From NCBI RefSeq assembly GCF_030384665.1, contig NC_083677.1, positions 1,299,501 through 1,363,500 of the forward strand: 64,000 bases of DNA, given 5' to 3'. A program made the position numbers and the translations under genes. A model generated the notes under the pieces. The model worked only from the letters and a program-made list of their open reading frames with translations. It was not told the origin of the DNA and made no database searches. The stretch comes from Lodderomyces elongisporus. Its lineage: Eukaryota > Ascomycota > Pichiomycetes > Serinales > Debaryomycetaceae. Shown one piece after another: positions 1 to 64,000 of this stretch. Within the stretch, counting starts at the first letter, position 1, and the number at the start of each line of letters is the position of its first letter.

Positions 1-1111
1 AGACTTGGATTCTTGGTCGACGAGCCACTTTAGGCCCTACTCCGACAAGAAGCTTATAGCCAATCTTGTTTTGTTTTGTGAGATAGGCTATATCGCGTGC
101 AAGCTTCGAAAGAATGTCCTTCCTCTCCTTGGCAAGCATCGGGAAACGGACATTACCTGTGGGGCTACTTTCATCAATGTAGTATGACTGTCGTTTTGAC
201 GAGGAGGAGAAATAAGCCGCAAAACTAGTGTTCTTTGTGTTCTCTGTGTTCTCTGTGTTCTCTGTGTGCTTTGTTTGTTTTGTGTGTTTTGTGTGTTTTG
301 TGTTCTTTTTGGAGTTGGAGTTGGTCTGGTGATTGGAGGCAGTGGTGTCAGTAGTGTTTATAGCATTTGAGGAACTCTCTGTGAACATGTTCACACCTTT
401 TAAATCATTTTGCAAACCGTAGACTATATTAGTTTCCTTGTCAAAAGCAGGGGTCATGGTGTAGTACCTTTCTTCTCCTTCAAACTCAAAACTAAAGAGA
501 TGAAGATAAGGAAGCAAAAAAGATGGTTTTTCATAATGGGTATTCATTTTGGCTGCTTTATCTCTGATGTCTTCGAAATGCTCTTTTGTAACGCTGTATA
601 TCAAATATTTTCCATCGGCAGATGAAAACAATGATTCACCAATCTTAATAACCGAGTCTTCATCGATACCAAACGATTGTAAAATCAAGGCGTCTGATAG
701 TCCTAACATCCGTCTCACCCAGTGAAAAATCTTTGGACTGATAGATTTAAACTTCGCATTAGAGCCTTCCAGCAGCATAACAATATCGACTGAATCATAT
801 TTATTCCACAATCTTCTCTCACTGTCAATTATGGAAATTTTAATACCTTCAGTGAGGAAAAATCTTTCGGCATTTTTGGCAATTGACAAATTATTGGTTA
901 ACGAGGATGGCGACTTTGATTCAACTTTTTCAGAGAGCTGTGAAGTTGGTGATGATTTGGCTTTCTTCACAAAGGCGGTCTTCAATTTCTCAAATGCCAC
1001 TTTTGGAGATTTGAGAGCAGGTTTCTGTGATAATTTAAACCGAACCTTGGGCTCGGCGGGTTTGGAATCCTTTGCAAAGACGTTTTGAAAACATTTATTA
1101 AAAAAGGGCAT
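1..1111 (-). CDS. PIPK-fold predicted pseudokinase, array copy 0 (3' part cut by window edge)
   Basis: Residues 1-370 of the 517-residue array protein; the window starts one base into codon 371. The ATG is at 1111-1109. The visible part is identical to copies 1-3 at the positions compared, with a CAC codon for His282. Its promoter carries the (GAA)10 allele, one repeat shorter than the common (GAA)11. Function and domains are described under the copy at 3316-4869. Nothing suggests this copy is broken; it is incomplete only because the window begins here. Confidence 0.85.
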   Translation of the reverse strand, partial: MPFFNKCFQNVFAKDSKPAEPKVRFKLSQKPALKSPKVAFEKLKTAFVKKAKSSPTSQLSEKVESKSPSSLTNNLSIAKNAERFFLTEGIKISIIDSERRLWNKYDSVDIVMLLEGSNAKFKSISPKIFHWVRRMLGLSDALILQSFGIDEDSVIKIGESLFSSADGKYLIYSVTKEHFEDIRDKAAKMNTHYEKPSFLLPYLHLFSFEFEGEERYYTMTPAFDKETNIVYGLQNDLKGVNMFTESSSNAINTTDTTASNHQTNSNSKKNTKHTKHTKQTKHTENTENTENTKNTSFAAYFSSSSKRQSYYIDESSPTGNVRFPMLAKERKDILSKLARDIAYLTKQNKIGYKLLVGVGPKVARRPRIQV

Positions 1112-1212
1112 TGTTAATTATTAAATTGTAGTCTTACTCAATTATTGATTGTAAAATCTGGTTAATGTTGTCGAGTAAGGCTTGGTGGTGTGTTTAATTG
1201 TGGTAAAAGAAA

Positions 1213-1242
1213 GAAGAAGAAGAAGAAGAAGAAGAAGAAGAA
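1213..1242. repeat. GAA microsatellite in the leader/promoter of the array gene
   Basis: A perfect (GAA)10 run, preceded by GAAA. On the sense strand of the minus-strand gene it is a TTC run lying between the TATA box and the ATG, so it probably falls in or near the 5' leader. Counts from left to right across the twelve gene copies are 10, 11, 11, 11, 11, 16, 16, 11, 16, 16, 11 and 7. The 16-repeat allele occurs only with gene copies carrying the CAT codon at His282. Confidence 0.9.
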
Positions 1243-1286
1243 AAGGGTAAAAGAATGTTTGAGGTCACAAGGGTTTTGTTTGTGGA

Positions 1287-1294
1287 TATTTATA
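1287..1294 (-). promoter_or_regulatory. TATA box of the array pseudokinase-like gene
   Basis: On the minus strand the sequence reads TATAAATA, a match to the yeast TATA consensus, 176 bp upstream of the ATG at 1111. The same element is retained upstream of every copy, including the diverged right-edge spacer near 42575. This supports the copies being transcribed leftward from their own promoters. Confidence 0.55.
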
Positions 1295-1613
1295 CTTCAC
1301 CAGGTAGCCCTCCAGTCACGCCTTGTAGTTGGAGACTAACAAGTAAATTGTGTTATGCCATATACATTGTGGTTGCAAAACCCGCGAGGAAGTGAGGGGA
1401 ACAGAAGGGCGTGTGCAATTGTATACGCTACCAAATGCTTTATAACAAAAAACCAAATGGGTGCTGCCAAATGGGGTGTTGCCAATAGTGTGTTGCCAAT
1501 AGTGTGTGGCTGTAGCAGAAAACGGACGACTAGAGTGAATGAATTGTATGTTTGGATGCATGTTGGCTCAACACAATCTACAACCTTATACATCCTGCAA
1601 TGCATTCTATCTC

Positions 1614-1671
1614 CACAAACAATTCTCGACGGATTGCCGTCAAGCTTGCAACGAGTCGAGAATTGTTTGTG
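1614..1671. repeat. Perfect 17-bp inverted repeat with 24-bp spacer (one per unit)
   Basis: The left arm CACAAACAATTCTCGAC (1614-1630) is exactly complementary to the right arm (1655-1671). The 24-nt spacer contains a HindIII-type AAGCTT flanked by TTGC and GCAA. The element recurs at 5375, 9121, 12882, 16643, 20368, 24123, 27869, 31645, 35421 and 39167 (left-arm starts). The right-edge spacer lacks it, as part of a stretch of roughly 95 bp missing there. It could form a hairpin or cruciform or be a dimeric protein site; function unknown. Confidence 0.85.
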
Positions 1672-2240
1672 TGTGTTGATTATTCCCCTGAGTTTGGTGC
1701 GAATTTACGGGAAAACTTTTTTCTGCTGAAGTTTGAGGATAACTGTGGGCTCAGCTGCCCACTGTAGTGTTTTTTTGTAAAGTACACACGCACCCGCGCG
1801 CGTCCATCTTACGTGTATATTACGTGTATCTTAGGTTGACTCGTTCACAGCAGCTCACGTGCGCGTATACATACACATACTCCAACCCGAGATACTCTAG
1901 TTTACAATGACAGCGATTGCGCGAAATATACAGAACGTTCAATTTGAGAAATAATTTGTAGGCAGAGTGCGAGATAGAAGAATGGTTCAATTACAAATAG
2001 CAGAGTGTATACAAAAACAGAAAGGTGTGTTAATATTAGAAAAAAAAGTGCATATATTAGTAGCAAAACTCACTGAGTCCCTCACCATGATGTGTTCCTG
2101 AAAACGAGTGAAAGCTGTATATGTTAAACGAGTGTAGATGCAGGTGCAATGGGAGATACCAAAAGTGTGTGCGTGCCAGTGACGGATAAGATAAGTAGTA
2201 GCAGGGCCCTTTGTGGTGTTTGAACACGGGCACACTTTTT

Positions 2241-2286
2241 GGTGAGCTCCCCTGCTTTGGGATCATGGCTGGGTTTGTGATATAGT
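2241..2286 (+). repeat. 46-bp intra-unit direct repeat, copy a
   Basis: This segment matches 3195-3241 with one substitution and one inserted C; the core CTGCTTTGGGATCATGGCTG is shared. Both copies are followed by a weaker match rich in AGCAGCAACAG and GGAACAGCATC words. The pair brackets the Gly/Ser triplet tract about 950 bp apart in every unit. Confidence 0.75.
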
Positions 2287-2429
2287 TGGCCATGGAGCAG
2301 CAGCAGCAATATTAGGAACAGCAATAGCAGGAACAGCATCAGCAACACCACCAGAAATAACACCGGTAAAATTTTTGACAAATTTGAAGCGCTTGTTTTG
2401 AGTTTAGTCGACGCTGGATAGCACACACT

Positions 2430-2933
2430 ATGCCAAATATGATAAATATAAGTAGTGGTGGTAGTGGTGGTGGTCATAGTGGTGGTGGTAGTGGTGGTGG
2501 TCATAGTGGTGGTGGTCATAGTGGTGGTGGTAGTAGTAGTGGTGGTAGTAGTATTGGTGGTGATGGTAGTAGTGGTGGTGGTGATGGTAATAGTGGTGGT
2601 GGTGATGGTAGTAGTGGTGGTGGTAGTAGTGGTAGTAGTGGTGATGGTAGTAGTGGTGGTGGTGGTGATGGTAGTAGTGGTGGTGGTAGTAGTGGTAGTA
2701 GTGGTGATGGTAGTAGTGGTAGTAGTGGTGATGGTAGTAGTGGTGGTGGTGGTGGTGGTGGTGGTGATGGTAATAGTGGTGGTGGTGATGGTAATAGTGG
2801 TGGTGGTGATGGTAGTAGTGGTGGTGGTAGTAGTGGTGGTGGTAGTGGTAGTAGTGGTGGTGGTGGTAGTAAAGCTATTCCACCACGAGCAAACAATGAT
2901 TATTATGTAGCAAAATTAAACCCCGAGAACTGA
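2430..2933 (+). CDS. Gly/Ser-rich tract ORF, 167 codons (allele A), unit 1
   Basis: The ORF starts at a normal ATG and encodes a short leader MPNMINIS, then about 140 residues built almost only from GGT (Gly) and AGT (Ser) codons with occasional GAT (Asp), AAT (Asn) and CAT (His), and ends with a non-repetitive tail starting KAIPPRANNDYY. Repeat blocks include HSGGG, DGNSGGG, DGSSGGG and SSGSSGDG. There is no signal peptide or membrane segment. The tract lacks stops in at least three frames (poly-Val in another plus frame, Pro/Leu-rich on the minus strand), so openness alone is weak evidence for coding. In its favour, all indels between units are multiples of 3 and keep the tail in frame; against it, a triplet repeat does this anyway. 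It is divergent from the gene at 1111 and convergent with the one ending at 3316. Confidence 0.35.
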   Translation: MPNMINISSGGSGGGHSGGGSGGGHSGGGHSGGGSSSGGSSIGGDGSSGGGDGNSGGGDGSSGGGSSGSSGDGSSGGGGDGSSGGGSSGSSGDGSSGSSGDGSSGGGGGGGGDGNSGGGDGNSGGGDGSSGGGSSGGGSGSSGGGGSKAIPPRANNDYYVAKLNPEN

Positions 2934-3315
2934 TTCCACAAGCTTTTCTTCTGCACCATCTGAAACAACTTGCACGGTGACTTATACAACTCAACCTGTG
3001 ATTCTATGATCCCGCTGTGCCTTGTTGATACTCCTAGTGCATATGCATCCTCCACATTTTTCGTCCCCCGTGCAAGATCATACGACAAAGGCGCCATTTT
3101 GCCGCAGGATCTGCCAAGTTCAGAATAAATGTGTGAGTCAGCAGCTACACTAGTGCAATGTTGTGGTAGGCTATGGGAAACGGTAGCAGAGGTCGGTGGG
3201 CTCCCCCTGCTTTGGGATCATGGCTGGGTTTGTGATATAGTCATCCGTGAAGCAGCAACAGAGGTAACATCAGAAATAGCATCAGGAACAGCATCGGTGG
3301 TATTTATAGTAGCAG
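2934..3315. other. Convergent spacer between Gly/Ser ORF and the next pseudokinase-like gene (unit 1)
   Basis: This 0.38-kb stretch recurs in every unit. It contains the second copy of the 46-bp direct repeat (3195-3241) and a 70-codon plus-strand ORF (3129-3341) overlapping the 3' end of the minus-strand gene. That ORF has no recognisable features. No RNA gene is seen. Confidence 0.6.
3195..3241 (+). repeat. 47-bp intra-unit direct repeat, copy b
   Basis: Partner of 2241-2286, same orientation. The similarity continues weakly to about 3300. Recombination between the pair would delete the Gly/Ser tract, yet none of the eleven complete units shows that deletion. Confidence 0.75.
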
Positions 3316-4869
3316 TTACCAATAAAAGAGCGATAATATAGCAAAGATCGGCATTAGCATGTAAAATCGCAGCCGGTAGAAGGCGTTTATTAACACCAGT
3401 TTTAACCTCCTGATTAGTTTTTTATGTTTTTTTTGTTTTTCATTTTCATCATCGGATAAGCTATATCCAAGTTCTGCAATTAGCAGAGCCTTGGGTTTGT
3501 TCAGGAAGATTTCCGACCCCTTTTTGAAGATTGATTTTAGGCTCTTTACTGAGCGAGTATAGTAGCTAGTTGGCGGTAATGTTTTTGTTTCGAAGTTTGC
3601 TAGAAGCCACCCCCCCTCAACAACCTCAATGTGTTGATTAAAAGTTTCAAGCAACCATCTAGCATACTCTTCAGGTGTCTTTACTTTTGTTTTGCCAAAC
3701 CTGAAGAACTTTTTACTTCCCCCCTCTTTGATGTACGACTTGTGGTAGTCGACAATCCAGACTTGGATTCTTGGTCGACGAGCCACTTTAGGCCCTACTC
3801 CGACAAGAAGCTTATAGCCAATCTTGTTTTGTTTTGTGAGATAGGCTATATCGCGTGCAAGCTTCGAAAGAATGTCCTTCCTCTCCTTGGCAAGCATCGG
3901 GAAACGGACATTACCTGTGGGGCTACTTTCATCAATGTAGTATGACTGTCGTTTTGACGAGGAGGAGAAATAAGCCGCAAAACTAGTGTTCTTTGTGTTC
4001 TCTGTGTTCTCTGTGTTCTCTGTGTGCTTTGTTTGTTTTGTGTGTTTTGTGTGTTTTGTGTTCTTTTTGGAGTTGGAGTTGGTCTGGTGATTGGAGGCAG
4101 TGGTGTCAGTAGTGTTTATAGCATTTGAGGAACTCTCTGTGAACATGTTCACACCTTTTAAATCATTTTGCAAACCGTAGACTATATTAGTTTCCTTGTC
4201 AAAAGCAGGGGTCATGGTGTAGTACCTTTCTTCTCCTTCAAACTCAAAACTAAAGAGATGAAGATAAGGAAGCAAAAAAGATGGTTTTTCATAATGGGTA
4301 TTCATTTTGGCTGCTTTATCTCTGATGTCTTCGAAATGCTCTTTTGTAACGCTGTATATCAAATATTTTCCATCGGCAGATGAAAACAATGATTCACCAA
4401 TCTTAATAACCGAGTCTTCATCGATACCAAACGATTGTAAAATCAAGGCGTCTGATAGTCCTAACATCCGTCTCACCCAGTGAAAAATCTTTGGACTGAT
4501 AGATTTAAACTTCGCATTAGAGCCTTCCAGCAGCATAACAATATCGACTGAATCATATTTATTCCACAATCTTCTCTCACTGTCAATTATGGAAATTTTA
4601 ATACCTTCAGTGAGGAAAAATCTTTCGGCATTTTTGGCAATTGACAAATTATTGGTTAACGAGGATGGCGACTTTGATTCAACTTTTTCAGAGAGCTGTG
4701 AAGTTGGTGATGATTTGGCTTTCTTCACAAAGGCGGTCTTCAATTTCTCAAATGCCACTTTTGGAGATTTGAGAGCAGGTTTCTGTGATAATTTAAACCG
4801 AACCTTGGGCTCGGCGGGTTTGGAATCCTTTGCAAAGACGTTTTGAAAACATTTATTAAAAAAGGGCAT
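3316..4869 (-). CDS. PIPK-fold (Fab1/PIKfyve-like) predicted pseudokinase with C-terminal membrane tail, array copy 1
   Basis: 517 codons. Residues 1-80 are basic and Ser/Lys-rich. Residues about 147-243 resemble the PIPK N-lobe: GIDEDS (148-153), GKYLIYSVTK (167-176) where the family has its IIK lysine, a LLPYLHLFSF strand (199-208) and DLKG (236-239), the family's DLKGS motif. A Thr/Asn/Lys repeat insert (about 250-296; KHT, ENT units from a 9-bp repeat) follows. Residues 324-421 match the C-lobe: IGYKLLVG (350-357) where kinases have MDYSLLVG, WIVDY (371-375) for GIIDY, and TPEEY...W (398-421) spaced as in the Fab1/PIKfyve tail. So Lys appears to be Tyr172 and the catalytic Asp appears to be Gly351, while the metal-binding Asp374 remains: a likely pseudokinase. 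Residues 502-517 are hydrophobic after a basic stretch, suggesting a tail anchor. Codons 491 and 500 are CTG, probably Ser here. Motif matches are by eye, from memory of the family; role unknown. GAA allele 11; His282 is CAC. Confidence 0.8.
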   Translation of the reverse strand: MPFFNKCFQNVFAKDSKPAEPKVRFKLSQKPALKSPKVAFEKLKTAFVKKAKSSPTSQLSEKVESKSPSSLTNNLSIAKNAERFFLTEGIKISIIDSERRLWNKYDSVDIVMLLEGSNAKFKSISPKIFHWVRRMLGLSDALILQSFGIDEDSVIKIGESLFSSADGKYLIYSVTKEHFEDIRDKAAKMNTHYEKPSFLLPYLHLFSFEFEGEERYYTMTPAFDKETNIVYGLQNDLKGVNMFTESSSNAINTTDTTASNHQTNSNSKKNTKHTKHTKQTKHTENTENTENTKNTSFAAYFSSSSKRQSYYIDESSPTGNVRFPMLAKERKDILSKLARDIAYLTKQNKIGYKLLVGVGPKVARRPRIQVWIVDYHKSYIKEGGSKKFFRFGKTKVKTPEEYARWLLETFNQHIEVVEGGWLLANFETKTLPPTSYYTRSVKSLKSIFKKGSEIFLNKPKALLIAELGYSLSDDENEKQKKHKKLIRRLKLVLINAFYRLRFYMLMPIFAILSLFYW

Positions 4870-6190
4870 TGTTAATTATTAAATTGTAGTCTTACTCAAT
4901 TATTGATTGTAAAATCTGGTTAATGTTGTCGAGTAAGGCTTGGTGGTGTGTTTAATTGTGGTAAAAGAAAGAAGAAGAAGAAGAAGAAGAAGAAGAAGAA
5001 GAAAAGGGTAAAAGAATGTTTGAGGTCACAAGGGTTTTGTTTGTGGATATTTATACTTCACCAGGTAGCCCTCCAGTCACGCCTTGTAGTTGGAGACTAA
5101 CAAGTAAATTGTGTTATGCCATATACATTGTGGTTGCAAAACCCGCGAGGAAGTGAGGGGAACAGAAGGGCGTGTGCAATTGTATACGCTACCAAATGCT
5201 TTATAACAAAAAACCAAATGGGTGCTGCCAAATGGGGTGTTGCCAATAGTGTGTTGCCAATAGTGTGTGGCTGTAGCAGAAAACGGACGACTAGAGTGAA
5301 TGAATTGTATGTTTGGATGCATGTTGGCTCAACACAATCTACAACCTTATACATCCTGCAATGCATTCTATCTCCACAAACAATTCTCGACGGATTGCCG
5401 TCAAGCTTGCAACGAGTCGAGAATTGTTTGTGTGTGTTGATTATTCCCCTGAGTTTGGTGCGAATTTACGGGAAAACTTTTTTCTGCTGAAGTTTGAGGA
5501 TAACTGTGGGCTCAGCTGCCCACTGTAGTGTTTTTTTGTAAAGTACACACGCACCCGCGCGCGTCCATCTTACGTGTATATTACGTGTATCTTAGGTTGA
5601 CTCGTTCACAGCAGCTCACGTGCGCGTATACATACACATACTCCAACCCGAGATACTCTAGTTTACAATGACAGCGATTGCGCGAAATATACAGAACGTT
5701 CAATTTGAGAAATAATTTGTAGGCAGAGTGCGAGATAGAAGAATGGTTCAATTACAAATAGCAGAGTGTATACAAAAACAGAAAGGTGTGTTAATATTAG
5801 AAAAAAAAGTGCATATATTAGTAGCAAAACTCACTGAGTCCCTCACCATGATGTGTTCCTGAAAACGAGTGAAAGCTGTATATGTTAAACGAGTGTAGAT
5901 GCAGGTGCAATGGGAGATACCAAAAGTGTGTGCGTGCCAGTGACGGATAAGATAAGTAGTAGCAGGGCCCTTTGTGGTGTTTGAACACGGGCACACTTTT
6001 TGGTGAGCTCCCCTGCTTTGGGATCATGGCTGGGTTTGTGATATAGTTGGCCATGGAGCAGCAGCAGCAATATTAGGAACAGCAATAGCAGGAACAGCAT
6101 CAGCAACACCACCAGAAATAACACCGGTAAAATTTTTGACAAATTTGAAGCGCTTGTTTTGAGTTTAGTCGACGCTGGATAGCACACACT

Positions 6191-6679
6191 ATGCCAAATA
6201 TGATAAATATAAGTAGTGGTGGTAGTGGTGGTGGTCATAGTGGTGGTGGTAGTGGTGGTGGTCATAGTGGTGGTGGTAGTAGTAGTGGTGGTAGTAGTAT
6301 TGGTGGTGATGGTAGTAGTGGTGGTGGTGATGGTAATAGTGGTGGTGGTGATGGTAGTAGTGGTGGTGGTAGTAGTGGTAGTAGTGGTGATGGTAGTAGT
6401 GGTGGTGGTGGTGATGGTAGTAGTGGTGGTGGTAGTAGTGGTAGTAGTGGTGATGGTAGTAGTGGTAGTAGTGGTGATGGTAGTAGTGGTGGTGGTGGTG
6501 GTGGTGGTGGTGATGGTAATAGTGGTGGTGGTGATGGTAATAGTGGTGGTGGTGATGGTAGTAGTGGTGGTGGTAGTAGTGGTGGTGGTAGTGGTAGTAG
6601 TGGTGGTGGTGGTAGTAAAGCTATTCCACCACGAGCAAACAATGATTATTATGTAGCAAAATTAAACCCCGAGAACTGA
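6191..6679 (+). CDS. Gly/Ser-rich tract ORF, 162 codons (allele B), unit 2
   Basis: As at 2430-2933 but missing one HSGGG block (15 bp) near the N-terminus. The leader and the tail starting KAIPPRANNDYY are unchanged. The coding status is uncertain for the same reasons. Confidence 0.35.
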   Translation: MPNMINISSGGSGGGHSGGGSGGGHSGGGSSSGGSSIGGDGSSGGGDGNSGGGDGSSGGGSSGSSGDGSSGGGGDGSSGGGSSGSSGDGSSGSSGDGSSGGGGGGGGDGNSGGGDGNSGGGDGSSGGGSSGGGSGSSGGGGSKAIPPRANNDYYVAKLNPEN

Positions 6680-7061
6680 TTCCACAAGCTTTTCTTCTGC
6701 ACCATCTGAAACAACTTGCACGGTGACTTATACAACTCAACCTGTGATTCTATGATCCCGCTGTGCCTTGTTGATACTCCTAGTGCATATGCATCCTCCA
6801 CATTTTTCGTCCCCCGTGCAAGATCATACGACAAAGGCGCCATTTTGCCGCAGGATCTGCCAAGTTCAGAATAAATGTGTGAGTCAGCAGCTACACTAGT
6901 GCAATGTTGTGGTAGGCTATGGGAAACGGTAGCAGAGGTCGGTGGGCTCCCCCTGCTTTGGGATCATGGCTGGGTTTGTGATATAGTCATCCGTGAAGCA
7001 GCAACAGAGGTAACATCAGAAATAGCATCAGGAACAGCATCGGTGGTATTTATAGTAGCAG

Positions 7062-8615
7062 TTACCAATAAAAGAGCGATAATATAGCAAAGATCGGCAT
7101 TAGCATGTAAAATCGCAGCCGGTAGAAGGCGTTTATTAACACCAGTTTTAACCTCCTGATTAGTTTTTTATGTTTTTTTTGTTTTTCATTTTCATCATCG
7201 GATAAGCTATATCCAAGTTCTGCAATTAGCAGAGCCTTGGGTTTGTTCAGGAAGATTTCCGACCCCTTTTTGAAGATTGATTTTAGGCTCTTTACTGAGC
7301 GAGTATAGTAGCTAGTTGGCGGTAATGTTTTTGTTTCGAAGTTTGCTAGAAGCCACCCCCCCTCAACAACCTCAATGTGTTGATTAAAAGTTTCAAGCAA
7401 CCATCTAGCATACTCTTCAGGTGTCTTTACTTTTGTTTTGCCAAACCTGAAGAACTTTTTACTTCCCCCCTCTTTGATGTACGACTTGTGGTAGTCGACA
7501 ATCCAGACTTGGATTCTTGGTCGACGAGCCACTTTAGGCCCTACTCCGACAAGAAGCTTATAGCCAATCTTGTTTTGTTTTGTGAGATAGGCTATATCGC
7601 GTGCAAGCTTCGAAAGAATGTCCTTCCTCTCCTTGGCAAGCATCGGGAAACGGACATTACCTGTGGGGCTACTTTCATCAATGTAGTATGACTGTCGTTT
7701 TGACGAGGAGGAGAAATAAGCCGCAAAACTAGTGTTCTTTGTGTTCTCTGTGTTCTCTGTGTTCTCTGTGTGCTTTGTTTGTTTTGTGTGTTTTGTGTGT
7801 TTTGTGTTCTTTTTGGAGTTGGAGTTGGTCTGGTGATTGGAGGCAGTGGTGTCAGTAGTGTTTATAGCATTTGAGGAACTCTCTGTGAACATGTTCACAC
7901 CTTTTAAATCATTTTGCAAACCGTAGACTATATTAGTTTCCTTGTCAAAAGCAGGGGTCATGGTGTAGTACCTTTCTTCTCCTTCAAACTCAAAACTAAA
8001 GAGATGAAGATAAGGAAGCAAAAAAGATGGTTTTTCATAATGGGTATTCATTTTGGCTGCTTTATCTCTGATGTCTTCGAAATGCTCTTTTGTAACGCTG
8101 TATATCAAATATTTTCCATCGGCAGATGAAAACAATGATTCACCAATCTTAATAACCGAGTCTTCATCGATACCAAACGATTGTAAAATCAAGGCGTCTG
8201 ATAGTCCTAACATCCGTCTCACCCAGTGAAAAATCTTTGGACTGATAGATTTAAACTTCGCATTAGAGCCTTCCAGCAGCATAACAATATCGACTGAATC
8301 ATATTTATTCCACAATCTTCTCTCACTGTCAATTATGGAAATTTTAATACCTTCAGTGAGGAAAAATCTTTCGGCATTTTTGGCAATTGACAAATTATTG
8401 GTTAACGAGGATGGCGACTTTGATTCAACTTTTTCAGAGAGCTGTGAAGTTGGTGATGATTTGGCTTTCTTCACAAAGGCGGTCTTCAATTTCTCAAATG
8501 CCACTTTTGGAGATTTGAGAGCAGGTTTCTGTGATAATTTAAACCGAACCTTGGGCTCGGCGGGTTTGGAATCCTTTGCAAAGACGTTTTGAAAACATTT
8601 ATTAAAAAAGGGCAT
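7062..8615 (-). CDS. PIPK-fold predicted pseudokinase, array copy 2
   Basis: Protein identical to copy 1. His282 codon CAC; promoter (GAA)11. Allele B lies on its 3' side and allele A on its 5' side. Confidence 0.8.
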   Translation of the reverse strand: MPFFNKCFQNVFAKDSKPAEPKVRFKLSQKPALKSPKVAFEKLKTAFVKKAKSSPTSQLSEKVESKSPSSLTNNLSIAKNAERFFLTEGIKISIIDSERRLWNKYDSVDIVMLLEGSNAKFKSISPKIFHWVRRMLGLSDALILQSFGIDEDSVIKIGESLFSSADGKYLIYSVTKEHFEDIRDKAAKMNTHYEKPSFLLPYLHLFSFEFEGEERYYTMTPAFDKETNIVYGLQNDLKGVNMFTESSSNAINTTDTTASNHQTNSNSKKNTKHTKHTKQTKHTENTENTENTKNTSFAAYFSSSSKRQSYYIDESSPTGNVRFPMLAKERKDILSKLARDIAYLTKQNKIGYKLLVGVGPKVARRPRIQVWIVDYHKSYIKEGGSKKFFRFGKTKVKTPEEYARWLLETFNQHIEVVEGGWLLANFETKTLPPTSYYTRSVKSLKSIFKKGSEIFLNKPKALLIAELGYSLSDDENEKQKKHKKLIRRLKLVLINAFYRLRFYMLMPIFAILSLFYW

Positions 8616-9936
8616 TGTTAATTATTAAATTGTAGTCTTACTCAATTATTGATTGTAAAATCTGGTTAATGTTGTCGAGTAAGGCTTGGTGGTGTGTTTA
8701 ATTGTGGTAAAAGAAAGAAGAAGAAGAAGAAGAAGAAGAAGAAGAAGAAAAGGGTAAAAGAATGTTTGAGGTCACAAGGGTTTTGTTTGTGGATATTTAT
8801 ACTTCACCAGGTAGCCCTCCAGTCACGCCTTGTAGTTGGAGACTAACAAGTAAATTGTGTTATGCCATATACATTGTGGTTGCAAAACCCGCGAGGAAGT
8901 GAGGGGAACAGAAGGGCGTGTGCAATTGTATACGCTACCAAATGCTTTATAACAAAAAACCAAATGGGTGCTGCCAAATGGGGTGTTGCCAATAGTGTGT
9001 TGCCAATAGTGTGTGGCTGTAGCAGAAAACGGACGACTAGAGTGAATGAATTGTATGTTTGGATGCATGTTGGCTCAACACAATCTACAACCTTATACAT
9101 CCTGCAATGCATTCTATCTCCACAAACAATTCTCGACGGATTGCCGTCAAGCTTGCAACGAGTCGAGAATTGTTTGTGTGTGTTGATTATTCCCCTGAGT
9201 TTGGTGCGAATTTACGGGAAAACTTTTTTCTGCTGAAGTTTGAGGATAACTGTGGGCTCAGCTGCCCACTGTAGTGTTTTTTTGTAAAGTACACACGCAC
9301 CCGCGCGCGTCCATCTTACGTGTATATTACGTGTATCTTAGGTTGACTCGTTCACAGCAGCTCACGTGCGCGTATACATACACATACTCCAACCCGAGAT
9401 ACTCTAGTTTACAATGACAGCGATTGCGCGAAATATACAGAACGTTCAATTTGAGAAATAATTTGTAGGCAGAGTGCGAGATAGAAGAATGGTTCAATTA
9501 CAAATAGCAGAGTGTATACAAAAACAGAAAGGTGTGTTAATATTAGAAAAAAAAGTGCATATATTAGTAGCAAAACTCACTGAGTCCCTCACCATGATGT
9601 GTTCCTGAAAACGAGTGAAAGCTGTATATGTTAAACGAGTGTAGATGCAGGTGCAATGGGAGATACCAAAAGTGTGTGCGTGCCAGTGACGGATAAGATA
9701 AGTAGTAGCAGGGCCCTTTGTGGTGTTTGAACACGGGCACACTTTTTGGTGAGCTCCCCTGCTTTGGGATCATGGCTGGGTTTGTGATATAGTTGGCCAT
9801 GGAGCAGCAGCAGCAATATTAGGAACAGCAATAGCAGGAACAGCATCAGCAACACCACCAGAAATAACACCGGTAAAATTTTTGACAAATTTGAAGCGCT
9901 TGTTTTGAGTTTAGTCGACGCTGGATAGCACACACT

Positions 9937-10440
9937 ATGCCAAATATGATAAATATAAGTAGTGGTGGTAGTGGTGGTGGTCATAGTGGTGGTGGTAGTG
10001 GTGGTGGTCATAGTGGTGGTGGTCATAGTGGTGGTGGTAGTAGTAGTGGTGGTAGTAGTATTGGTGGTGATGGTAGTAGTGGTGGTGGTGATGGTAATAG
10101 TGGTGGTGGTGATGGTAGTAGTGGTGGTGGTAGTAGTGGTAGTAGTGGTGATGGTAGTAGTGGTGGTGGTGGTGATGGTAGTAGTGGTGGTGGTAGTAGT
10201 GGTAGTAGTGGTGATGGTAGTAGTGGTAGTAGTGGTGATGGTAGTAGTGGTGGTGGTGGTGGTGGTGGTGGTGATGGTAATAGTGGTGGTGGTGATGGTA
10301 ATAGTGGTGGTGGTGATGGTAGTAGTGGTGGTGGTAGTAGTGGTGGTGGTAGTGGTAGTAGTGGTGGTGGTGGTAGTAAAGCTATTCCACCACGAGCAAA
10401 CAATGATTATTATGTAGCAAAATTAAACCCCGAGAACTGA
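9937..10440 (+). CDS. Gly/Ser-rich tract ORF, 167 codons (allele A), unit 3
   Basis: Same translated sequence as the ORF at 2430-2933. The identical allele in units 1, 3 and 4 but not 2 shows that alleles are not strictly ordered along the array. Confidence 0.35.
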   Translation: MPNMINISSGGSGGGHSGGGSGGGHSGGGHSGGGSSSGGSSIGGDGSSGGGDGNSGGGDGSSGGGSSGSSGDGSSGGGGDGSSGGGSSGSSGDGSSGSSGDGSSGGGGGGGGDGNSGGGDGNSGGGDGSSGGGSSGGGSGSSGGGGSKAIPPRANNDYYVAKLNPEN

Positions 10441-10822
10441 TTCCACAAGCTTTTCTTCTGCACCATCTGAAACAACTTGCACGGTGACTTATACAACTCA
10501 ACCTGTGATTCTATGATCCCGCTGTGCCTTGTTGATACTCCTAGTGCATATGCATCCTCCACATTTTTCGTCCCCCGTGCAAGATCATACGACAAAGGCG
10601 CCATTTTGCCGCAGGATCTGCCAAGTTCAGAATAAATGTGTGAGTCAGCAGCTACACTAGTGCAATGTTGTGGTAGGCTATGGGAAACGGTAGCAGAGGT
10701 CGGTGGGCTCCCCCTGCTTTGGGATCATGGCTGGGTTTGTGATATAGTCATCCGTGAAGCAGCAACAGAGGTAACATCAGAAATAGCATCAGGAACAGCA
10801 TCGGTGGTATTTATAGTAGCAG

Positions 10823-12376
10823 TTACCAATAAAAGAGCGATAATATAGCAAAGATCGGCATTAGCATGTAAAATCGCAGCCGGTAGAAGGCGTTTATTAA
10901 CACCAGTTTTAACCTCCTGATTAGTTTTTTATGTTTTTTTTGTTTTTCATTTTCATCATCGGATAAGCTATATCCAAGTTCTGCAATTAGCAGAGCCTTG
11001 GGTTTGTTCAGGAAGATTTCCGACCCCTTTTTGAAGATTGATTTTAGGCTCTTTACTGAGCGAGTATAGTAGCTAGTTGGCGGTAATGTTTTTGTTTCGA
11101 AGTTTGCTAGAAGCCACCCCCCCTCAACAACCTCAATGTGTTGATTAAAAGTTTCAAGCAACCATCTAGCATACTCTTCAGGTGTCTTTACTTTTGTTTT
11201 GCCAAACCTGAAGAACTTTTTACTTCCCCCCTCTTTGATGTACGACTTGTGGTAGTCGACAATCCAGACTTGGATTCTTGGTCGACGAGCCACTTTAGGC
11301 CCTACTCCGACAAGAAGCTTATAGCCAATCTTGTTTTGTTTTGTGAGATAGGCTATATCGCGTGCAAGCTTCGAAAGAATGTCCTTCCTCTCCTTGGCAA
11401 GCATCGGGAAACGGACATTACCTGTGGGGCTACTTTCATCAATGTAGTATGACTGTCGTTTTGACGAGGAGGAGAAATAAGCCGCAAAACTAGTGTTCTT
11501 TGTGTTCTCTGTGTTCTCTGTGTTCTCTGTGTGCTTTGTTTGTTTTGTGTGTTTTGTGTGTTTTGTGTTCTTTTTGGAGTTGGAGTTGGTCTGGTGATTG
11601 GAGGCAGTGGTGTCAGTAGTGTTTATAGCATTTGAGGAACTCTCTGTGAACATGTTCACACCTTTTAAATCATTTTGCAAACCGTAGACTATATTAGTTT
11701 CCTTGTCAAAAGCAGGGGTCATGGTGTAGTACCTTTCTTCTCCTTCAAACTCAAAACTAAAGAGATGAAGATAAGGAAGCAAAAAAGATGGTTTTTCATA
11801 ATGGGTATTCATTTTGGCTGCTTTATCTCTGATGTCTTCGAAATGCTCTTTTGTAACGCTGTATATCAAATATTTTCCATCGGCAGATGAAAACAATGAT
11901 TCACCAATCTTAATAACCGAGTCTTCATCGATACCAAACGATTGTAAAATCAAGGCGTCTGATAGTCCTAACATCCGTCTCACCCAGTGAAAAATCTTTG
12001 GACTGATAGATTTAAACTTCGCATTAGAGCCTTCCAGCAGCATAACAATATCGACTGAATCATATTTATTCCACAATCTTCTCTCACTGTCAATTATGGA
12101 AATTTTAATACCTTCAGTGAGGAAAAATCTTTCGGCATTTTTGGCAATTGACAAATTATTGGTTAACGAGGATGGCGACTTTGATTCAACTTTTTCAGAG
12201 AGCTGTGAAGTTGGTGATGATTTGGCTTTCTTCACAAAGGCGGTCTTCAATTTCTCAAATGCCACTTTTGGAGATTTGAGAGCAGGTTTCTGTGATAATT
12301 TAAACCGAACCTTGGGCTCGGCGGGTTTGGAATCCTTTGCAAAGACGTTTTGAAAACATTTATTAAAAAAGGGCAT
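10823..12376 (-). CDS. PIPK-fold predicted pseudokinase, array copy 3
   Basis: Protein identical to copy 1. His282 codon CAC; promoter (GAA)11; flanked on both sides by tract allele A. Confidence 0.8.
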   Translation of the reverse strand: MPFFNKCFQNVFAKDSKPAEPKVRFKLSQKPALKSPKVAFEKLKTAFVKKAKSSPTSQLSEKVESKSPSSLTNNLSIAKNAERFFLTEGIKISIIDSERRLWNKYDSVDIVMLLEGSNAKFKSISPKIFHWVRRMLGLSDALILQSFGIDEDSVIKIGESLFSSADGKYLIYSVTKEHFEDIRDKAAKMNTHYEKPSFLLPYLHLFSFEFEGEERYYTMTPAFDKETNIVYGLQNDLKGVNMFTESSSNAINTTDTTASNHQTNSNSKKNTKHTKHTKQTKHTENTENTENTKNTSFAAYFSSSSKRQSYYIDESSPTGNVRFPMLAKERKDILSKLARDIAYLTKQNKIGYKLLVGVGPKVARRPRIQVWIVDYHKSYIKEGGSKKFFRFGKTKVKTPEEYARWLLETFNQHIEVVEGGWLLANFETKTLPPTSYYTRSVKSLKSIFKKGSEIFLNKPKALLIAELGYSLSDDENEKQKKHKKLIRRLKLVLINAFYRLRFYMLMPIFAILSLFYW

Positions 12377-13697
12377 TGTTAATTATTAAATTGTAGTCTT
12401 ACTCAATTATTGATTGTAAAATCTGGTTAATGTTGTCGAGTAAGGCTTGGTGGTGTGTTTAATTGTGGTAAAAGAAAGAAGAAGAAGAAGAAGAAGAAGA
12501 AGAAGAAGAAAAGGGTAAAAGAATGTTTGAGGTCACAAGGGTTTTGTTTGTGGATATTTATACTTCACCAGGTAGCCCTCCAGTCACGCCTTGTAGTTGG
12601 AGACTAACAAGTAAATTGTGTTATGCCATATACATTGTGGTTGCAAAACCCGCGAGGAAGTGAGGGGAACAGAAGGGCGTGTGCAATTGTATACGCTACC
12701 AAATGCTTTATAACAAAAAACCAAATGGGTGCTGCCAAATGGGGTGTTGCCAATAGTGTGTTGCCAATAGTGTGTGGCTGTAGCAGAAAACGGACGACTA
12801 GAGTGAATGAATTGTATGTTTGGATGCATGTTGGCTCAACACAATCTACAACCTTATACATCCTGCAATGCATTCTATCTCCACAAACAATTCTCGACGG
12901 ATTGCCGTCAAGCTTGCAACGAGTCGAGAATTGTTTGTGTGTGTTGATTATTCCCCTGAGTTTGGTGCGAATTTACGGGAAAACTTTTTTCTGCTGAAGT
13001 TTGAGGATAACTGTGGGCTCAGCTGCCCACTGTAGTGTTTTTTTGTAAAGTACACACGCACCCGCGCGCGTCCATCTTACGTGTATATTACGTGTATCTT
13101 AGGTTGACTCGTTCACAGCAGCTCACGTGCGCGTATACATACACATACTCCAACCCGAGATACTCTAGTTTACAATGACAGCGATTGCGCGAAATATACA
13201 GAACGTTCAATTTGAGAAATAATTTGTAGGCAGAGTGCGAGATAGAAGAATGGTTCAATTACAAATAGCAGAGTGTATACAAAAACAGAAAGGTGTGTTA
13301 ATATTAGAAAAAAAAGTGCATATATTAGTAGCAAAACTCACTGAGTCCCTCACCATGATGTGTTCCTGAAAACGAGTGAAAGCTGTATATGTTAAACGAG
13401 TGTAGATGCAGGTGCAATGGGAGATACCAAAAGTGTGTGCGTGCCAGTGACGGATAAGATAAGTAGTAGCAGGGCCCTTTGTGGTGTTTGAACACGGGCA
13501 CACTTTTTGGTGAGCTCCCCTGCTTTGGGATCATGGCTGGGTTTGTGATATAGTTGGCCATGGAGCAGCAGCAGCAATATTAGGAACAGCAATAGCAGGA
13601 ACAGCATCAGCAACACCACCAGAAATAACACCGGTAAAATTTTTGACAAATTTGAAGCGCTTGTTTTGAGTTTAGTCGACGCTGGATAGCACACACT

Positions 13698-14201
13698 ATG
13701 CCAAATATGATAAATATAAGTAGTGGTGGTAGTGGTGGTGGTCATAGTGGTGGTGGTAGTGGTGGTGGTCATAGTGGTGGTGGTCATAGTGGTGGTGGTA
13801 GTAGTAGTGGTGGTAGTAGTATTGGTGGTGATGGTAGTAGTGGTGGTGGTGATGGTAATAGTGGTGGTGGTGATGGTAGTAGTGGTGGTGGTAGTAGTGG
13901 TAGTAGTGGTGATGGTAGTAGTGGTGGTGGTGGTGATGGTAGTAGTGGTGGTGGTAGTAGTGGTAGTAGTGGTGATGGTAGTAGTGGTAGTAGTGGTGAT
14001 GGTAGTAGTGGTGGTGGTGGTGGTGGTGGTGGTGATGGTAATAGTGGTGGTGGTGATGGTAATAGTGGTGGTGGTGATGGTAGTAGTGGTGGTGGTAGTA
14101 GTGGTGGTGGTAGTGGTAGTAGTGGTGGTGGTGGTAGTAAAGCTATTCCACCACGAGCAAACAATGATTATTATGTAGCAAAATTAAACCCCGAGAACTG
14201 A
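13698..14201 (+). CDS. Gly/Ser-rich tract ORF, 167 codons (allele A), unit 4
   Basis: Same translated sequence as in units 1 and 3. Confidence 0.35.
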   Translation: MPNMINISSGGSGGGHSGGGSGGGHSGGGHSGGGSSSGGSSIGGDGSSGGGDGNSGGGDGSSGGGSSGSSGDGSSGGGGDGSSGGGSSGSSGDGSSGSSGDGSSGGGGGGGGDGNSGGGDGNSGGGDGSSGGGSSGGGSGSSGGGGSKAIPPRANNDYYVAKLNPEN

Positions 14202-14583
14202 TTCCACAAGCTTTTCTTCTGCACCATCTGAAACAACTTGCACGGTGACTTATACAACTCAACCTGTGATTCTATGATCCCGCTGTGCCTTGTTGATACT
14301 CCTAGTGCATATGCATCCTCCACATTTTTCGTCCCCCGTGCAAGATCATACGACAAAGGCGCCATTTTGCCGCAGGATCTGCCAAGTTCAGAATAAATGT
14401 GTGAGTCAGCAGCTACACTAGTGCAATGTTGTGGTAGGCTATGGGAAACGGTAGCAGAGGTCGGTGGGCTCCCCCTGCTTTGGGATCATGGCTGGGTTTG
14501 TGATATAGTCATCCGTGAAGCAGCAACAGAGGTAACATCAGAAATAGCATCAGGAACAGCATCGGTGGTATTTATAGTAGCAG

Positions 14584-16137
14584 TTACCAATAAAAGAGCG
14601 ATAATATAGCAAAGATCGGCATTAGCATGTAAAATCGCAGCCGGTAGAAGGCGTTTATTAACACCAGTTTTAACCTCCTGATTAGTTTTTTATGTTTTTT
14701 TTGTTTTTCATTTTCATCATCGGATAAGCTATATCCAAGTTCTGCAATTAGCAGAGCCTTGGGTTTGTTCAGGAAGATTTCCGACCCCTTTTTGAAGATT
14801 GATTTTAGGCTCTTTACTGAGCGAGTATAGTAGCTAGTTGGCGGTAATGTTTTTGTTTCGAAGTTTGCTAGAAGCCACCCCCCCTCAACAACCTCAATGT
14901 GTTGATTAAAAGTTTCAAGCAACCATCTAGCATACTCTTCAGGTGTCTTTACTTTTGTTTTGCCAAACCTGAAGAACTTTTTACTTCCCCCCTCTTTGAT
15001 GTACGACTTGTGGTAGTCGACAATCCAGACTTGGATTCTTGGTCGACGAGCCACTTTAGGCCCTACTCCGACAAGAAGCTTATAGCCAATCTTGTTTTGT
15101 TTTGTGAGATAGGCTATATCGCGTGCAAGCTTCGAAAGAATGTCCTTCCTCTCCTTGGCAAGCATCGGGAAACGGACATTACCTGTGGGGCTACTTTCAT
15201 CAATGTAGTATGACTGTCGTTTTGACGAGGAGGAGAAATAAGCCGCAAAACTAGTGTTCTTTGTGTTCTCTGTGTTCTCTGTGTTCTCTGTATGCTTTGT
15301 TTGTTTTGTGTGTTTTGTGTGTTTTGTGTTCTTTTTGGAGTTGGAGTTGGTCTGGTGATTGGAGGCAGTGGTGTCAGTAGTGTTTATAGCATTTGAGGAA
15401 CTCTCTGTGAACATGTTCACACCTTTTAAATCATTTTGCAAACCGTAGACTATATTAGTTTCCTTGTCAAAAGCAGGGGTCATGGTGTAGTACCTTTCTT
15501 CTCCTTCAAACTCAAAACTAAAGAGATGAAGATAAGGAAGCAAAAAAGATGGTTTTTCATAATGGGTATTCATTTTGGCTGCTTTATCTCTGATGTCTTC
15601 GAAATGCTCTTTTGTAACGCTGTATATCAAATATTTTCCATCGGCAGATGAAAACAATGATTCACCAATCTTAATAACCGAGTCTTCATCGATACCAAAC
15701 GATTGTAAAATCAAGGCGTCTGATAGTCCTAACATCCGTCTCACCCAGTGAAAAATCTTTGGACTGATAGATTTAAACTTCGCATTAGAGCCTTCCAGCA
15801 GCATAACAATATCGACTGAATCATATTTATTCCACAATCTTCTCTCACTGTCAATTATGGAAATTTTAATACCTTCAGTGAGGAAAAATCTTTCGGCATT
15901 TTTGGCAATTGACAAATTATTGGTTAACGAGGATGGCGACTTTGATTCAACTTTTTCAGAGAGCTGTGAAGTTGGTGATGATTTGGCTTTCTTCACAAAG
16001 GCGGTCTTCAATTTCTCAAATGCCACTTTTGGAGATTTGAGAGCAGGTTTCTGTGATAATTTAAACCGAACCTTGGGCTCGGCGGGTTTGGAATCCTTTG
16101 CAAAGACGTTTTGAAAACATTTATTAAAAAAGGGCAT
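14584..16137 (-). CDS. PIPK-fold predicted pseudokinase, array copy 4
   Basis: Protein identical to copy 1, but the His282 codon is CAT rather than CAC, a silent change that marks a second subfamily of units. Promoter (GAA)11. The shortest tract allele (C) lies on its 5' side. Confidence 0.8.
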   Translation of the reverse strand: MPFFNKCFQNVFAKDSKPAEPKVRFKLSQKPALKSPKVAFEKLKTAFVKKAKSSPTSQLSEKVESKSPSSLTNNLSIAKNAERFFLTEGIKISIIDSERRLWNKYDSVDIVMLLEGSNAKFKSISPKIFHWVRRMLGLSDALILQSFGIDEDSVIKIGESLFSSADGKYLIYSVTKEHFEDIRDKAAKMNTHYEKPSFLLPYLHLFSFEFEGEERYYTMTPAFDKETNIVYGLQNDLKGVNMFTESSSNAINTTDTTASNHQTNSNSKKNTKHTKHTKQTKHTENTENTENTKNTSFAAYFSSSSKRQSYYIDESSPTGNVRFPMLAKERKDILSKLARDIAYLTKQNKIGYKLLVGVGPKVARRPRIQVWIVDYHKSYIKEGGSKKFFRFGKTKVKTPEEYARWLLETFNQHIEVVEGGWLLANFETKTLPPTSYYTRSVKSLKSIFKKGSEIFLNKPKALLIAELGYSLSDDENEKQKKHKKLIRRLKLVLINAFYRLRFYMLMPIFAILSLFYW

Positions 16138-17458
16138 TGTTAATTATTAAATTGTAGTCTTACTCAATTATTGATTGTAAAATCTGGTTAATGTTGTCGA
16201 GTAAGGCTTGGTGGTGTGTTTAATTGTGGTAAAAGAAAGAAGAAGAAGAAGAAGAAGAAGAAGAAGAAGAAAAGGGTAAAAGAATGTTTGAGGTCACAAG
16301 GGTTTTGTTTGTGGATATTTATACTTCACCAGGTAGCCCTCCAGTCACGCCTTGTAGTTGGAGACTAACAAGTAAATTGTGTTATGCCATATACATTGTG
16401 GTTGCAAAACCCGCGAGGAAGTGAGGGGAACAGAAGGGCGTGTGCAATTGTATACGCTACCAAATGCTTTATAACAAAAAACCAAATGGGTGCTGCCAAA
16501 TGGGGTGTTGCCAATAGTGTGTTGCCAATAGTGTGTGGCTGTAGCAGAAAACGGACGACTAGAGTGAATGAATTGTATGTTTGGATGCATGTTGGCTCAA
16601 CACAATCTACAACCTTATACATCCTGCAATGCATTCTATCTCCACAAACAATTCTCGACGGATTGCCGTCAAGCTTGCAACGAGTCGAGAATTGTTTGTG
16701 TGTGTTGATTATTCCCCTGAGTTTGGTGCGAATTTACGGGAAAACTTTTTTCTGCTGAAGTTTGAGGATAACTGTGGGCTCAGCTGCCCACTGTAGTGTT
16801 TTTTTGTAAAGTACACACGCACCCGCGCGCGTCCATCTTACGTGTATATTACGTGTATCTTAGGTTGACTCGTTCACAGCAGCTCACGTGCGCGTATACA
16901 TACACATACTCCAACCCGAGATACTCTAGTTTACAATGACAGCGATTGCGCGAAATATACAGAACGTTCAATTTGAGAAATAATTTGTAGGCAGAGTGCG
17001 AGATAGAAGAATGGTTCAATTACAAATAGCAGAGTGTATACAAAAACAGAAAGGTGTGTTAATATTAGAAAAAAAAGTGCATATATTAGTAGCAAAACTC
17101 ACTGAGTCCCTCACCATGATGTGTTCCTGAAAACGAGTGAAAGCTGTATATGTTAAACGAGTGTAGATGCAGGTGCAATGGGAGATACCAAAAGTGTGTG
17201 CGTGCCAGTGACGGATAAGATAAGTAGTAGCAGGGCCCTTTGTGGTGTTTGAACACGGGCACACTTTTTGGTGAGCTCCCCTGCTTTGGGATCATGGCTG
17301 GGTTTGTGATATAGTTGGCCATGGAGCAGCAGCAGCAATATTAGGAACAGCAATAGCAGGAACAGCATCAGCAACACCACCAGAAATAACACCGGTAAAA
17401 TTTTTGACAAATTTGAAGCGCTTGTTTTGAGTTTAGTCGACGCTGGATAGCACACACT

Positions 17459-17911
17459 ATGCCAAATATGATAAATATAAGTAGTGGTGGTAGTGGTGGT
17501 GGTCATAGTGGTGGTGGTAGTGGTGGTGGTCATAGTGGTGGTGGTAGTAGTAGTGGTGGTAGTAGTATTGGTGGTGATGGTAGTAGTGGTGGTGGTGATG
17601 GTAATAGTGGTGGTGGTGATGGTAGTAGTGGTGGTGGTAGTAGTGGTAGTAGTGGTGATGGTAGTAGTGGTGGTGGTGGTGATGGTAGTAGTGGTGGTGG
17701 TAGTAGTGGTAGTAGTGGTGATGGTAGTAGTGGTAGTAGTGGTGATGGTAGTAGTGGTGGTGGTGGTGGTGGTGGTGGTGATGGTAATAGTGGTGGTGGT
17801 GGTGGTAGTAGTGGTGGTGGTAGTGGTAGTAGTGGTGGTGGTGGTAGTAAAGCTATTCCACCACGAGCAAACAATGATTATTATGTAGCAAAATTAAACC
17901 CCGAGAACTGA
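17459..17911 (+). CDS. Gly/Ser-rich tract ORF, 150 codons (allele C), unit 5
   Basis: The shortest allele in the window. It equals allele B with a further 12-codon deletion that removes DGNSGGG/DGSSGGG blocks near the C-terminal end of the tract. This accounts entirely for the short 3710-bp unit. The frame of the tail is preserved. Confidence 0.35.
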   Translation: MPNMINISSGGSGGGHSGGGSGGGHSGGGSSSGGSSIGGDGSSGGGDGNSGGGDGSSGGGSSGSSGDGSSGGGGDGSSGGGSSGSSGDGSSGSSGDGSSGGGGGGGGDGNSGGGGGSSGGGSGSSGGGGSKAIPPRANNDYYVAKLNPEN

Positions 17912-18293
17912 TTCCACAAGCTTTTCTTCTGCACCATCTGAAACAACTTGCACGGTGACTTATACAACTCAACCTGTGATTCTATGATCCCGCTGTGCCT
18001 TGTTGATACTCCTAGTGCATATGCATCCTCCACATTTTTCGTCCCCCGTGCAAGATCATACGACAAAGGCGCCATTTTGCCGCAGGATCTGCCAAGTTCA
18101 GAATAAATGTGTGAGTCAGCAGCTACACTAGTGCAATGTTGTGGTAGGCTATGGGAAACGGTAGCAGAGGTCGGTGGGCTCCCCCTGCTTTGGGATCATG
18201 GCTGGGTTTGTGATATAGTCATCCGTGAAGCAGCAACAGAGGTAACATCAGAAATAGCATCAGGAACAGCATCGGTGGTATTTATAGTAGCAG

Positions 18294-19847
18294 TTACCAA
18301 TAAAAGAGCGATAATATAGCAAAGATCGGCATTAGCATGTAAAATCGCAGCCGGTAGAAGGCGTTTATTAACACCAGTTTTAACCTCCTGATTAGTTTTT
18401 TATGTTTTTTTTGTTTTTCATTTTCATCATCGGATAAGCTATATCCAAGTTCTGCAATTAGCAGAGCCTTGGGTTTGTTCAGGAAGATTTCCGACCCCTT
18501 TTTGAAGATTGATTTTAGGCTCTTTACTGAGCGAGTATAGTAGCTAGTTGGCGGTAATGTTTTTGTTTCGAAGTTTGCTAGAAGCCACCCCCCCTCAACA
18601 ACCTCAATGTGTTGATTAAAAGTTTCAAGCAACCATCTAGCATACTCTTCAGGTGTCTTTACTTTTGTTTTGCCAAACCTGAAGAACTTTTTACTTCCCC
18701 CCTCTTTGATGTACGACTTGTGGTAGTCGACAATCCAGACTTGGATTCTTGGTCGACGAGCCACTTTAGGCCCTACTCCGACAAGAAGCTTATAGCCAAT
18801 CTTGTTTTGTTTTGTGAGATAGGCTATATCGCGTGCAAGCTTCGAAAGAATGTCCTTCCTCTCCTTGGCAAGCATCGGGAAACGGACATTACCTGTGGGG
18901 CTACTTTCATCAATGTAGTATGACTGTCGTTTTGACGAGGAGGAGAAATAAGCCGCAAAACTAGTGTTCTTTGTGTTCTCTGTGTTCTCTGTGTTCTCTG
19001 TATGCTTTGTTTGTTTTGTGTGTTTTGTGTGTTTTGTGTTCTTTTTGGAGTTGGAGTTGGTCTGGTGATTGGAGGCAGTGGTGTCAGTAGTGTTTATAGC
19101 ATTTGAGGAACTCTCTGTGAACATGTTCACACCTTTTAAATCATTTTGCAAACCGTAGACTATATTAGTTTCCTTGTCAAAAGCAGGGGTCATGGTGTAG
19201 TACCTTTCTTCTCCTTCAAACTCAAAACTAAAGAGATGAAGATAAGGAAGCAAAAAAGATGGTTTTTCATAATGGGTATTCATTTTGGCTGCTTTATCTC
19301 TGATGTCTTCGAAATGCTCTTTTGTAACGCTGTATATCAAATATTTTCCATCGGCAGATGAAAACAATGATTCACCAATCTTAATAACCGAGTCTTCATC
19401 GATACCAAACGATTGTAAAATCAAGGCGTCTGATAGTCCTAACATCCGTCTCACCCAGTGAAAAATCTTTGGACTGATAGATTTAAACTTCGCATTAGAG
19501 CCTTCCAGCAGCATAACAATATCGACTGAATCATATTTATTCCACAATCTTCTCTCACTGTCAATTATGGAAATTTTAATACCTTCAGTGAGGAAAAATC
19601 TTTCGGCATTTTTGGCAATTGACAAATTATTGGTTAACGAGGATGGCGACTTTGATTCAACTTTTTCAGAGAGCTGTGAAGTTGGTGATGATTTGGCTTT
19701 CTTCACAAAGGCGGTCTTCAATTTCTCAAATGCCACTTTTGGAGATTTGAGAGCAGGTTTCTGTGATAATTTAAACCGAACCTTGGGCTCGGCGGGTTTG
19801 GAATCCTTTGCAAAGACGTTTTGAAAACATTTATTAAAAAAGGGCAT
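18294..19847 (-). CDS. PIPK-fold predicted pseudokinase, array copy 5
   Basis: Protein identical to copy 1. His282 codon CAT. First copy with the long (GAA)16 promoter allele (19949-19996). Confidence 0.8.
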   Translation of the reverse strand: MPFFNKCFQNVFAKDSKPAEPKVRFKLSQKPALKSPKVAFEKLKTAFVKKAKSSPTSQLSEKVESKSPSSLTNNLSIAKNAERFFLTEGIKISIIDSERRLWNKYDSVDIVMLLEGSNAKFKSISPKIFHWVRRMLGLSDALILQSFGIDEDSVIKIGESLFSSADGKYLIYSVTKEHFEDIRDKAAKMNTHYEKPSFLLPYLHLFSFEFEGEERYYTMTPAFDKETNIVYGLQNDLKGVNMFTESSSNAINTTDTTASNHQTNSNSKKNTKHTKHTKQTKHTENTENTENTKNTSFAAYFSSSSKRQSYYIDESSPTGNVRFPMLAKERKDILSKLARDIAYLTKQNKIGYKLLVGVGPKVARRPRIQVWIVDYHKSYIKEGGSKKFFRFGKTKVKTPEEYARWLLETFNQHIEVVEGGWLLANFETKTLPPTSYYTRSVKSLKSIFKKGSEIFLNKPKALLIAELGYSLSDDENEKQKKHKKLIRRLKLVLINAFYRLRFYMLMPIFAILSLFYW

Positions 19848-21183
19848 TGTTAATTATTAAATTGTAGTCTTACTCAATTATTGATTGTAAAATCTGGTTA
19901 ATGTTGTCGAGTAAGGCTTGGTGGTGTGTTTAATTGTGGTAAAAGAAAGAAGAAGAAGAAGAAGAAGAAGAAGAAGAAGAAGAAGAAGAAGAAGAAAAGG
20001 GTAAAAGAATGTTTGAGGTCACAAGGGTTTTGTTTGTGGATATTTATACTTCACCAGGTAGCCCTCCAGTCACGCCTTGTAGTTGGAGACTAACAAGTAA
20101 ATTGTGTTATGCCATATACATTGTGGTTGCAAAACCCGCGAGGAAGTGAGGGGAACAGAAGGGCGTGTGCAATTGTATACGCTACCAAATGCTTTATAAC
20201 AAAAAACCAAATGGGTGCTGCCAAATGGGGTGTTGCCAATAGTGTGTTGCCAATAGTGTGTGGCTGTAGCAGAAAACGGACGACTAGAGTGAATGAATTG
20301 TATGTTTGGATGCATGTTGGCTCAACACAATCTACAACCTTATACATCCTGCAATGCATTCTATCTCCACAAACAATTCTCGACGGATTGCCGTCAAGCT
20401 TGCAACGAGTCGAGAATTGTTTGTGTGTGTTGATTATTCCCCTGAGTTTGGTGCGAATTTACGGGAAAACTTTTTTCTGCTGAAGTTTGAGGATAACTGT
20501 GGGCTCAGCTGCCCACTGTAGTGTTTTTTTGTAAAGTACACACGCACCCGCGCGCGTCCATCTTACGTGTATATTACGTGTATCTTAGGTTGACTCGTTC
20601 ACAGCAGCTCACGTGCGCGTATACATACACATACTCCAACCCGAGATACTCTAGTTTACAATGACAGCGATTGCGCGAAATATACAGAACGTTCAATTTG
20701 AGAAATAATTTGTAGGCAGAGTGCGAGATAGAAGAATGGTTCAATTACAAATAGCAGAGTGTATACAAAAACAGAAAGGTGTGTTAATATTAGAAAAAAA
20801 AGTGCATATATTAGTAGCAAAACTCACTGAGTCCCTCACCATGATGTGTTCCTGAAAACGAGTGAAAGCTGTATATGTTAAACGAGTGTAGATGCAGGTG
20901 CAATGGGAGATACCAAAAGTGTGTGCGTGCCAGTGACGGATAAGATAAGTAGTAGCAGGGCCCTTTGTGGTGTTTGAACACGGGCACACTTTTTGGTGAG
21001 CTCCCCTGCTTTGGGATCATGGCTGGGTTTGTGATATAGTTGGCCATGGAGCAGCAGCAGCAATATTAGGAACAGCAATAGCAGGAACAGCATCAGCAAC
21101 ACCACCAGAAATAACACCGGTAAAATTTTTGACAAATTTGAAGCGCTTGTTTTGAGTTTAGTCGACGCTGGATAGCACACACT

Positions 21184-21666
21184 ATGCCAAATATGATAAA
21201 TATAAGTAGTGGTGGTAGTGGTGGTGGTCATAGTGGTGGTGGTCATAGTGGTGGTGGTAGTGGTGGTGGTCATAGTGGTGGTGGTAGTAGTAGTGGTGGT
21301 AGTAGTATTGGTGGTGATGGTAGTAGTGGTGGTGGTGATGGTAGTAGTGGTGGTGGTAGTAGTGGTAGTAGTGGTGATGGTAGTAGTGGTGGTGGTGGTG
21401 ATGGTAGTAGTGGTGGTGGTAGTAGTGGTAGTAGTGGTGATGGTAGTAGTGGTAGTAGTGGTGATGGTAGTAGTGGTGGTGGTGGTGGTGGTGGTGGTGA
21501 TGGTAATAGTGGTGGTGGTGATGGTAATAGTGGTGGTGGTGATGGTAGTAGTGGTGGTGGTAGTAGTGGTGGTGGTAGTGGTAGTAGTGGTGGTGGTGGT
21601 AGTAAAGCTATTCCACCACGAGCAAACAATGATTATTATGTAGCAAAATTAAACCCCGAGAACTGA
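21184..21666 (+). CDS. Gly/Ser-rich tract ORF, 160 codons (allele D), unit 6
   Basis: The extra HSGGG block sits earlier than in allele A, and one DGNSGGG block is absent from the first half. It is a distinct arrangement rather than a simple truncation of allele A. Confidence 0.35.
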   Translation: MPNMINISSGGSGGGHSGGGHSGGGSGGGHSGGGSSSGGSSIGGDGSSGGGDGSSGGGSSGSSGDGSSGGGGDGSSGGGSSGSSGDGSSGSSGDGSSGGGGGGGGDGNSGGGDGNSGGGDGSSGGGSSGGGSGSSGGGGSKAIPPRANNDYYVAKLNPEN

Positions 21667-22048
21667 TTCCACAAGCTTTTCTTCTGCACCATCTGAAACA
21701 ACTTGCACGGTGACTTATACAACTCAACCTGTGATTCTATGATCCCGCTGTGCCTTGTTGATACTCCTAGTGCATATGCATCCTCCACATTTTTCGTCCC
21801 CCGTGCAAGATCATACGACAAAGGCGCCATTTTGCCGCAGGATCTGCCAAGTTCAGAATAAATGTGTGAGTCAGCAGCTACACTAGTGCAATGTTGTGGT
21901 AGGCTATGGGAAACGGTAGCAGAGGTCGGTGGGCTCCCCCTGCTTTGGGATCATGGCTGGGTTTGTGATATAGTCATCCGTGAAGCAGCAACAGAGGTAA
22001 CATCAGAAATAGCATCAGGAACAGCATCGGTGGTATTTATAGTAGCAG

Positions 22049-23602
22049 TTACCAATAAAAGAGCGATAATATAGCAAAGATCGGCATTAGCATGTAAAAT
22101 CGCAGCCGGTAGAAGGCGTTTATTAACACCAGTTTTAACCTCCTGATTAGTTTTTTATGTTTTTTTTGTTTTTCATTTTCATCATCGGATAAGCTATATC
22201 CAAGTTCTGCAATTAGCAGAGCCTTGGGTTTGTTCAGGAAGATTTCCGACCCCTTTTTGAAGATTGATTTTAGGCTCTTTACTGAGCGAGTATAGTAGCT
22301 AGTTGGCGGTAATGTTTTTGTTTCGAAGTTTGCTAGAAGCCACCCCCCCTCAACAACCTCAATGTGTTGATTAAAAGTTTCAAGCAACCATCTAGCATAC
22401 TCTTCAGGTGTCTTTACTTTTGTTTTGCCAAACCTGAAGAACTTTTTACTTCCCCCCTCTTTGATGTACGACTTGTGGTAGTCGACAATCCAGACTTGGA
22501 TTCTTGGTCGACGAGCCACTTTAGGCCCTACTCCGACAAGAAGCTTATAGCCAATCTTGTTTTGTTTTGTGAGATAGGCTATATCGCGTGCAAGCTTCGA
22601 AAGAATGTCCTTCCTCTCCTTGGCAAGCATCGGGAAACGGACATTACCTGTGGGGCTACTTTCATCAATGTAGTATGACTGTCGTTTTGACGAGGAGGAG
22701 AAATAAGCCGCAAAACTAGTGTTCTTTGTGTTCTCTGTGTTCTCTGTGTTCTCTGTATGCTTTGTTTGTTTTGTGTGTTTTGTGTGTTTTGTGTTCTTTT
22801 TGGAGTTGGAGTTGGTCTGGTGATTGGAGGCAGTGGTGTCAGTAGTGTTTATAGCATTTGAGGAACTCTCTGTGAACATGTTCACACCTTTTAAATCATT
22901 TTGCAAACCGTAGACTATATTAGTTTCCTTGTCAAAAGCAGGGGTCATGGTGTAGTACCTTTCTTCTCCTTCAAACTCAAAACTAAAGAGATGAAGATAA
23001 GGAAGCAAAAAAGATGGTTTTTCATAATGGGTATTCATTTTGGCTGCTTTATCTCTGATGTCTTCGAAATGCTCTTTTGTAACGCTGTATATCAAATATT
23101 TTCCATCGGCAGATGAAAACAATGATTCACCAATCTTAATAACCGAGTCTTCATCGATACCAAACGATTGTAAAATCAAGGCGTCTGATAGTCCTAACAT
23201 CCGTCTCACCCAGTGAAAAATCTTTGGACTGATAGATTTAAACTTCGCATTAGAGCCTTCCAGCAGCATAACAATATCGACTGAATCATATTTATTCCAC
23301 AATCTTCTCTCACTGTCAATTATGGAAATTTTAATACCTTCAGTGAGGAAAAATCTTTCGGCATTTTTGGCAATTGACAAATTATTGGTTAACGAGGATG
23401 GCGACTTTGATTCAACTTTTTCAGAGAGCTGTGAAGTTGGTGATGATTTGGCTTTCTTCACAAAGGCGGTCTTCAATTTCTCAAATGCCACTTTTGGAGA
23501 TTTGAGAGCAGGTTTCTGTGATAATTTAAACCGAACCTTGGGCTCGGCGGGTTTGGAATCCTTTGCAAAGACGTTTTGAAAACATTTATTAAAAAAGGGC
23601 AT
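22049..23602 (-). CDS. PIPK-fold predicted pseudokinase, array copy 6
   Basis: Protein identical to copy 1. His282 codon CAT; promoter (GAA)16. Tract allele D on its 3' side, allele B on its 5' side. Confidence 0.8.
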   Translation of the reverse strand: MPFFNKCFQNVFAKDSKPAEPKVRFKLSQKPALKSPKVAFEKLKTAFVKKAKSSPTSQLSEKVESKSPSSLTNNLSIAKNAERFFLTEGIKISIIDSERRLWNKYDSVDIVMLLEGSNAKFKSISPKIFHWVRRMLGLSDALILQSFGIDEDSVIKIGESLFSSADGKYLIYSVTKEHFEDIRDKAAKMNTHYEKPSFLLPYLHLFSFEFEGEERYYTMTPAFDKETNIVYGLQNDLKGVNMFTESSSNAINTTDTTASNHQTNSNSKKNTKHTKHTKQTKHTENTENTENTKNTSFAAYFSSSSKRQSYYIDESSPTGNVRFPMLAKERKDILSKLARDIAYLTKQNKIGYKLLVGVGPKVARRPRIQVWIVDYHKSYIKEGGSKKFFRFGKTKVKTPEEYARWLLETFNQHIEVVEGGWLLANFETKTLPPTSYYTRSVKSLKSIFKKGSEIFLNKPKALLIAELGYSLSDDENEKQKKHKKLIRRLKLVLINAFYRLRFYMLMPIFAILSLFYW

Positions 23603-24938
23603 TGTTAATTATTAAATTGTAGTCTTACTCAATTATTGATTGTAAAATCTGGTTAATGTTGTCGAGTAAGGCTTGGTGGTGTGTTTAATTGTGGTAAAAG
23701 AAAGAAGAAGAAGAAGAAGAAGAAGAAGAAGAAGAAGAAGAAGAAGAAGAAAAGGGTAAAAGAATGTTTGAGGTCACAAGGGTTTTGTTTGTGGATATTT
23801 ATACTTCACCAGGTAGCCCTCCAGTCACGCCTTGTAGTTGGAGACTAACAAGTAAATTGTGTTATGCCATATACATTGTGGTTGCAAAACCCGCGAGGAA
23901 GTGAGGGGAACAGAAGGGCGTGTGCAATTGTATACGCTACCAAATGCTTTATAACAAAAAACCAAATGGGTGCTGCCAAATGGGGTGTTGCCAATAGTGT
24001 GTTGCCAATAGTGTGTGGCTGTAGCAGAAAACGGACGACTAGAGTGAATGAATTGTATGTTTGGATGCATGTTGGCTCAACACAATCTACAACCTTATAC
24101 ATCCTGCAATGCATTCTATCTCCACAAACAATTCTCGACGGATTGCCGTCAAGCTTGCAACGAGTCGAGAATTGTTTGTGTGTGTTGATTATTCCCCTGA
24201 GTTTGGTGCGAATTTACGGGAAAACTTTTTTCTGCTGAAGTTTGAGGATAACTGTGGGCTCAGCTGCCCACTGTAGTGTTTTTTTGTAAAGTACACACGC
24301 ACCCGCGCGCGTCCATCTTACGTGTATATTACGTGTATCTTAGGTTGACTCGTTCACAGCAGCTCACGTGCGCGTATACATACACATACTCCAACCCGAG
24401 ATACTCTAGTTTACAATGACAGCGATTGCGCGAAATATACAGAACGTTCAATTTGAGAAATAATTTGTAGGCAGAGTGCGAGATAGAAGAATGGTTCAAT
24501 TACAAATAGCAGAGTGTATACAAAAACAGAAAGGTGTGTTAATATTAGAAAAAAAAGTGCATATATTAGTAGCAAAACTCACTGAGTCCCTCACCATGAT
24601 GTGTTCCTGAAAACGAGTGAAAGCTGTATATGTTAAACGAGTGTAGATGCAGGTGCAATGGGAGATACCAAAAGTGTGTGCGTGCCAGTGACGGATAAGA
24701 TAAGTAGTAGCAGGGCCCTTTGTGGTGTTTGAACACGGGCACACTTTTTGGTGAGCTCCCCTGCTTTGGGATCATGGCTGGGTTTGTGATATAGTTGGCC
24801 ATGGAGCAGCAGCAGCAATATTAGGAACAGCAATAGCAGGAACAGCATCAGCAACACCACCAGAAATAACACCGGTAAAATTTTTGACAAATTTGAAGCG
24901 CTTGTTTTGAGTTTAGTCGACGCTGGATAGCACACACT

Positions 24939-25427
24939 ATGCCAAATATGATAAATATAAGTAGTGGTGGTAGTGGTGGTGGTCATAGTGGTGGTGGTAG
25001 TGGTGGTGGTCATAGTGGTGGTGGTAGTAGTAGTGGTGGTAGTAGTATTGGTGGTGATGGTAGTAGTGGTGGTGGTGATGGTAATAGTGGTGGTGGTGAT
25101 GGTAGTAGTGGTGGTGGTAGTAGTGGTAGTAGTGGTGATGGTAGTAGTGGTGGTGGTGGTGATGGTAGTAGTGGTGGTGGTAGTAGTGGTAGTAGTGGTG
25201 ATGGTAGTAGTGGTAGTAGTGGTGATGGTAGTAGTGGTGGTGGTGGTGGTGGTGGTGGTGATGGTAATAGTGGTGGTGGTGATGGTAATAGTGGTGGTGG
25301 TGATGGTAGTAGTGGTGGTGGTAGTAGTGGTGGTGGTAGTGGTAGTAGTGGTGGTGGTGGTAGTAAAGCTATTCCACCACGAGCAAACAATGATTATTAT
25401 GTAGCAAAATTAAACCCCGAGAACTGA
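24939..25427 (+). CDS. Gly/Ser-rich tract ORF, 162 codons (allele B), unit 7
   Basis: Same translation as the ORF at 6191-6679, although here it neighbours a CAT/(GAA)16 gene copy instead of a CAC/(GAA)11 one. Confidence 0.35.
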   Translation: MPNMINISSGGSGGGHSGGGSGGGHSGGGSSSGGSSIGGDGSSGGGDGNSGGGDGSSGGGSSGSSGDGSSGGGGDGSSGGGSSGSSGDGSSGSSGDGSSGGGGGGGGDGNSGGGDGNSGGGDGSSGGGSSGGGSGSSGGGGSKAIPPRANNDYYVAKLNPEN

Positions 25428-25809
25428 TTCCACAAGCTTTTCTTCTGCACCATCTGAAACAACTTGCACGGTGACTTATACAACTCAACCTGTGATTCTA
25501 TGATCCCGCTGTGCCTTGTTGATACTCCTAGTGCATATGCATCCTCCACATTTTTCGTCCCCCGTGCAAGATCATACGACAAAGGCGCCATTTTGCCGCA
25601 GGATCTGCCAAGTTCAGAATAAATGTGTGAGTCAGCAGCTACACTAGTGCAATGTTGTGGTAGGCTATGGGAAACGGTAGCAGAGGTCGGTGGGCTCCCC
25701 CTGCTTTGGGATCATGGCTGGGTTTGTGATATAGTCATCCGTGAAGCAGCAACAGAGGTAACATCAGAAATAGCATCAGGAACAGCATCGGTGGTATTTA
25801 TAGTAGCAG

Positions 25810-27363
25810 TTACCAATAAAAGAGCGATAATATAGCAAAGATCGGCATTAGCATGTAAAATCGCAGCCGGTAGAAGGCGTTTATTAACACCAGTTTTAAC
25901 CTCCTGATTAGTTTTTTATGTTTTTTTTGTTTTTCATTTTCATCATCGGATAAGCTATATCCAAGTTCTGCAATTAGCAGAGCCTTGGGTTTGTTCAGGA
26001 AGATTTCCGACCCCTTTTTGAAGATTGATTTTAGGCTCTTTACTGAGCGAGTATAGTAGCTAGTTGGCGGTAATGTTTTTGTTTCGAAGTTTGCTAGAAG
26101 CCACCCCCCCTCAACAACCTCAATGTGTTGATTAAAAGTTTCAAGCAACCATCTAGCATACTCTTCAGGTGTCTTTACTTTTGTTTTGCCAAACCTGAAG
26201 AACTTTTTACTTCCCCCCTCTTTGATGTACGACTTGTGGTAGTCGACAATCCAGACTTGGATTCTTGGTCGACGAGCCACTTTAGGCCCTACTCCGACAA
26301 GAAGCTTATAGCCAATCTTGTTTTGTTTTGTGAGATAGGCTATATCGCGTGCAAGCTTCGAAAGAATGTCCTTCCTCTCCTTGGCAAGCATCGGGAAACG
26401 GACATTACCTGTGGGGCTACTTTCATCAATGTAGTATGACTGTCGTTTTGACGAGGAGGAGAAATAAGCCGCAAAACTAGTGTTCTTTGTGTTCTCTGTG
26501 TTCTCTGTGTTCTCTGTGTGCTTTGTTTGTTTTGTGTGTTTTGTGTGTTTTGTGTTCTTTTTGGAGTTGGAGTTGGTCTGGTGATTGGAGGCAGTGGTGT
26601 CAGTAGTGTTTATAGCATTTGAGGAACTCTCTGTGAACATGTTCACACCTTTTAAATCATTTTGCAAACCGTAGACTATATTAGTTTCCTTGTCAAAAGC
26701 AGGGGTCATGGTGTAGTACCTTTCTTCTCCTTCAAACTCAAAACTAAAGAGATGAAGATAAGGAAGCAAAAAAGATGGTTTTTCATAATGGGTATTCATT
26801 TTGGCTGCTTTATCTCTGATGTCTTCGAAATGCTCTTTTGTAACGCTGTATATCAAATATTTTCCATCGGCAGATGAAAACAATGATTCACCAATCTTAA
26901 TAACCGAGTCTTCATCGATACCAAACGATTGTAAAATCAAGGCGTCTGATAGTCCTAACATCCGTCTCACCCAGTGAAAAATCTTTGGACTGATAGATTT
27001 AAACTTCGCATTAGAGCCTTCCAGCAGCATAACAATATCGACTGAATCATATTTATTCCACAATCTTCTCTCACTGTCAATTATGGAAATTTTAATACCT
27101 TCAGTGAGGAAAAATCTTTCGGCATTTTTGGCAATTGACAAATTATTGGTTAACGAGGATGGCGACTTTGATTCAACTTTTTCAGAGAGCTGTGAAGTTG
27201 GTGATGATTTGGCTTTCTTCACAAAGGCGGTCTTCAATTTCTCAAATGCCACTTTTGGAGATTTGAGAGCAGGTTTCTGTGATAATTTAAACCGAACCTT
27301 GGGCTCGGCGGGTTTGGAATCCTTTGCAAAGACGTTTTGAAAACATTTATTAAAAAAGGGCAT
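25810..27363 (-). CDS. PIPK-fold predicted pseudokinase, array copy 7
   Basis: Protein identical to copy 1. His282 codon is back to CAC and the promoter to (GAA)11, an island of the first subfamily inside the CAT block (copies 4-6 and 8-10). Confidence 0.8.
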   Translation of the reverse strand: MPFFNKCFQNVFAKDSKPAEPKVRFKLSQKPALKSPKVAFEKLKTAFVKKAKSSPTSQLSEKVESKSPSSLTNNLSIAKNAERFFLTEGIKISIIDSERRLWNKYDSVDIVMLLEGSNAKFKSISPKIFHWVRRMLGLSDALILQSFGIDEDSVIKIGESLFSSADGKYLIYSVTKEHFEDIRDKAAKMNTHYEKPSFLLPYLHLFSFEFEGEERYYTMTPAFDKETNIVYGLQNDLKGVNMFTESSSNAINTTDTTASNHQTNSNSKKNTKHTKHTKQTKHTENTENTENTKNTSFAAYFSSSSKRQSYYIDESSPTGNVRFPMLAKERKDILSKLARDIAYLTKQNKIGYKLLVGVGPKVARRPRIQVWIVDYHKSYIKEGGSKKFFRFGKTKVKTPEEYARWLLETFNQHIEVVEGGWLLANFETKTLPPTSYYTRSVKSLKSIFKKGSEIFLNKPKALLIAELGYSLSDDENEKQKKHKKLIRRLKLVLINAFYRLRFYMLMPIFAILSLFYW

Positions 27364-28684
27364 TGTTAATTATTAAATTGTAGTCTTACTCAATTATTGA
27401 TTGTAAAATCTGGTTAATGTTGTCGAGTAAGGCTTGGTGGTGTGTTTAATTGTGGTAAAAGAAAGAAGAAGAAGAAGAAGAAGAAGAAGAAGAAGAAAAG
27501 GGTAAAAGAATGTTTGAGGTCACAAGGGTTTTGTTTGTGGATATTTATACTTCACCAGGTAGCCCTCCAGTCACGCCTTGTAGTTGGAGACTAACAAGTA
27601 AATTGTGTTATGCCATATACATTGTGGTTGCAAAACCCGCGAGGAAGTGAGGGGAACAGAAGGGCGTGTGCAATTGTATACGCTACCAAATGCTTTATAA
27701 CAAAAAACCAAATGGGTGCTGCCAAATGGGGTGTTGCCAATAGTGTGTTGCCAATAGTGTGTGGCTGTAGCAGAAAACGGACGACTAGAGTGAATGAATT
27801 GTATGTTTGGATGCATGTTGGCTCAACACAATCTACAACCTTATACATCCTGCAATGCATTCTATCTCCACAAACAATTCTCGACGGATTGCCGTCAAGC
27901 TTGCAACGAGTCGAGAATTGTTTGTGTGTGTTGATTATTCCCCTGAGTTTGGTGCGAATTTACGGGAAAACTTTTTTCTGCTGAAGTTTGAGGATAACTG
28001 TGGGCTCAGCTGCCCACTGTAGTGTTTTTTTGTAAAGTACACACGCACCCGCGCGCGTCCATCTTACGTGTATATTACGTGTATCTTAGGTTGACTCGTT
28101 CACAGCAGCTCACGTGCGCGTATACATACACATACTCCAACCCGAGATACTCTAGTTTACAATGACAGCGATTGCGCGAAATATACAGAACGTTCAATTT
28201 GAGAAATAATTTGTAGGCAGAGTGCGAGATAGAAGAATGGTTCAATTACAAATAGCAGAGTGTATACAAAAACAGAAAGGTGTGTTAATATTAGAAAAAA
28301 AAGTGCATATATTAGTAGCAAAACTCACTGAGTCCCTCACCATGATGTGTTCCTGAAAACGAGTGAAAGCTGTATATGTTAAACGAGTGTAGATGCAGGT
28401 GCAATGGGAGATACCAAAAGTGTGTGCGTGCCAGTGACGGATAAGATAAGTAGTAGCAGGGCCCTTTGTGGTGTTTGAACACGGGCACACTTTTTGGTGA
28501 GCTCCCCTGCTTTGGGATCATGGCTGGGTTTGTGATATAGTTGGCCATGGAGCAGCAGCAGCAATATTAGGAACAGCAATAGCAGGAACAGCATCAGCAA
28601 CACCACCAGAAATAACACCGGTAAAATTTTTGACAAATTTGAAGCGCTTGTTTTGAGTTTAGTCGACGCTGGATAGCACACACT

Positions 28685-29188
28685 ATGCCAAATATGATAA
28701 ATATAAGTAGTGGTGGTAGTGGTGGTGGTCATAGTGGTGGTGGTCATAGTGGTGGTGGTAGTGGTGGTGGTCATAGTGGTGGTGGTAGTAGTAGTGGTGG
28801 TAGTAGTATTGGTGGTGATGGTAGTAGTGGTGGTGGTGATGGTAGTAGTGGTGGTGGTAGTAGTGGTAGTAGTGGTGATGGTAGTAGTGGTGGTGGTGGT
28901 GATGGTAGTAGTGGTGGTGGTAGTAGTGGTAGTAGTGGTGATGGTAGTAGTGGTAGTAGTGGTGATGGTAGTAGTGGTGGTGGTGGTGGTGGTGGTGGTG
29001 ATGGTAATAGTGGTGGTGGTGATGGTAATAGTGGTGGTGGTGATGGTAATAGTGGTGGTGGTGATGGTAGTAGTGGTGGTGGTAGTAGTGGTGGTGGTAG
29101 TGGTAGTAGTGGTGGTGGTGGTAGTAAAGCTATTCCACCACGAGCAAACAATGATTATTATGTAGCAAAATTAAACCCCGAGAACTGA
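28685..29188 (+). CDS. Gly/Ser-rich tract ORF, 167 codons (allele E), unit 8
   Basis: Same length as allele A but differently arranged: it is allele D with one more DGNSGGG block in the second half. Equal length hides a different history, so units cannot be typed by length alone. Confidence 0.35.
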   Translation: MPNMINISSGGSGGGHSGGGHSGGGSGGGHSGGGSSSGGSSIGGDGSSGGGDGSSGGGSSGSSGDGSSGGGGDGSSGGGSSGSSGDGSSGSSGDGSSGGGGGGGGDGNSGGGDGNSGGGDGNSGGGDGSSGGGSSGGGSGSSGGGGSKAIPPRANNDYYVAKLNPEN

Positions 29189-29570
29189 TTCCACAAGCTT
29201 TTCTTCTGCACCATCTGAAACAACTTGCACGGTGACTTATACAACTCAACCTGTGATTCTATGATCCCGCTGTGCCTTGTTGATACTCCTAGTGCATATG
29301 CATCCTCCACATTTTTCGTCCCCCGTGCAAGATCATACGACAAAGGCGCCATTTTGCCGCAGGATCTGCCAAGTTCAGAATAAATGTGTGAGTCAGCAGC
29401 TACACTAGTGCAATGTTGTGGTAGGCTATGGGAAACGGTAGCAGAGGTCGGTGGGCTCCCCCTGCTTTGGGATCATGGCTGGGTTTGTGATATAGTCATC
29501 CGTGAAGCAGCAACAGAGGTAACATCAGAAATAGCATCAGGAACAGCATCGGTGGTATTTATAGTAGCAG

Positions 29571-31124
29571 TTACCAATAAAAGAGCGATAATATAGCAAA
29601 GATCGGCATTAGCATGTAAAATCGCAGCCGGTAGAAGGCGTTTATTAACACCAGTTTTAACCTCCTGATTAGTTTTTTATGTTTTTTTTGTTTTTCATTT
29701 TCATCATCGGATAAGCTATATCCAAGTTCTGCAATTAGCAGAGCCTTGGGTTTGTTCAGGAAGATTTCCGACCCCTTTTTGAAGATTGATTTTAGGCTCT
29801 TTACTGAGCGAGTATAGTAGCTAGTTGGCGGTAATGTTTTTGTTTCGAAGTTTGCTAGAAGCCACCCCCCCTCAACAACCTCAATGTGTTGATTAAAAGT
29901 TTCAAGCAACCATCTAGCATACTCTTCAGGTGTCTTTACTTTTGTTTTGCCAAACCTGAAGAACTTTTTACTTCCCCCCTCTTTGATGTACGACTTGTGG
30001 TAGTCGACAATCCAGACTTGGATTCTTGGTCGACGAGCCACTTTAGGCCCTACTCCGACAAGAAGCTTATAGCCAATCTTGTTTTGTTTTGTGAGATAGG
30101 CTATATCGCGTGCAAGCTTCGAAAGAATGTCCTTCCTCTCCTTGGCAAGCATCGGGAAACGGACATTACCTGTGGGGCTACTTTCATCAATGTAGTATGA
30201 CTGTCGTTTTGACGAGGAGGAGAAATAAGCCGCAAAACTAGTGTTCTTTGTGTTCTCTGTGTTCTCTGTGTTCTCTGTATGCTTTGTTTGTTTTGTGTGT
30301 TTTGTGTGTTTTGTGTTCTTTTTGGAGTTGGAGTTGGTCTGGTGATTGGAGGCAGTGGTGTCAGTAGTGTTTATAGCATTTGAGGAACTCTCTGTGAACA
30401 TGTTCACACCTTTTAAATCATTTTGCAAACCGTAGACTATATTAGTTTCCTTGTCAAAAGCAGGGGTCATGGTGTAGTACCTTTCTTCTCCTTCAAACTC
30501 AAAACTAAAGAGATGAAGATAAGGAAGCAAAAAAGATGGTTTTTCATAATGGGTATTCATTTTGGCTGCTTTATCTCTGATGTCTTCGAAATGCTCTTTT
30601 GTAACGCTGTATATCAAATATTTTCCATCGGCAGATGAAAACAATGATTCACCAATCTTAATAACCGAGTCTTCATCGATACCAAACGATTGTAAAATCA
30701 AGGCGTCTGATAGTCCTAACATCCGTCTCACCCAGTGAAAAATCTTTGGACTGATAGATTTAAACTTCGCATTAGAGCCTTCCAGCAGCATAACAATATC
30801 GACTGAATCATATTTATTCCACAATCTTCTCTCACTGTCAATTATGGAAATTTTAATACCTTCAGTGAGGAAAAATCTTTCGGCATTTTTGGCAATTGAC
30901 AAATTATTGGTTAACGAGGATGGCGACTTTGATTCAACTTTTTCAGAGAGCTGTGAAGTTGGTGATGATTTGGCTTTCTTCACAAAGGCGGTCTTCAATT
31001 TCTCAAATGCCACTTTTGGAGATTTGAGAGCAGGTTTCTGTGATAATTTAAACCGAACCTTGGGCTCGGCGGGTTTGGAATCCTTTGCAAAGACGTTTTG
31101 AAAACATTTATTAAAAAAGGGCAT
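29571..31124 (-). CDS. PIPK-fold predicted pseudokinase, array copy 8
   Basis: Protein identical to copy 1. His282 codon CAT; promoter (GAA)16. Allele E on both sides. Confidence 0.8.
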   Translation of the reverse strand: MPFFNKCFQNVFAKDSKPAEPKVRFKLSQKPALKSPKVAFEKLKTAFVKKAKSSPTSQLSEKVESKSPSSLTNNLSIAKNAERFFLTEGIKISIIDSERRLWNKYDSVDIVMLLEGSNAKFKSISPKIFHWVRRMLGLSDALILQSFGIDEDSVIKIGESLFSSADGKYLIYSVTKEHFEDIRDKAAKMNTHYEKPSFLLPYLHLFSFEFEGEERYYTMTPAFDKETNIVYGLQNDLKGVNMFTESSSNAINTTDTTASNHQTNSNSKKNTKHTKHTKQTKHTENTENTENTKNTSFAAYFSSSSKRQSYYIDESSPTGNVRFPMLAKERKDILSKLARDIAYLTKQNKIGYKLLVGVGPKVARRPRIQVWIVDYHKSYIKEGGSKKFFRFGKTKVKTPEEYARWLLETFNQHIEVVEGGWLLANFETKTLPPTSYYTRSVKSLKSIFKKGSEIFLNKPKALLIAELGYSLSDDENEKQKKHKKLIRRLKLVLINAFYRLRFYMLMPIFAILSLFYW

Positions 31125-32460
31125 TGTTAATTATTAAATTGTAGTCTTACTCAATTATTGATTGTAAAATCTGGTTAATGTTGTCGAGTAAGGCTTGGTG
31201 GTGTGTTTAATTGTGGTAAAAGAAAGAAGAAGAAGAAGAAGAAGAAGAAGAAGAAGAAGAAGAAGAAGAAGAAAAGGGTAAAAGAATGTTTGAGGTCACA
31301 AGGGTTTTGTTTGTGGATATTTATACTTCACCAGGTAGCCCTCCAGTCACGCCTTGTAGTTGGAGACTAACAAGTAAATTGTGTTATGCCATATACATTG
31401 TGGTTGCAAAACCCGCGAGGAAGTGAGGGGAACAGAAGGGCGTGTGCAATTGTATACGCTACCAAATGCTTTATAACAAAAAACCAAATGGGTGCTGCCA
31501 AATGGGGTGTTGCCAATAGTGTGTTGCCAATAGTGTGTGGCTGTAGCAGAAAACGGACGACTAGAGTGAATGAATTGTATGTTTGGATGCATGTTGGCTC
31601 AACACAATCTACAACCTTATACATCCTGCAATGCATTCTATCTCCACAAACAATTCTCGACGGATTGCCGTCAAGCTTGCAACGAGTCGAGAATTGTTTG
31701 TGTGTGTTGATTATTCCCCTGAGTTTGGTGCGAATTTACGGGAAAACTTTTTTCTGCTGAAGTTTGAGGATAACTGTGGGCTCAGCTGCCCACTGTAGTG
31801 TTTTTTTGTAAAGTACACACGCACCCGCGCGCGTCCATCTTACGTGTATATTACGTGTATCTTAGGTTGACTCGTTCACAGCAGCTCACGTGCGCGTATA
31901 CATACACATACTCCAACCCGAGATACTCTAGTTTACAATGACAGCGATTGCGCGAAATATACAGAACGTTCAATTTGAGAAATAATTTGTAGGCAGAGTG
32001 CGAGATAGAAGAATGGTTCAATTACAAATAGCAGAGTGTATACAAAAACAGAAAGGTGTGTTAATATTAGAAAAAAAAGTGCATATATTAGTAGCAAAAC
32101 TCACTGAGTCCCTCACCATGATGTGTTCCTGAAAACGAGTGAAAGCTGTATATGTTAAACGAGTGTAGATGCAGGTGCAATGGGAGATACCAAAAGTGTG
32201 TGCGTGCCAGTGACGGATAAGATAAGTAGTAGCAGGGCCCTTTGTGGTGTTTGAACACGGGCACACTTTTTGGTGAGCTCCCCTGCTTTGGGATCATGGC
32301 TGGGTTTGTGATATAGTTGGCCATGGAGCAGCAGCAGCAATATTAGGAACAGCAATAGCAGGAACAGCATCAGCAACACCACCAGAAATAACACCGGTAA
32401 AATTTTTGACAAATTTGAAGCGCTTGTTTTGAGTTTAGTCGACGCTGGATAGCACACACT

Positions 32461-32964
32461 ATGCCAAATATGATAAATATAAGTAGTGGTGGTAGTGGTG
32501 GTGGTCATAGTGGTGGTGGTCATAGTGGTGGTGGTAGTGGTGGTGGTCATAGTGGTGGTGGTAGTAGTAGTGGTGGTAGTAGTATTGGTGGTGATGGTAG
32601 TAGTGGTGGTGGTGATGGTAGTAGTGGTGGTGGTAGTAGTGGTAGTAGTGGTGATGGTAGTAGTGGTGGTGGTGGTGATGGTAGTAGTGGTGGTGGTAGT
32701 AGTGGTAGTAGTGGTGATGGTAGTAGTGGTAGTAGTGGTGATGGTAGTAGTGGTGGTGGTGGTGGTGGTGGTGGTGATGGTAATAGTGGTGGTGGTGATG
32801 GTAATAGTGGTGGTGGTGATGGTAATAGTGGTGGTGGTGATGGTAGTAGTGGTGGTGGTAGTAGTGGTGGTGGTAGTGGTAGTAGTGGTGGTGGTGGTAG
32901 TAAAGCTATTCCACCACGAGCAAACAATGATTATTATGTAGCAAAATTAAACCCCGAGAACTGA
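32461..32964 (+). CDS. Gly/Ser-rich tract ORF, 167 codons (allele E), unit 9
   Basis: Same translation as at 28685-29188. With (GAA)16 it makes the longest unit in the window (3776 bp). Confidence 0.35.
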   Translation: MPNMINISSGGSGGGHSGGGHSGGGSGGGHSGGGSSSGGSSIGGDGSSGGGDGSSGGGSSGSSGDGSSGGGGDGSSGGGSSGSSGDGSSGSSGDGSSGGGGGGGGDGNSGGGDGNSGGGDGNSGGGDGSSGGGSSGGGSGSSGGGGSKAIPPRANNDYYVAKLNPEN

Positions 32965-33346
32965 TTCCACAAGCTTTTCTTCTGCACCATCTGAAACAAC
33001 TTGCACGGTGACTTATACAACTCAACCTGTGATTCTATGATCCCGCTGTGCCTTGTTGATACTCCTAGTGCATATGCATCCTCCACATTTTTCGTCCCCC
33101 GTGCAAGATCATACGACAAAGGCGCCATTTTGCCGCAGGATCTGCCAAGTTCAGAATAAATGTGTGAGTCAGCAGCTACACTAGTGCAATGTTGTGGTAG
33201 GCTATGGGAAACGGTAGCAGAGGTCGGTGGGCTCCCCCTGCTTTGGGATCATGGCTGGGTTTGTGATATAGTCATCCGTGAAGCAGCAACAGAGGTAACA
33301 TCAGAAATAGCATCAGGAACAGCATCGGTGGTATTTATAGTAGCAG

Positions 33347-34900
33347 TTACCAATAAAAGAGCGATAATATAGCAAAGATCGGCATTAGCATGTAAAATCG
33401 CAGCCGGTAGAAGGCGTTTATTAACACCAGTTTTAACCTCCTGATTAGTTTTTTATGTTTTTTTTGTTTTTCATTTTCATCATCGGATAAGCTATATCCA
33501 AGTTCTGCAATTAGCAGAGCCTTGGGTTTGTTCAGGAAGATTTCCGACCCCTTTTTGAAGATTGATTTTAGGCTCTTTACTGAGCGAGTATAGTAGCTAG
33601 TTGGCGGTAATGTTTTTGTTTCGAAGTTTGCTAGAAGCCACCCCCCCTCAACAACCTCAATGTGTTGATTAAAAGTTTCAAGCAACCATCTAGCATACTC
33701 TTCAGGTGTCTTTACTTTTGTTTTGCCAAACCTGAAGAACTTTTTACTTCCCCCCTCTTTGATGTACGACTTGTGGTAGTCGACAATCCAGACTTGGATT
33801 CTTGGTCGACGAGCCACTTTAGGCCCTACTCCGACAAGAAGCTTATAGCCAATCTTGTTTTGTTTTGTGAGATAGGCTATATCGCGTGCAAGCTTCGAAA
33901 GAATGTCCTTCCTCTCCTTGGCAAGCATCGGGAAACGGACATTACCTGTGGGGCTACTTTCATCAATGTAGTATGACTGTCGTTTTGACGAGGAGGAGAA
34001 ATAAGCCGCAAAACTAGTGTTCTTTGTGTTCTCTGTGTTCTCTGTGTTCTCTGTATGCTTTGTTTGTTTTGTGTGTTTTGTGTGTTTTGTGTTCTTTTTG
34101 GAGTTGGAGTTGGTCTGGTGATTGGAGGCAGTGGTGTCAGTAGTGTTTATAGCATTTGAGGAACTCTCTGTGAACATGTTCACACCTTTTAAATCATTTT
34201 GCAAACCGTAGACTATATTAGTTTCCTTGTCAAAAGCAGGGGTCATGGTGTAGTACCTTTCTTCTCCTTCAAACTCAAAACTAAAGAGATGAAGATAAGG
34301 AAGCAAAAAAGATGGTTTTTCATAATGGGTATTCATTTTGGCTGCTTTATCTCTGATGTCTTCGAAATGCTCTTTTGTAACGCTGTATATCAAATATTTT
34401 CCATCGGCAGATGAAAACAATGATTCACCAATCTTAATAACCGAGTCTTCATCGATACCAAACGATTGTAAAATCAAGGCGTCTGATAGTCCTAACATCC
34501 GTCTCACCCAGTGAAAAATCTTTGGACTGATAGATTTAAACTTCGCATTAGAGCCTTCCAGCAGCATAACAATATCGACTGAATCATATTTATTCCACAA
34601 TCTTCTCTCACTGTCAATTATGGAAATTTTAATACCTTCAGTGAGGAAAAATCTTTCGGCATTTTTGGCAATTGACAAATTATTGGTTAACGAGGATGGC
34701 GACTTTGATTCAACTTTTTCAGAGAGCTGTGAAGTTGGTGATGATTTGGCTTTCTTCACAAAGGCGGTCTTCAATTTCTCAAATGCCACTTTTGGAGATT
34801 TGAGAGCAGGTTTCTGTGATAATTTAAACCGAACCTTGGGCTCGGCGGGTTTGGAATCCTTTGCAAAGACGTTTTGAAAACATTTATTAAAAAAGGGCAT
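33347..34900 (-). CDS. PIPK-fold predicted pseudokinase, array copy 9
   Basis: Protein identical to copy 1. His282 codon CAT; promoter (GAA)16. Allele E on its 3' side, B on its 5' side. Confidence 0.8.
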   Translation of the reverse strand: MPFFNKCFQNVFAKDSKPAEPKVRFKLSQKPALKSPKVAFEKLKTAFVKKAKSSPTSQLSEKVESKSPSSLTNNLSIAKNAERFFLTEGIKISIIDSERRLWNKYDSVDIVMLLEGSNAKFKSISPKIFHWVRRMLGLSDALILQSFGIDEDSVIKIGESLFSSADGKYLIYSVTKEHFEDIRDKAAKMNTHYEKPSFLLPYLHLFSFEFEGEERYYTMTPAFDKETNIVYGLQNDLKGVNMFTESSSNAINTTDTTASNHQTNSNSKKNTKHTKHTKQTKHTENTENTENTKNTSFAAYFSSSSKRQSYYIDESSPTGNVRFPMLAKERKDILSKLARDIAYLTKQNKIGYKLLVGVGPKVARRPRIQVWIVDYHKSYIKEGGSKKFFRFGKTKVKTPEEYARWLLETFNQHIEVVEGGWLLANFETKTLPPTSYYTRSVKSLKSIFKKGSEIFLNKPKALLIAELGYSLSDDENEKQKKHKKLIRRLKLVLINAFYRLRFYMLMPIFAILSLFYW

Positions 34901-36236
34901 TGTTAATTATTAAATTGTAGTCTTACTCAATTATTGATTGTAAAATCTGGTTAATGTTGTCGAGTAAGGCTTGGTGGTGTGTTTAATTGTGGTAAAAGAA
35001 AGAAGAAGAAGAAGAAGAAGAAGAAGAAGAAGAAGAAGAAGAAGAAGAAAAGGGTAAAAGAATGTTTGAGGTCACAAGGGTTTTGTTTGTGGATATTTAT
35101 ACTTCACCAGGTAGCCCTCCAGTCACGCCTTGTAGTTGGAGACTAACAAGTAAATTGTGTTATGCCATATACATTGTGGTTGCAAAACCCGCGAGGAAGT
35201 GAGGGGAACAGAAGGGCGTGTGCAATTGTATACGCTACCAAATGCTTTATAACAAAAAACCAAATGGGTGCTGCCAAATGGGGTGTTGCCAATAGTGTGT
35301 TGCCAATAGTGTGTGGCTGTAGCAGAAAACGGACGACTAGAGTGAATGAATTGTATGTTTGGATGCATGTTGGCTCAACACAATCTACAACCTTATACAT
35401 CCTGCAATGCATTCTATCTCCACAAACAATTCTCGACGGATTGCCGTCAAGCTTGCAACGAGTCGAGAATTGTTTGTGTGTGTTGATTATTCCCCTGAGT
35501 TTGGTGCGAATTTACGGGAAAACTTTTTTCTGCTGAAGTTTGAGGATAACTGTGGGCTCAGCTGCCCACTGTAGTGTTTTTTTGTAAAGTACACACGCAC
35601 CCGCGCGCGTCCATCTTACGTGTATATTACGTGTATCTTAGGTTGACTCGTTCACAGCAGCTCACGTGCGCGTATACATACACATACTCCAACCCGAGAT
35701 ACTCTAGTTTACAATGACAGCGATTGCGCGAAATATACAGAACGTTCAATTTGAGAAATAATTTGTAGGCAGAGTGCGAGATAGAAGAATGGTTCAATTA
35801 CAAATAGCAGAGTGTATACAAAAACAGAAAGGTGTGTTAATATTAGAAAAAAAAGTGCATATATTAGTAGCAAAACTCACTGAGTCCCTCACCATGATGT
35901 GTTCCTGAAAACGAGTGAAAGCTGTATATGTTAAACGAGTGTAGATGCAGGTGCAATGGGAGATACCAAAAGTGTGTGCGTGCCAGTGACGGATAAGATA
36001 AGTAGTAGCAGGGCCCTTTGTGGTGTTTGAACACGGGCACACTTTTTGGTGAGCTCCCCTGCTTTGGGATCATGGCTGGGTTTGTGATATAGTTGGCCAT
36101 GGAGCAGCAGCAGCAATATTAGGAACAGCAATAGCAGGAACAGCATCAGCAACACCACCAGAAATAACACCGGTAAAATTTTTGACAAATTTGAAGCGCT
36201 TGTTTTGAGTTTAGTCGACGCTGGATAGCACACACT

Positions 36237-36725
36237 ATGCCAAATATGATAAATATAAGTAGTGGTGGTAGTGGTGGTGGTCATAGTGGTGGTGGTAGTG
36301 GTGGTGGTCATAGTGGTGGTGGTAGTAGTAGTGGTGGTAGTAGTATTGGTGGTGATGGTAGTAGTGGTGGTGGTGATGGTAATAGTGGTGGTGGTGATGG
36401 TAGTAGTGGTGGTGGTAGTAGTGGTAGTAGTGGTGATGGTAGTAGTGGTGGTGGTGGTGATGGTAGTAGTGGTGGTGGTAGTAGTGGTAGTAGTGGTGAT
36501 GGTAGTAGTGGTAGTAGTGGTGATGGTAGTAGTGGTGGTGGTGGTGGTGGTGGTGGTGATGGTAATAGTGGTGGTGGTGATGGTAATAGTGGTGGTGGTG
36601 ATGGTAGTAGTGGTGGTGGTAGTAGTGGTGGTGGTAGTGGTAGTAGTGGTGGTGGTGGTAGTAAAGCTATTCCACCACGAGCAAACAATGATTATTATGT
36701 AGCAAAATTAAACCCCGAGAACTGA
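36237..36725 (+). CDS. Gly/Ser-rich tract ORF, 162 codons (allele B), unit 10
   Basis: Same translation as at 6191-6679. Confidence 0.35.
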   Translation: MPNMINISSGGSGGGHSGGGSGGGHSGGGSSSGGSSIGGDGSSGGGDGNSGGGDGSSGGGSSGSSGDGSSGGGGDGSSGGGSSGSSGDGSSGSSGDGSSGGGGGGGGDGNSGGGDGNSGGGDGSSGGGSSGGGSGSSGGGGSKAIPPRANNDYYVAKLNPEN

Positions 36726-37107
36726 TTCCACAAGCTTTTCTTCTGCACCATCTGAAACAACTTGCACGGTGACTTATACAACTCAACCTGTGATTCTATG
36801 ATCCCGCTGTGCCTTGTTGATACTCCTAGTGCATATGCATCCTCCACATTTTTCGTCCCCCGTGCAAGATCATACGACAAAGGCGCCATTTTGCCGCAGG
36901 ATCTGCCAAGTTCAGAATAAATGTGTGAGTCAGCAGCTACACTAGTGCAATGTTGTGGTAGGCTATGGGAAACGGTAGCAGAGGTCGGTGGGCTCCCCCT
37001 GCTTTGGGATCATGGCTGGGTTTGTGATATAGTCATCCGTGAAGCAGCAACAGAGGTAACATCAGAAATAGCATCAGGAACAGCATCGGTGGTATTTATA
37101 GTAGCAG

Positions 37108-38661
37108 TTACCAATAAAAGAGCGATAATATAGCAAAGATCGGCATTAGCATGTAAAATCGCAGCCGGTAGAAGGCGTTTATTAACACCAGTTTTAACCT
37201 CCTGATTAGTTTTTTATGTTTTTTTTGTTTTTCATTTTCATCATCGGATAAGCTATATCCAAGTTCTGCAATTAGCAGAGCCTTGGGTTTGTTCAGGAAG
37301 ATTTCCGACCCCTTTTTGAAGATTGATTTTAGGCTCTTTACTGAGCGAGTATAGTAGCTAGTTGGCGGTAATGTTTTTGTTTCGAAGTTTGCTAGAAGCC
37401 ACCCCCCCTCAACAACCTCAATGTGTTGATTAAAAGTTTCAAGCAACCATCTAGCATACTCTTCAGGTGTCTTTACTTTTGTTTTGCCAAACCTGAAGAA
37501 CTTTTTACTTCCCCCCTCTTTGATGTACGACTTGTGGTAGTCGACAATCCAGACTTGGATTCTTGGTCGACGAGCCACTTTAGGCCCTACTCCGACAAGA
37601 AGCTTATAGCCAATCTTGTTTTGTTTTGTGAGATAGGCTATATCGCGTGCAAGCTTCGAAAGAATGTCCTTCCTCTCCTTGGCAAGCATCGGGAAACGGA
37701 CATTACCTGTGGGGCTACTTTCATCAATGTAGTATGACTGTCGTTTTGACGAGGAGGAGAAATAAGCCGCAAAACTAGTGTTCTTTGTGTTCTCTGTGTT
37801 CTCTGTGTTCTCTGTATGCTTTGTTTGTTTTGTGTGTTTTGTGTGTTTTGTGTTCTTTTTGGAGTTGGAGTTGGTCTGGTGATTGGAGGCAGTGGTGTCA
37901 GTAGTGTTTATAGCATTTGAGGAACTCTCTGTGAACATGTTCACACCTTTTAAATCATTTTGCAAACCGTAGACTATATTAGTTTCCTTGTCAAAAGCAG
38001 GGGTCATGGTGTAGTACCTTTCTTCTCCTTCAAACTCAAAACTAAAGAGATGAAGATAAGGAAGCAAAAAAGATGGTTTTTCATAATGGGTATTCATTTT
38101 GGCTGCTTTATCTCTGATGTCTTCGAAATGCTCTTTTGTAACGCTGTATATCAAATATTTTCCATCGGCAGATGAAAACAATGATTCACCAATCTTAATA
38201 ACCGAGTCTTCATCGATACCAAACGATTGTAAAATCAAGGCGTCTGATAGTCCTAACATCCGTCTCACCCAGTGAAAAATCTTTGGACTGATAGATTTAA
38301 ACTTCGCATTAGAGCCTTCCAGCAGCATAACAATATCGACTGAATCATATTTATTCCACAATCTTCTCTCACTGTCAATTATGGAAATTTTAATACCTTC
38401 AGTGAGGAAAAATCTTTCGGCATTTTTGGCAATTGACAAATTATTGGTTAACGAGGATGGCGACTTTGATTCAACTTTTTCAGAGAGCTGTGAAGTTGGT
38501 GATGATTTGGCTTTCTTCACAAAGGCGGTCTTCAATTTCTCAAATGCCACTTTTGGAGATTTGAGAGCAGGTTTCTGTGATAATTTAAACCGAACCTTGG
38601 GCTCGGCGGGTTTGGAATCCTTTGCAAAGACGTTTTGAAAACATTTATTAAAAAAGGGCAT
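37108..38661 (-). CDS. PIPK-fold predicted pseudokinase, array copy 10
   Basis: Protein identical to copy 1. His282 codon CAT but promoter (GAA)11, the same combination as copy 4. Allele B on both sides. Confidence 0.8.
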   Translation of the reverse strand: MPFFNKCFQNVFAKDSKPAEPKVRFKLSQKPALKSPKVAFEKLKTAFVKKAKSSPTSQLSEKVESKSPSSLTNNLSIAKNAERFFLTEGIKISIIDSERRLWNKYDSVDIVMLLEGSNAKFKSISPKIFHWVRRMLGLSDALILQSFGIDEDSVIKIGESLFSSADGKYLIYSVTKEHFEDIRDKAAKMNTHYEKPSFLLPYLHLFSFEFEGEERYYTMTPAFDKETNIVYGLQNDLKGVNMFTESSSNAINTTDTTASNHQTNSNSKKNTKHTKHTKQTKHTENTENTENTKNTSFAAYFSSSSKRQSYYIDESSPTGNVRFPMLAKERKDILSKLARDIAYLTKQNKIGYKLLVGVGPKVARRPRIQVWIVDYHKSYIKEGGSKKFFRFGKTKVKTPEEYARWLLETFNQHIEVVEGGWLLANFETKTLPPTSYYTRSVKSLKSIFKKGSEIFLNKPKALLIAELGYSLSDDENEKQKKHKKLIRRLKLVLINAFYRLRFYMLMPIFAILSLFYW

Positions 38662-39982
38662 TGTTAATTATTAAATTGTAGTCTTACTCAATTATTGATT
38701 GTAAAATCTGGTTAATGTTGTCGAGTAAGGCTTGGTGGTGTGTTTAATTGTGGTAAAAGAAAGAAGAAGAAGAAGAAGAAGAAGAAGAAGAAGAAAAGGG
38801 TAAAAGAATGTTTGAGGTCACAAGGGTTTTGTTTGTGGATATTTATACTTCACCAGGTAGCCCTCCAGTCACGCCTTGTAGTTGGAGACTAACAAGTAAA
38901 TTGTGTTATGCCATATACATTGTGGTTGCAAAACCCGCGAGGAAGTGAGGGGAACAGAAGGGCGTGTGCAATTGTATACGCTACCAAATGCTTTATAACA
39001 AAAAACCAAATGGGTGCTGCCAAATGGGGTGTTGCCAATAGTGTGTTGCCAATAGTGTGTGGCTGTAGCAGAAAACGGACGACTAGAGTGAATGAATTGT
39101 ATGTTTGGATGCATGTTGGCTCAACACAATCTACAACCTTATACATCCTGCAATGCATTCTATCTCCACAAACAATTCTCGACGGATTGCCGTCAAGCTT
39201 GCAACGAGTCGAGAATTGTTTGTGTGTGTTGATTATTCCCCTGAGTTTGGTGCGAATTTACGGGAAAACTTTTTTCTGCTGAAGTTTGAGGATAACTGTG
39301 GGCTCAGCTGCCCACTGTAGTGTTTTTTTGTAAAGTACACACGCACCCGCGCGCGTCCATCTTACGTGTATATTACGTGTATCTTAGGTTGACTCGTTCA
39401 CAGCAGCTCACGTGCGCGTATACATACACATACTCCAACCCGAGATACTCTAGTTTACAATGACAGCGATTGCGCGAAATATACAGAACGTTCAATTTGA
39501 GAAATAATTTGTAGGCAGAGTGCGAGATAGAAGAATGGTTCAATTACAAATAGCAGAGTGTATACAAAAACAGAAAGGTGTGTTAATATTAGAAAAAAAA
39601 GTGCATATATTAGTAGCAAAACTCACTGAGTCCCTCACCATGATGTGTTCCTGAAAACGAGTGAAAGCTGTATATGTTAAACGAGTGTAGATGCAGGTGC
39701 AATGGGAGATACCAAAAGTGTGTGCGTGCCAGTGACGGATAAGATAAGTAGTAGCAGGGCCCTTTGTGGTGTTTGAACACGGGCACACTTTTTGGTGAGC
39801 TCCCCTGCTTTGGGATCATGGCTGGGTTTGTGATATAGTTGGCCATGGAGCAGCAGCAGCAATATTAGGAACAGCAATAGCAGGAACAGCATCAGCAACA
39901 CCACCAGAAATAACACCGGTAAAATTTTTGACAAATTTGAAGCGCTTGTTTTGAGTTTAGTCGACGCTGGATAGCACACACT

Positions 39983-40471
39983 ATGCCAAATATGATAAAT
40001 ATAAGTAGTGGTGGTAGTGGTGGTGGTCATAGTGGTGGTGGTAGTGGTGGTGGTCATAGTGGTGGTGGTAGTAGTAGTGGTGGTAGTAGTATTGGTGGTG
40101 ATGGTAGTAGTGGTGGTGGTGATGGTAATAGTGGTGGTGGTGATGGTAGTAGTGGTGGTGGTAGTAGTGGTAGTAGTGGTGATGGTAGTAGTGGTGGTGG
40201 TGGTGATGGTAGTAGTGGTGGTGGTAGTAGTGGTAGTAGTGGTGATGGTAGTAGTGGTAGTAGTGGTGATGGTAGTAGTGGTGGTGGTGGTGGTGGTGGT
40301 GGTGATGGTAATAGTGGTGGTGGTGATGGTAATAGTGGTGGTGGTGATGGTAGTAGTGGTGGTGGTAGTAGTGGTGGTGGTAGTGGTAGTAGTGGTGGTG
40401 GTGGTAGTAAAGCTATTCCACCACGAGCAAACAATGATTATTATGTAGCAAAATTAAACCCCGAGAACTGA
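39983..40471 (+). CDS. Gly/Ser-rich tract ORF, 162 codons (allele B), unit 11
   Basis: Same translation as at 6191-6679. This is the last tract before the right edge of the array. Confidence 0.35.
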   Translation: MPNMINISSGGSGGGHSGGGSGGGHSGGGSSSGGSSIGGDGSSGGGDGNSGGGDGSSGGGSSGSSGDGSSGGGGDGSSGGGSSGSSGDGSSGSSGDGSSGGGGGGGGDGNSGGGDGNSGGGDGSSGGGSSGGGSGSSGGGGSKAIPPRANNDYYVAKLNPEN

Positions 40472-40853
40472 TTCCACAAGCTTTTCTTCTGCACCATCTG
40501 AAACAACTTGCACGGTGACTTATACAACTCAACCTGTGATTCTATGATCCCGCTGTGCCTTGTTGATACTCCTAGTGCATATGCATCCTCCACATTTTTC
40601 GTCCCCCGTGCAAGATCATACGACAAAGGCGCCATTTTGCCGCAGGATCTGCCAAGTTCAGAATAAATGTGTGAGTCAGCAGCTACACTAGTGCAATGTT
40701 GTGGTAGGCTATGGGAAACGGTAGCAGAGGTCGGTGGGCTCCCCCTGCTTTGGGATCATGGCTGGGTTTGTGATATAGTCATCCGTGAAGCAGCAACAGA
40801 GGTAACATCAGAAATAGCATCAGGAACAGCATCGGTGGTATTTATAGTAGCAG

Positions 40854-42407
40854 TTACCAATAAAAGAGCGATAATATAGCAAAGATCGGCATTAGCATGT
40901 AAAATCGCAGCCGGTAGAAGGCGTTTATTAACACCAGTTTTAACCTCCTGATTAGTTTTTTATGTTTTTTTTGTTTTTCATTTTCATCATCGGATAAGCT
41001 ATATCCAAGTTCTGCAATTAGCAGAGCCTTGGGTTTGTTCAGGAAGATTTCCGACCCCTTTTTGAAGATTGATTTTAGGCTCTTTACTGAGCGAGTATAG
41101 TAGCTAGTTGGCGGTAATGTTTTTGTTTCGAAGTTTGCTAGAAGCCACCCCCCCTCAACAACCTCAATGTGTTGATTAAAAGTTTCAAGCAACCATCTAG
41201 CATACTCTTCAGGTGTCTTTACTTTTGTTTTGCCAAACCTGAAGAACTTTTTACTTCCCCCCTCTTTGATGTACGACTTGTGGTAGTCGACAATCCAGAC
41301 TTGGATTCTTGGTCGACGAGCCACTTTAGGCCCTACTCCGACAAGAAGCTTATAGCCAATCTTGTTTTGTTTTGTGAGATAGGCTATATCGCGTGCAAGC
41401 TTCGAAAGAATGTCCTTCCTCTCCTTGGCAAGCATCGGGAAACGGACATTACTTGTGGGGCTACTTTCATCAATGTAGTATGACTGTCGTTTTGACGAGG
41501 AGGAGAAATAAGCCGCAAAACTAGTGTTCTTTGTGTTCTCTGTGTTCTCTGTGTTCTCTGTGTGCTTTGTTTGTTTTGTGTGTTTTGTGTGTTTTGTGTT
41601 CTTTTTGGAGTTGGAGTTGGTCTGGTGATTGGAGGCAGTGGTGTCAGTAGTGTTTATAGCATTTGAGGAACTCTCTGTGAACATGTTCACACCTTTTAAA
41701 TCATTTTGCAAACCGTAGACTATATTAGTTTCCTTGTCAAAAGCAGGGGTCATGGTGTAGTACCTTTCTTCTCCTTCAAACTCAAAACTAAAGAGATGAA
41801 GATAAGGAAGCAAAAAAGATGGTTTTTCATAATGGGTATTCATTTTGGCTGCTTTATCTCTGATGTCTTCGAAATGCTCTTTTGTAACGCTGTATATCAA
41901 ATATTTTCCATCGGCAGATGAAAACAATGATTCACCAATCTTAATAACCGAGTCTTCATCGATACCAAACGATTGTAAAATCAAGGCGTCTGATAGTCCT
42001 AACATCCGTCTCACCCAGTGAAAAATCTTTGGACTGATAGATTTAAACTTCGCATTAGAGCCTTCCAGCAGCATAACAATATCGACTGAATCATATTTAT
42101 TCCACAATCTTCTCTCACTGTCAATTATGGAAATTTTAATACCTTCAGTGAGGAAAAATCTTTCGGCATTTTTGGCAATTGACAAATTATTGGTTAACGA
42201 GGATGGCGACTTTGATTCAACTTTTTCAGAGAGCTGTGAAGTTGGTGATGATTTGGCTTTCTTCACAAAGGCGGTCTTCAATTTCTCAAATGCCACTTTT
42301 GGAGATTTGAGAGCAGGTTTCTGTGATAATTTAAACCGAACCTTGGGCTCGGCGGGTTTGGAATCCTTTGCAAAGACGTTTTGAAAACATTTATTAAAAA
42401 AGGGCAT
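40854..42407 (-). CDS. PIPK-fold predicted pseudokinase, array copy 11 (edge copy, G319S)
   Basis: Full-length and intact, with one amino-acid change from all other copies: codon 319 is AGT (Ser) instead of GGT (Gly), from a C-to-T change at 41453 on the plus strand. Residue 319 lies in the loop between the Thr/Asn repeat and the C-lobe. His282 codon CAC. Its promoter is the diverged edge spacer with only (GAA)7 (42509-42529), but it keeps the TATAAATA box. It is the copy least exposed to exchange with neighbours. Confidence 0.8.
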   Translation of the reverse strand: MPFFNKCFQNVFAKDSKPAEPKVRFKLSQKPALKSPKVAFEKLKTAFVKKAKSSPTSQLSEKVESKSPSSLTNNLSIAKNAERFFLTEGIKISIIDSERRLWNKYDSVDIVMLLEGSNAKFKSISPKIFHWVRRMLGLSDALILQSFGIDEDSVIKIGESLFSSADGKYLIYSVTKEHFEDIRDKAAKMNTHYEKPSFLLPYLHLFSFEFEGEERYYTMTPAFDKETNIVYGLQNDLKGVNMFTESSSNAINTTDTTASNHQTNSNSKKNTKHTKHTKQTKHTENTENTENTKNTSFAAYFSSSSKRQSYYIDESSPTSNVRFPMLAKERKDILSKLARDIAYLTKQNKIGYKLLVGVGPKVARRPRIQVWIVDYHKSYIKEGGSKKFFRFGKTKVKTPEEYARWLLETFNQHIEVVEGGWLLANFETKTLPPTSYYTRSVKSLKSIFKKGSEIFLNKPKALLIAELGYSLSDDENEKQKKHKKLIRRLKLVLINAFYRLRFYMLMPIFAILSLFYW

Positions 42408-42955
42408 TGTTAATTATTAAATTGTAGTCTTACTAAATTATTGATTGTAAAATCTGGTTAATGTTGTCGAGTAAGGCTTGGTTGTGTGTTTAATTGTGGT
42501 AAAAGAAAGAAGAAGAAGAAGAAGAAGAAAAGGGTAAAAGAAGGTTTGAGGTCACAAGGGTTTTGTTTGTGGATATTTATACTTCACCAGGTAGCCCTCA
42601 AGTCACGCCTTGTAGTTGGAGACTAACAAGTAAATTGTGTTATGCCATATACATTGTGGTTGCAAAACCCGCGAGGAAGTGAGGGGAACAGAACGGCGAG
42701 GAAATCCCTTCTGGTAGCTTAGCAGTGCGTGTGCAATTGTATGCGCTACCAAATGCTTCATAACAAAAAACCAAATGGGTGCTGCCAAATGGGTGTGGCT
42801 GTAACAGATAGCGGACGACCAGAGTGGATGAATTGTATGTATGGATGCATGTTGGCTCAACACAATCTACAACCTTATACATCCTGCAATGCATTCTACC
42901 TCCGCAAACATTTTTCTACTGAAGTTCGAGGAAAATTGTGAGCTCAGCTACCCCC
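42408..42955. repeat. Diverged terminal part-unit at the right edge of the array
   Basis: This is the start of the unit spacer, but diverged. The first difference from the array consensus is at 42435, then 42483, the GAA run cut to 7 copies, 42543 and 42600. After about 42690 it carries an extra stretch of about 31 bp, lacks the GTGTTGCCAATAGT duplication, lacks roughly 95 bp including the inverted repeat, and has many substitutions. Recognisable similarity stops at a GAGCTCAGCT word near 42945. Divergence rises away from the array. Confidence 0.9.
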
Positions 42956-43198
42956 TCCCCCTTTCCCAACTCCATACATTCATCAAATAACATGCTAAAT
43001 ACTTTTGATAAACAAAAAAAACCTACGAAAAATAGAATCAATTTTTTATCTCATCGTCGAATTTGCTTAATATGATTGTACTCTGTTTCTTTGTCTTCTT
43101 CTTCCTCCGGCTTCTTACTTTTACAAAATCATTTATGCCCATTTTGTTGATTAACCTCAACACTCAGTACACAACCTAAATTTTGAAAAAGGAATTTA
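42956..43198. other. Unique DNA between the array edge and the SP-RING gene
   Basis: AT-rich, beginning with a pyrimidine-rich CCCCCTCCCCCTTTCCC stretch at the junction. It forms the 3' flank of the minus-strand SP-RING gene. No transposon end, target-site duplication or tRNA was seen at the array junction. Confidence 0.5.
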
Positions 43199-44725
43199 TT
43201 AATCTATAACCACCGGATCATCCCAGCTATCGCCGTTGCCCTCGTTAGACCAGTTGTAGGAGTTCCAAAACGTTTCCATAGTTGAGGTCGGCGGCACTGG
43301 TATTGTGGTTTTATTATTACGACTCGGAAATGCCTTATTTACCTCTTCCTCTTTTATCCTTTCTTTATGATCATCGTCCAGACCATCATCTGAACTGATC
43401 AGAATCGTATCAAGTATTGTTTCCTCACCCCCTGCTGCATCGTTCTCTGCTCTTTCTCCTTCTACCCTAAAAGTTTTGGTGCTTGAGAAGCCGCCGTGGC
43501 CTATAGGCCGATACTTTTCTGATCCCAATAGTTCAACCTTATGTACATCTTGCGACGTCATTTTGAGGAAATAGTTGAACACATCGCTCACCATCAATGC
43601 ACTCAAAGGAAACGACACCTCGCATATGGGGCATTTGTAAAAAGGGCAATTTTGGTATCCCGGTGTCAAGAACCTTGACGTGTATACGGGATTCGGATTC
43701 TCCAAAATAGTCACGTATGAAGGTAGTCGGATATCCTTTAAATTGTTTGAGCCTTCTGGGCCATTAAAGCCATTAAAGCCATTAAAGCCGCTTGAGCCAT
43801 GTGTCTGGGAGAATTGCAACCTGCCACCATTAGGGAGTTGCCTTTGTTTGCCGTTCGCGGCCAGCCGCTGAACATACATCCCATTATGCGCTCGTTTGTC
43901 GCTTTTCGACAATCTATCGTAATTCTGTCGAATCAAGTTTCGTTGAGTAACACTTTGTGTAGTGCTTGTGATCTTGTTGAATATGCAAAAGTTAAAGTAG
44001 TCAAAGCATTCAAGATGCGTACAGAATCTTGATTTCACTGGAAACTTGATTCTGCCTCCTCCCAACGGGTCATTCAAAGAGAAAGCAACACTATCGATCA
44101 ACGCCTCGTCATCGCCAGATTCGGAATTACACAACTCTGATTTCAATAAAGGAATAATGTTGGGTGGAACTGACTTATACTCTGCTTTTGGTTTAGTACT
44201 CGTATCCTTGCGAAATCTATCGTTTTCCAAATGCCTGGGCTTTTCACGCTCCTCAGACAATTCTGTGGTGTCATGGAGTTTGGTATCCACATCCGGTTCA
44301 CCATCGCCCGTTCTGGATTTGAGCAACACCTCATCATTCATTATATTAGGCTTCCCCTGGTGAGAATGCAGACTGCAATTTCCGAGAGATGGGTCAAGCT
44401 GAGATAAGATCTCGCGTTCAAGTTCAGTAATATCGTTGAAATCTTCTGAGTGTCGAGCAGTAGGAGAACTTTTTTTAGAAGGTATCTGCCTTTCCGTATC
44501 GTCTGTAAAAATCCCCTCCAATTGTCCCACTGTTCCATCACCCTGCCGAAGTGGTGTTTTCACCACGGCATTATAGTTCTTCTGATTAATGGCAGTTAAA
44601 ACATTGATGGGAAGCTTGATGGTGACTGTTATTTTTTTCACTTTACGTCGCGGATGAAGCTCACTGAGTACTGAGACCCTCTCAGTCTGCAACGTGGGAC
44701 GTTTCTTTGCTTTCGTTCGAGACAT
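43199..44725 (-). CDS. SP-RING (Siz/PIAS-type) zinc-finger protein, putative SUMO E3 ligase
   Basis: 508 codons from the ATG at 44725. The sequence RIKFPVKSRFCTHLECFD (225-242) has the C-x-H-x2-C-F-D half of an SP-RING/Miz finger (Cys235, His237, Cys240), and YKCPICEV (363-370) supplies the C-P-x-C half (Cys365, Cys368). In ordinary Siz/PIAS proteins these halves are about 20 residues apart; here about 124 residues lie between them, including a GFNGFNGFNG repeat (313-322). ILISSDDGLDDD (441-452) looks like a SUMO-interacting motif, and the protein ends PVVID, another hydrophobic-acidic pair. I see no SAP domain, and the PINIT domain is absent or unrecognisable. The family transfers SUMO from Ubc9 to nuclear substrates. 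The protein is much shorter than Siz1/Siz2, so it may be a paralogue rather than the orthologue. An upstream exon cannot be excluded. Confidence 0.7.
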   Translation of the reverse strand: MSRTKAKKRPTLQTERVSVLSELHPRRKVKKITVTIKLPINVLTAINQKNYNAVVKTPLRQGDGTVGQLEGIFTDDTERQIPSKKSSPTARHSEDFNDITELEREILSQLDPSLGNCSLHSHQGKPNIMNDEVLLKSRTGDGEPDVDTKLHDTTELSEEREKPRHLENDRFRKDTSTKPKAEYKSVPPNIIPLLKSELCNSESGDDEALIDSVAFSLNDPLGGGRIKFPVKSRFCTHLECFDYFNFCIFNKITSTTQSVTQRNLIRQNYDRLSKSDKRAHNGMYVQRLAANGKQRQLPNGGRLQFSQTHGSSGFNGFNGFNGPEGSNNLKDIRLPSYVTILENPNPVYTSRFLTPGYQNCPFYKCPICEVSFPLSALMVSDVFNYFLKMTSQDVHKVELLGSEKYRPIGHGGFSSTKTFRVEGERAENDAAGGEETILDTILISSDDGLDDDHKERIKEEEVNKAFPSRNNKTTIPVPPTSTMETFWNSYNWSNEGNGDSWDDPVVID

Positions 44726-45389
44726 ATGGGCCTCCCACTATGTATATGTGAATTTGTTTGTGTGTTGTTTGTGTGTGTTGATCGAGAGGCGTAACTCCTC
44801 TATCTTGAATGATTCCCCAAAATATCAGTATCATCGCTACCGTGCGTAAAGCGTGGAATGAGATCTAGATAATCTGACAAAATGCAAGTAAACGCCATTA
44901 ACAAAGAAAATTGGAAAAGACGAAAGATCCATCATTATCACATTTAACACCCCTCAACTTACGACAGCCAAACAATGGATTCAAAGAACCTTGAGGGTGA
45001 GAAAACAAAAAAATTTAAGCAACAAAATTAGACAAAAAGAAAGAAAAAAAAAAGAAGAATAATTTCTGTTGTAGTAGACACATCTGCTACCTATTTACAA
45101 AATCCCTTTCCCCACAACTTAGCTGCAAGAAAGGTACCTTGAGTGCAAAAGAGTCGATAAATTCAACATTCAAAATGAAAAAAAAGAAATGAGAAATCGA
45201 AATGGAAACAATAATTAAGAAATCGCCAATCAACATTATACAGAGACTACCGCATTGTCTGTCGAGGATCATGAAAATCTATGAAAAAAGAAAAAAAAAT
45301 GAAAATGAAAATTGAAAGGAAAAGAAACGTACATAAAAGGAAGGAAAAAGAAGGAAACAGCTTAGTGAGAGTATGCCCTTTTGCTAAAC
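44726..45389. other. Intergenic: upstream of the SP-RING gene, 3' flank of the WW gene
   Basis: The stretch contains TGTGTGTTGTTTGTGTGTG-type sequence just upstream of the SP-RING start, and A/G-rich low-complexity DNA (45000-45060, 45175-45350) typical of 3' flanks here. No gene or RNA recognised. Confidence 0.5.
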
Positions 45390-46424
45390 TTAATAGCGGT
45401 TGTTTCCAGTATTGTAACCAAAAGCTCCCCCACCGTAGTTATCATTAGAAGATGATGGATCGTAACGGTTTCTGCCTTCATTACGGTTTGGGCCGTATCC
45501 AGGTTGATCTTCTCCAAACCTGCCCTCCAGGTGTCGGCCATGGTGTCCGTGATGACCTTGTTCCCCACCTGGCATTCCAAATTCACCACCAAATCTGTTT
45601 GATTCATCGTACCTTCCTGACCCGCTATTACTTCCCAGATACCCAAAGCCTTCTTGAGGTCTCTGGTTTTGGTTGGAATTGTTGTAGCTCTGTTCTGGGC
45701 GCGAATAAGAACCTTGATTCGAGCTGCTTCCACCCCCAATAAGGTTACCAATCATTCCTGTCAATCCACCTCCTTGTTGGGATTGACCTCCATAAGGGTT
45801 ACCGCTATTACTATTGCCACCGTTGTAGCTGTTGCTGTTATTATAGTTGCCTCCGTAATTGTTGGAGTTGTAGCCACTGTTTCCTTGGTAATTTCCAGAA
45901 TTATTTTGGGAGTTGCCATTGCCCAAAAAAGAGCTGATCATGCCTCCTAGGCCACCTGAAGAGTTATTTCCAGCGGGTTTATTTTGACCGCTGGAGTGTG
46001 AGGCTAAATAGCTACCAACCATAGAAACAGCAGCACCCAACCCGGCAGAATTGAGACCAGAATTGCTGCTGCCTTGATAGTTATTATGTTTGGACCCTGA
46101 CATTGAACTCATGGCTTGGTTCATAACAAATGATCCAATTCCACGCTCACTTTGTTCACCCTGTTCACCCTGTTCACTTTGCTCACCTTGCCCAATTCCA
46201 AAACCCCGTGTGCCCTCGCTAGGGCCGGCCTCTGGACGTTGGTAAGATTTCTGCTCTGCATCATGCCTTTCGTTGTCTGAATAGTTTGTTTCTTCTTCAG
46301 TGGGGAATTCCCATTGCGATTTTCCAGTAGCTTTGTTGACGTAGTAGTACCTCTTGTACTCCTCATCCCACTGTGCTACCCAGCCGTTTGGCAATTTATC
46401 CAAGTTTCCTAAATTATCTGACAT
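45390..46424 (-). CDS. WWM1: WW-domain protein with Asn/Gly/Ser-rich tail, WWM1-like
   Basis: 344 codons. A single WW domain lies at residues 11-41: LPNGW with Trp15, the YYYVN block (26-30), Trp38 and Pro41. These are the residues that bind proline-rich ligands such as PPxY. The rest is low complexity: Glu/Gln/Gly repeats (EQGEQGEQ, about 80-95), then long Asn/Gly/Ser/Gln-rich stretches and a His/Gly segment (HGHHGRH). S. cerevisiae Wwm1 also has an N-terminal WW domain; it is shorter and was found as a partner of the metacaspase Mca1. The orthology rests on the domain and its N-terminal position, so it is moderate. The Asn/Gly-rich tail suggests a disordered, possibly condensate-forming protein. 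Start ATG at 46424. Confidence 0.75.
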   Translation of the reverse strand: MSDNLGNLDKLPNGWVAQWDEEYKRYYYVNKATGKSQWEFPTEEETNYSDNERHDAEQKSYQRPEAGPSEGTRGFGIGQGEQSEQGEQGEQSERGIGSFVMNQAMSSMSGSKHNNYQGSSNSGLNSAGLGAAVSMVGSYLASHSSGQNKPAGNNSSGGLGGMISSFLGNGNSQNNSGNYQGNSGYNSNNYGGNYNNSNSYNGGNSNSGNPYGGQSQQGGGLTGMIGNLIGGGSSSNQGSYSRPEQSYNNSNQNQRPQEGFGYLGSNSGSGRYDESNRFGGEFGMPGGEQGHHGHHGRHLEGRFGEDQPGYGPNRNEGRNRYDPSSSNDNYGGGAFGYNTGNNRY

Positions 46425-46682
46425 GGCTCAACTGATTTCTTATAATCGAATAAAAAGGGACAATAGTTTAGTCTTAATTTTTGTTTTGTTTTCCGTTTGC
46501 TATCTCAAGTTAGCTCTATAGTTCTTAAGAAAAAAAAAGTAACGGAAAGAACGAAAAGAACGAAAAGAACGAAAAAAGAACGGACAATACGTAAACCTGA
46601 AATTCGTAAATTCGTACAAAACAGCCATGTAGTCACGTGTCGCTGTATTTGCTTGTAAACTCTGCTAATGGTTTTCTCAAAA

Positions 46683-46720
<38 letters not shown>

Positions 46721-47334
46721 GAAACAATTGTATATGTACAAATATACGTGCGGTGGTATAGAGGTGAAATCTATAAATAAGGATTAAACGAATGAAAAGG
46801 AACAAAAAATACCCCATGCACTAATTTTCAAACACACCGTACCTTAGCAGTAGCTTAAGATTGATTAATCAGTTATAGTTATATTTGATTGTTGAACTGA
46901 AAAAAATGAATATATACATCTATATAAAATTCTTGCATTTTCTATATACATACTGTTTCTGGCTTAGTTTTTTACCAAAATATTCATTTGTGTGACATTT
47001 GTTTACTTTCTAGCTTTCAATATCGAGTTTGAAAATCACTTTTAAAAAGCAGCAATTCTCTATATTCATGGACTATGAAACATGCTGGTTTGTACGAAAA
47101 AGAGCAAAAGATAAAGGAAAAGAAAAAAAAATTGAAAAAGAAGTTATTAGCCGATAAGCACTCAAACGACCTCAAATGTGTATCCAAGACCATACTCCAC
47201 GCCAGCCAATGAGTAATTTCAGCTTTTTTAAACACAGTAAGATAGTCAGATACTTGTAGTAAATCAGTTTATATTCTGTTCTGTACTCCATTCTGCACCT
47301 TCTTCCTTCCCTATCACCTTGCTGTTGTTCGTAT
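46425..47334. other. Intergenic: WWM1-like promoter, YFH1 3' flank
   Basis: AT-rich. Features are four GAACGAAAA-like words (about 46543-46583), a perfect A33 homopolymer (46686-46718) and runs of ATATA. The ORFs across the homopolymer are not credible. No tRNA or snoRNA recognised. Confidence 0.5.
46686..46718 (+). repeat. A33 homopolymer
   Basis: Thirty-three consecutive A residues bounded by C and T, the longest homopolymer noticed in the window. It lies about 265 bp upstream of the WWM1-like start and could act as a nucleosome-depleting tract. The exact length may be a sequencing uncertainty. Confidence 0.8.
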
Positions 47335-47853
47335 CTACATCGTCATGTCAAATTTCACATTGGTGCCAACTGCATGCGAAATTTCCTCTTCTAACAAAGC
47401 TGTCAAGGAACTGCCGTCCCGAAGCGTAACCCATTTACCCCCAATCGAATCATACCTCTTGGGACCACTTATTGGTGAGCTCAACCAGATTTGCTTATTT
47501 GGTGGTTGCTTATTAATGACATATGTCCCATTGGGTGGAAGGGTTAAGGTGAGAACTCCGTGGCTCAATTCAGAGTCAACTTGTTCAAACTCCTCATTGA
47601 GATTCTCCAAAGCATCTGAAAGGGAATCCAAATATTCATTTGATATGGTGTTATACGTATTATCATCCAATTGATCAATCTTACCTTCCAAGTTCTCACC
47701 CTGTGTGCTGACTGAATAAGGCCGACTCAAAAGTGTGGCGCCATTACGTGAGACACTAATCCGAGAAATTCTCCTAGATGCTAATAACCTAAAACTACCA
47801 GCTGGTTTCCTGAACTTCAATATTTGTGCAATGCTCCTTTTCAACATGTTCAT
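47335..47853 (-). CDS. YFH1: Frataxin, mitochondrial iron-sulphur cluster assembly factor
   Basis: 172 codons, the usual length for fungal frataxin. Residues 1-50 are basic, rich in Arg/Ser and nearly free of acids, a mitochondrial targeting sequence with a plausible processing region around RPYS (44-47). Residues about 66-165 are the frataxin domain: an acidic first helix (NEYLDSLSDALENLNEEFEQ), then SELSHGVLTL and the family signature spread over YVINKQPPNKQIWLSSPISG (111-130), followed by GKWVTLRDG. Frataxin acts in the matrix with Isu1, Nfs1 and Isd11, stimulating sulphur transfer in Fe-S assembly. It is divergent from the EXP1-like gene across a 363-bp gap, as in S. cerevisiae (YDL120W/YDL121C). 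Two in-frame ATGs (codons 1 and 3); the first is chosen. Confidence 0.96.
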   Translation of the reverse strand: MNMLKRSIAQILKFRKPAGSFRLLASRRISRISVSRNGATLLSRPYSVSTQGENLEGKIDQLDDNTYNTISNEYLDSLSDALENLNEEFEQVDSELSHGVLTLTLPPNGTYVINKQPPNKQIWLSSPISGPKRYDSIGGKWVTLRDGSSLTALLEEEISHAVGTNVKFDMTM

Positions 47854-48216
47854 TTAGCGTGTAAAAAAAAATATACACATTAAATGTAAATATCTTGTTC
47901 AGAACTTATTCTCAAAGCCTGATGATTTGAAGAATTGGGAAAAACTCGCGAGTCCAAATTATTTACCAAGGTGCGTGAGAAAAATTACATTACATTTTTT
48001 TTTTTTTTAAAATATATATATATATATACTTCTTTTAATTCCGACTTTTACCCAACTCATTTACTCATCTCATTGCATTCACCATCATCACAAGCAGCTT
48101 CATCTCAAAACAATTTAAACCGGCTCAAACATAGTTTATAGGAACAAAAAGAGCTAATAGAGCTGAAAAAACACAAGAAAGAATAAGAAAGAAAAGAAAA
48201 AAAAGAAAATAAAGCA
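47854..48216. promoter_or_regulatory. Shared divergent promoter of YFH1 and the EXP1-like gene
   Basis: This 363-bp gap is A/T-rich, with a T-run followed by (TA)n around 48000-48028 and an A-rich leader before the plus-strand ATG. No specific regulator site could be assigned; the region must carry both promoters. Confidence 0.6.
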
Positions 48217-48717
48217 ATGTTTTTACTTATTATCTTCATTGCTATTATTTTGGTGCTACTTGTCTTGGCTTTACCATACATTTCCGGTCTCACCACTGTT
48301 GAAATTAACAAACCACTGAAGAGTGTAGGACGCAATAAAGGAACGGAGAGAGCAAGAGACAAAAGCGGTCCAAACAACGATGGGAATGTAAGCTATGGAT
48401 ACATTCCGCCTGACGAGGTAGTGTCTGAAGATTCTACTGGCACAGGCTTCAAATCAAAGGTTAGTGCCGTTGGACAGAAGCTTCAAGTACATTCCGAGGA
48501 CCTTCCGATTCAAATAAAATTAGCCAATGCCAAAAATGAGCAACATGAGCTCCGAAGAAGAAAACATCAGAAATTGGACATTGACACGGATCCAAACACT
48601 TACGATTACGATATTGATGATTTGATTGCAGAGGAGAACGCAACTGCAAGACAGGAGCAACAAGCAGAATTCTATCGAAACCAAAAGATTGGAGGGGAAA
48701 AGGAAGAAATGGTATAG
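48217..48717 (+). CDS. EXP1: Small single-pass membrane protein, EXP1 (YDL121C)-like, ER export of Pma1
   Basis: 166 codons. The N-terminus is a strong membrane segment (residues about 2-21, FLLIIFIAIILVLLVLALPY) with almost no residues before it, so it is a signal anchor with a hydrophilic remainder. The remainder has a Gly/Asn/Ser linker and a charged region with YDYDIDDLIAEE (about 128-139) and an acidic/basic C-terminus. The assignment rests mainly on conserved gene order: in S. cerevisiae frataxin is divergently paired with YDL121C (Exp1), a small ER membrane protein that helps export the plasma-membrane ATPase Pma1. Size and topology fit. I did not verify sequence similarity, so the name is tentative. 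Confidence 0.65.
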   Translation: MFLLIIFIAIILVLLVLALPYISGLTTVEINKPLKSVGRNKGTERARDKSGPNNDGNVSYGYIPPDEVVSEDSTGTGFKSKVSAVGQKLQVHSEDLPIQIKLANAKNEQHELRRRKHQKLDIDTDPNTYDYDIDDLIAEENATARQEQQAEFYRNQKIGGEKEEMV

Positions 48718-49754
48718 GATCAGCAATTTAAGTCGGTTTTTTTTTCTCCAGAAGATAACCAAAACTCAATATGTATATACGTGTACATCCATGAAGGGAA
48801 TGTCTAGCTTACATTTAATTTCCTCTTGAATGCAAAATGTCAAAAAAAGATCTGTTTGTTGTATTTTTTTTCATATTTCTTTTCTGTTTTTTTGTTTTGG
48901 TTATACTTTATCTTTACTTTCCAGATCTTATAGTATTTATCGAAGGCTTTGGTTTCATATATTTATATACATGTATCTATTTGAATTCCCTCTTGCTTCC
49001 TCTTTTGAGCTTCCTTGGGCCACAACACAGGACCTTATTTATTGCTGTATTAACCATCCGACCAATATTCATTTATTCATTTATTCATTTATTCATCGAC
49101 GCATATGTTGCTAACCATAATAGCGTACAATTTCTGCTGCCTGAGTAATGTCTTCTCGTGAAATTGCTCGATGAAGGTAAATTGGGAAAAGGATTTTAGT
49201 GAAAGAAAACAGAAGAATGCTATTCAAGAGAAAAGTAACAAAAGTAAGAATAGTATTCAAGATAATGATGATGAAGAAGAAGAAGAAGAAGCAGATTCAG
49301 CAGATGAAAATATTCGTCATGAACATGAGAATCAAAGGTGTACAGGGATGCTACGTCGTATATGCCAACATTTTGCAATCGGTGCATGTTCACAAATGCT
49401 TATCGGTCATCAATTTGCATTTAGAGAAACAAGCAGAAATTTATAGTTGGAATGCTTTTGCTTTTCGGAATTCAACCTCCCTCAAGTCTGTCAATATACA
49501 TGACTACCTTTGAAAACAGTACGAATCCAAGATCTACATCGATTGTACCTCGTATACATAATGTGAAATGAAATTTTAGAGTATTACCCTGTCAGAACAG
49601 TTGCTAAAGCTTCCTCAATCAGTCATCCAATTTTTATCTATGCCAGTAACATAATCTATACATTCTTTTTTCTTTTTTCTTTTTTCTTTTTTTTTTATTT
49701 TTTTTTTTTATTTTATTTTGGTTCCTTCTTCGACTTCTTGTTCTTTGTCTTTCT
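48718..49754. other. Convergent 3' intergenic region between the EXP1-like gene and VAC7
   Basis: The 1.04-kb region contains (TCATTTAT)-like repeats around 49065-49097, a GAAGAA-type run (49269-49293) and a pyrimidine-rich stretch of TTTTTCT words at 49660-49725. A 91-codon plus-strand ORF (49171-49446) with a central poly-Glu stretch and a 103-codon Phe-rich ORF (48837-49148) are present but look like low-complexity chance ORFs. No RNA gene recognised. Confidence 0.5.
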
Positions 49755-52700
49755 TCACATGATGAAAAGTGTGGGATCTATATACCCAGTTTTCCGTACC
49801 ACGACTGACTTTGTACTCCTACCCATAGGTAGCGTGTACTTCAACACACCAGTGATTATAAGATCGAAAGGGTTTTCACTAATGATACTCCACTTAAGCG
49901 AATTATCCGTATCATCTCTGAATTGCTGCGTGGAATCTGCCAGCGTGATATTTTTACCTGGGTTCAAAAGTTTCACCTCTCCCCGTTGCGTCGATGGCTC
50001 TCTCGAAAAAAAGCCAGCTTTGAAATTCATTGCAGACTCTAAATTAGAAATCGATCCGAGTTTAACTGTTTCTAATTTTGACAGATCCTTGCGTGCTTGC
50101 AAGTTCTTGCTCAAAGCTGGAGGCAGGTCAGGAAGGTATCCGCTTCGAGCAAATAAATCTAGTTCAACCTCCTCTATATCAACAGAGAACCAACCGGGAT
50201 TAAATGCCTCCACCAATATGTTGAAAACCAATTCGTCTTTGCTAACAATTGGATTTTCAATTGAGACAATTCCAACATTGCTCAACTCCTTCGTGGTGGC
50301 CATAAAAAATCCAAGAATAAAACCAACAGTCAATATCGCGAAAATACATATAAACGTATAGAGAAATGATTTGCAGAATCCATGTTTGCTACTAAGTGGT
50401 CTCTGCGTAAGCAAAAAAGGATGACCATTATTTTCGGTATACCCATCGGTTTTATCCAAATGACGCAACCCTTTTTTTCTCGTATTGTTCAGATCGGCGA
50501 GATCAAAGTCTGATTCGTATACTTGAGACTCCTGATCAAAGGGATCAACGTCGTAGTAGTATCTCGGATAAATTTCCTGGTGAGGGAAAGGAAAAGCTCT
50601 CTTTCCATTGTTTTGCACAATACCAGCCCTCAGGTCAGGAGATGAGATAAGGGGCTGACCATTACCAGAAATATATCTTTTGTTCTGATGCTTGATACCC
50701 GGAGCGTGCAAGTTCAATGATCTATAATGCGGAATCCCTTGCTTTAAGTTTAGCAACGGTGTCTTGTCGTTCTCATGCGTATCAGCTTTATTATCATAAT
50801 ATATCAATTCGTCGTCAAAGTCTTCTATATCGAAATCGTCAGGAATTATGCTATATCGCTTTGGCTGCGAACCCTTTTTGTCAAAAAGTTTTGATGTCGT
50901 TGACCTGAGTTTGGAAGACGCAGTGGAGCTCTGATACTTCTTGCGTGAATTACTCTTGCTAGCCGTAGATTGGAGAGCCCCTGCTCCAGACGACGATGCA
51001 TCTACACCTGTTACTGCACCTGATACTGCACCCGTTCCTGTTCCTGTTCCTGTTCCATTAGTCACTGACGCCTCAAAAGAAGACCGATGAATTTCATTAC
51101 GTCCATCAACAGATCGTATATGTTCTGATGACTCCGCAGAGTTTTTCTTATCTGGATGTCGCGCTTCTCTATCGCCATCACAGTCTATCAGGTACCCATC
51201 TTCACTACCTTTGTACGAAAAAGCATCCTCATTTTCATCCTCGGTTATTGAGTGTGCAACACCCACACTGGCCTGGCTTGCTCGTAATTTATGGTCAGCA
51301 CTGCTGCTAGCTTCTCCGGGTATCTTTTCCAAGTTTCGATAAACAATTGTCTTTGCTTCCGGTTCGTTTGCAGAAAAAGAAGAAAAAGTGCGTAATGCCA
51401 AAGGTCGTTTGTGCAAATCTTTTTCCGAACTCGTTGGATTGTTAAGGGAATTGGCGACAGAATGTGTTTTTTTGTTCAATGTTTTCTCTGGTCTTTTCTC
51501 GTTTTCACCGTCTAAAGGCAAAGACCGTTGATAAGGATTGGAACAGGACGACAATCCAATGCCTGCACTGGTTCCAGAACCGACTACAGCACCTACCCCT
51601 AGCCCATTAATACTAGCAGTGTCGAGCAAAAAGTCACGGTTAACACTACTTGTTTCATCATAATCGTCGTTAGCGTTCTCATATACAAATGTCTCATCAC
51701 TATCGCTGCTTTCAACATCATCAACAGCGCTTGCCAATTTGGCTGCAAAAAAGTCCGTTTTGGTGGAATTTTGTTTGGCTATTCGTTTGTGCTTTGTGTT
51801 TTTATTTCGAGCATCTGAATCCGTCATGTTCGAGATAGATGGGGTGTGCAAACTTGATCCGTTTGAATTCATCATCAACGATGATGGCTGGGCTACAAGT
51901 GACAGTTGTTTCGTTTGGTGTATCTCTGGAGCTGGCAGTCCCAGCTGCAGGGCTTGTAGCACCAGTTGCACATTGGCCTTGCGTGCACTAGGTTCTTGGC
52001 GCAGCTGCGTATTCTCGTCGTTCAAGATCTGCAAACCTCCAGCTTTTGCTGGCGCTACTGAAAGGCCAAGTCCGCTATTTCCTTTTGATGAAGAAGAATT
52101 TACATTTTCAAGCTCGGGTTTTGTAGTTGTCGTTGTTGTCGTTGTTGTCGTTGGCGTTGTTCCTGTTGCTGCTGTCGGTGTACCTGCCAGCCGCTGTGGC
52201 ACATTCACATGAGTGGGAGCTCTGCCATTTGAAGAGTAATTGCTTGCACCCTCATTGTCAATAACTTTTTGTTTTGTCTTTTCTGATTTGCTGCTTGTTA
52301 AGCTCAGCAAGTCCTTACGCAGGTTGTCGATTTTATCACTTGAATCAGCCGATGGCAAATCCGAGACACCATTTGACGTGCTTGTAGACTGTTTGGGTTT
52401 GTTATCTATAGTGTGAGTAACAGTATTCTGCAGTACATGCAGGCTTTGCTCCACCATGTCCTTGGCTCTCTCTGGTTCCCTTTGTTGTTTCTCCAACTCA
52501 CTTTGCTTTTCAGACATCTTTTGTTTCTCTGGTTTATTCTTCTTCGACTCCATTTGTGACTGCAGGTGCGCACTCGATGTATTCATGGCTTGCAGTACAT
52601 CACCTTTTCCTGCATTTTCTTGACTCAATTGCTCATTATTTCGCTCGCGACTCGTAAGGAAGTTGGTCTTCTCTGTTGTATGAGTATGTAGTCCTGTCTG

Positions 52701-52769
52701 TTCGTGGGGATTGGCTTTCGTATTAGTGCCTGCTGCCGGCTGTTGCTCGTTTACATGTTCTACCATTTC

Positions 52770-52772
<3 letters not shown>
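49755..52772 (-). CDS. VAC7: Vac7-like vacuolar membrane protein, activator of the Fab1 PI3P 5-kinase
   Basis: 1005 codons from the ATG at 52772; the open frame extends upstream only through a (GT)n run without another ATG. About 800 N-terminal residues are low complexity (Ser, Asn, Gln, Thr stretches, a (TTC/GTT)-encoded poly-Thr, TGTGTGTGA). One membrane segment lies at about residues 803-825 (TFICIFAILTVGFILGFFMA), followed by a 175-residue C-terminal domain starting SNVGIVSIENPIV, with NPGWFSVDIEEVELDLFARS and NPFDLIITGVLKYTLP typical of the Vac7 luminal domain. Vac7 sits in the vacuolar membrane and is needed for Fab1 to make PI(3,5)P2, controlling vacuole size and hyperosmotic response. 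The cytosolic part is poorly conserved in the family. Five in-frame CTG codons at 51903-51965 are probably Ser. Confidence 0.88.

Positions 52773-52802
<30 letters not shown>
52773..52802. repeat. (AC)15 microsatellite directly abutting the VAC7 start codon
   Basis: Perfect dinucleotide run. On the VAC7 mRNA it is (GU)15 immediately before the AUG, replacing the A-rich context usual in yeast leaders. Changes in repeat number would alter the leader but not the protein. Confidence 0.9.
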
Positions 52803-52805
<3 letters not shown>

Positions 52806-53708
52806 TATAGGTTTGGTATAATTAGCTCAAACGCAGTAGTCTCTAGCTTTATAGACAATACAAGGTACAAAGTAAAATTTAAATCAACTTCTGTGCCTGT
52901 TGTTGGTGGTGGAATGAGAATTTGAGGAGACAGTATGTACTTGGTAGTAAGCAAAAGGCTATGAACGCTGGATCTGCTGCTTTTAAGCAACCTTCTTTCT
53001 CTCCCCAAAAAAAAAAGGCTCTAGAATCAATTAGGTTAGGGCTTTTGTAACTCAAATGCAAAATGCGTGGGCTGCGCTTCCTAAGCAAAATACTTTTCTT
53101 TAAAAAAAAAAAAAAAAAAAAAATTAATTTTGTAGATAAACAATGCGAACAAAAAACAAACTTTTTTATTTTGATTTTATTTTTATTTTTATTATTTTTT
53201 ATTTTTATTTTCATTTTTATTTTTATTTCTTTTAGGCTTTTACAACAAATATAGCCATATACAAAGATTGCAACGATTTGCCTAACAATTTGTGACAAAG
53301 CTTATTAAAGCACCTCTTTGAGCCTTTTTTTGTTTTGCGCCAAACAAATAGACTTTTGATTACAATTGCTTACTTGTAAATAGTCATTATCCTTGAGGAA
53401 TGAAAAAATAAAGGTAGTGAGAGAGGTGGAGAAAGCGTTGTGGGAAGAAGGAGGAGGAGGAATAGCCAATGAGACAAAAGGACAAAAGGACAAAAACACA
53501 GTAGTTTAATGGGGACATGATATTTCTTATCTCGTCATTAATGTTAAATTACACACATTAGCCTTTATATATACATATGAACATGCAAATAAATATACAA
53601 CTTCATGGATATCTATAAATAGTCTTATTTTCTGAGTTTGATATAAAAGTGTGACACGAAATTTATATGCGCCAACAGACTCCAATTACCAAACAGCGCA
53701 AACGTATC
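52803..53708. other. Intergenic: VAC7 promoter and BAS1 3' flank
   Basis: A/T-rich low-complexity DNA: a purine-rich A-run (53101-53122), a long TTTTATTTTTATT region (53164-53230) and GAAGGAGGAGGAGG (about 53447-53461). No gene or RNA recognised. Confidence 0.5.
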
Positions 53709-55991
53709 TCATGATGGATTGAATGGTATGATAAAGCCACTTCCCCATTGGTCATATGTGCTACCGACAGAGGCCTGTTGTTGTGATGTTTGCTGATTAG
53801 GCTGTGAATCAGGAAACGTTGATCCCTCCTTAGTGTATACATTGTAGAACAAACCGTACGAATCAAGAATCTCTTGATCAATGCCCACCTCGCCCACTTC
53901 TCGTGCTAAAACTTCATCTTCCTCATCCATATGTTGCGAGGCAAAACCTCCATTGGCTTGATCACTGTGAAATTCTGTGGCATCGATGACTTTTGGTTGA
54001 CCAAACGTTTCCGAAGAAAACTGCTGAGAAATAGCACCATTTGAATTGATAAAGTTTGACCCTGAAACAGAAACATCCGTATTATACCGTACTTTGGCTT
54101 TAAAGTCATCTTTGGGTTTATGAATATTACCGTTTTGCTGTGATAGTGGTGGTGGTGGTGGTGAGGGTGGTAATGCATCATTTGCAGAGAGAGGTTTATG
54201 CAAATCTTTCATAGTCTCCCAGAAGTCAGAGCCGTGAGGTTCAGGTTCGTTGCCTCCGGCCATTTCGAGTCCTTCCATCTCATCCCCCATAAATGCTGGT
54301 TCTTGATTCTGGTTGCGGTTCTGGTTATATTTTTGGTTGTGATTCTGGTTATGGTCTTGGTGAGCTTTATGAGGGTGGTGGATTTGGTTGTGGTTGTGAT
54401 TGTGATTCTGATTTTGATTGTTCTCTGCTGAAGTTAACAATTCCACTGCTTGAGTCAAAGGCGTCAAAGGATTCGAAGACGCTTGTTTGCTGAGATCGTG
54501 CTTCCTAAACGTCTCAACATTGCAGGGTCTTGTATCTTGTTCCATCTGTTTGTTATTGTTGGTATTGTTATGGTTATGGTTATTCTTATTGCCATTATCT
54601 ATATTACTGTTCTTGTCGTCTTCAACCCTCGACAAAATAGTTTCGTCAGGTGACTGATCAATGTTGGCTTGAGTAGTTATCTGGGATTTTCCATCTTCAT
54701 GCGGATAGACGTGGTGGTAGTAATGGTGATGATGGTGCTGGCGGTGTACCTCATTTCCATCGGGCGATGATGAGCCAAGTTTTGGAACCTCAGTGCGTGG
54801 AGGAAGATAATTGAAGTGCTGAAAACGAGATGCCAGCTGCTCTGGTTCAATAAGATTACTATTTTGAAGTGGATCATCCAGATTGAAACTTGTATTACTC
54901 TCTCTTCGTCGTTGGCCATAGTGATGATGTATGTGTTGGTGTATGGTTACGTTGTAATTCCTTGTTTGCGCATAATTTAAAAGAAGCTCAGCAGACTCTC
55001 GGTCCTTAATCACCCCAGTAAATGAAGATGATTGTCTCGGATTCTTGCTTCCCAACTCATAACGCCACTCCGTTCTTGTTTCCGTAGCTGAAGGTTCAGC
55101 CAGGGTTTCTCGTTTGTAGCCTCTACTATTAATATGGTGATTATTGTTATAACCGTTATGATTATTGTTACTATAGCTCGTATGAGAAACTCCTTGGTGC
55201 TCAAAGTTGAACATTTTTTGCCTCTTGTTATCTCTTTTCGGGTCCTGAATCAGCAGGTTTCTCTTGGTCAACTCTTCTTGTTGACGACTTAGGGAATCTA
55301 ACAACACTGCGCTTTCGCTGGTAATACCTTCAACGGCTTGTTTGATTTCTGGACTAGCCTTATCTCTAACGACATCGGTAACCAATTTTCTCCAGCGGTT
55401 TCTGCAAGTTAAAGACGGCCTGCTCTCGAATGCAGTACAAATAGTTCTCCATTTTGTCCCATGGGTTTTCACTTGTGCAACCAATGCTAGATCCTCTTCC
55501 TTTGACCACGGCTTTAACCTACCTTTTGTCTTTGGGTCCAAAATCTCCTTGTATCGCTTAGCACATTGGTCCTCAGTCCTGCCTTTAATTTCTTGTGCTA
55601 CCTTGAGCCACGAGGCTCCAAACTTCTCAAAAGCGTTGATCAACTGCTCATCTTCTTCATTTGTCCACTTCCCCTTACGTAGACCAGGGTCAAGGCAGTT
55701 GTTCCACCGCTTACGGCAATCTTTGCCCTTCTTCGACCCATCAGCAGAAACTAGTTTCGCCACTTCTTCCCAGTCAATGTTCTCTAGTTTGGAGTCGTTG
55801 TCGAGTTTCTCAGTGATGACTTTAGATAAAAATGTATCTTCTTCTTTAGTCCAGGATTTCCGCAGTTCTTTTCTGAAAGTCTGGAGCCCCAACGATTCAG
55901 TAATGGCTAGAGCATCAATCGGTAGTAGCCTTTTCCTTGAATTAAGCTGTTTCTCCGTCTTGATATCCTCATTCACAGGTGTTTGCGACAT
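53709..55991 (-). CDS. BAS1: Bas1-like Myb transcription factor of purine/one-carbon genes
   Basis: 760 codons. The N-terminus has three Myb repeats. R1 is about 44-100 (SWTKEEDTF... to CRKRWNNCLDPG), R2 about 106-153 (KGKWTNEEDEQL... CAKRYKEILDP) and R3 about 159-204 (KPWSKEEDLALVAQ... CRNRWRKL), each with the spaced tryptophans and a basic recognition helix. The rest is disordered, with long Asn/His runs (NHNHNHN-type, about 450-560), as common in this clade. In S. cerevisiae Bas1 binds TGACTC and, with Pho2 (Bas2) and AICAR/SAICAR signals, activates ADE, HIS and one-carbon genes. The repeat arrangement and the R2-R3 residues fit Bas1 better than other Myb proteins. It is followed upstream by MTD1, a Bas1 target in S. 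cerevisiae. Start ATG at 55991. Confidence 0.9.
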   Translation of the reverse strand: MSQTPVNEDIKTEKQLNSRKRLLPIDALAITESLGLQTFRKELRKSWTKEEDTFLSKVITEKLDNDSKLENIDWEEVAKLVSADGSKKGKDCRKRWNNCLDPGLRKGKWTNEEDEQLINAFEKFGASWLKVAQEIKGRTEDQCAKRYKEILDPKTKGRLKPWSKEEDLALVAQVKTHGTKWRTICTAFESRPSLTCRNRWRKLVTDVVRDKASPEIKQAVEGITSESAVLLDSLSRQQEELTKRNLLIQDPKRDNKRQKMFNFEHQGVSHTSYSNNNHNGYNNNHHINSRGYKRETLAEPSATETRTEWRYELGSKNPRQSSSFTGVIKDRESAELLLNYAQTRNYNVTIHQHIHHHYGQRRRESNTSFNLDDPLQNSNLIEPEQLASRFQHFNYLPPRTEVPKLGSSSPDGNEVHRQHHHHHYYHHVYPHEDGKSQITTQANIDQSPDETILSRVEDDKNSNIDNGNKNNHNHNNTNNNKQMEQDTRPCNVETFRKHDLSKQASSNPLTPLTQAVELLTSAENNQNQNHNHNHNQIHHPHKAHQDHNQNHNQKYNQNRNQNQEPAFMGDEMEGLEMAGGNEPEPHGSDFWETMKDLHKPLSANDALPPSPPPPPLSQQNGNIHKPKDDFKAKVRYNTDVSVSGSNFINSNGAISQQFSSETFGQPKVIDATEFHSDQANGGFASQHMDEEDEVLAREVGEVGIDQEILDSYGLFYNVYTKEGSTFPDSQPNQQTSQQQASVGSTYDQWGSGFIIPFNPS

Positions 55992-56714
55992 TCAATTCTG
56001 TTCAAAGTTTGCTCCTATTTTTTAAATAAAAAATAAATAAAAAAAGAAAAATAAGGAAAAAGAAGAAAAGAAATAAAGATAAAAATCACAAATCTGTACA
56101 AAAGTTGTCTTGTTGATTTGCGCTTGAGAAGATTCCCTGGTAAATGTGGTGGTAATATCTATGGTTGCAGTTTCAGTCGTGGTTGTCAGTATTGTTATCT
56201 TTGTTATTGTGTTGTTATTATCTCTATCCTTGTCTTTTGTTTAATGATCCTACAGTTTTAGAGAGATGGAGCAGGCTCCAAGAGATACGCGCATAAAAAA
56301 AAATGTTGAGATCTCCTACTGAGTCATTTAAGAAATGAAGCAGCCCCATCAACCCCACTATTAATGCCAACTTCAGCATCGGTATCGGTATCAAAATCCA
56401 CATCCACATCCAAATTTAGGCACACTCTACACCAAAAGTCATCATAAAACAATGAAATTAATCAATTCTATTCCATAAAACTCTCTAACTCAATTGTAGA
56501 CCCTAGATTCTTTCACTTTACAAATACTTTCCTTCCCTTTCCTTTGCTCAAAAAAATTAAAGAAAAAAAGTGTAAAAATTTTTTTATCTAATATTTTTTT
56601 TACTTATTGAACAAACAAAAAACAAAAACAAAAACAAAAACAAAAACAAAAAGGGAAAAGAAAAAAAGTATAAAGGAAATAGGATAAAGAATGAAGAAAT
56701 AAAACCGCAAACTC
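55992..56714. other. Intergenic: BAS1 promoter and MTD1 3' flank
   Basis: Holds an A-rich leader upstream of BAS1, a TGAGTCA site (56320-56326), an array of GGTATC/CCACATC words around 56380-56412, and a (CAAAAA)n run (56607-56651) near the MTD1 stop. The 61-codon minus ORF at 56224-56409 is not convincing. No RNA gene seen. Confidence 0.5.
56320..56326. promoter_or_regulatory. TGAGTCA (Gcn4/Bas1-type) site upstream of BAS1
   Basis: TGAGTCA is the Gcn4 consensus TGACTCA on the other strand and contains the Bas1 core TGACTC. It lies about 330 bp upstream of the BAS1 ATG, a typical UAS distance. A single 7-mer can occur by chance in a window this size. Confidence 0.35.
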
Positions 56715-57671
56715 TTAAGCTGACTCTGTCTGCAGTCTAATCTGTTTGTTGTCGATAAGTCTCAATAAGTTCCTTAGTAAAATGGCAATTGTCACTTTGC
56801 CTATTGATGGAACATATAAGCCTGCTCTTTCTTTTACATCGTCGTTGAAATTTTTGAAGCTTGAAAAGTTGATGACAACAGTTCCATGACTCACCAACTC
56901 TGTGGGGAACTTGTATGACTCGGAAGGAACACCTGTAATGATAACATCACATTGAGGTGCAAGTTTTTCCAAACTCGACTCGTCATCATTCAAGTCCTTC
57001 ACTAAGTGTCGGCGCTCCAGCAAGTCATCACCTCTGGTGAATTGTTGGATGTTATTAATATCGACCGAGTAAACGGTTGCTCCATCGTTGGCAAGCAATG
57101 CAGCTAGTGGTCTACCCACAACTTCTGACCTGTTCACAATCAATACTTTTTTCCCGTAAAGCCTATTTCCGTAATGAAGAATATTGTTATATACGCCCAA
57201 ATACTCCAATATTTTCACCATTGCGAGTGGTGTACAAGGAATAATCGACTTTTGTTGGTTATGTGGTGGATCTAGGAATCTCACATTGTGGTACAAGTTG
57301 TGGTAGTATAAAAAGTTCAAACCTTCGACATCCTTCTCAGGTGAAATAAGTTGTTGCAAGTATTGATCTTGTTTGTCACCAAAGACAGGAAAGTAAACCA
57401 TTATACCATTGACGTCATTGTCTTTGTTTGCTTTGATCAAAGAAGTCTCCAAATCGTTCTTTGAGGTCTCGACTAGTTTATAAGTGAAGCCCAAGGACTC
57501 GCATGTCTTCCCGGTCCAATTTGCATACATCCTTGCTGCTGGGTCATCGTTGGCCAAAAAACCAACCAAAGTTGGTCTGAAACTAAGTTTACTCACTGCA
57601 GCAATGACTTCCTCTTGGTAGGGCTTTGCAATTGTCGAAGCTAGTATAGTACGTCCTGCTGGTCTAGACAT
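56715..57671 (-). CDS. MTD1: NAD-dependent 5,10-methylenetetrahydrofolate dehydrogenase, cytosolic
   Basis: 318 codons, close to the 320 of S. cerevisiae Mtd1. The enzyme oxidises 5,10-methylene-THF to 5,10-methenyl-THF with NAD+, feeding one-carbon units to purine synthesis. Visible motifs are the substrate-site segment LANDDPAARMYANWTGK (39-55), PEKDVEGLN (111-119), IIPCTPLAM (143-151) and the nucleotide-binding VNRSEVVGRPLAALLANDGA (179-198). The fold is that of the FolD family but monofunctional, with no cyclohydrolase or synthetase part. Upstream lies a TGACTC site (57949-57954) and the neighbouring gene is BAS1, whose S. cerevisiae counterpart activates MTD1. Start at 57671. The last residues include a CTG codon (probably Ser). 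Confidence 0.95.
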   Translation of the reverse strand: MSRPAGRTILASTIAKPYQEEVIAAVSKLSFRPTLVGFLANDDPAARMYANWTGKTCESLGFTYKLVETSKNDLETSLIKANKDNDVNGIMVYFPVFGDKQDQYLQQLISPEKDVEGLNFLYYHNLYHNVRFLDPPHNQQKSIIPCTPLAMVKILEYLGVYNNILHYGNRLYGKKVLIVNRSEVVGRPLAALLANDGATVYSVDINNIQQFTRGDDLLERRHLVKDLNDDESSLEKLAPQCDVIITGVPSESYKFPTELVSHGTVVINFSSFKNFNDDVKERAGLYVPSIGKVTIAILLRNLLRLIDNKQIRLQTESA

Positions 57672-57948
57672 TGTTGATTATAGTATTGATTTAAGTTGAA
57701 TAGGATTATTTGATCTTGAGTGTGAAGTGAATAAGGAAAAAAAAGAATTTGGATAATTTTTCTGGAGAATGTAACAAGAAGAGATATATATGTGTGTATT
57801 TATATATATATATGTGTGTGTGTGTATGTATGTGTGTGTGTGTGTGTATGTATGTGTGTGTGTGTGTGTCTGTGTTTTTTTATAGATGGTTGCAATTTTA
57901 ATTTTCTGATAGCGAAGCGGATGTGAGATTAACAAGGGGCAGATGTTT

Positions 57949-57954
57949 TGACTC
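57949..57954 (+). promoter_or_regulatory. TGACTC Bas1-core site in the MTD1 promoter
   Basis: TGACTC, the Bas1 core site, about 278 bp upstream of the MTD1 ATG. In S. cerevisiae MTD1 is coregulated with purine synthesis by Bas1/Bas2, so a site here is expected. The site is also half of a Gcn4 element. Confidence 0.5.
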
Positions 57955-58018
57955 CTTTAATTGCAATCATTAATTACTTTGGAAGCGCACTATTGATGTA
58001 ACATATACACTGCCAAAG

Positions 58019-58114
58019 ACACTGTCTAACACACTGTCTAACACACTGTCTAACACACTGTCTAACACACTGTCTAACACACTGTCTAACACACTGTCTA
58101 ACACACTGTCTAAC
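58019..58114. repeat. 12-bp minisatellite, 8 perfect copies
   Basis: Unit ACACTGTCTAAC repeated eight times without error, flanked by degenerate copies (about 58007-58018 and 58115-58138). It lies about 350-440 bp upstream of MTD1. Confidence 0.95.
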
Positions 58115-58762
58115 ACACTGCCAGATACACTATCAAGTACAATGTATAATAGAAAATGAAATATACAGTTATTTAACATAAATATATTTTGACACTACCC
58201 ATGTTGATATATTAATGATACCGGTACCAACAAAAGTAGTGTGAAATTTGAAGTAATGATGAAGGTGGCATGATAAATATATCCACCTATGACGTACAAT
58301 CTACAACTACTTATAAATCATTAAACTCATTTGCAACCAAAAAAAAATGTATAAAATATTTGAACGCTTAAATCTTTTGTAATAATGTTTTATAACATTA
58401 AGCCACGCAGAAGGAGCGGGGAAGGGGTTTCAGCAAGGAGCCGATTTGTATAAATATTGGTAACATATATAACGCCATATCTATAATCTTTTCATTTGGT
58501 CAAGGTCAGGTGGGCTATAATCAAATCATCTTGAAGAGGTAATTTTTTTTTCGTTTCTAGTTTTGTTTTGTTTTTACTTCTCTTTCTTAGCAAACCACCA
58601 CGTGCTCAGCAAAATGTGAATATGCTCTGCACATACCAGAGAATCAAGGAAAAAAGAAGAAGTGGTAAAGGAGAATGTAGAAAAAGAACAAAAACACTAC
58701 AATTTTGTATTGTACTACTTTCACCAATCTTGATAACTGAATTGTATTTTGTAATTGACAAA

Positions 58763-60625
58763 TCATTTGAGATGTGCTGCTGCGTTCTTGTATAAACTCT
58801 GCCAAATATATGCCTCACTTAGCATCAACTCTACATCTTTCTCCTTCCAACTCGATGTTGGTGGGTTTTGCAAGAACAAAAGTATCTCTTGGAAATCCTT
58901 CAGCTTTAGCTCCTTGCTAAACCTTATAAGAAAAGCTGCGCACACATAAGTGTGGAAAGTGTTAAACCCCAATGGCTGTTCACTCAAGTACGTGTCCCAC
59001 ATTCGTACAATTAGTGGCATCGGCAATTCCCTCATAAGGAGGCAGTTGATCCATCGAAATGCAAACTGGACGAATTCAATGCCCTCGCTATCAAAGTGCC
59101 GTATCAAATCGGAATCAATCTTTGAGATCAAAGTCTTGAGTTCACTGACCTGTCTCAAGATTCCGGGCTGCTCGTGAATATAATTATCTGTAATCGTCTC
59201 CAACAAACGTGATAAACACCAATAAGTATCGGCTTCAATCAAGGAAATTACACGCGCACTCAAACGACCCGGGTCAAAAGTCTGTACATCGAGTTGCAAT
59301 ATATCATCCGAATTTAGTAATAAAGTTTCCTCCTCCTCCTCCTCTTCTTTCTCCTCTTTCTCCGACTCCACCTCGTCGTCGTCGTCTCCCCCACAAGAAA
59401 TGTAACCGGGAATAAAAAGGATCTCATCTTCCTTCATCTTCTTCCCCTTCTTTCGTTTTAGTTGCCATATGTAATGGGCAAGGAATGTTTGGTAGAACGG
59501 CGTCGCCAAATCATTTATTCCTTGTACATACCCGCTAGCTGGATGCCTAATTGCCCACAAGTATAAGATCTTTTGTAAAGAGACCTGAGTGGAGCTGTGT
59601 GCATATAAAGCCAGAGTAGGGTTCGTTCTTTTAACATCAATTTTGATCTGGTGGTAGATGTTGTTTTCGCGAGAGTTTGCAACCTTTTGATTTTGCTGGT
59701 GTTGCTGCAGCTGATGCTTCGCACCACCTATACCTGTGCTGTCTTCAAAATTTATATTCATGCTAACCACACCATCAAAGTACTCCTGGCGCTTGCGCTT
59801 CAAAGTAGAAGCTTGTCTTGTTCTATTCGTAGGTAAATAGCCCAGAAGTAATAGCCATGCCAACGCTCGAAGCTCATCTGGAATCCCGTTCCATGAAAGT
59901 TTCCTCAATTCGTTTATATCAATCACACCATCGTTTGCAAGTACACTTCGAAACTTCCTAAACTTGCTCTGCTTTGCATCAAACGCCGCCGGCCCAAGTC
60001 CACCCTCTGTTGCCTTCTGCAATGCCTCGCCCCCTCCCATAGCGTACTTATCATGTTGTTTTTCGCCTTCTGGAAAAGGTTTCTTTGAACCTATACTAAG
60101 ACTAGGGTAGGAGGCGTTTGTTGGACGCGTGGCTCCAATAGATACATCTTCACTAATCTCTGAATTCCAATCATCGTCAAGGTCTTTATAATTAATGCGA
60201 CCATTATTGCTTCCTTTGAGTTTTTTATCAATTGACAGTGTTGATTGGAAATGCAGGTGCGGATGGTTCAAGACACCCGATGAAAGAGATCTGATATTCA
60301 GTGGACGAGGAGATGTGTTTTGTTGTTCTTGTTGTTGGTGTTGCTGATGGTGATATTGATAATGTGAAGGAGAGCTCCATAAACTCGATGTAATCCTGTT
60401 GTCATTTCCACCCTTGTATGATAGACTTCCGTAAATGTTTTTGTTTGCTTCCTCAATGGAATCTCGACTTGTTGATGTCCTTGAAGGTGATGTTGCTGAC
60501 CCAGTTAACGACAAGTTCTTCAAGAAAGAAGATAAGTTTTTTCCCCTTCCACCTTCTTCTCCGAATATGAACTCATCCTTCGAGCCACTATACACCTGGG
60601 CCATCTCTTGCTTCTTTTTGCCCAT
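58763..60625 (-). CDS. GYP1: Gyp1-like TBC-domain Rab GTPase-activating protein
   Basis: 620 codons. Residues 1-220 are disordered (Ser, Gln/His runs). The TBC domain spans about 241-575: RKLSWNGIPDELRALAW, then YHQIKIDVKRTNP with the arginine finger Arg333, and RHPASGYVQGINDLATPF with the glutamine finger Gln368, followed by EADTYWCLSRLLETITDNYI and QFAFRWINCLLMRELP. These are the Gyp1/TBC1D22 signatures. Gyp1 acts at the Golgi on Ypt1 (Rab1), limiting its activity as Ypt32 takes over. An insertion (about 388-450) inside the domain runs from a Lys-rich to a long Glu/Asp-rich segment. Codon 261 is CTG, at a position I recall as Ser in human TBC1D22 (LLSGYLP), which supports CUG-Ser decoding. 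Start ATG at 60625. Confidence 0.93.
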   Translation of the reverse strand: MGKKKQEMAQVYSGSKDEFIFGEEGGRGKNLSSFLKNLSLTGSATSPSRTSTSRDSIEEANKNIYGSLSYKGGNDNRITSSLWSSPSHYQYHHQQHQQQEQQNTSPRPLNIRSLSSGVLNHPHLHFQSTLSIDKKLKGSNNGRINYKDLDDDWNSEISEDVSIGATRPTNASYPSLSIGSKKPFPEGEKQHDKYAMGGGEALQKATEGGLGPAAFDAKQSKFRKFRSVLANDGVIDINELRKLSWNGIPDELRALAWLLLLGYLPTNRTRQASTLKRKRQEYFDGVVSMNINFEDSTGIGGAKHQLQQHQQNQKVANSRENNIYHQIKIDVKRTNPTLALYAHSSTQVSLQKILYLWAIRHPASGYVQGINDLATPFYQTFLAHYIWQLKRKKGKKMKEDEILFIPGYISCGGDDDDEVESEKEEKEEEEEEETLLLNSDDILQLDVQTFDPGRLSARVISLIEADTYWCLSRLLETITDNYIHEQPGILRQVSELKTLISKIDSDLIRHFDSEGIEFVQFAFRWINCLLMRELPMPLIVRMWDTYLSEQPLGFNTFHTYVCAAFLIRFSKELKLKDFQEILLFLQNPPTSSWKEKDVELMLSEAYIWQSLYKNAAAHLK

Positions 60626-60695
60626 TCTTCGAAAAGCCCTTTTCTCTTGAATTTTGATGATTTTCTTTCTTCTGTTGTGTTATGTATTGTTATAT

Positions 60696-60741
<46 letters not shown>

Positions 60742-61189
60742 TTGCCTTTCTTAAGAAACCAATGTTTTTGGTGTTTGGTCTGAAATATTAAACTCCACAA
60801 TCGAGCAATTTCGTCTTACTGTTGGCGCACGGAGAAGGGTTCCAAGAGACTACCTTGCGGTTGTCTCACAAAATCGTTGAGATACACTATAATAAAAGGG
60901 AGGAACAAGAAGAGAAAAAAAAAAGAGAAAAGGAAAAGAAAAAAAAAAGAGAGTGTGAGAGAGAGAGAGAAAAAAAAGAGAGAGAGAGAGAGAGAGAGAA
61001 AAAAAAGAAGGAAAAGTCCACGCCGTGTCCTTCAAGAAAAGAATAGACAAGTAAATTGAAAGAAGTTGAAAGAGTCAAATACAAACACTAACCGAAGCAT
61101 AAACATAAATGCAAACTCAAATATAAGATTCTATGCCTCTTACGTACAAATATTGTCTCTATAAACAATTCATATATATCTACTCAACT
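60626..61189. other. Intergenic: GYP1 promoter and SSZ1 3' flank
   Basis: Contains (TTG)14 at 60697-60738, about 70-110 bp upstream of the GYP1 ATG and probably in its leader (CAA repeats on the mRNA), and a purine-only region with (GA)n/(AG)n and A-runs (60898-61015). Ordinary ORFs over these repeats are not coding. No RNA gene seen. Confidence 0.55.
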
Positions 61190-62815
61190 CTATTGGGATG
61201 AAATTTCACCCTTGACTGGAGTTGCGCCTTGCTTCAACTCTCTTCCGGTCAAGTGCAAAACACCATTCTGAGTGATGTTAACCGTCACTTCAACTTTAGC
61301 ATTTGGTTTCAAGTCAGATAAGGAAAGCTCAGCTAACAAGTCGCCTGCCTCATAAACAACTTCTCTCTCAATCTCTGGTTCTTCTTCGGAGTCTTCGTCT
61401 TCGGAATCTTCTTCATCGTCGTGTGCGTTTTCAACCACGGTTTCCTTAACAGTTCTTTTACCTTCGTACAATTGAATCGAAACTGTAGAGTTTTCTCCAT
61501 TTGTCACTTCCAAAGATCTCTTGATTGGATAAGCAGTCTCTGCAACCAATATCGGCACAAATTTACCGTCGGCGTCTTTGATACCAATTGGTTTCAGCAA
61601 ATGTTGGGTGTTGACAACAATTGGCTGCAATGACTCGTTGATTTCTTCTTGGTCAAAACCTTCAATCAAAGCTGCTTGTAATGCTGCACCACGGGCAACC
61701 AATTCTGATGGGTTGGAGGCCTTGGTGACCAAGGAAGGTGCAATCACCTTAGTGGAAGCTGGGAAAAGATAAGAGATGCTTGAAGCCAATTTTGGAGTGT
61801 GGGCACAACCACCAACTAACAACACTTCATCAATGTCCAAAGGATCCAACTCGGCTTTTGCGATGAGTTTTTCAACAAAAGCAGTCATCTTGGACAATGG
61901 TTCTCTTGCCGTTAACTCGTATCTCAATCTGTTGATACTAGTGTGGAAATCAAAACCCTCGGCCAATGACTCGATGGAACATGTTGATGTTTGCACATTG
62001 GATAAGGTCTTTCTAACGGTGATGGATTCTGCCTTCAATTTTGCAAGAGATCTAGCAGTCTTTCTTGGGTCAACTTTGTATTTCTTCTCAAACTCTTTAG
62101 CGAAAAACTCAGACAATGCTGCATCCAAGTTGTCACCACCCAAACCATATTCGTGGGCAGTGGCCAAAATGGTCAAGACTCCTCCTCTCACTGAGATGAT
62201 TGCACCATCGGATCTGACACCACCAAAATCTGCAACAGCGTAGATCTTGTCCTCAGCCAATTTGCCCTCTTCAGATGACAAGTGGTCTAACAATGCTGCA
62301 GATGGTTCGTTGATCAATTGCAATACATTTAATCCAGCATTGCCAACAATCTTGGAGAGCTCTTCTCTTTGGTGCTCTGTGAAATCAGTGGGCACTGCCA
62401 AAACGACGTTTTTGACTGGCTTTCCGATATAATCTTCAGCAGCCAGTTTGAGCTGCTTAAAGTGTCTTTCTACAACAGTGTTCAAAGATAACACTTCAGT
62501 CTTGCCGTCGTTGACTATTTTGTAAGCAATTTCGCCGTTGGCATCTTGTGGCTTGGCCCCATATGAGAAATCGTGCTTGATATCGGCAAACTTCTTACCA
62601 ACAAAGTCTCTAAAGTTGACAATGGTGTTTTCGGGGTTTCTGATCAATCTTGATTCTGCTTGAGAGCCGTGGTATTCGTCTGTTCCGACATATGACAAGG
62701 CAGATGGAATGGAACGATCACCATCTGGGTTGGCAATAACGTCTACTTTTCCATCCTGTGTTGCAACAGCGATTGAGGATGATGTGTTTCCAAAAGTGAT
62801 TCCAATAACAGACAT
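61190..62815 (-). CDS. SSZ1: Ssz1-like Hsp70 of the ribosome-associated complex
   Basis: 541 codons, matching the roughly 538 of S. cerevisiae Ssz1 and shorter than canonical Hsp70 (about 640). The N-terminus MSVIGITFGNTSSSIAVA is the degenerate phosphate-1 loop of Ssz1 (canonical Hsp70 has GIDLGTT). Also visible are IPSALSYVGTDEYHG, NTIVNFRDFVGK, INEPSAALLDH, VADFGGVRSDGA, GLGGDNLDAAL and LVGGCAHTPKL. The C-terminal part is a short beta domain without the helical lid, with an acidic linker (DDEEDSEDEDSEEEPE). Ssz1 binds Zuo1 to form RAC, which stimulates Ssb ATPase at the ribosomal tunnel exit; Ssz1 itself binds but hardly hydrolyses ATP. Start ATG at 62815. The leader has a (TTTC)8 run on the plus strand, GAAA on the mRNA. 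Confidence 0.95.
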   Translation of the reverse strand: MSVIGITFGNTSSSIAVATQDGKVDVIANPDGDRSIPSALSYVGTDEYHGSQAESRLIRNPENTIVNFRDFVGKKFADIKHDFSYGAKPQDANGEIAYKIVNDGKTEVLSLNTVVERHFKQLKLAAEDYIGKPVKNVVLAVPTDFTEHQREELSKIVGNAGLNVLQLINEPSAALLDHLSSEEGKLAEDKIYAVADFGGVRSDGAIISVRGGVLTILATAHEYGLGGDNLDAALSEFFAKEFEKKYKVDPRKTARSLAKLKAESITVRKTLSNVQTSTCSIESLAEGFDFHTSINRLRYELTAREPLSKMTAFVEKLIAKAELDPLDIDEVLLVGGCAHTPKLASSISYLFPASTKVIAPSLVTKASNPSELVARGAALQAALIEGFDQEEINESLQPIVVNTQHLLKPIGIKDADGKFVPILVAETAYPIKRSLEVTNGENSTVSIQLYEGKRTVKETVVENAHDDEEDSEDEDSEEEPEIEREVVYEAGDLLAELSLSDLKPNAKVEVTVNITQNGVLHLTGRELKQGATPVKGEISSQ

Positions 62816-62830
62816 TCTTTTTTATTATTT

Positions 62831-62862
<32 letters not shown>

Positions 62863-63707
62863 TTTTGTTTTTTTCTTTAGTTTTGAATCAAGTATAAGGT
62901 TGGAGGAAAGAGGTTGGAAACAACTATAGATTGTAACTGTGCTATAATTGTGGGTGATGGAAAGCTTTTCGATTTCACACGAGAAGATTACCGAAAATAT
63001 TTTTTTTTTTTCAAAGCTGCAGTAATCCTGTTGGTAGCGCTGATATCTAGATGAGGTTTATGATGGTGTAGCAAGAGCAAGTGCAAGAATTTTGAATCTT
63101 GACAAACAACTATATAAGGATGAAGAGAAGAAACCAAGTATATTGTGACTTACAAGCATGTATATAAATTGGCTTGTATAGAGGGCAAAAAGTTGGAATA
63201 TTTTGAAGGTGAGGATTTCTTTTTAGGTCACTTTTACTAAACACCTATATTCAAAAAATTTTGTTTTAGAATCGAACAAAAAAACAGAAAAAAAAAAAAA
63301 CATGGAGGTATCAAATTGATAAGTATGAGATAACAAGAACCAATAGACAAATGGAATAATCTTAATATTTGTTTTTTTTTTCTGTTTTTCTGTTTTTGTT
63401 TGCAGATAGGGTTATACTGTTTTGCATCTATATGGCCATCTGATATATATAGGAATATCTATTGCAAAAGTGTGTGTGTGTGTGTGTGTGCAGCGTAGTT
63501 GGAGAACAATTACTACCAATCTACAATTGTTAAGACATAGCACAGTGCGTGATTTCGATGTATGGCAATGTAAAACACCCACACTCGATTGTCGCATTAC
63601 ATCTTAAGCTGTCTCAAAATTTGTAATTCTGTCCTCTTTGCATCATCTACGTTTTTCTTTTTTACCTTTTCTTTCAATTTTTCTGCTTGAACCAAACCAG
63701 CTAATCG

Positions 63708-63742
<35 letters not shown>

Positions 63743-63760
63743 AGGATAATTATCATCAGA
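62816..63760. promoter_or_regulatory. Divergent intergenic region of SSZ1 and MGT1
   Basis: This 0.95-kb region separates two divergent starts. It holds (TTTC)8 (62829-62860) just upstream of SSZ1, a T-run (63001-63011), AT-rich sequence, (TG)10 (63471-63490) and an AT run of 29 nt (63712-63740) ending 20 bp before the MGT1 ATG. No tRNA or specific factor site identified. Short ORFs over the (TG)n run are repeat artefacts. Confidence 0.55.
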
Positions 63761-64000
63761 ATGTTAGTGAAAACTCTATATTACAGGTTAGTTGAAGGCA
63801 CTTTTGCAAAAGCAATGTTGGTTTTGGATGAAAAGGGAACATTATATTACGCGTCTTTGGGCGAGGATTCGAACGCGCTTCGTGAGACTCTTGTTACAGA
63901 TTTTGCATCCAAGCAGCGTCAGTTCCAACTTAAACCGATGGTCACATTGTCTAATCACGAGCGAGCAGATTATACAGCTCTATGTTTTCTTAAACTAATG
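63761..64000 (+). CDS. MGT1: O6-alkylguanine-DNA alkyltransferase, N-terminal 80 codons (cut by window end)
   Basis: Open from the ATG at 63761 to the last base of the window, 80 codons without a stop. It begins MLVKTLYYRLVEGTFAKAML followed by VLDEKGTLYYASLGEDSNAL. This parallels the start of S. cerevisiae Mgt1, where a LYY-type strand is followed by an acidic turn and an F/Y-ASLG motif in the small N-terminal domain. The family repairs O6-methylguanine by transferring the alkyl group irreversibly to a cysteine in a PCHR motif; that motif lies beyond the window, so activity cannot be judged. The gene is divergent from SSZ1. The assignment is by eye over about 40 residues. Confidence 0.65.
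   Translation, partial: MLVKTLYYRLVEGTFAKAMLVLDEKGTLYYASLGEDSNALRETLVTDFASKQRQFQLKPMVTLSNHERADYTALCFLKLM

Follow-up and report, generated by a model that had tools for sequence, protein, structure and literature searches.

The window considered here is a stretch of 64,000 nucleotides of the Lodderomyces elongisporus genome (chromosome C5:1299501-1363500; the genome comprises 16,086,460 bases in 8 contigs) and carries a tandem array of minus-strand genes of a kind that we call type I (Table 1). The open reading frame of 517 residues singled out in the original prediction is present and is one of 11 complete copies, a 12th being truncated at the left edge, and the tandem amplification already proposed for it is thus confirmed. 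Each of the 11 genes differs by at most one base from the copy used as reference, and among the 10 complete spacers three carry a variant of 12 substitutions and the other seven vary in length alone. As CTG is read as serine in the clade of the host, six leucines of the standard translation (113, 114, 456, 462, 491 and 500) become serines in the corrected protein.

Table 1. Features of the window (positions counted from its first letter) and units of the family elsewhere in the genome
Feature	Position	Strand	Remark
Putative type I pseudo-PIPK gene, 3' end outside the window	1..1111	-	Left edge; whole copy C5:1299061-1300611, from genome search
Putative type I pseudo-PIPK gene under study	3316..4869	-	517 residues
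GGT-type minisatellite (example)	6216..6617	.	Chief cause of unit length differences
Conserved non-coding element, about 390 bp (example)	6630..7020	-	3' of gene, one per unit
Type I copy	7062..8615	-	Reference in most analyses
Type I copy	10823..12376	-
Type I copy	14584..16137	-
Type I copy	18294..19847	-
Type I copy	22049..23602	-
Type I copy	25810..27363	-
Type I copy	29571..31124	-
Type I copy	33347..34900	-
Type I copy	37108..38661	-
Type I copy	40854..42407	-	First gene at right array edge
Shared 5' flank of rightmost copy	42408..42922	-	Promoter with TATAAATA; array similarity stops here
Type I units	C5 array 12, C6 singleton 1		At least 13
Type II units	C6 array 12, C8 1, C4 1		At least 14
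Type III units	C2 27, C4 9		At least 36
Type IV units	C2 30, C8 7		At least 37
Type V units	C3 13, C7 16, C8 8		At least 37
Type V loci (L023-L026, L034)	C3:552-611k, C7:489-561k, C8:897-934k
Type VI units	C3		At least 4
LTR-like element, about 450-490 bp	L009:6446-6930, L016:2072-2557, L011:663-1110, L032:7873-8001		Adjoins array edges on C5, C6, C4, C3

From a series of short motifs the protein had been proposed to be related to the PIPK family of lipid kinases, and the fold itself was borne out. Using single-sequence phmmer against the PDB, type I gave E=2e-5, with all 17 matches at E<=10 being type II PIPKs, a profile of five types reached E=5e-16, and a model built without any PIPK had PIPKs alone among the 50 matches listed. 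Structural comparison, also called for in the original prediction, agreed, as residues 77-415 of the model share the two-lobed fold with PI5P4K. The suggested check against Pfam PF01504 had a divided outcome: the window protein alone scores below the curated cut-off of Pfam, whereas at E<=1 six of nine family members match PF01504 (best 1.2e-6). Two public type III records are annotated with it; a whole-genome search at E<=0.001 returned Mss4 and Fab1 alone (345 and 120 bits, the array family scoring far lower) and no array copy. A chance similarity of motifs would account for the sub-threshold score of the window protein and for the lack of array copies in the genome-wide search, but it is contradicted by the five-type profile and by the matches of the PIPK-free model, and also has the annotation of the two type III records against it, so that we give it practically no credence. 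The family is a PIPK relative by descent and not a canonical kinase, and we are very confident that the array genes are catalytically degenerate members of this lineage.

The motifs of the type I protein start at residues 169 (YLIYSV, including Tyr172), 236 (DLKG), 350 (IGYKLLVG, including Gly351), 371 (WIVDY, including Asp374) and 398 (TPEEY). In the alignment with PDB chains 3x07 and 1bo1 (numbering via an offset of 23), Tyr172 lies opposite lysine 150 and Gly351 opposite aspartate 278, and in the alignment with Fab1, Asp374 lies opposite the aspartate of IID; we take K150, D278 and D369 to be the catalytic positions in PIPK structure numbering. The substitution of the ATP lysine by Tyr172 and of the catalytic Asp by Gly351, together with the retention of Asp374, had all been read from the motifs and stand after alignment. 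Across the types, the position of the ATP lysine is Tyr in I, II and III, His in IV and Ser in VI; that of the catalytic Asp (MDYSLLVG) is Gly in I, III and IV and Asn in II, with two copies of type VI having Asn and two Asp; that of the metal Asp (IIDY) is Asp in I, III and IV, Ala in II and Asn in VI. DLKG was found in type I alone among the types compared. These replacements suggest that the PIPK domains of the arrays are catalytically dead. An active lipid kinase with unusual catalytic residues would be in keeping with Asp374, retained in types I, III and IV, and with the catalytic Asp that two of the four type VI copies still have; it is nevertheless very improbable, the ATP lysine being substituted in all types examined, the catalytic Asp in types I-IV, and DLKG being confined to type I.

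A specific affinity to Fab1/PIKfyve, as first proposed, was not supported. The five-type profile places PI5P4K-beta (62 bits) and the host Mss4 (37.4) above the host Fab1 (23.9), with PIP5K1A at 18.6; Mss4 as a single sequence scores higher with PIP5K1A (189) than with PI5P4K (170). Fab1/PIKfyve, a type III PIPK, carries FYVE and chaperonin-like domains, and no Pfam match to these was obtained in the window protein or among the families listed for nine members. The nearest solved structures by sequence are those of PI5P4K (type II PIPK), although we do not take this to mean that the family descends from type II; PI5P4K shares the fold, whereas the yeast family is without the catalytic Lys and Asp. 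Mss4 and Fab1 of the host belong to the same Pfam family and, unlike the array family, both retain the catalytic motifs; the arrays are unlikely to derive from a recent copy of either.

The hydrophobic membrane tail of the original prediction is weak in type I. Its best 19-residue Kyte-Doolittle value is 1.18 with CTG read as Ser (1.42 as Leu), under the usual threshold of about 1.6 for a membrane span. A convincing span (2.34) is confined to type II as carried by the C6 array and is absent from the type I proteins of the window. The array proteins may be membrane-associated through an amphipathic start and a basic tail.

The original prediction was made from one window, where the tandem array was correctly seen; that the gene is one of six types distributed over the genome was invisible there. 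Whole-genome searches, counted by script from their listings, gave at least 141 units on seven of the eight chromosomes, in tandem arrays or singly (Table 1). The counts are lower bounds, as the search scored the best candidates alone, and they leave out incomplete or disrupted copies at C2:2398-2402k, at C8:747k and at C8:824-826k. The arrays, at about 24-115 kb, are longer than the HiFi reads (mean 13.3 kb), which makes their copy numbers provisional. On each of C2-C8 the loci of the family fall within a single region, no larger than about 225 kb and in many cases shared by several types, and no unit on C1 was among the matches listed; from unit spacing, the family covers about 0.55 Mb of the 16.1-Mb genome. 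A pericentromeric location of these loci would be a guess. The named matches in homologue searches were all from L. elongisporus, and these word-based searches gave no named relative outside the species (6 and 9 matches with about 8000 best candidates scored, and 3 matches in a third search with all 125 candidates scored).

The types share an N-terminal motif, MxFFxxxF...PAERKVRFxLPGE, in variants, from which type II diverges after residue 18. Within it, at residues 18-26 in the protein of the window, KVRF/NVRY resembles the PP1-docking RVxF motif; types III-VI have it as well, and type II does not. The PIPK domain is kept in at least 104 units, none of which was reported to have an internal stop, and is lost in the 37 units of type V. 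The latter have the same N-terminus as the other types, followed by 39-residue repeats and polyQ; downstream, translations of two loci revealed a frame-shifted, stop-broken remnant resembling the type VI N-lobe. A match between types IV and V at residues of about 114-302 was considered as a PIPK remnant and rejected as low-complexity sequence.

Comparison between types gave omega values of 0.23-0.47 for the core (335 codons) in 23 of 36 pairs, the other 13 being saturated at synonymous sites. For types I-III, the C-lobe gave 0.26-0.49 (bootstrap upper bounds 0.48-0.79) in all three pairs, and the N-lobe 0.50 (0.27-0.81) in the sole unsaturated pair of three. The N-terminus gave 0.34-0.51 with upper bounds of 0.86-1.40, and the C-tail, at 0.49, 0.55 and 1.10 (upper bounds 0.91-3.40), has no clear constraint. 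By these estimates both lobes of the PIPK domain are under purifying selection between types, and a function of the domain would therefore have been retained over the longer term; the homogenised copies within an array are uninformative on present selection.

The flanks of the units behave differently from the genes. Although types I and II are separated by a core dS of 0.83-0.85, identity between them is 90-96% in the promoter region and 97-98% in the 3' element. In 12 units taken from six types and six chromosomes, the 3' element had 347 of 397 columns invariant, being 94-100% identical between units whose gene bodies are diverged or unrelated. The promoter with TATAAATA was recognisable in 12 of 12 units. 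Promoter cores of types II and III on C4 are 100% identical over 200 bases, and on C8 those of types V and II reach 99%; when type II or type III is compared between chromosomes, the value is 92-95%. Such identity on the same chromosome therefore points to exchange between types in these cases, although not always, since type V on C3 and type V on C8 also reach 99%. The C6 singleton is a chimera, beginning as type II and continuing with the body of type I.

The 3' element does not encode a protein, this being ruled out by 1-base indels between units and by stops in type V. In folding predictions, the window copy gave z=-4.34 for the sense and +0.50 for the antisense strand, and 12 near-identical units gave sense values of -1.75 to -4.33, lower than the antisense value in every one of the 12; elsewhere within the same unit, windows went down to -3.7 and -5.6 (antisense). 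Both sides had changed in one of 19 variable pairs and the pair was broken in seven of 19, so that a structured RNA from the sense strand is only suggested. Rfam returned nothing at gathering score in the window and three weak sub-threshold matches in one unit. At the array edges on C5 and C6 there is a common stretch of about 486 bases (98% identical), related at 82-83% to dispersed copies of which many are paired 8.2 kb apart (best 40 of 106 candidates scored); it is most likely the LTR of a retrotransposon. No tRNA was found at array edges in the window or in 13 loci.

The far stronger conservation of flanks than of bodies raises the question of what is being amplified. The DNA units themselves could be the object, as recombination-prone, satellite-like and perhaps pericentromeric arrays in which the genes are mostly passengers. 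Amplification does not require the PIPK domain, because type V has reached 37 units without it; moreover, the loci occupy one region on each of seven chromosomes, a G-rich minisatellite is present in every unit of the window, and Koren (2010) described long repetitive DNA in L. elongisporus near some predicted centromeres, as well as on chromosomes without a prediction (PMC2924309). Passenger genes would, however, hardly be expected to have both lobes under purifying selection between types, no reported internal stop in 104 PIPK-bearing units and a conserved promoter; C1 is without an array among the matches listed, and a later paper describes the predicted centromeres as mostly unique (PMC7263194). 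We think this explanation unlikely, if worth keeping in view.

The array genes could also be selfish, for instance a meiotic driver of the killer kind resembling the wtf genes of fission yeast and spread by biased transmission and conversion. Such a family would fit the restriction to one species, the presence on several chromosomes, the fast-diverging bodies, the coding repeat-length variation, the conversion of flanks and the LTR-like element at array edges. The wtf genes, too, are present in many copies, are restricted to yeast, undergo gene conversion and change rapidly. Drivers of that kind consist of a multi-span membrane poison/antidote pair, whereas the array proteins are unrelated to wtf, are homologous to PIPKs and to no toxin, have at most one candidate membrane span by hydropathy and display no poison/antidote architecture; nor would drive need dozens of identical tandem copies. 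We regard a driver as improbable, though it too is worth keeping in view. In a bolder variant, to which we attach slightly less weight still, the units would be self-propagating cassettes whose fixed parts, the promoter and a 390-nt 3' element that may be structured, move exchangeable bodies between chromosomes by conversion, the dead lipid kinase acting as a dosage-dependent agent that disturbs phosphoinositide control (for example in sporulation) and favours its own transmission.

Our preferred reading, which we hold tentatively, is that of a pseudo-PIPK acting by stoichiometry at membranes. Loss of the catalytic residues suggests a job by binding rather than catalysis, and a high gene dosage fits such a role. 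The array genes, if expressed, would yield dead PIPK-fold proteins that contact membranes through the N-terminal helix, the basic tail and the lipid-facing PIPK surface, and that may partner or compete with Mss4 and Fab1 or mask acidic phosphoinositides. Copy number would arise from unequal exchange and ectopic conversion via the shared flanks. The nearest precedent is mammalian PIPKH (PIP5KL1), a PIPK relative described as a likely pseudokinase that is membrane-associated and interacts with PIP5Ks, and whose overexpression redistributes PIP5Ks and PI(4,5)P2 (PMC6794296); the yeast proteins might act in a parallel way. PIPKH is a single named gene, whereas the yeast family has at least 141 units, six types, low-complexity loops and shared flanks, and its partner binding is hypothetical.

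Given PIPKH in mammals (PMC6794296) and the ciliate pseudo-PIPKs TtPIPK1c and d, described in 2013 (PMC3823935), the original statement that such a protein is not recognised from any known system was too strong. In the PIPK domains of the ciliate proteins the catalytic motifs are likewise replaced and the G-loop is degraded; they differ in their strong Pfam scores and in having Asn for Asp, and the passages of that paper describing them do not mention tandem arrays (PMC3823935). We found no description of the array family among the titles and abstract openings listed in searches of the open-licence literature. The Sanger assembly of L. elongisporus NRRL YB-4239 is reported to be fragmented, with PacBio adding over 0.6 Mb (PMC10586162), and this may be why the arrays escaped notice. 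Pseudo-PIPKs have so far been a few named genes, and here a single yeast has at least 141 units of a family based on one. It offers a natural case for studying the role that a lipid-kinase fold can have in the absence of catalysis while selection maintains the fold, and for asking by what means flanks stay nearly identical around diverging genes in arrays spread over many chromosomes.

Two further features lie to the right of the array. A homologue of Vac7, which in yeast is a regulator of the PIPK Fab1, is encoded at 49755-52802 (minus strand; Pfam E=8e-26), its proximity to the array being probably a coincidence, and a 12-bp minisatellite, ACACTGTCTAAC, is found at 58007-58120 (9.5 copies, 97% matches).
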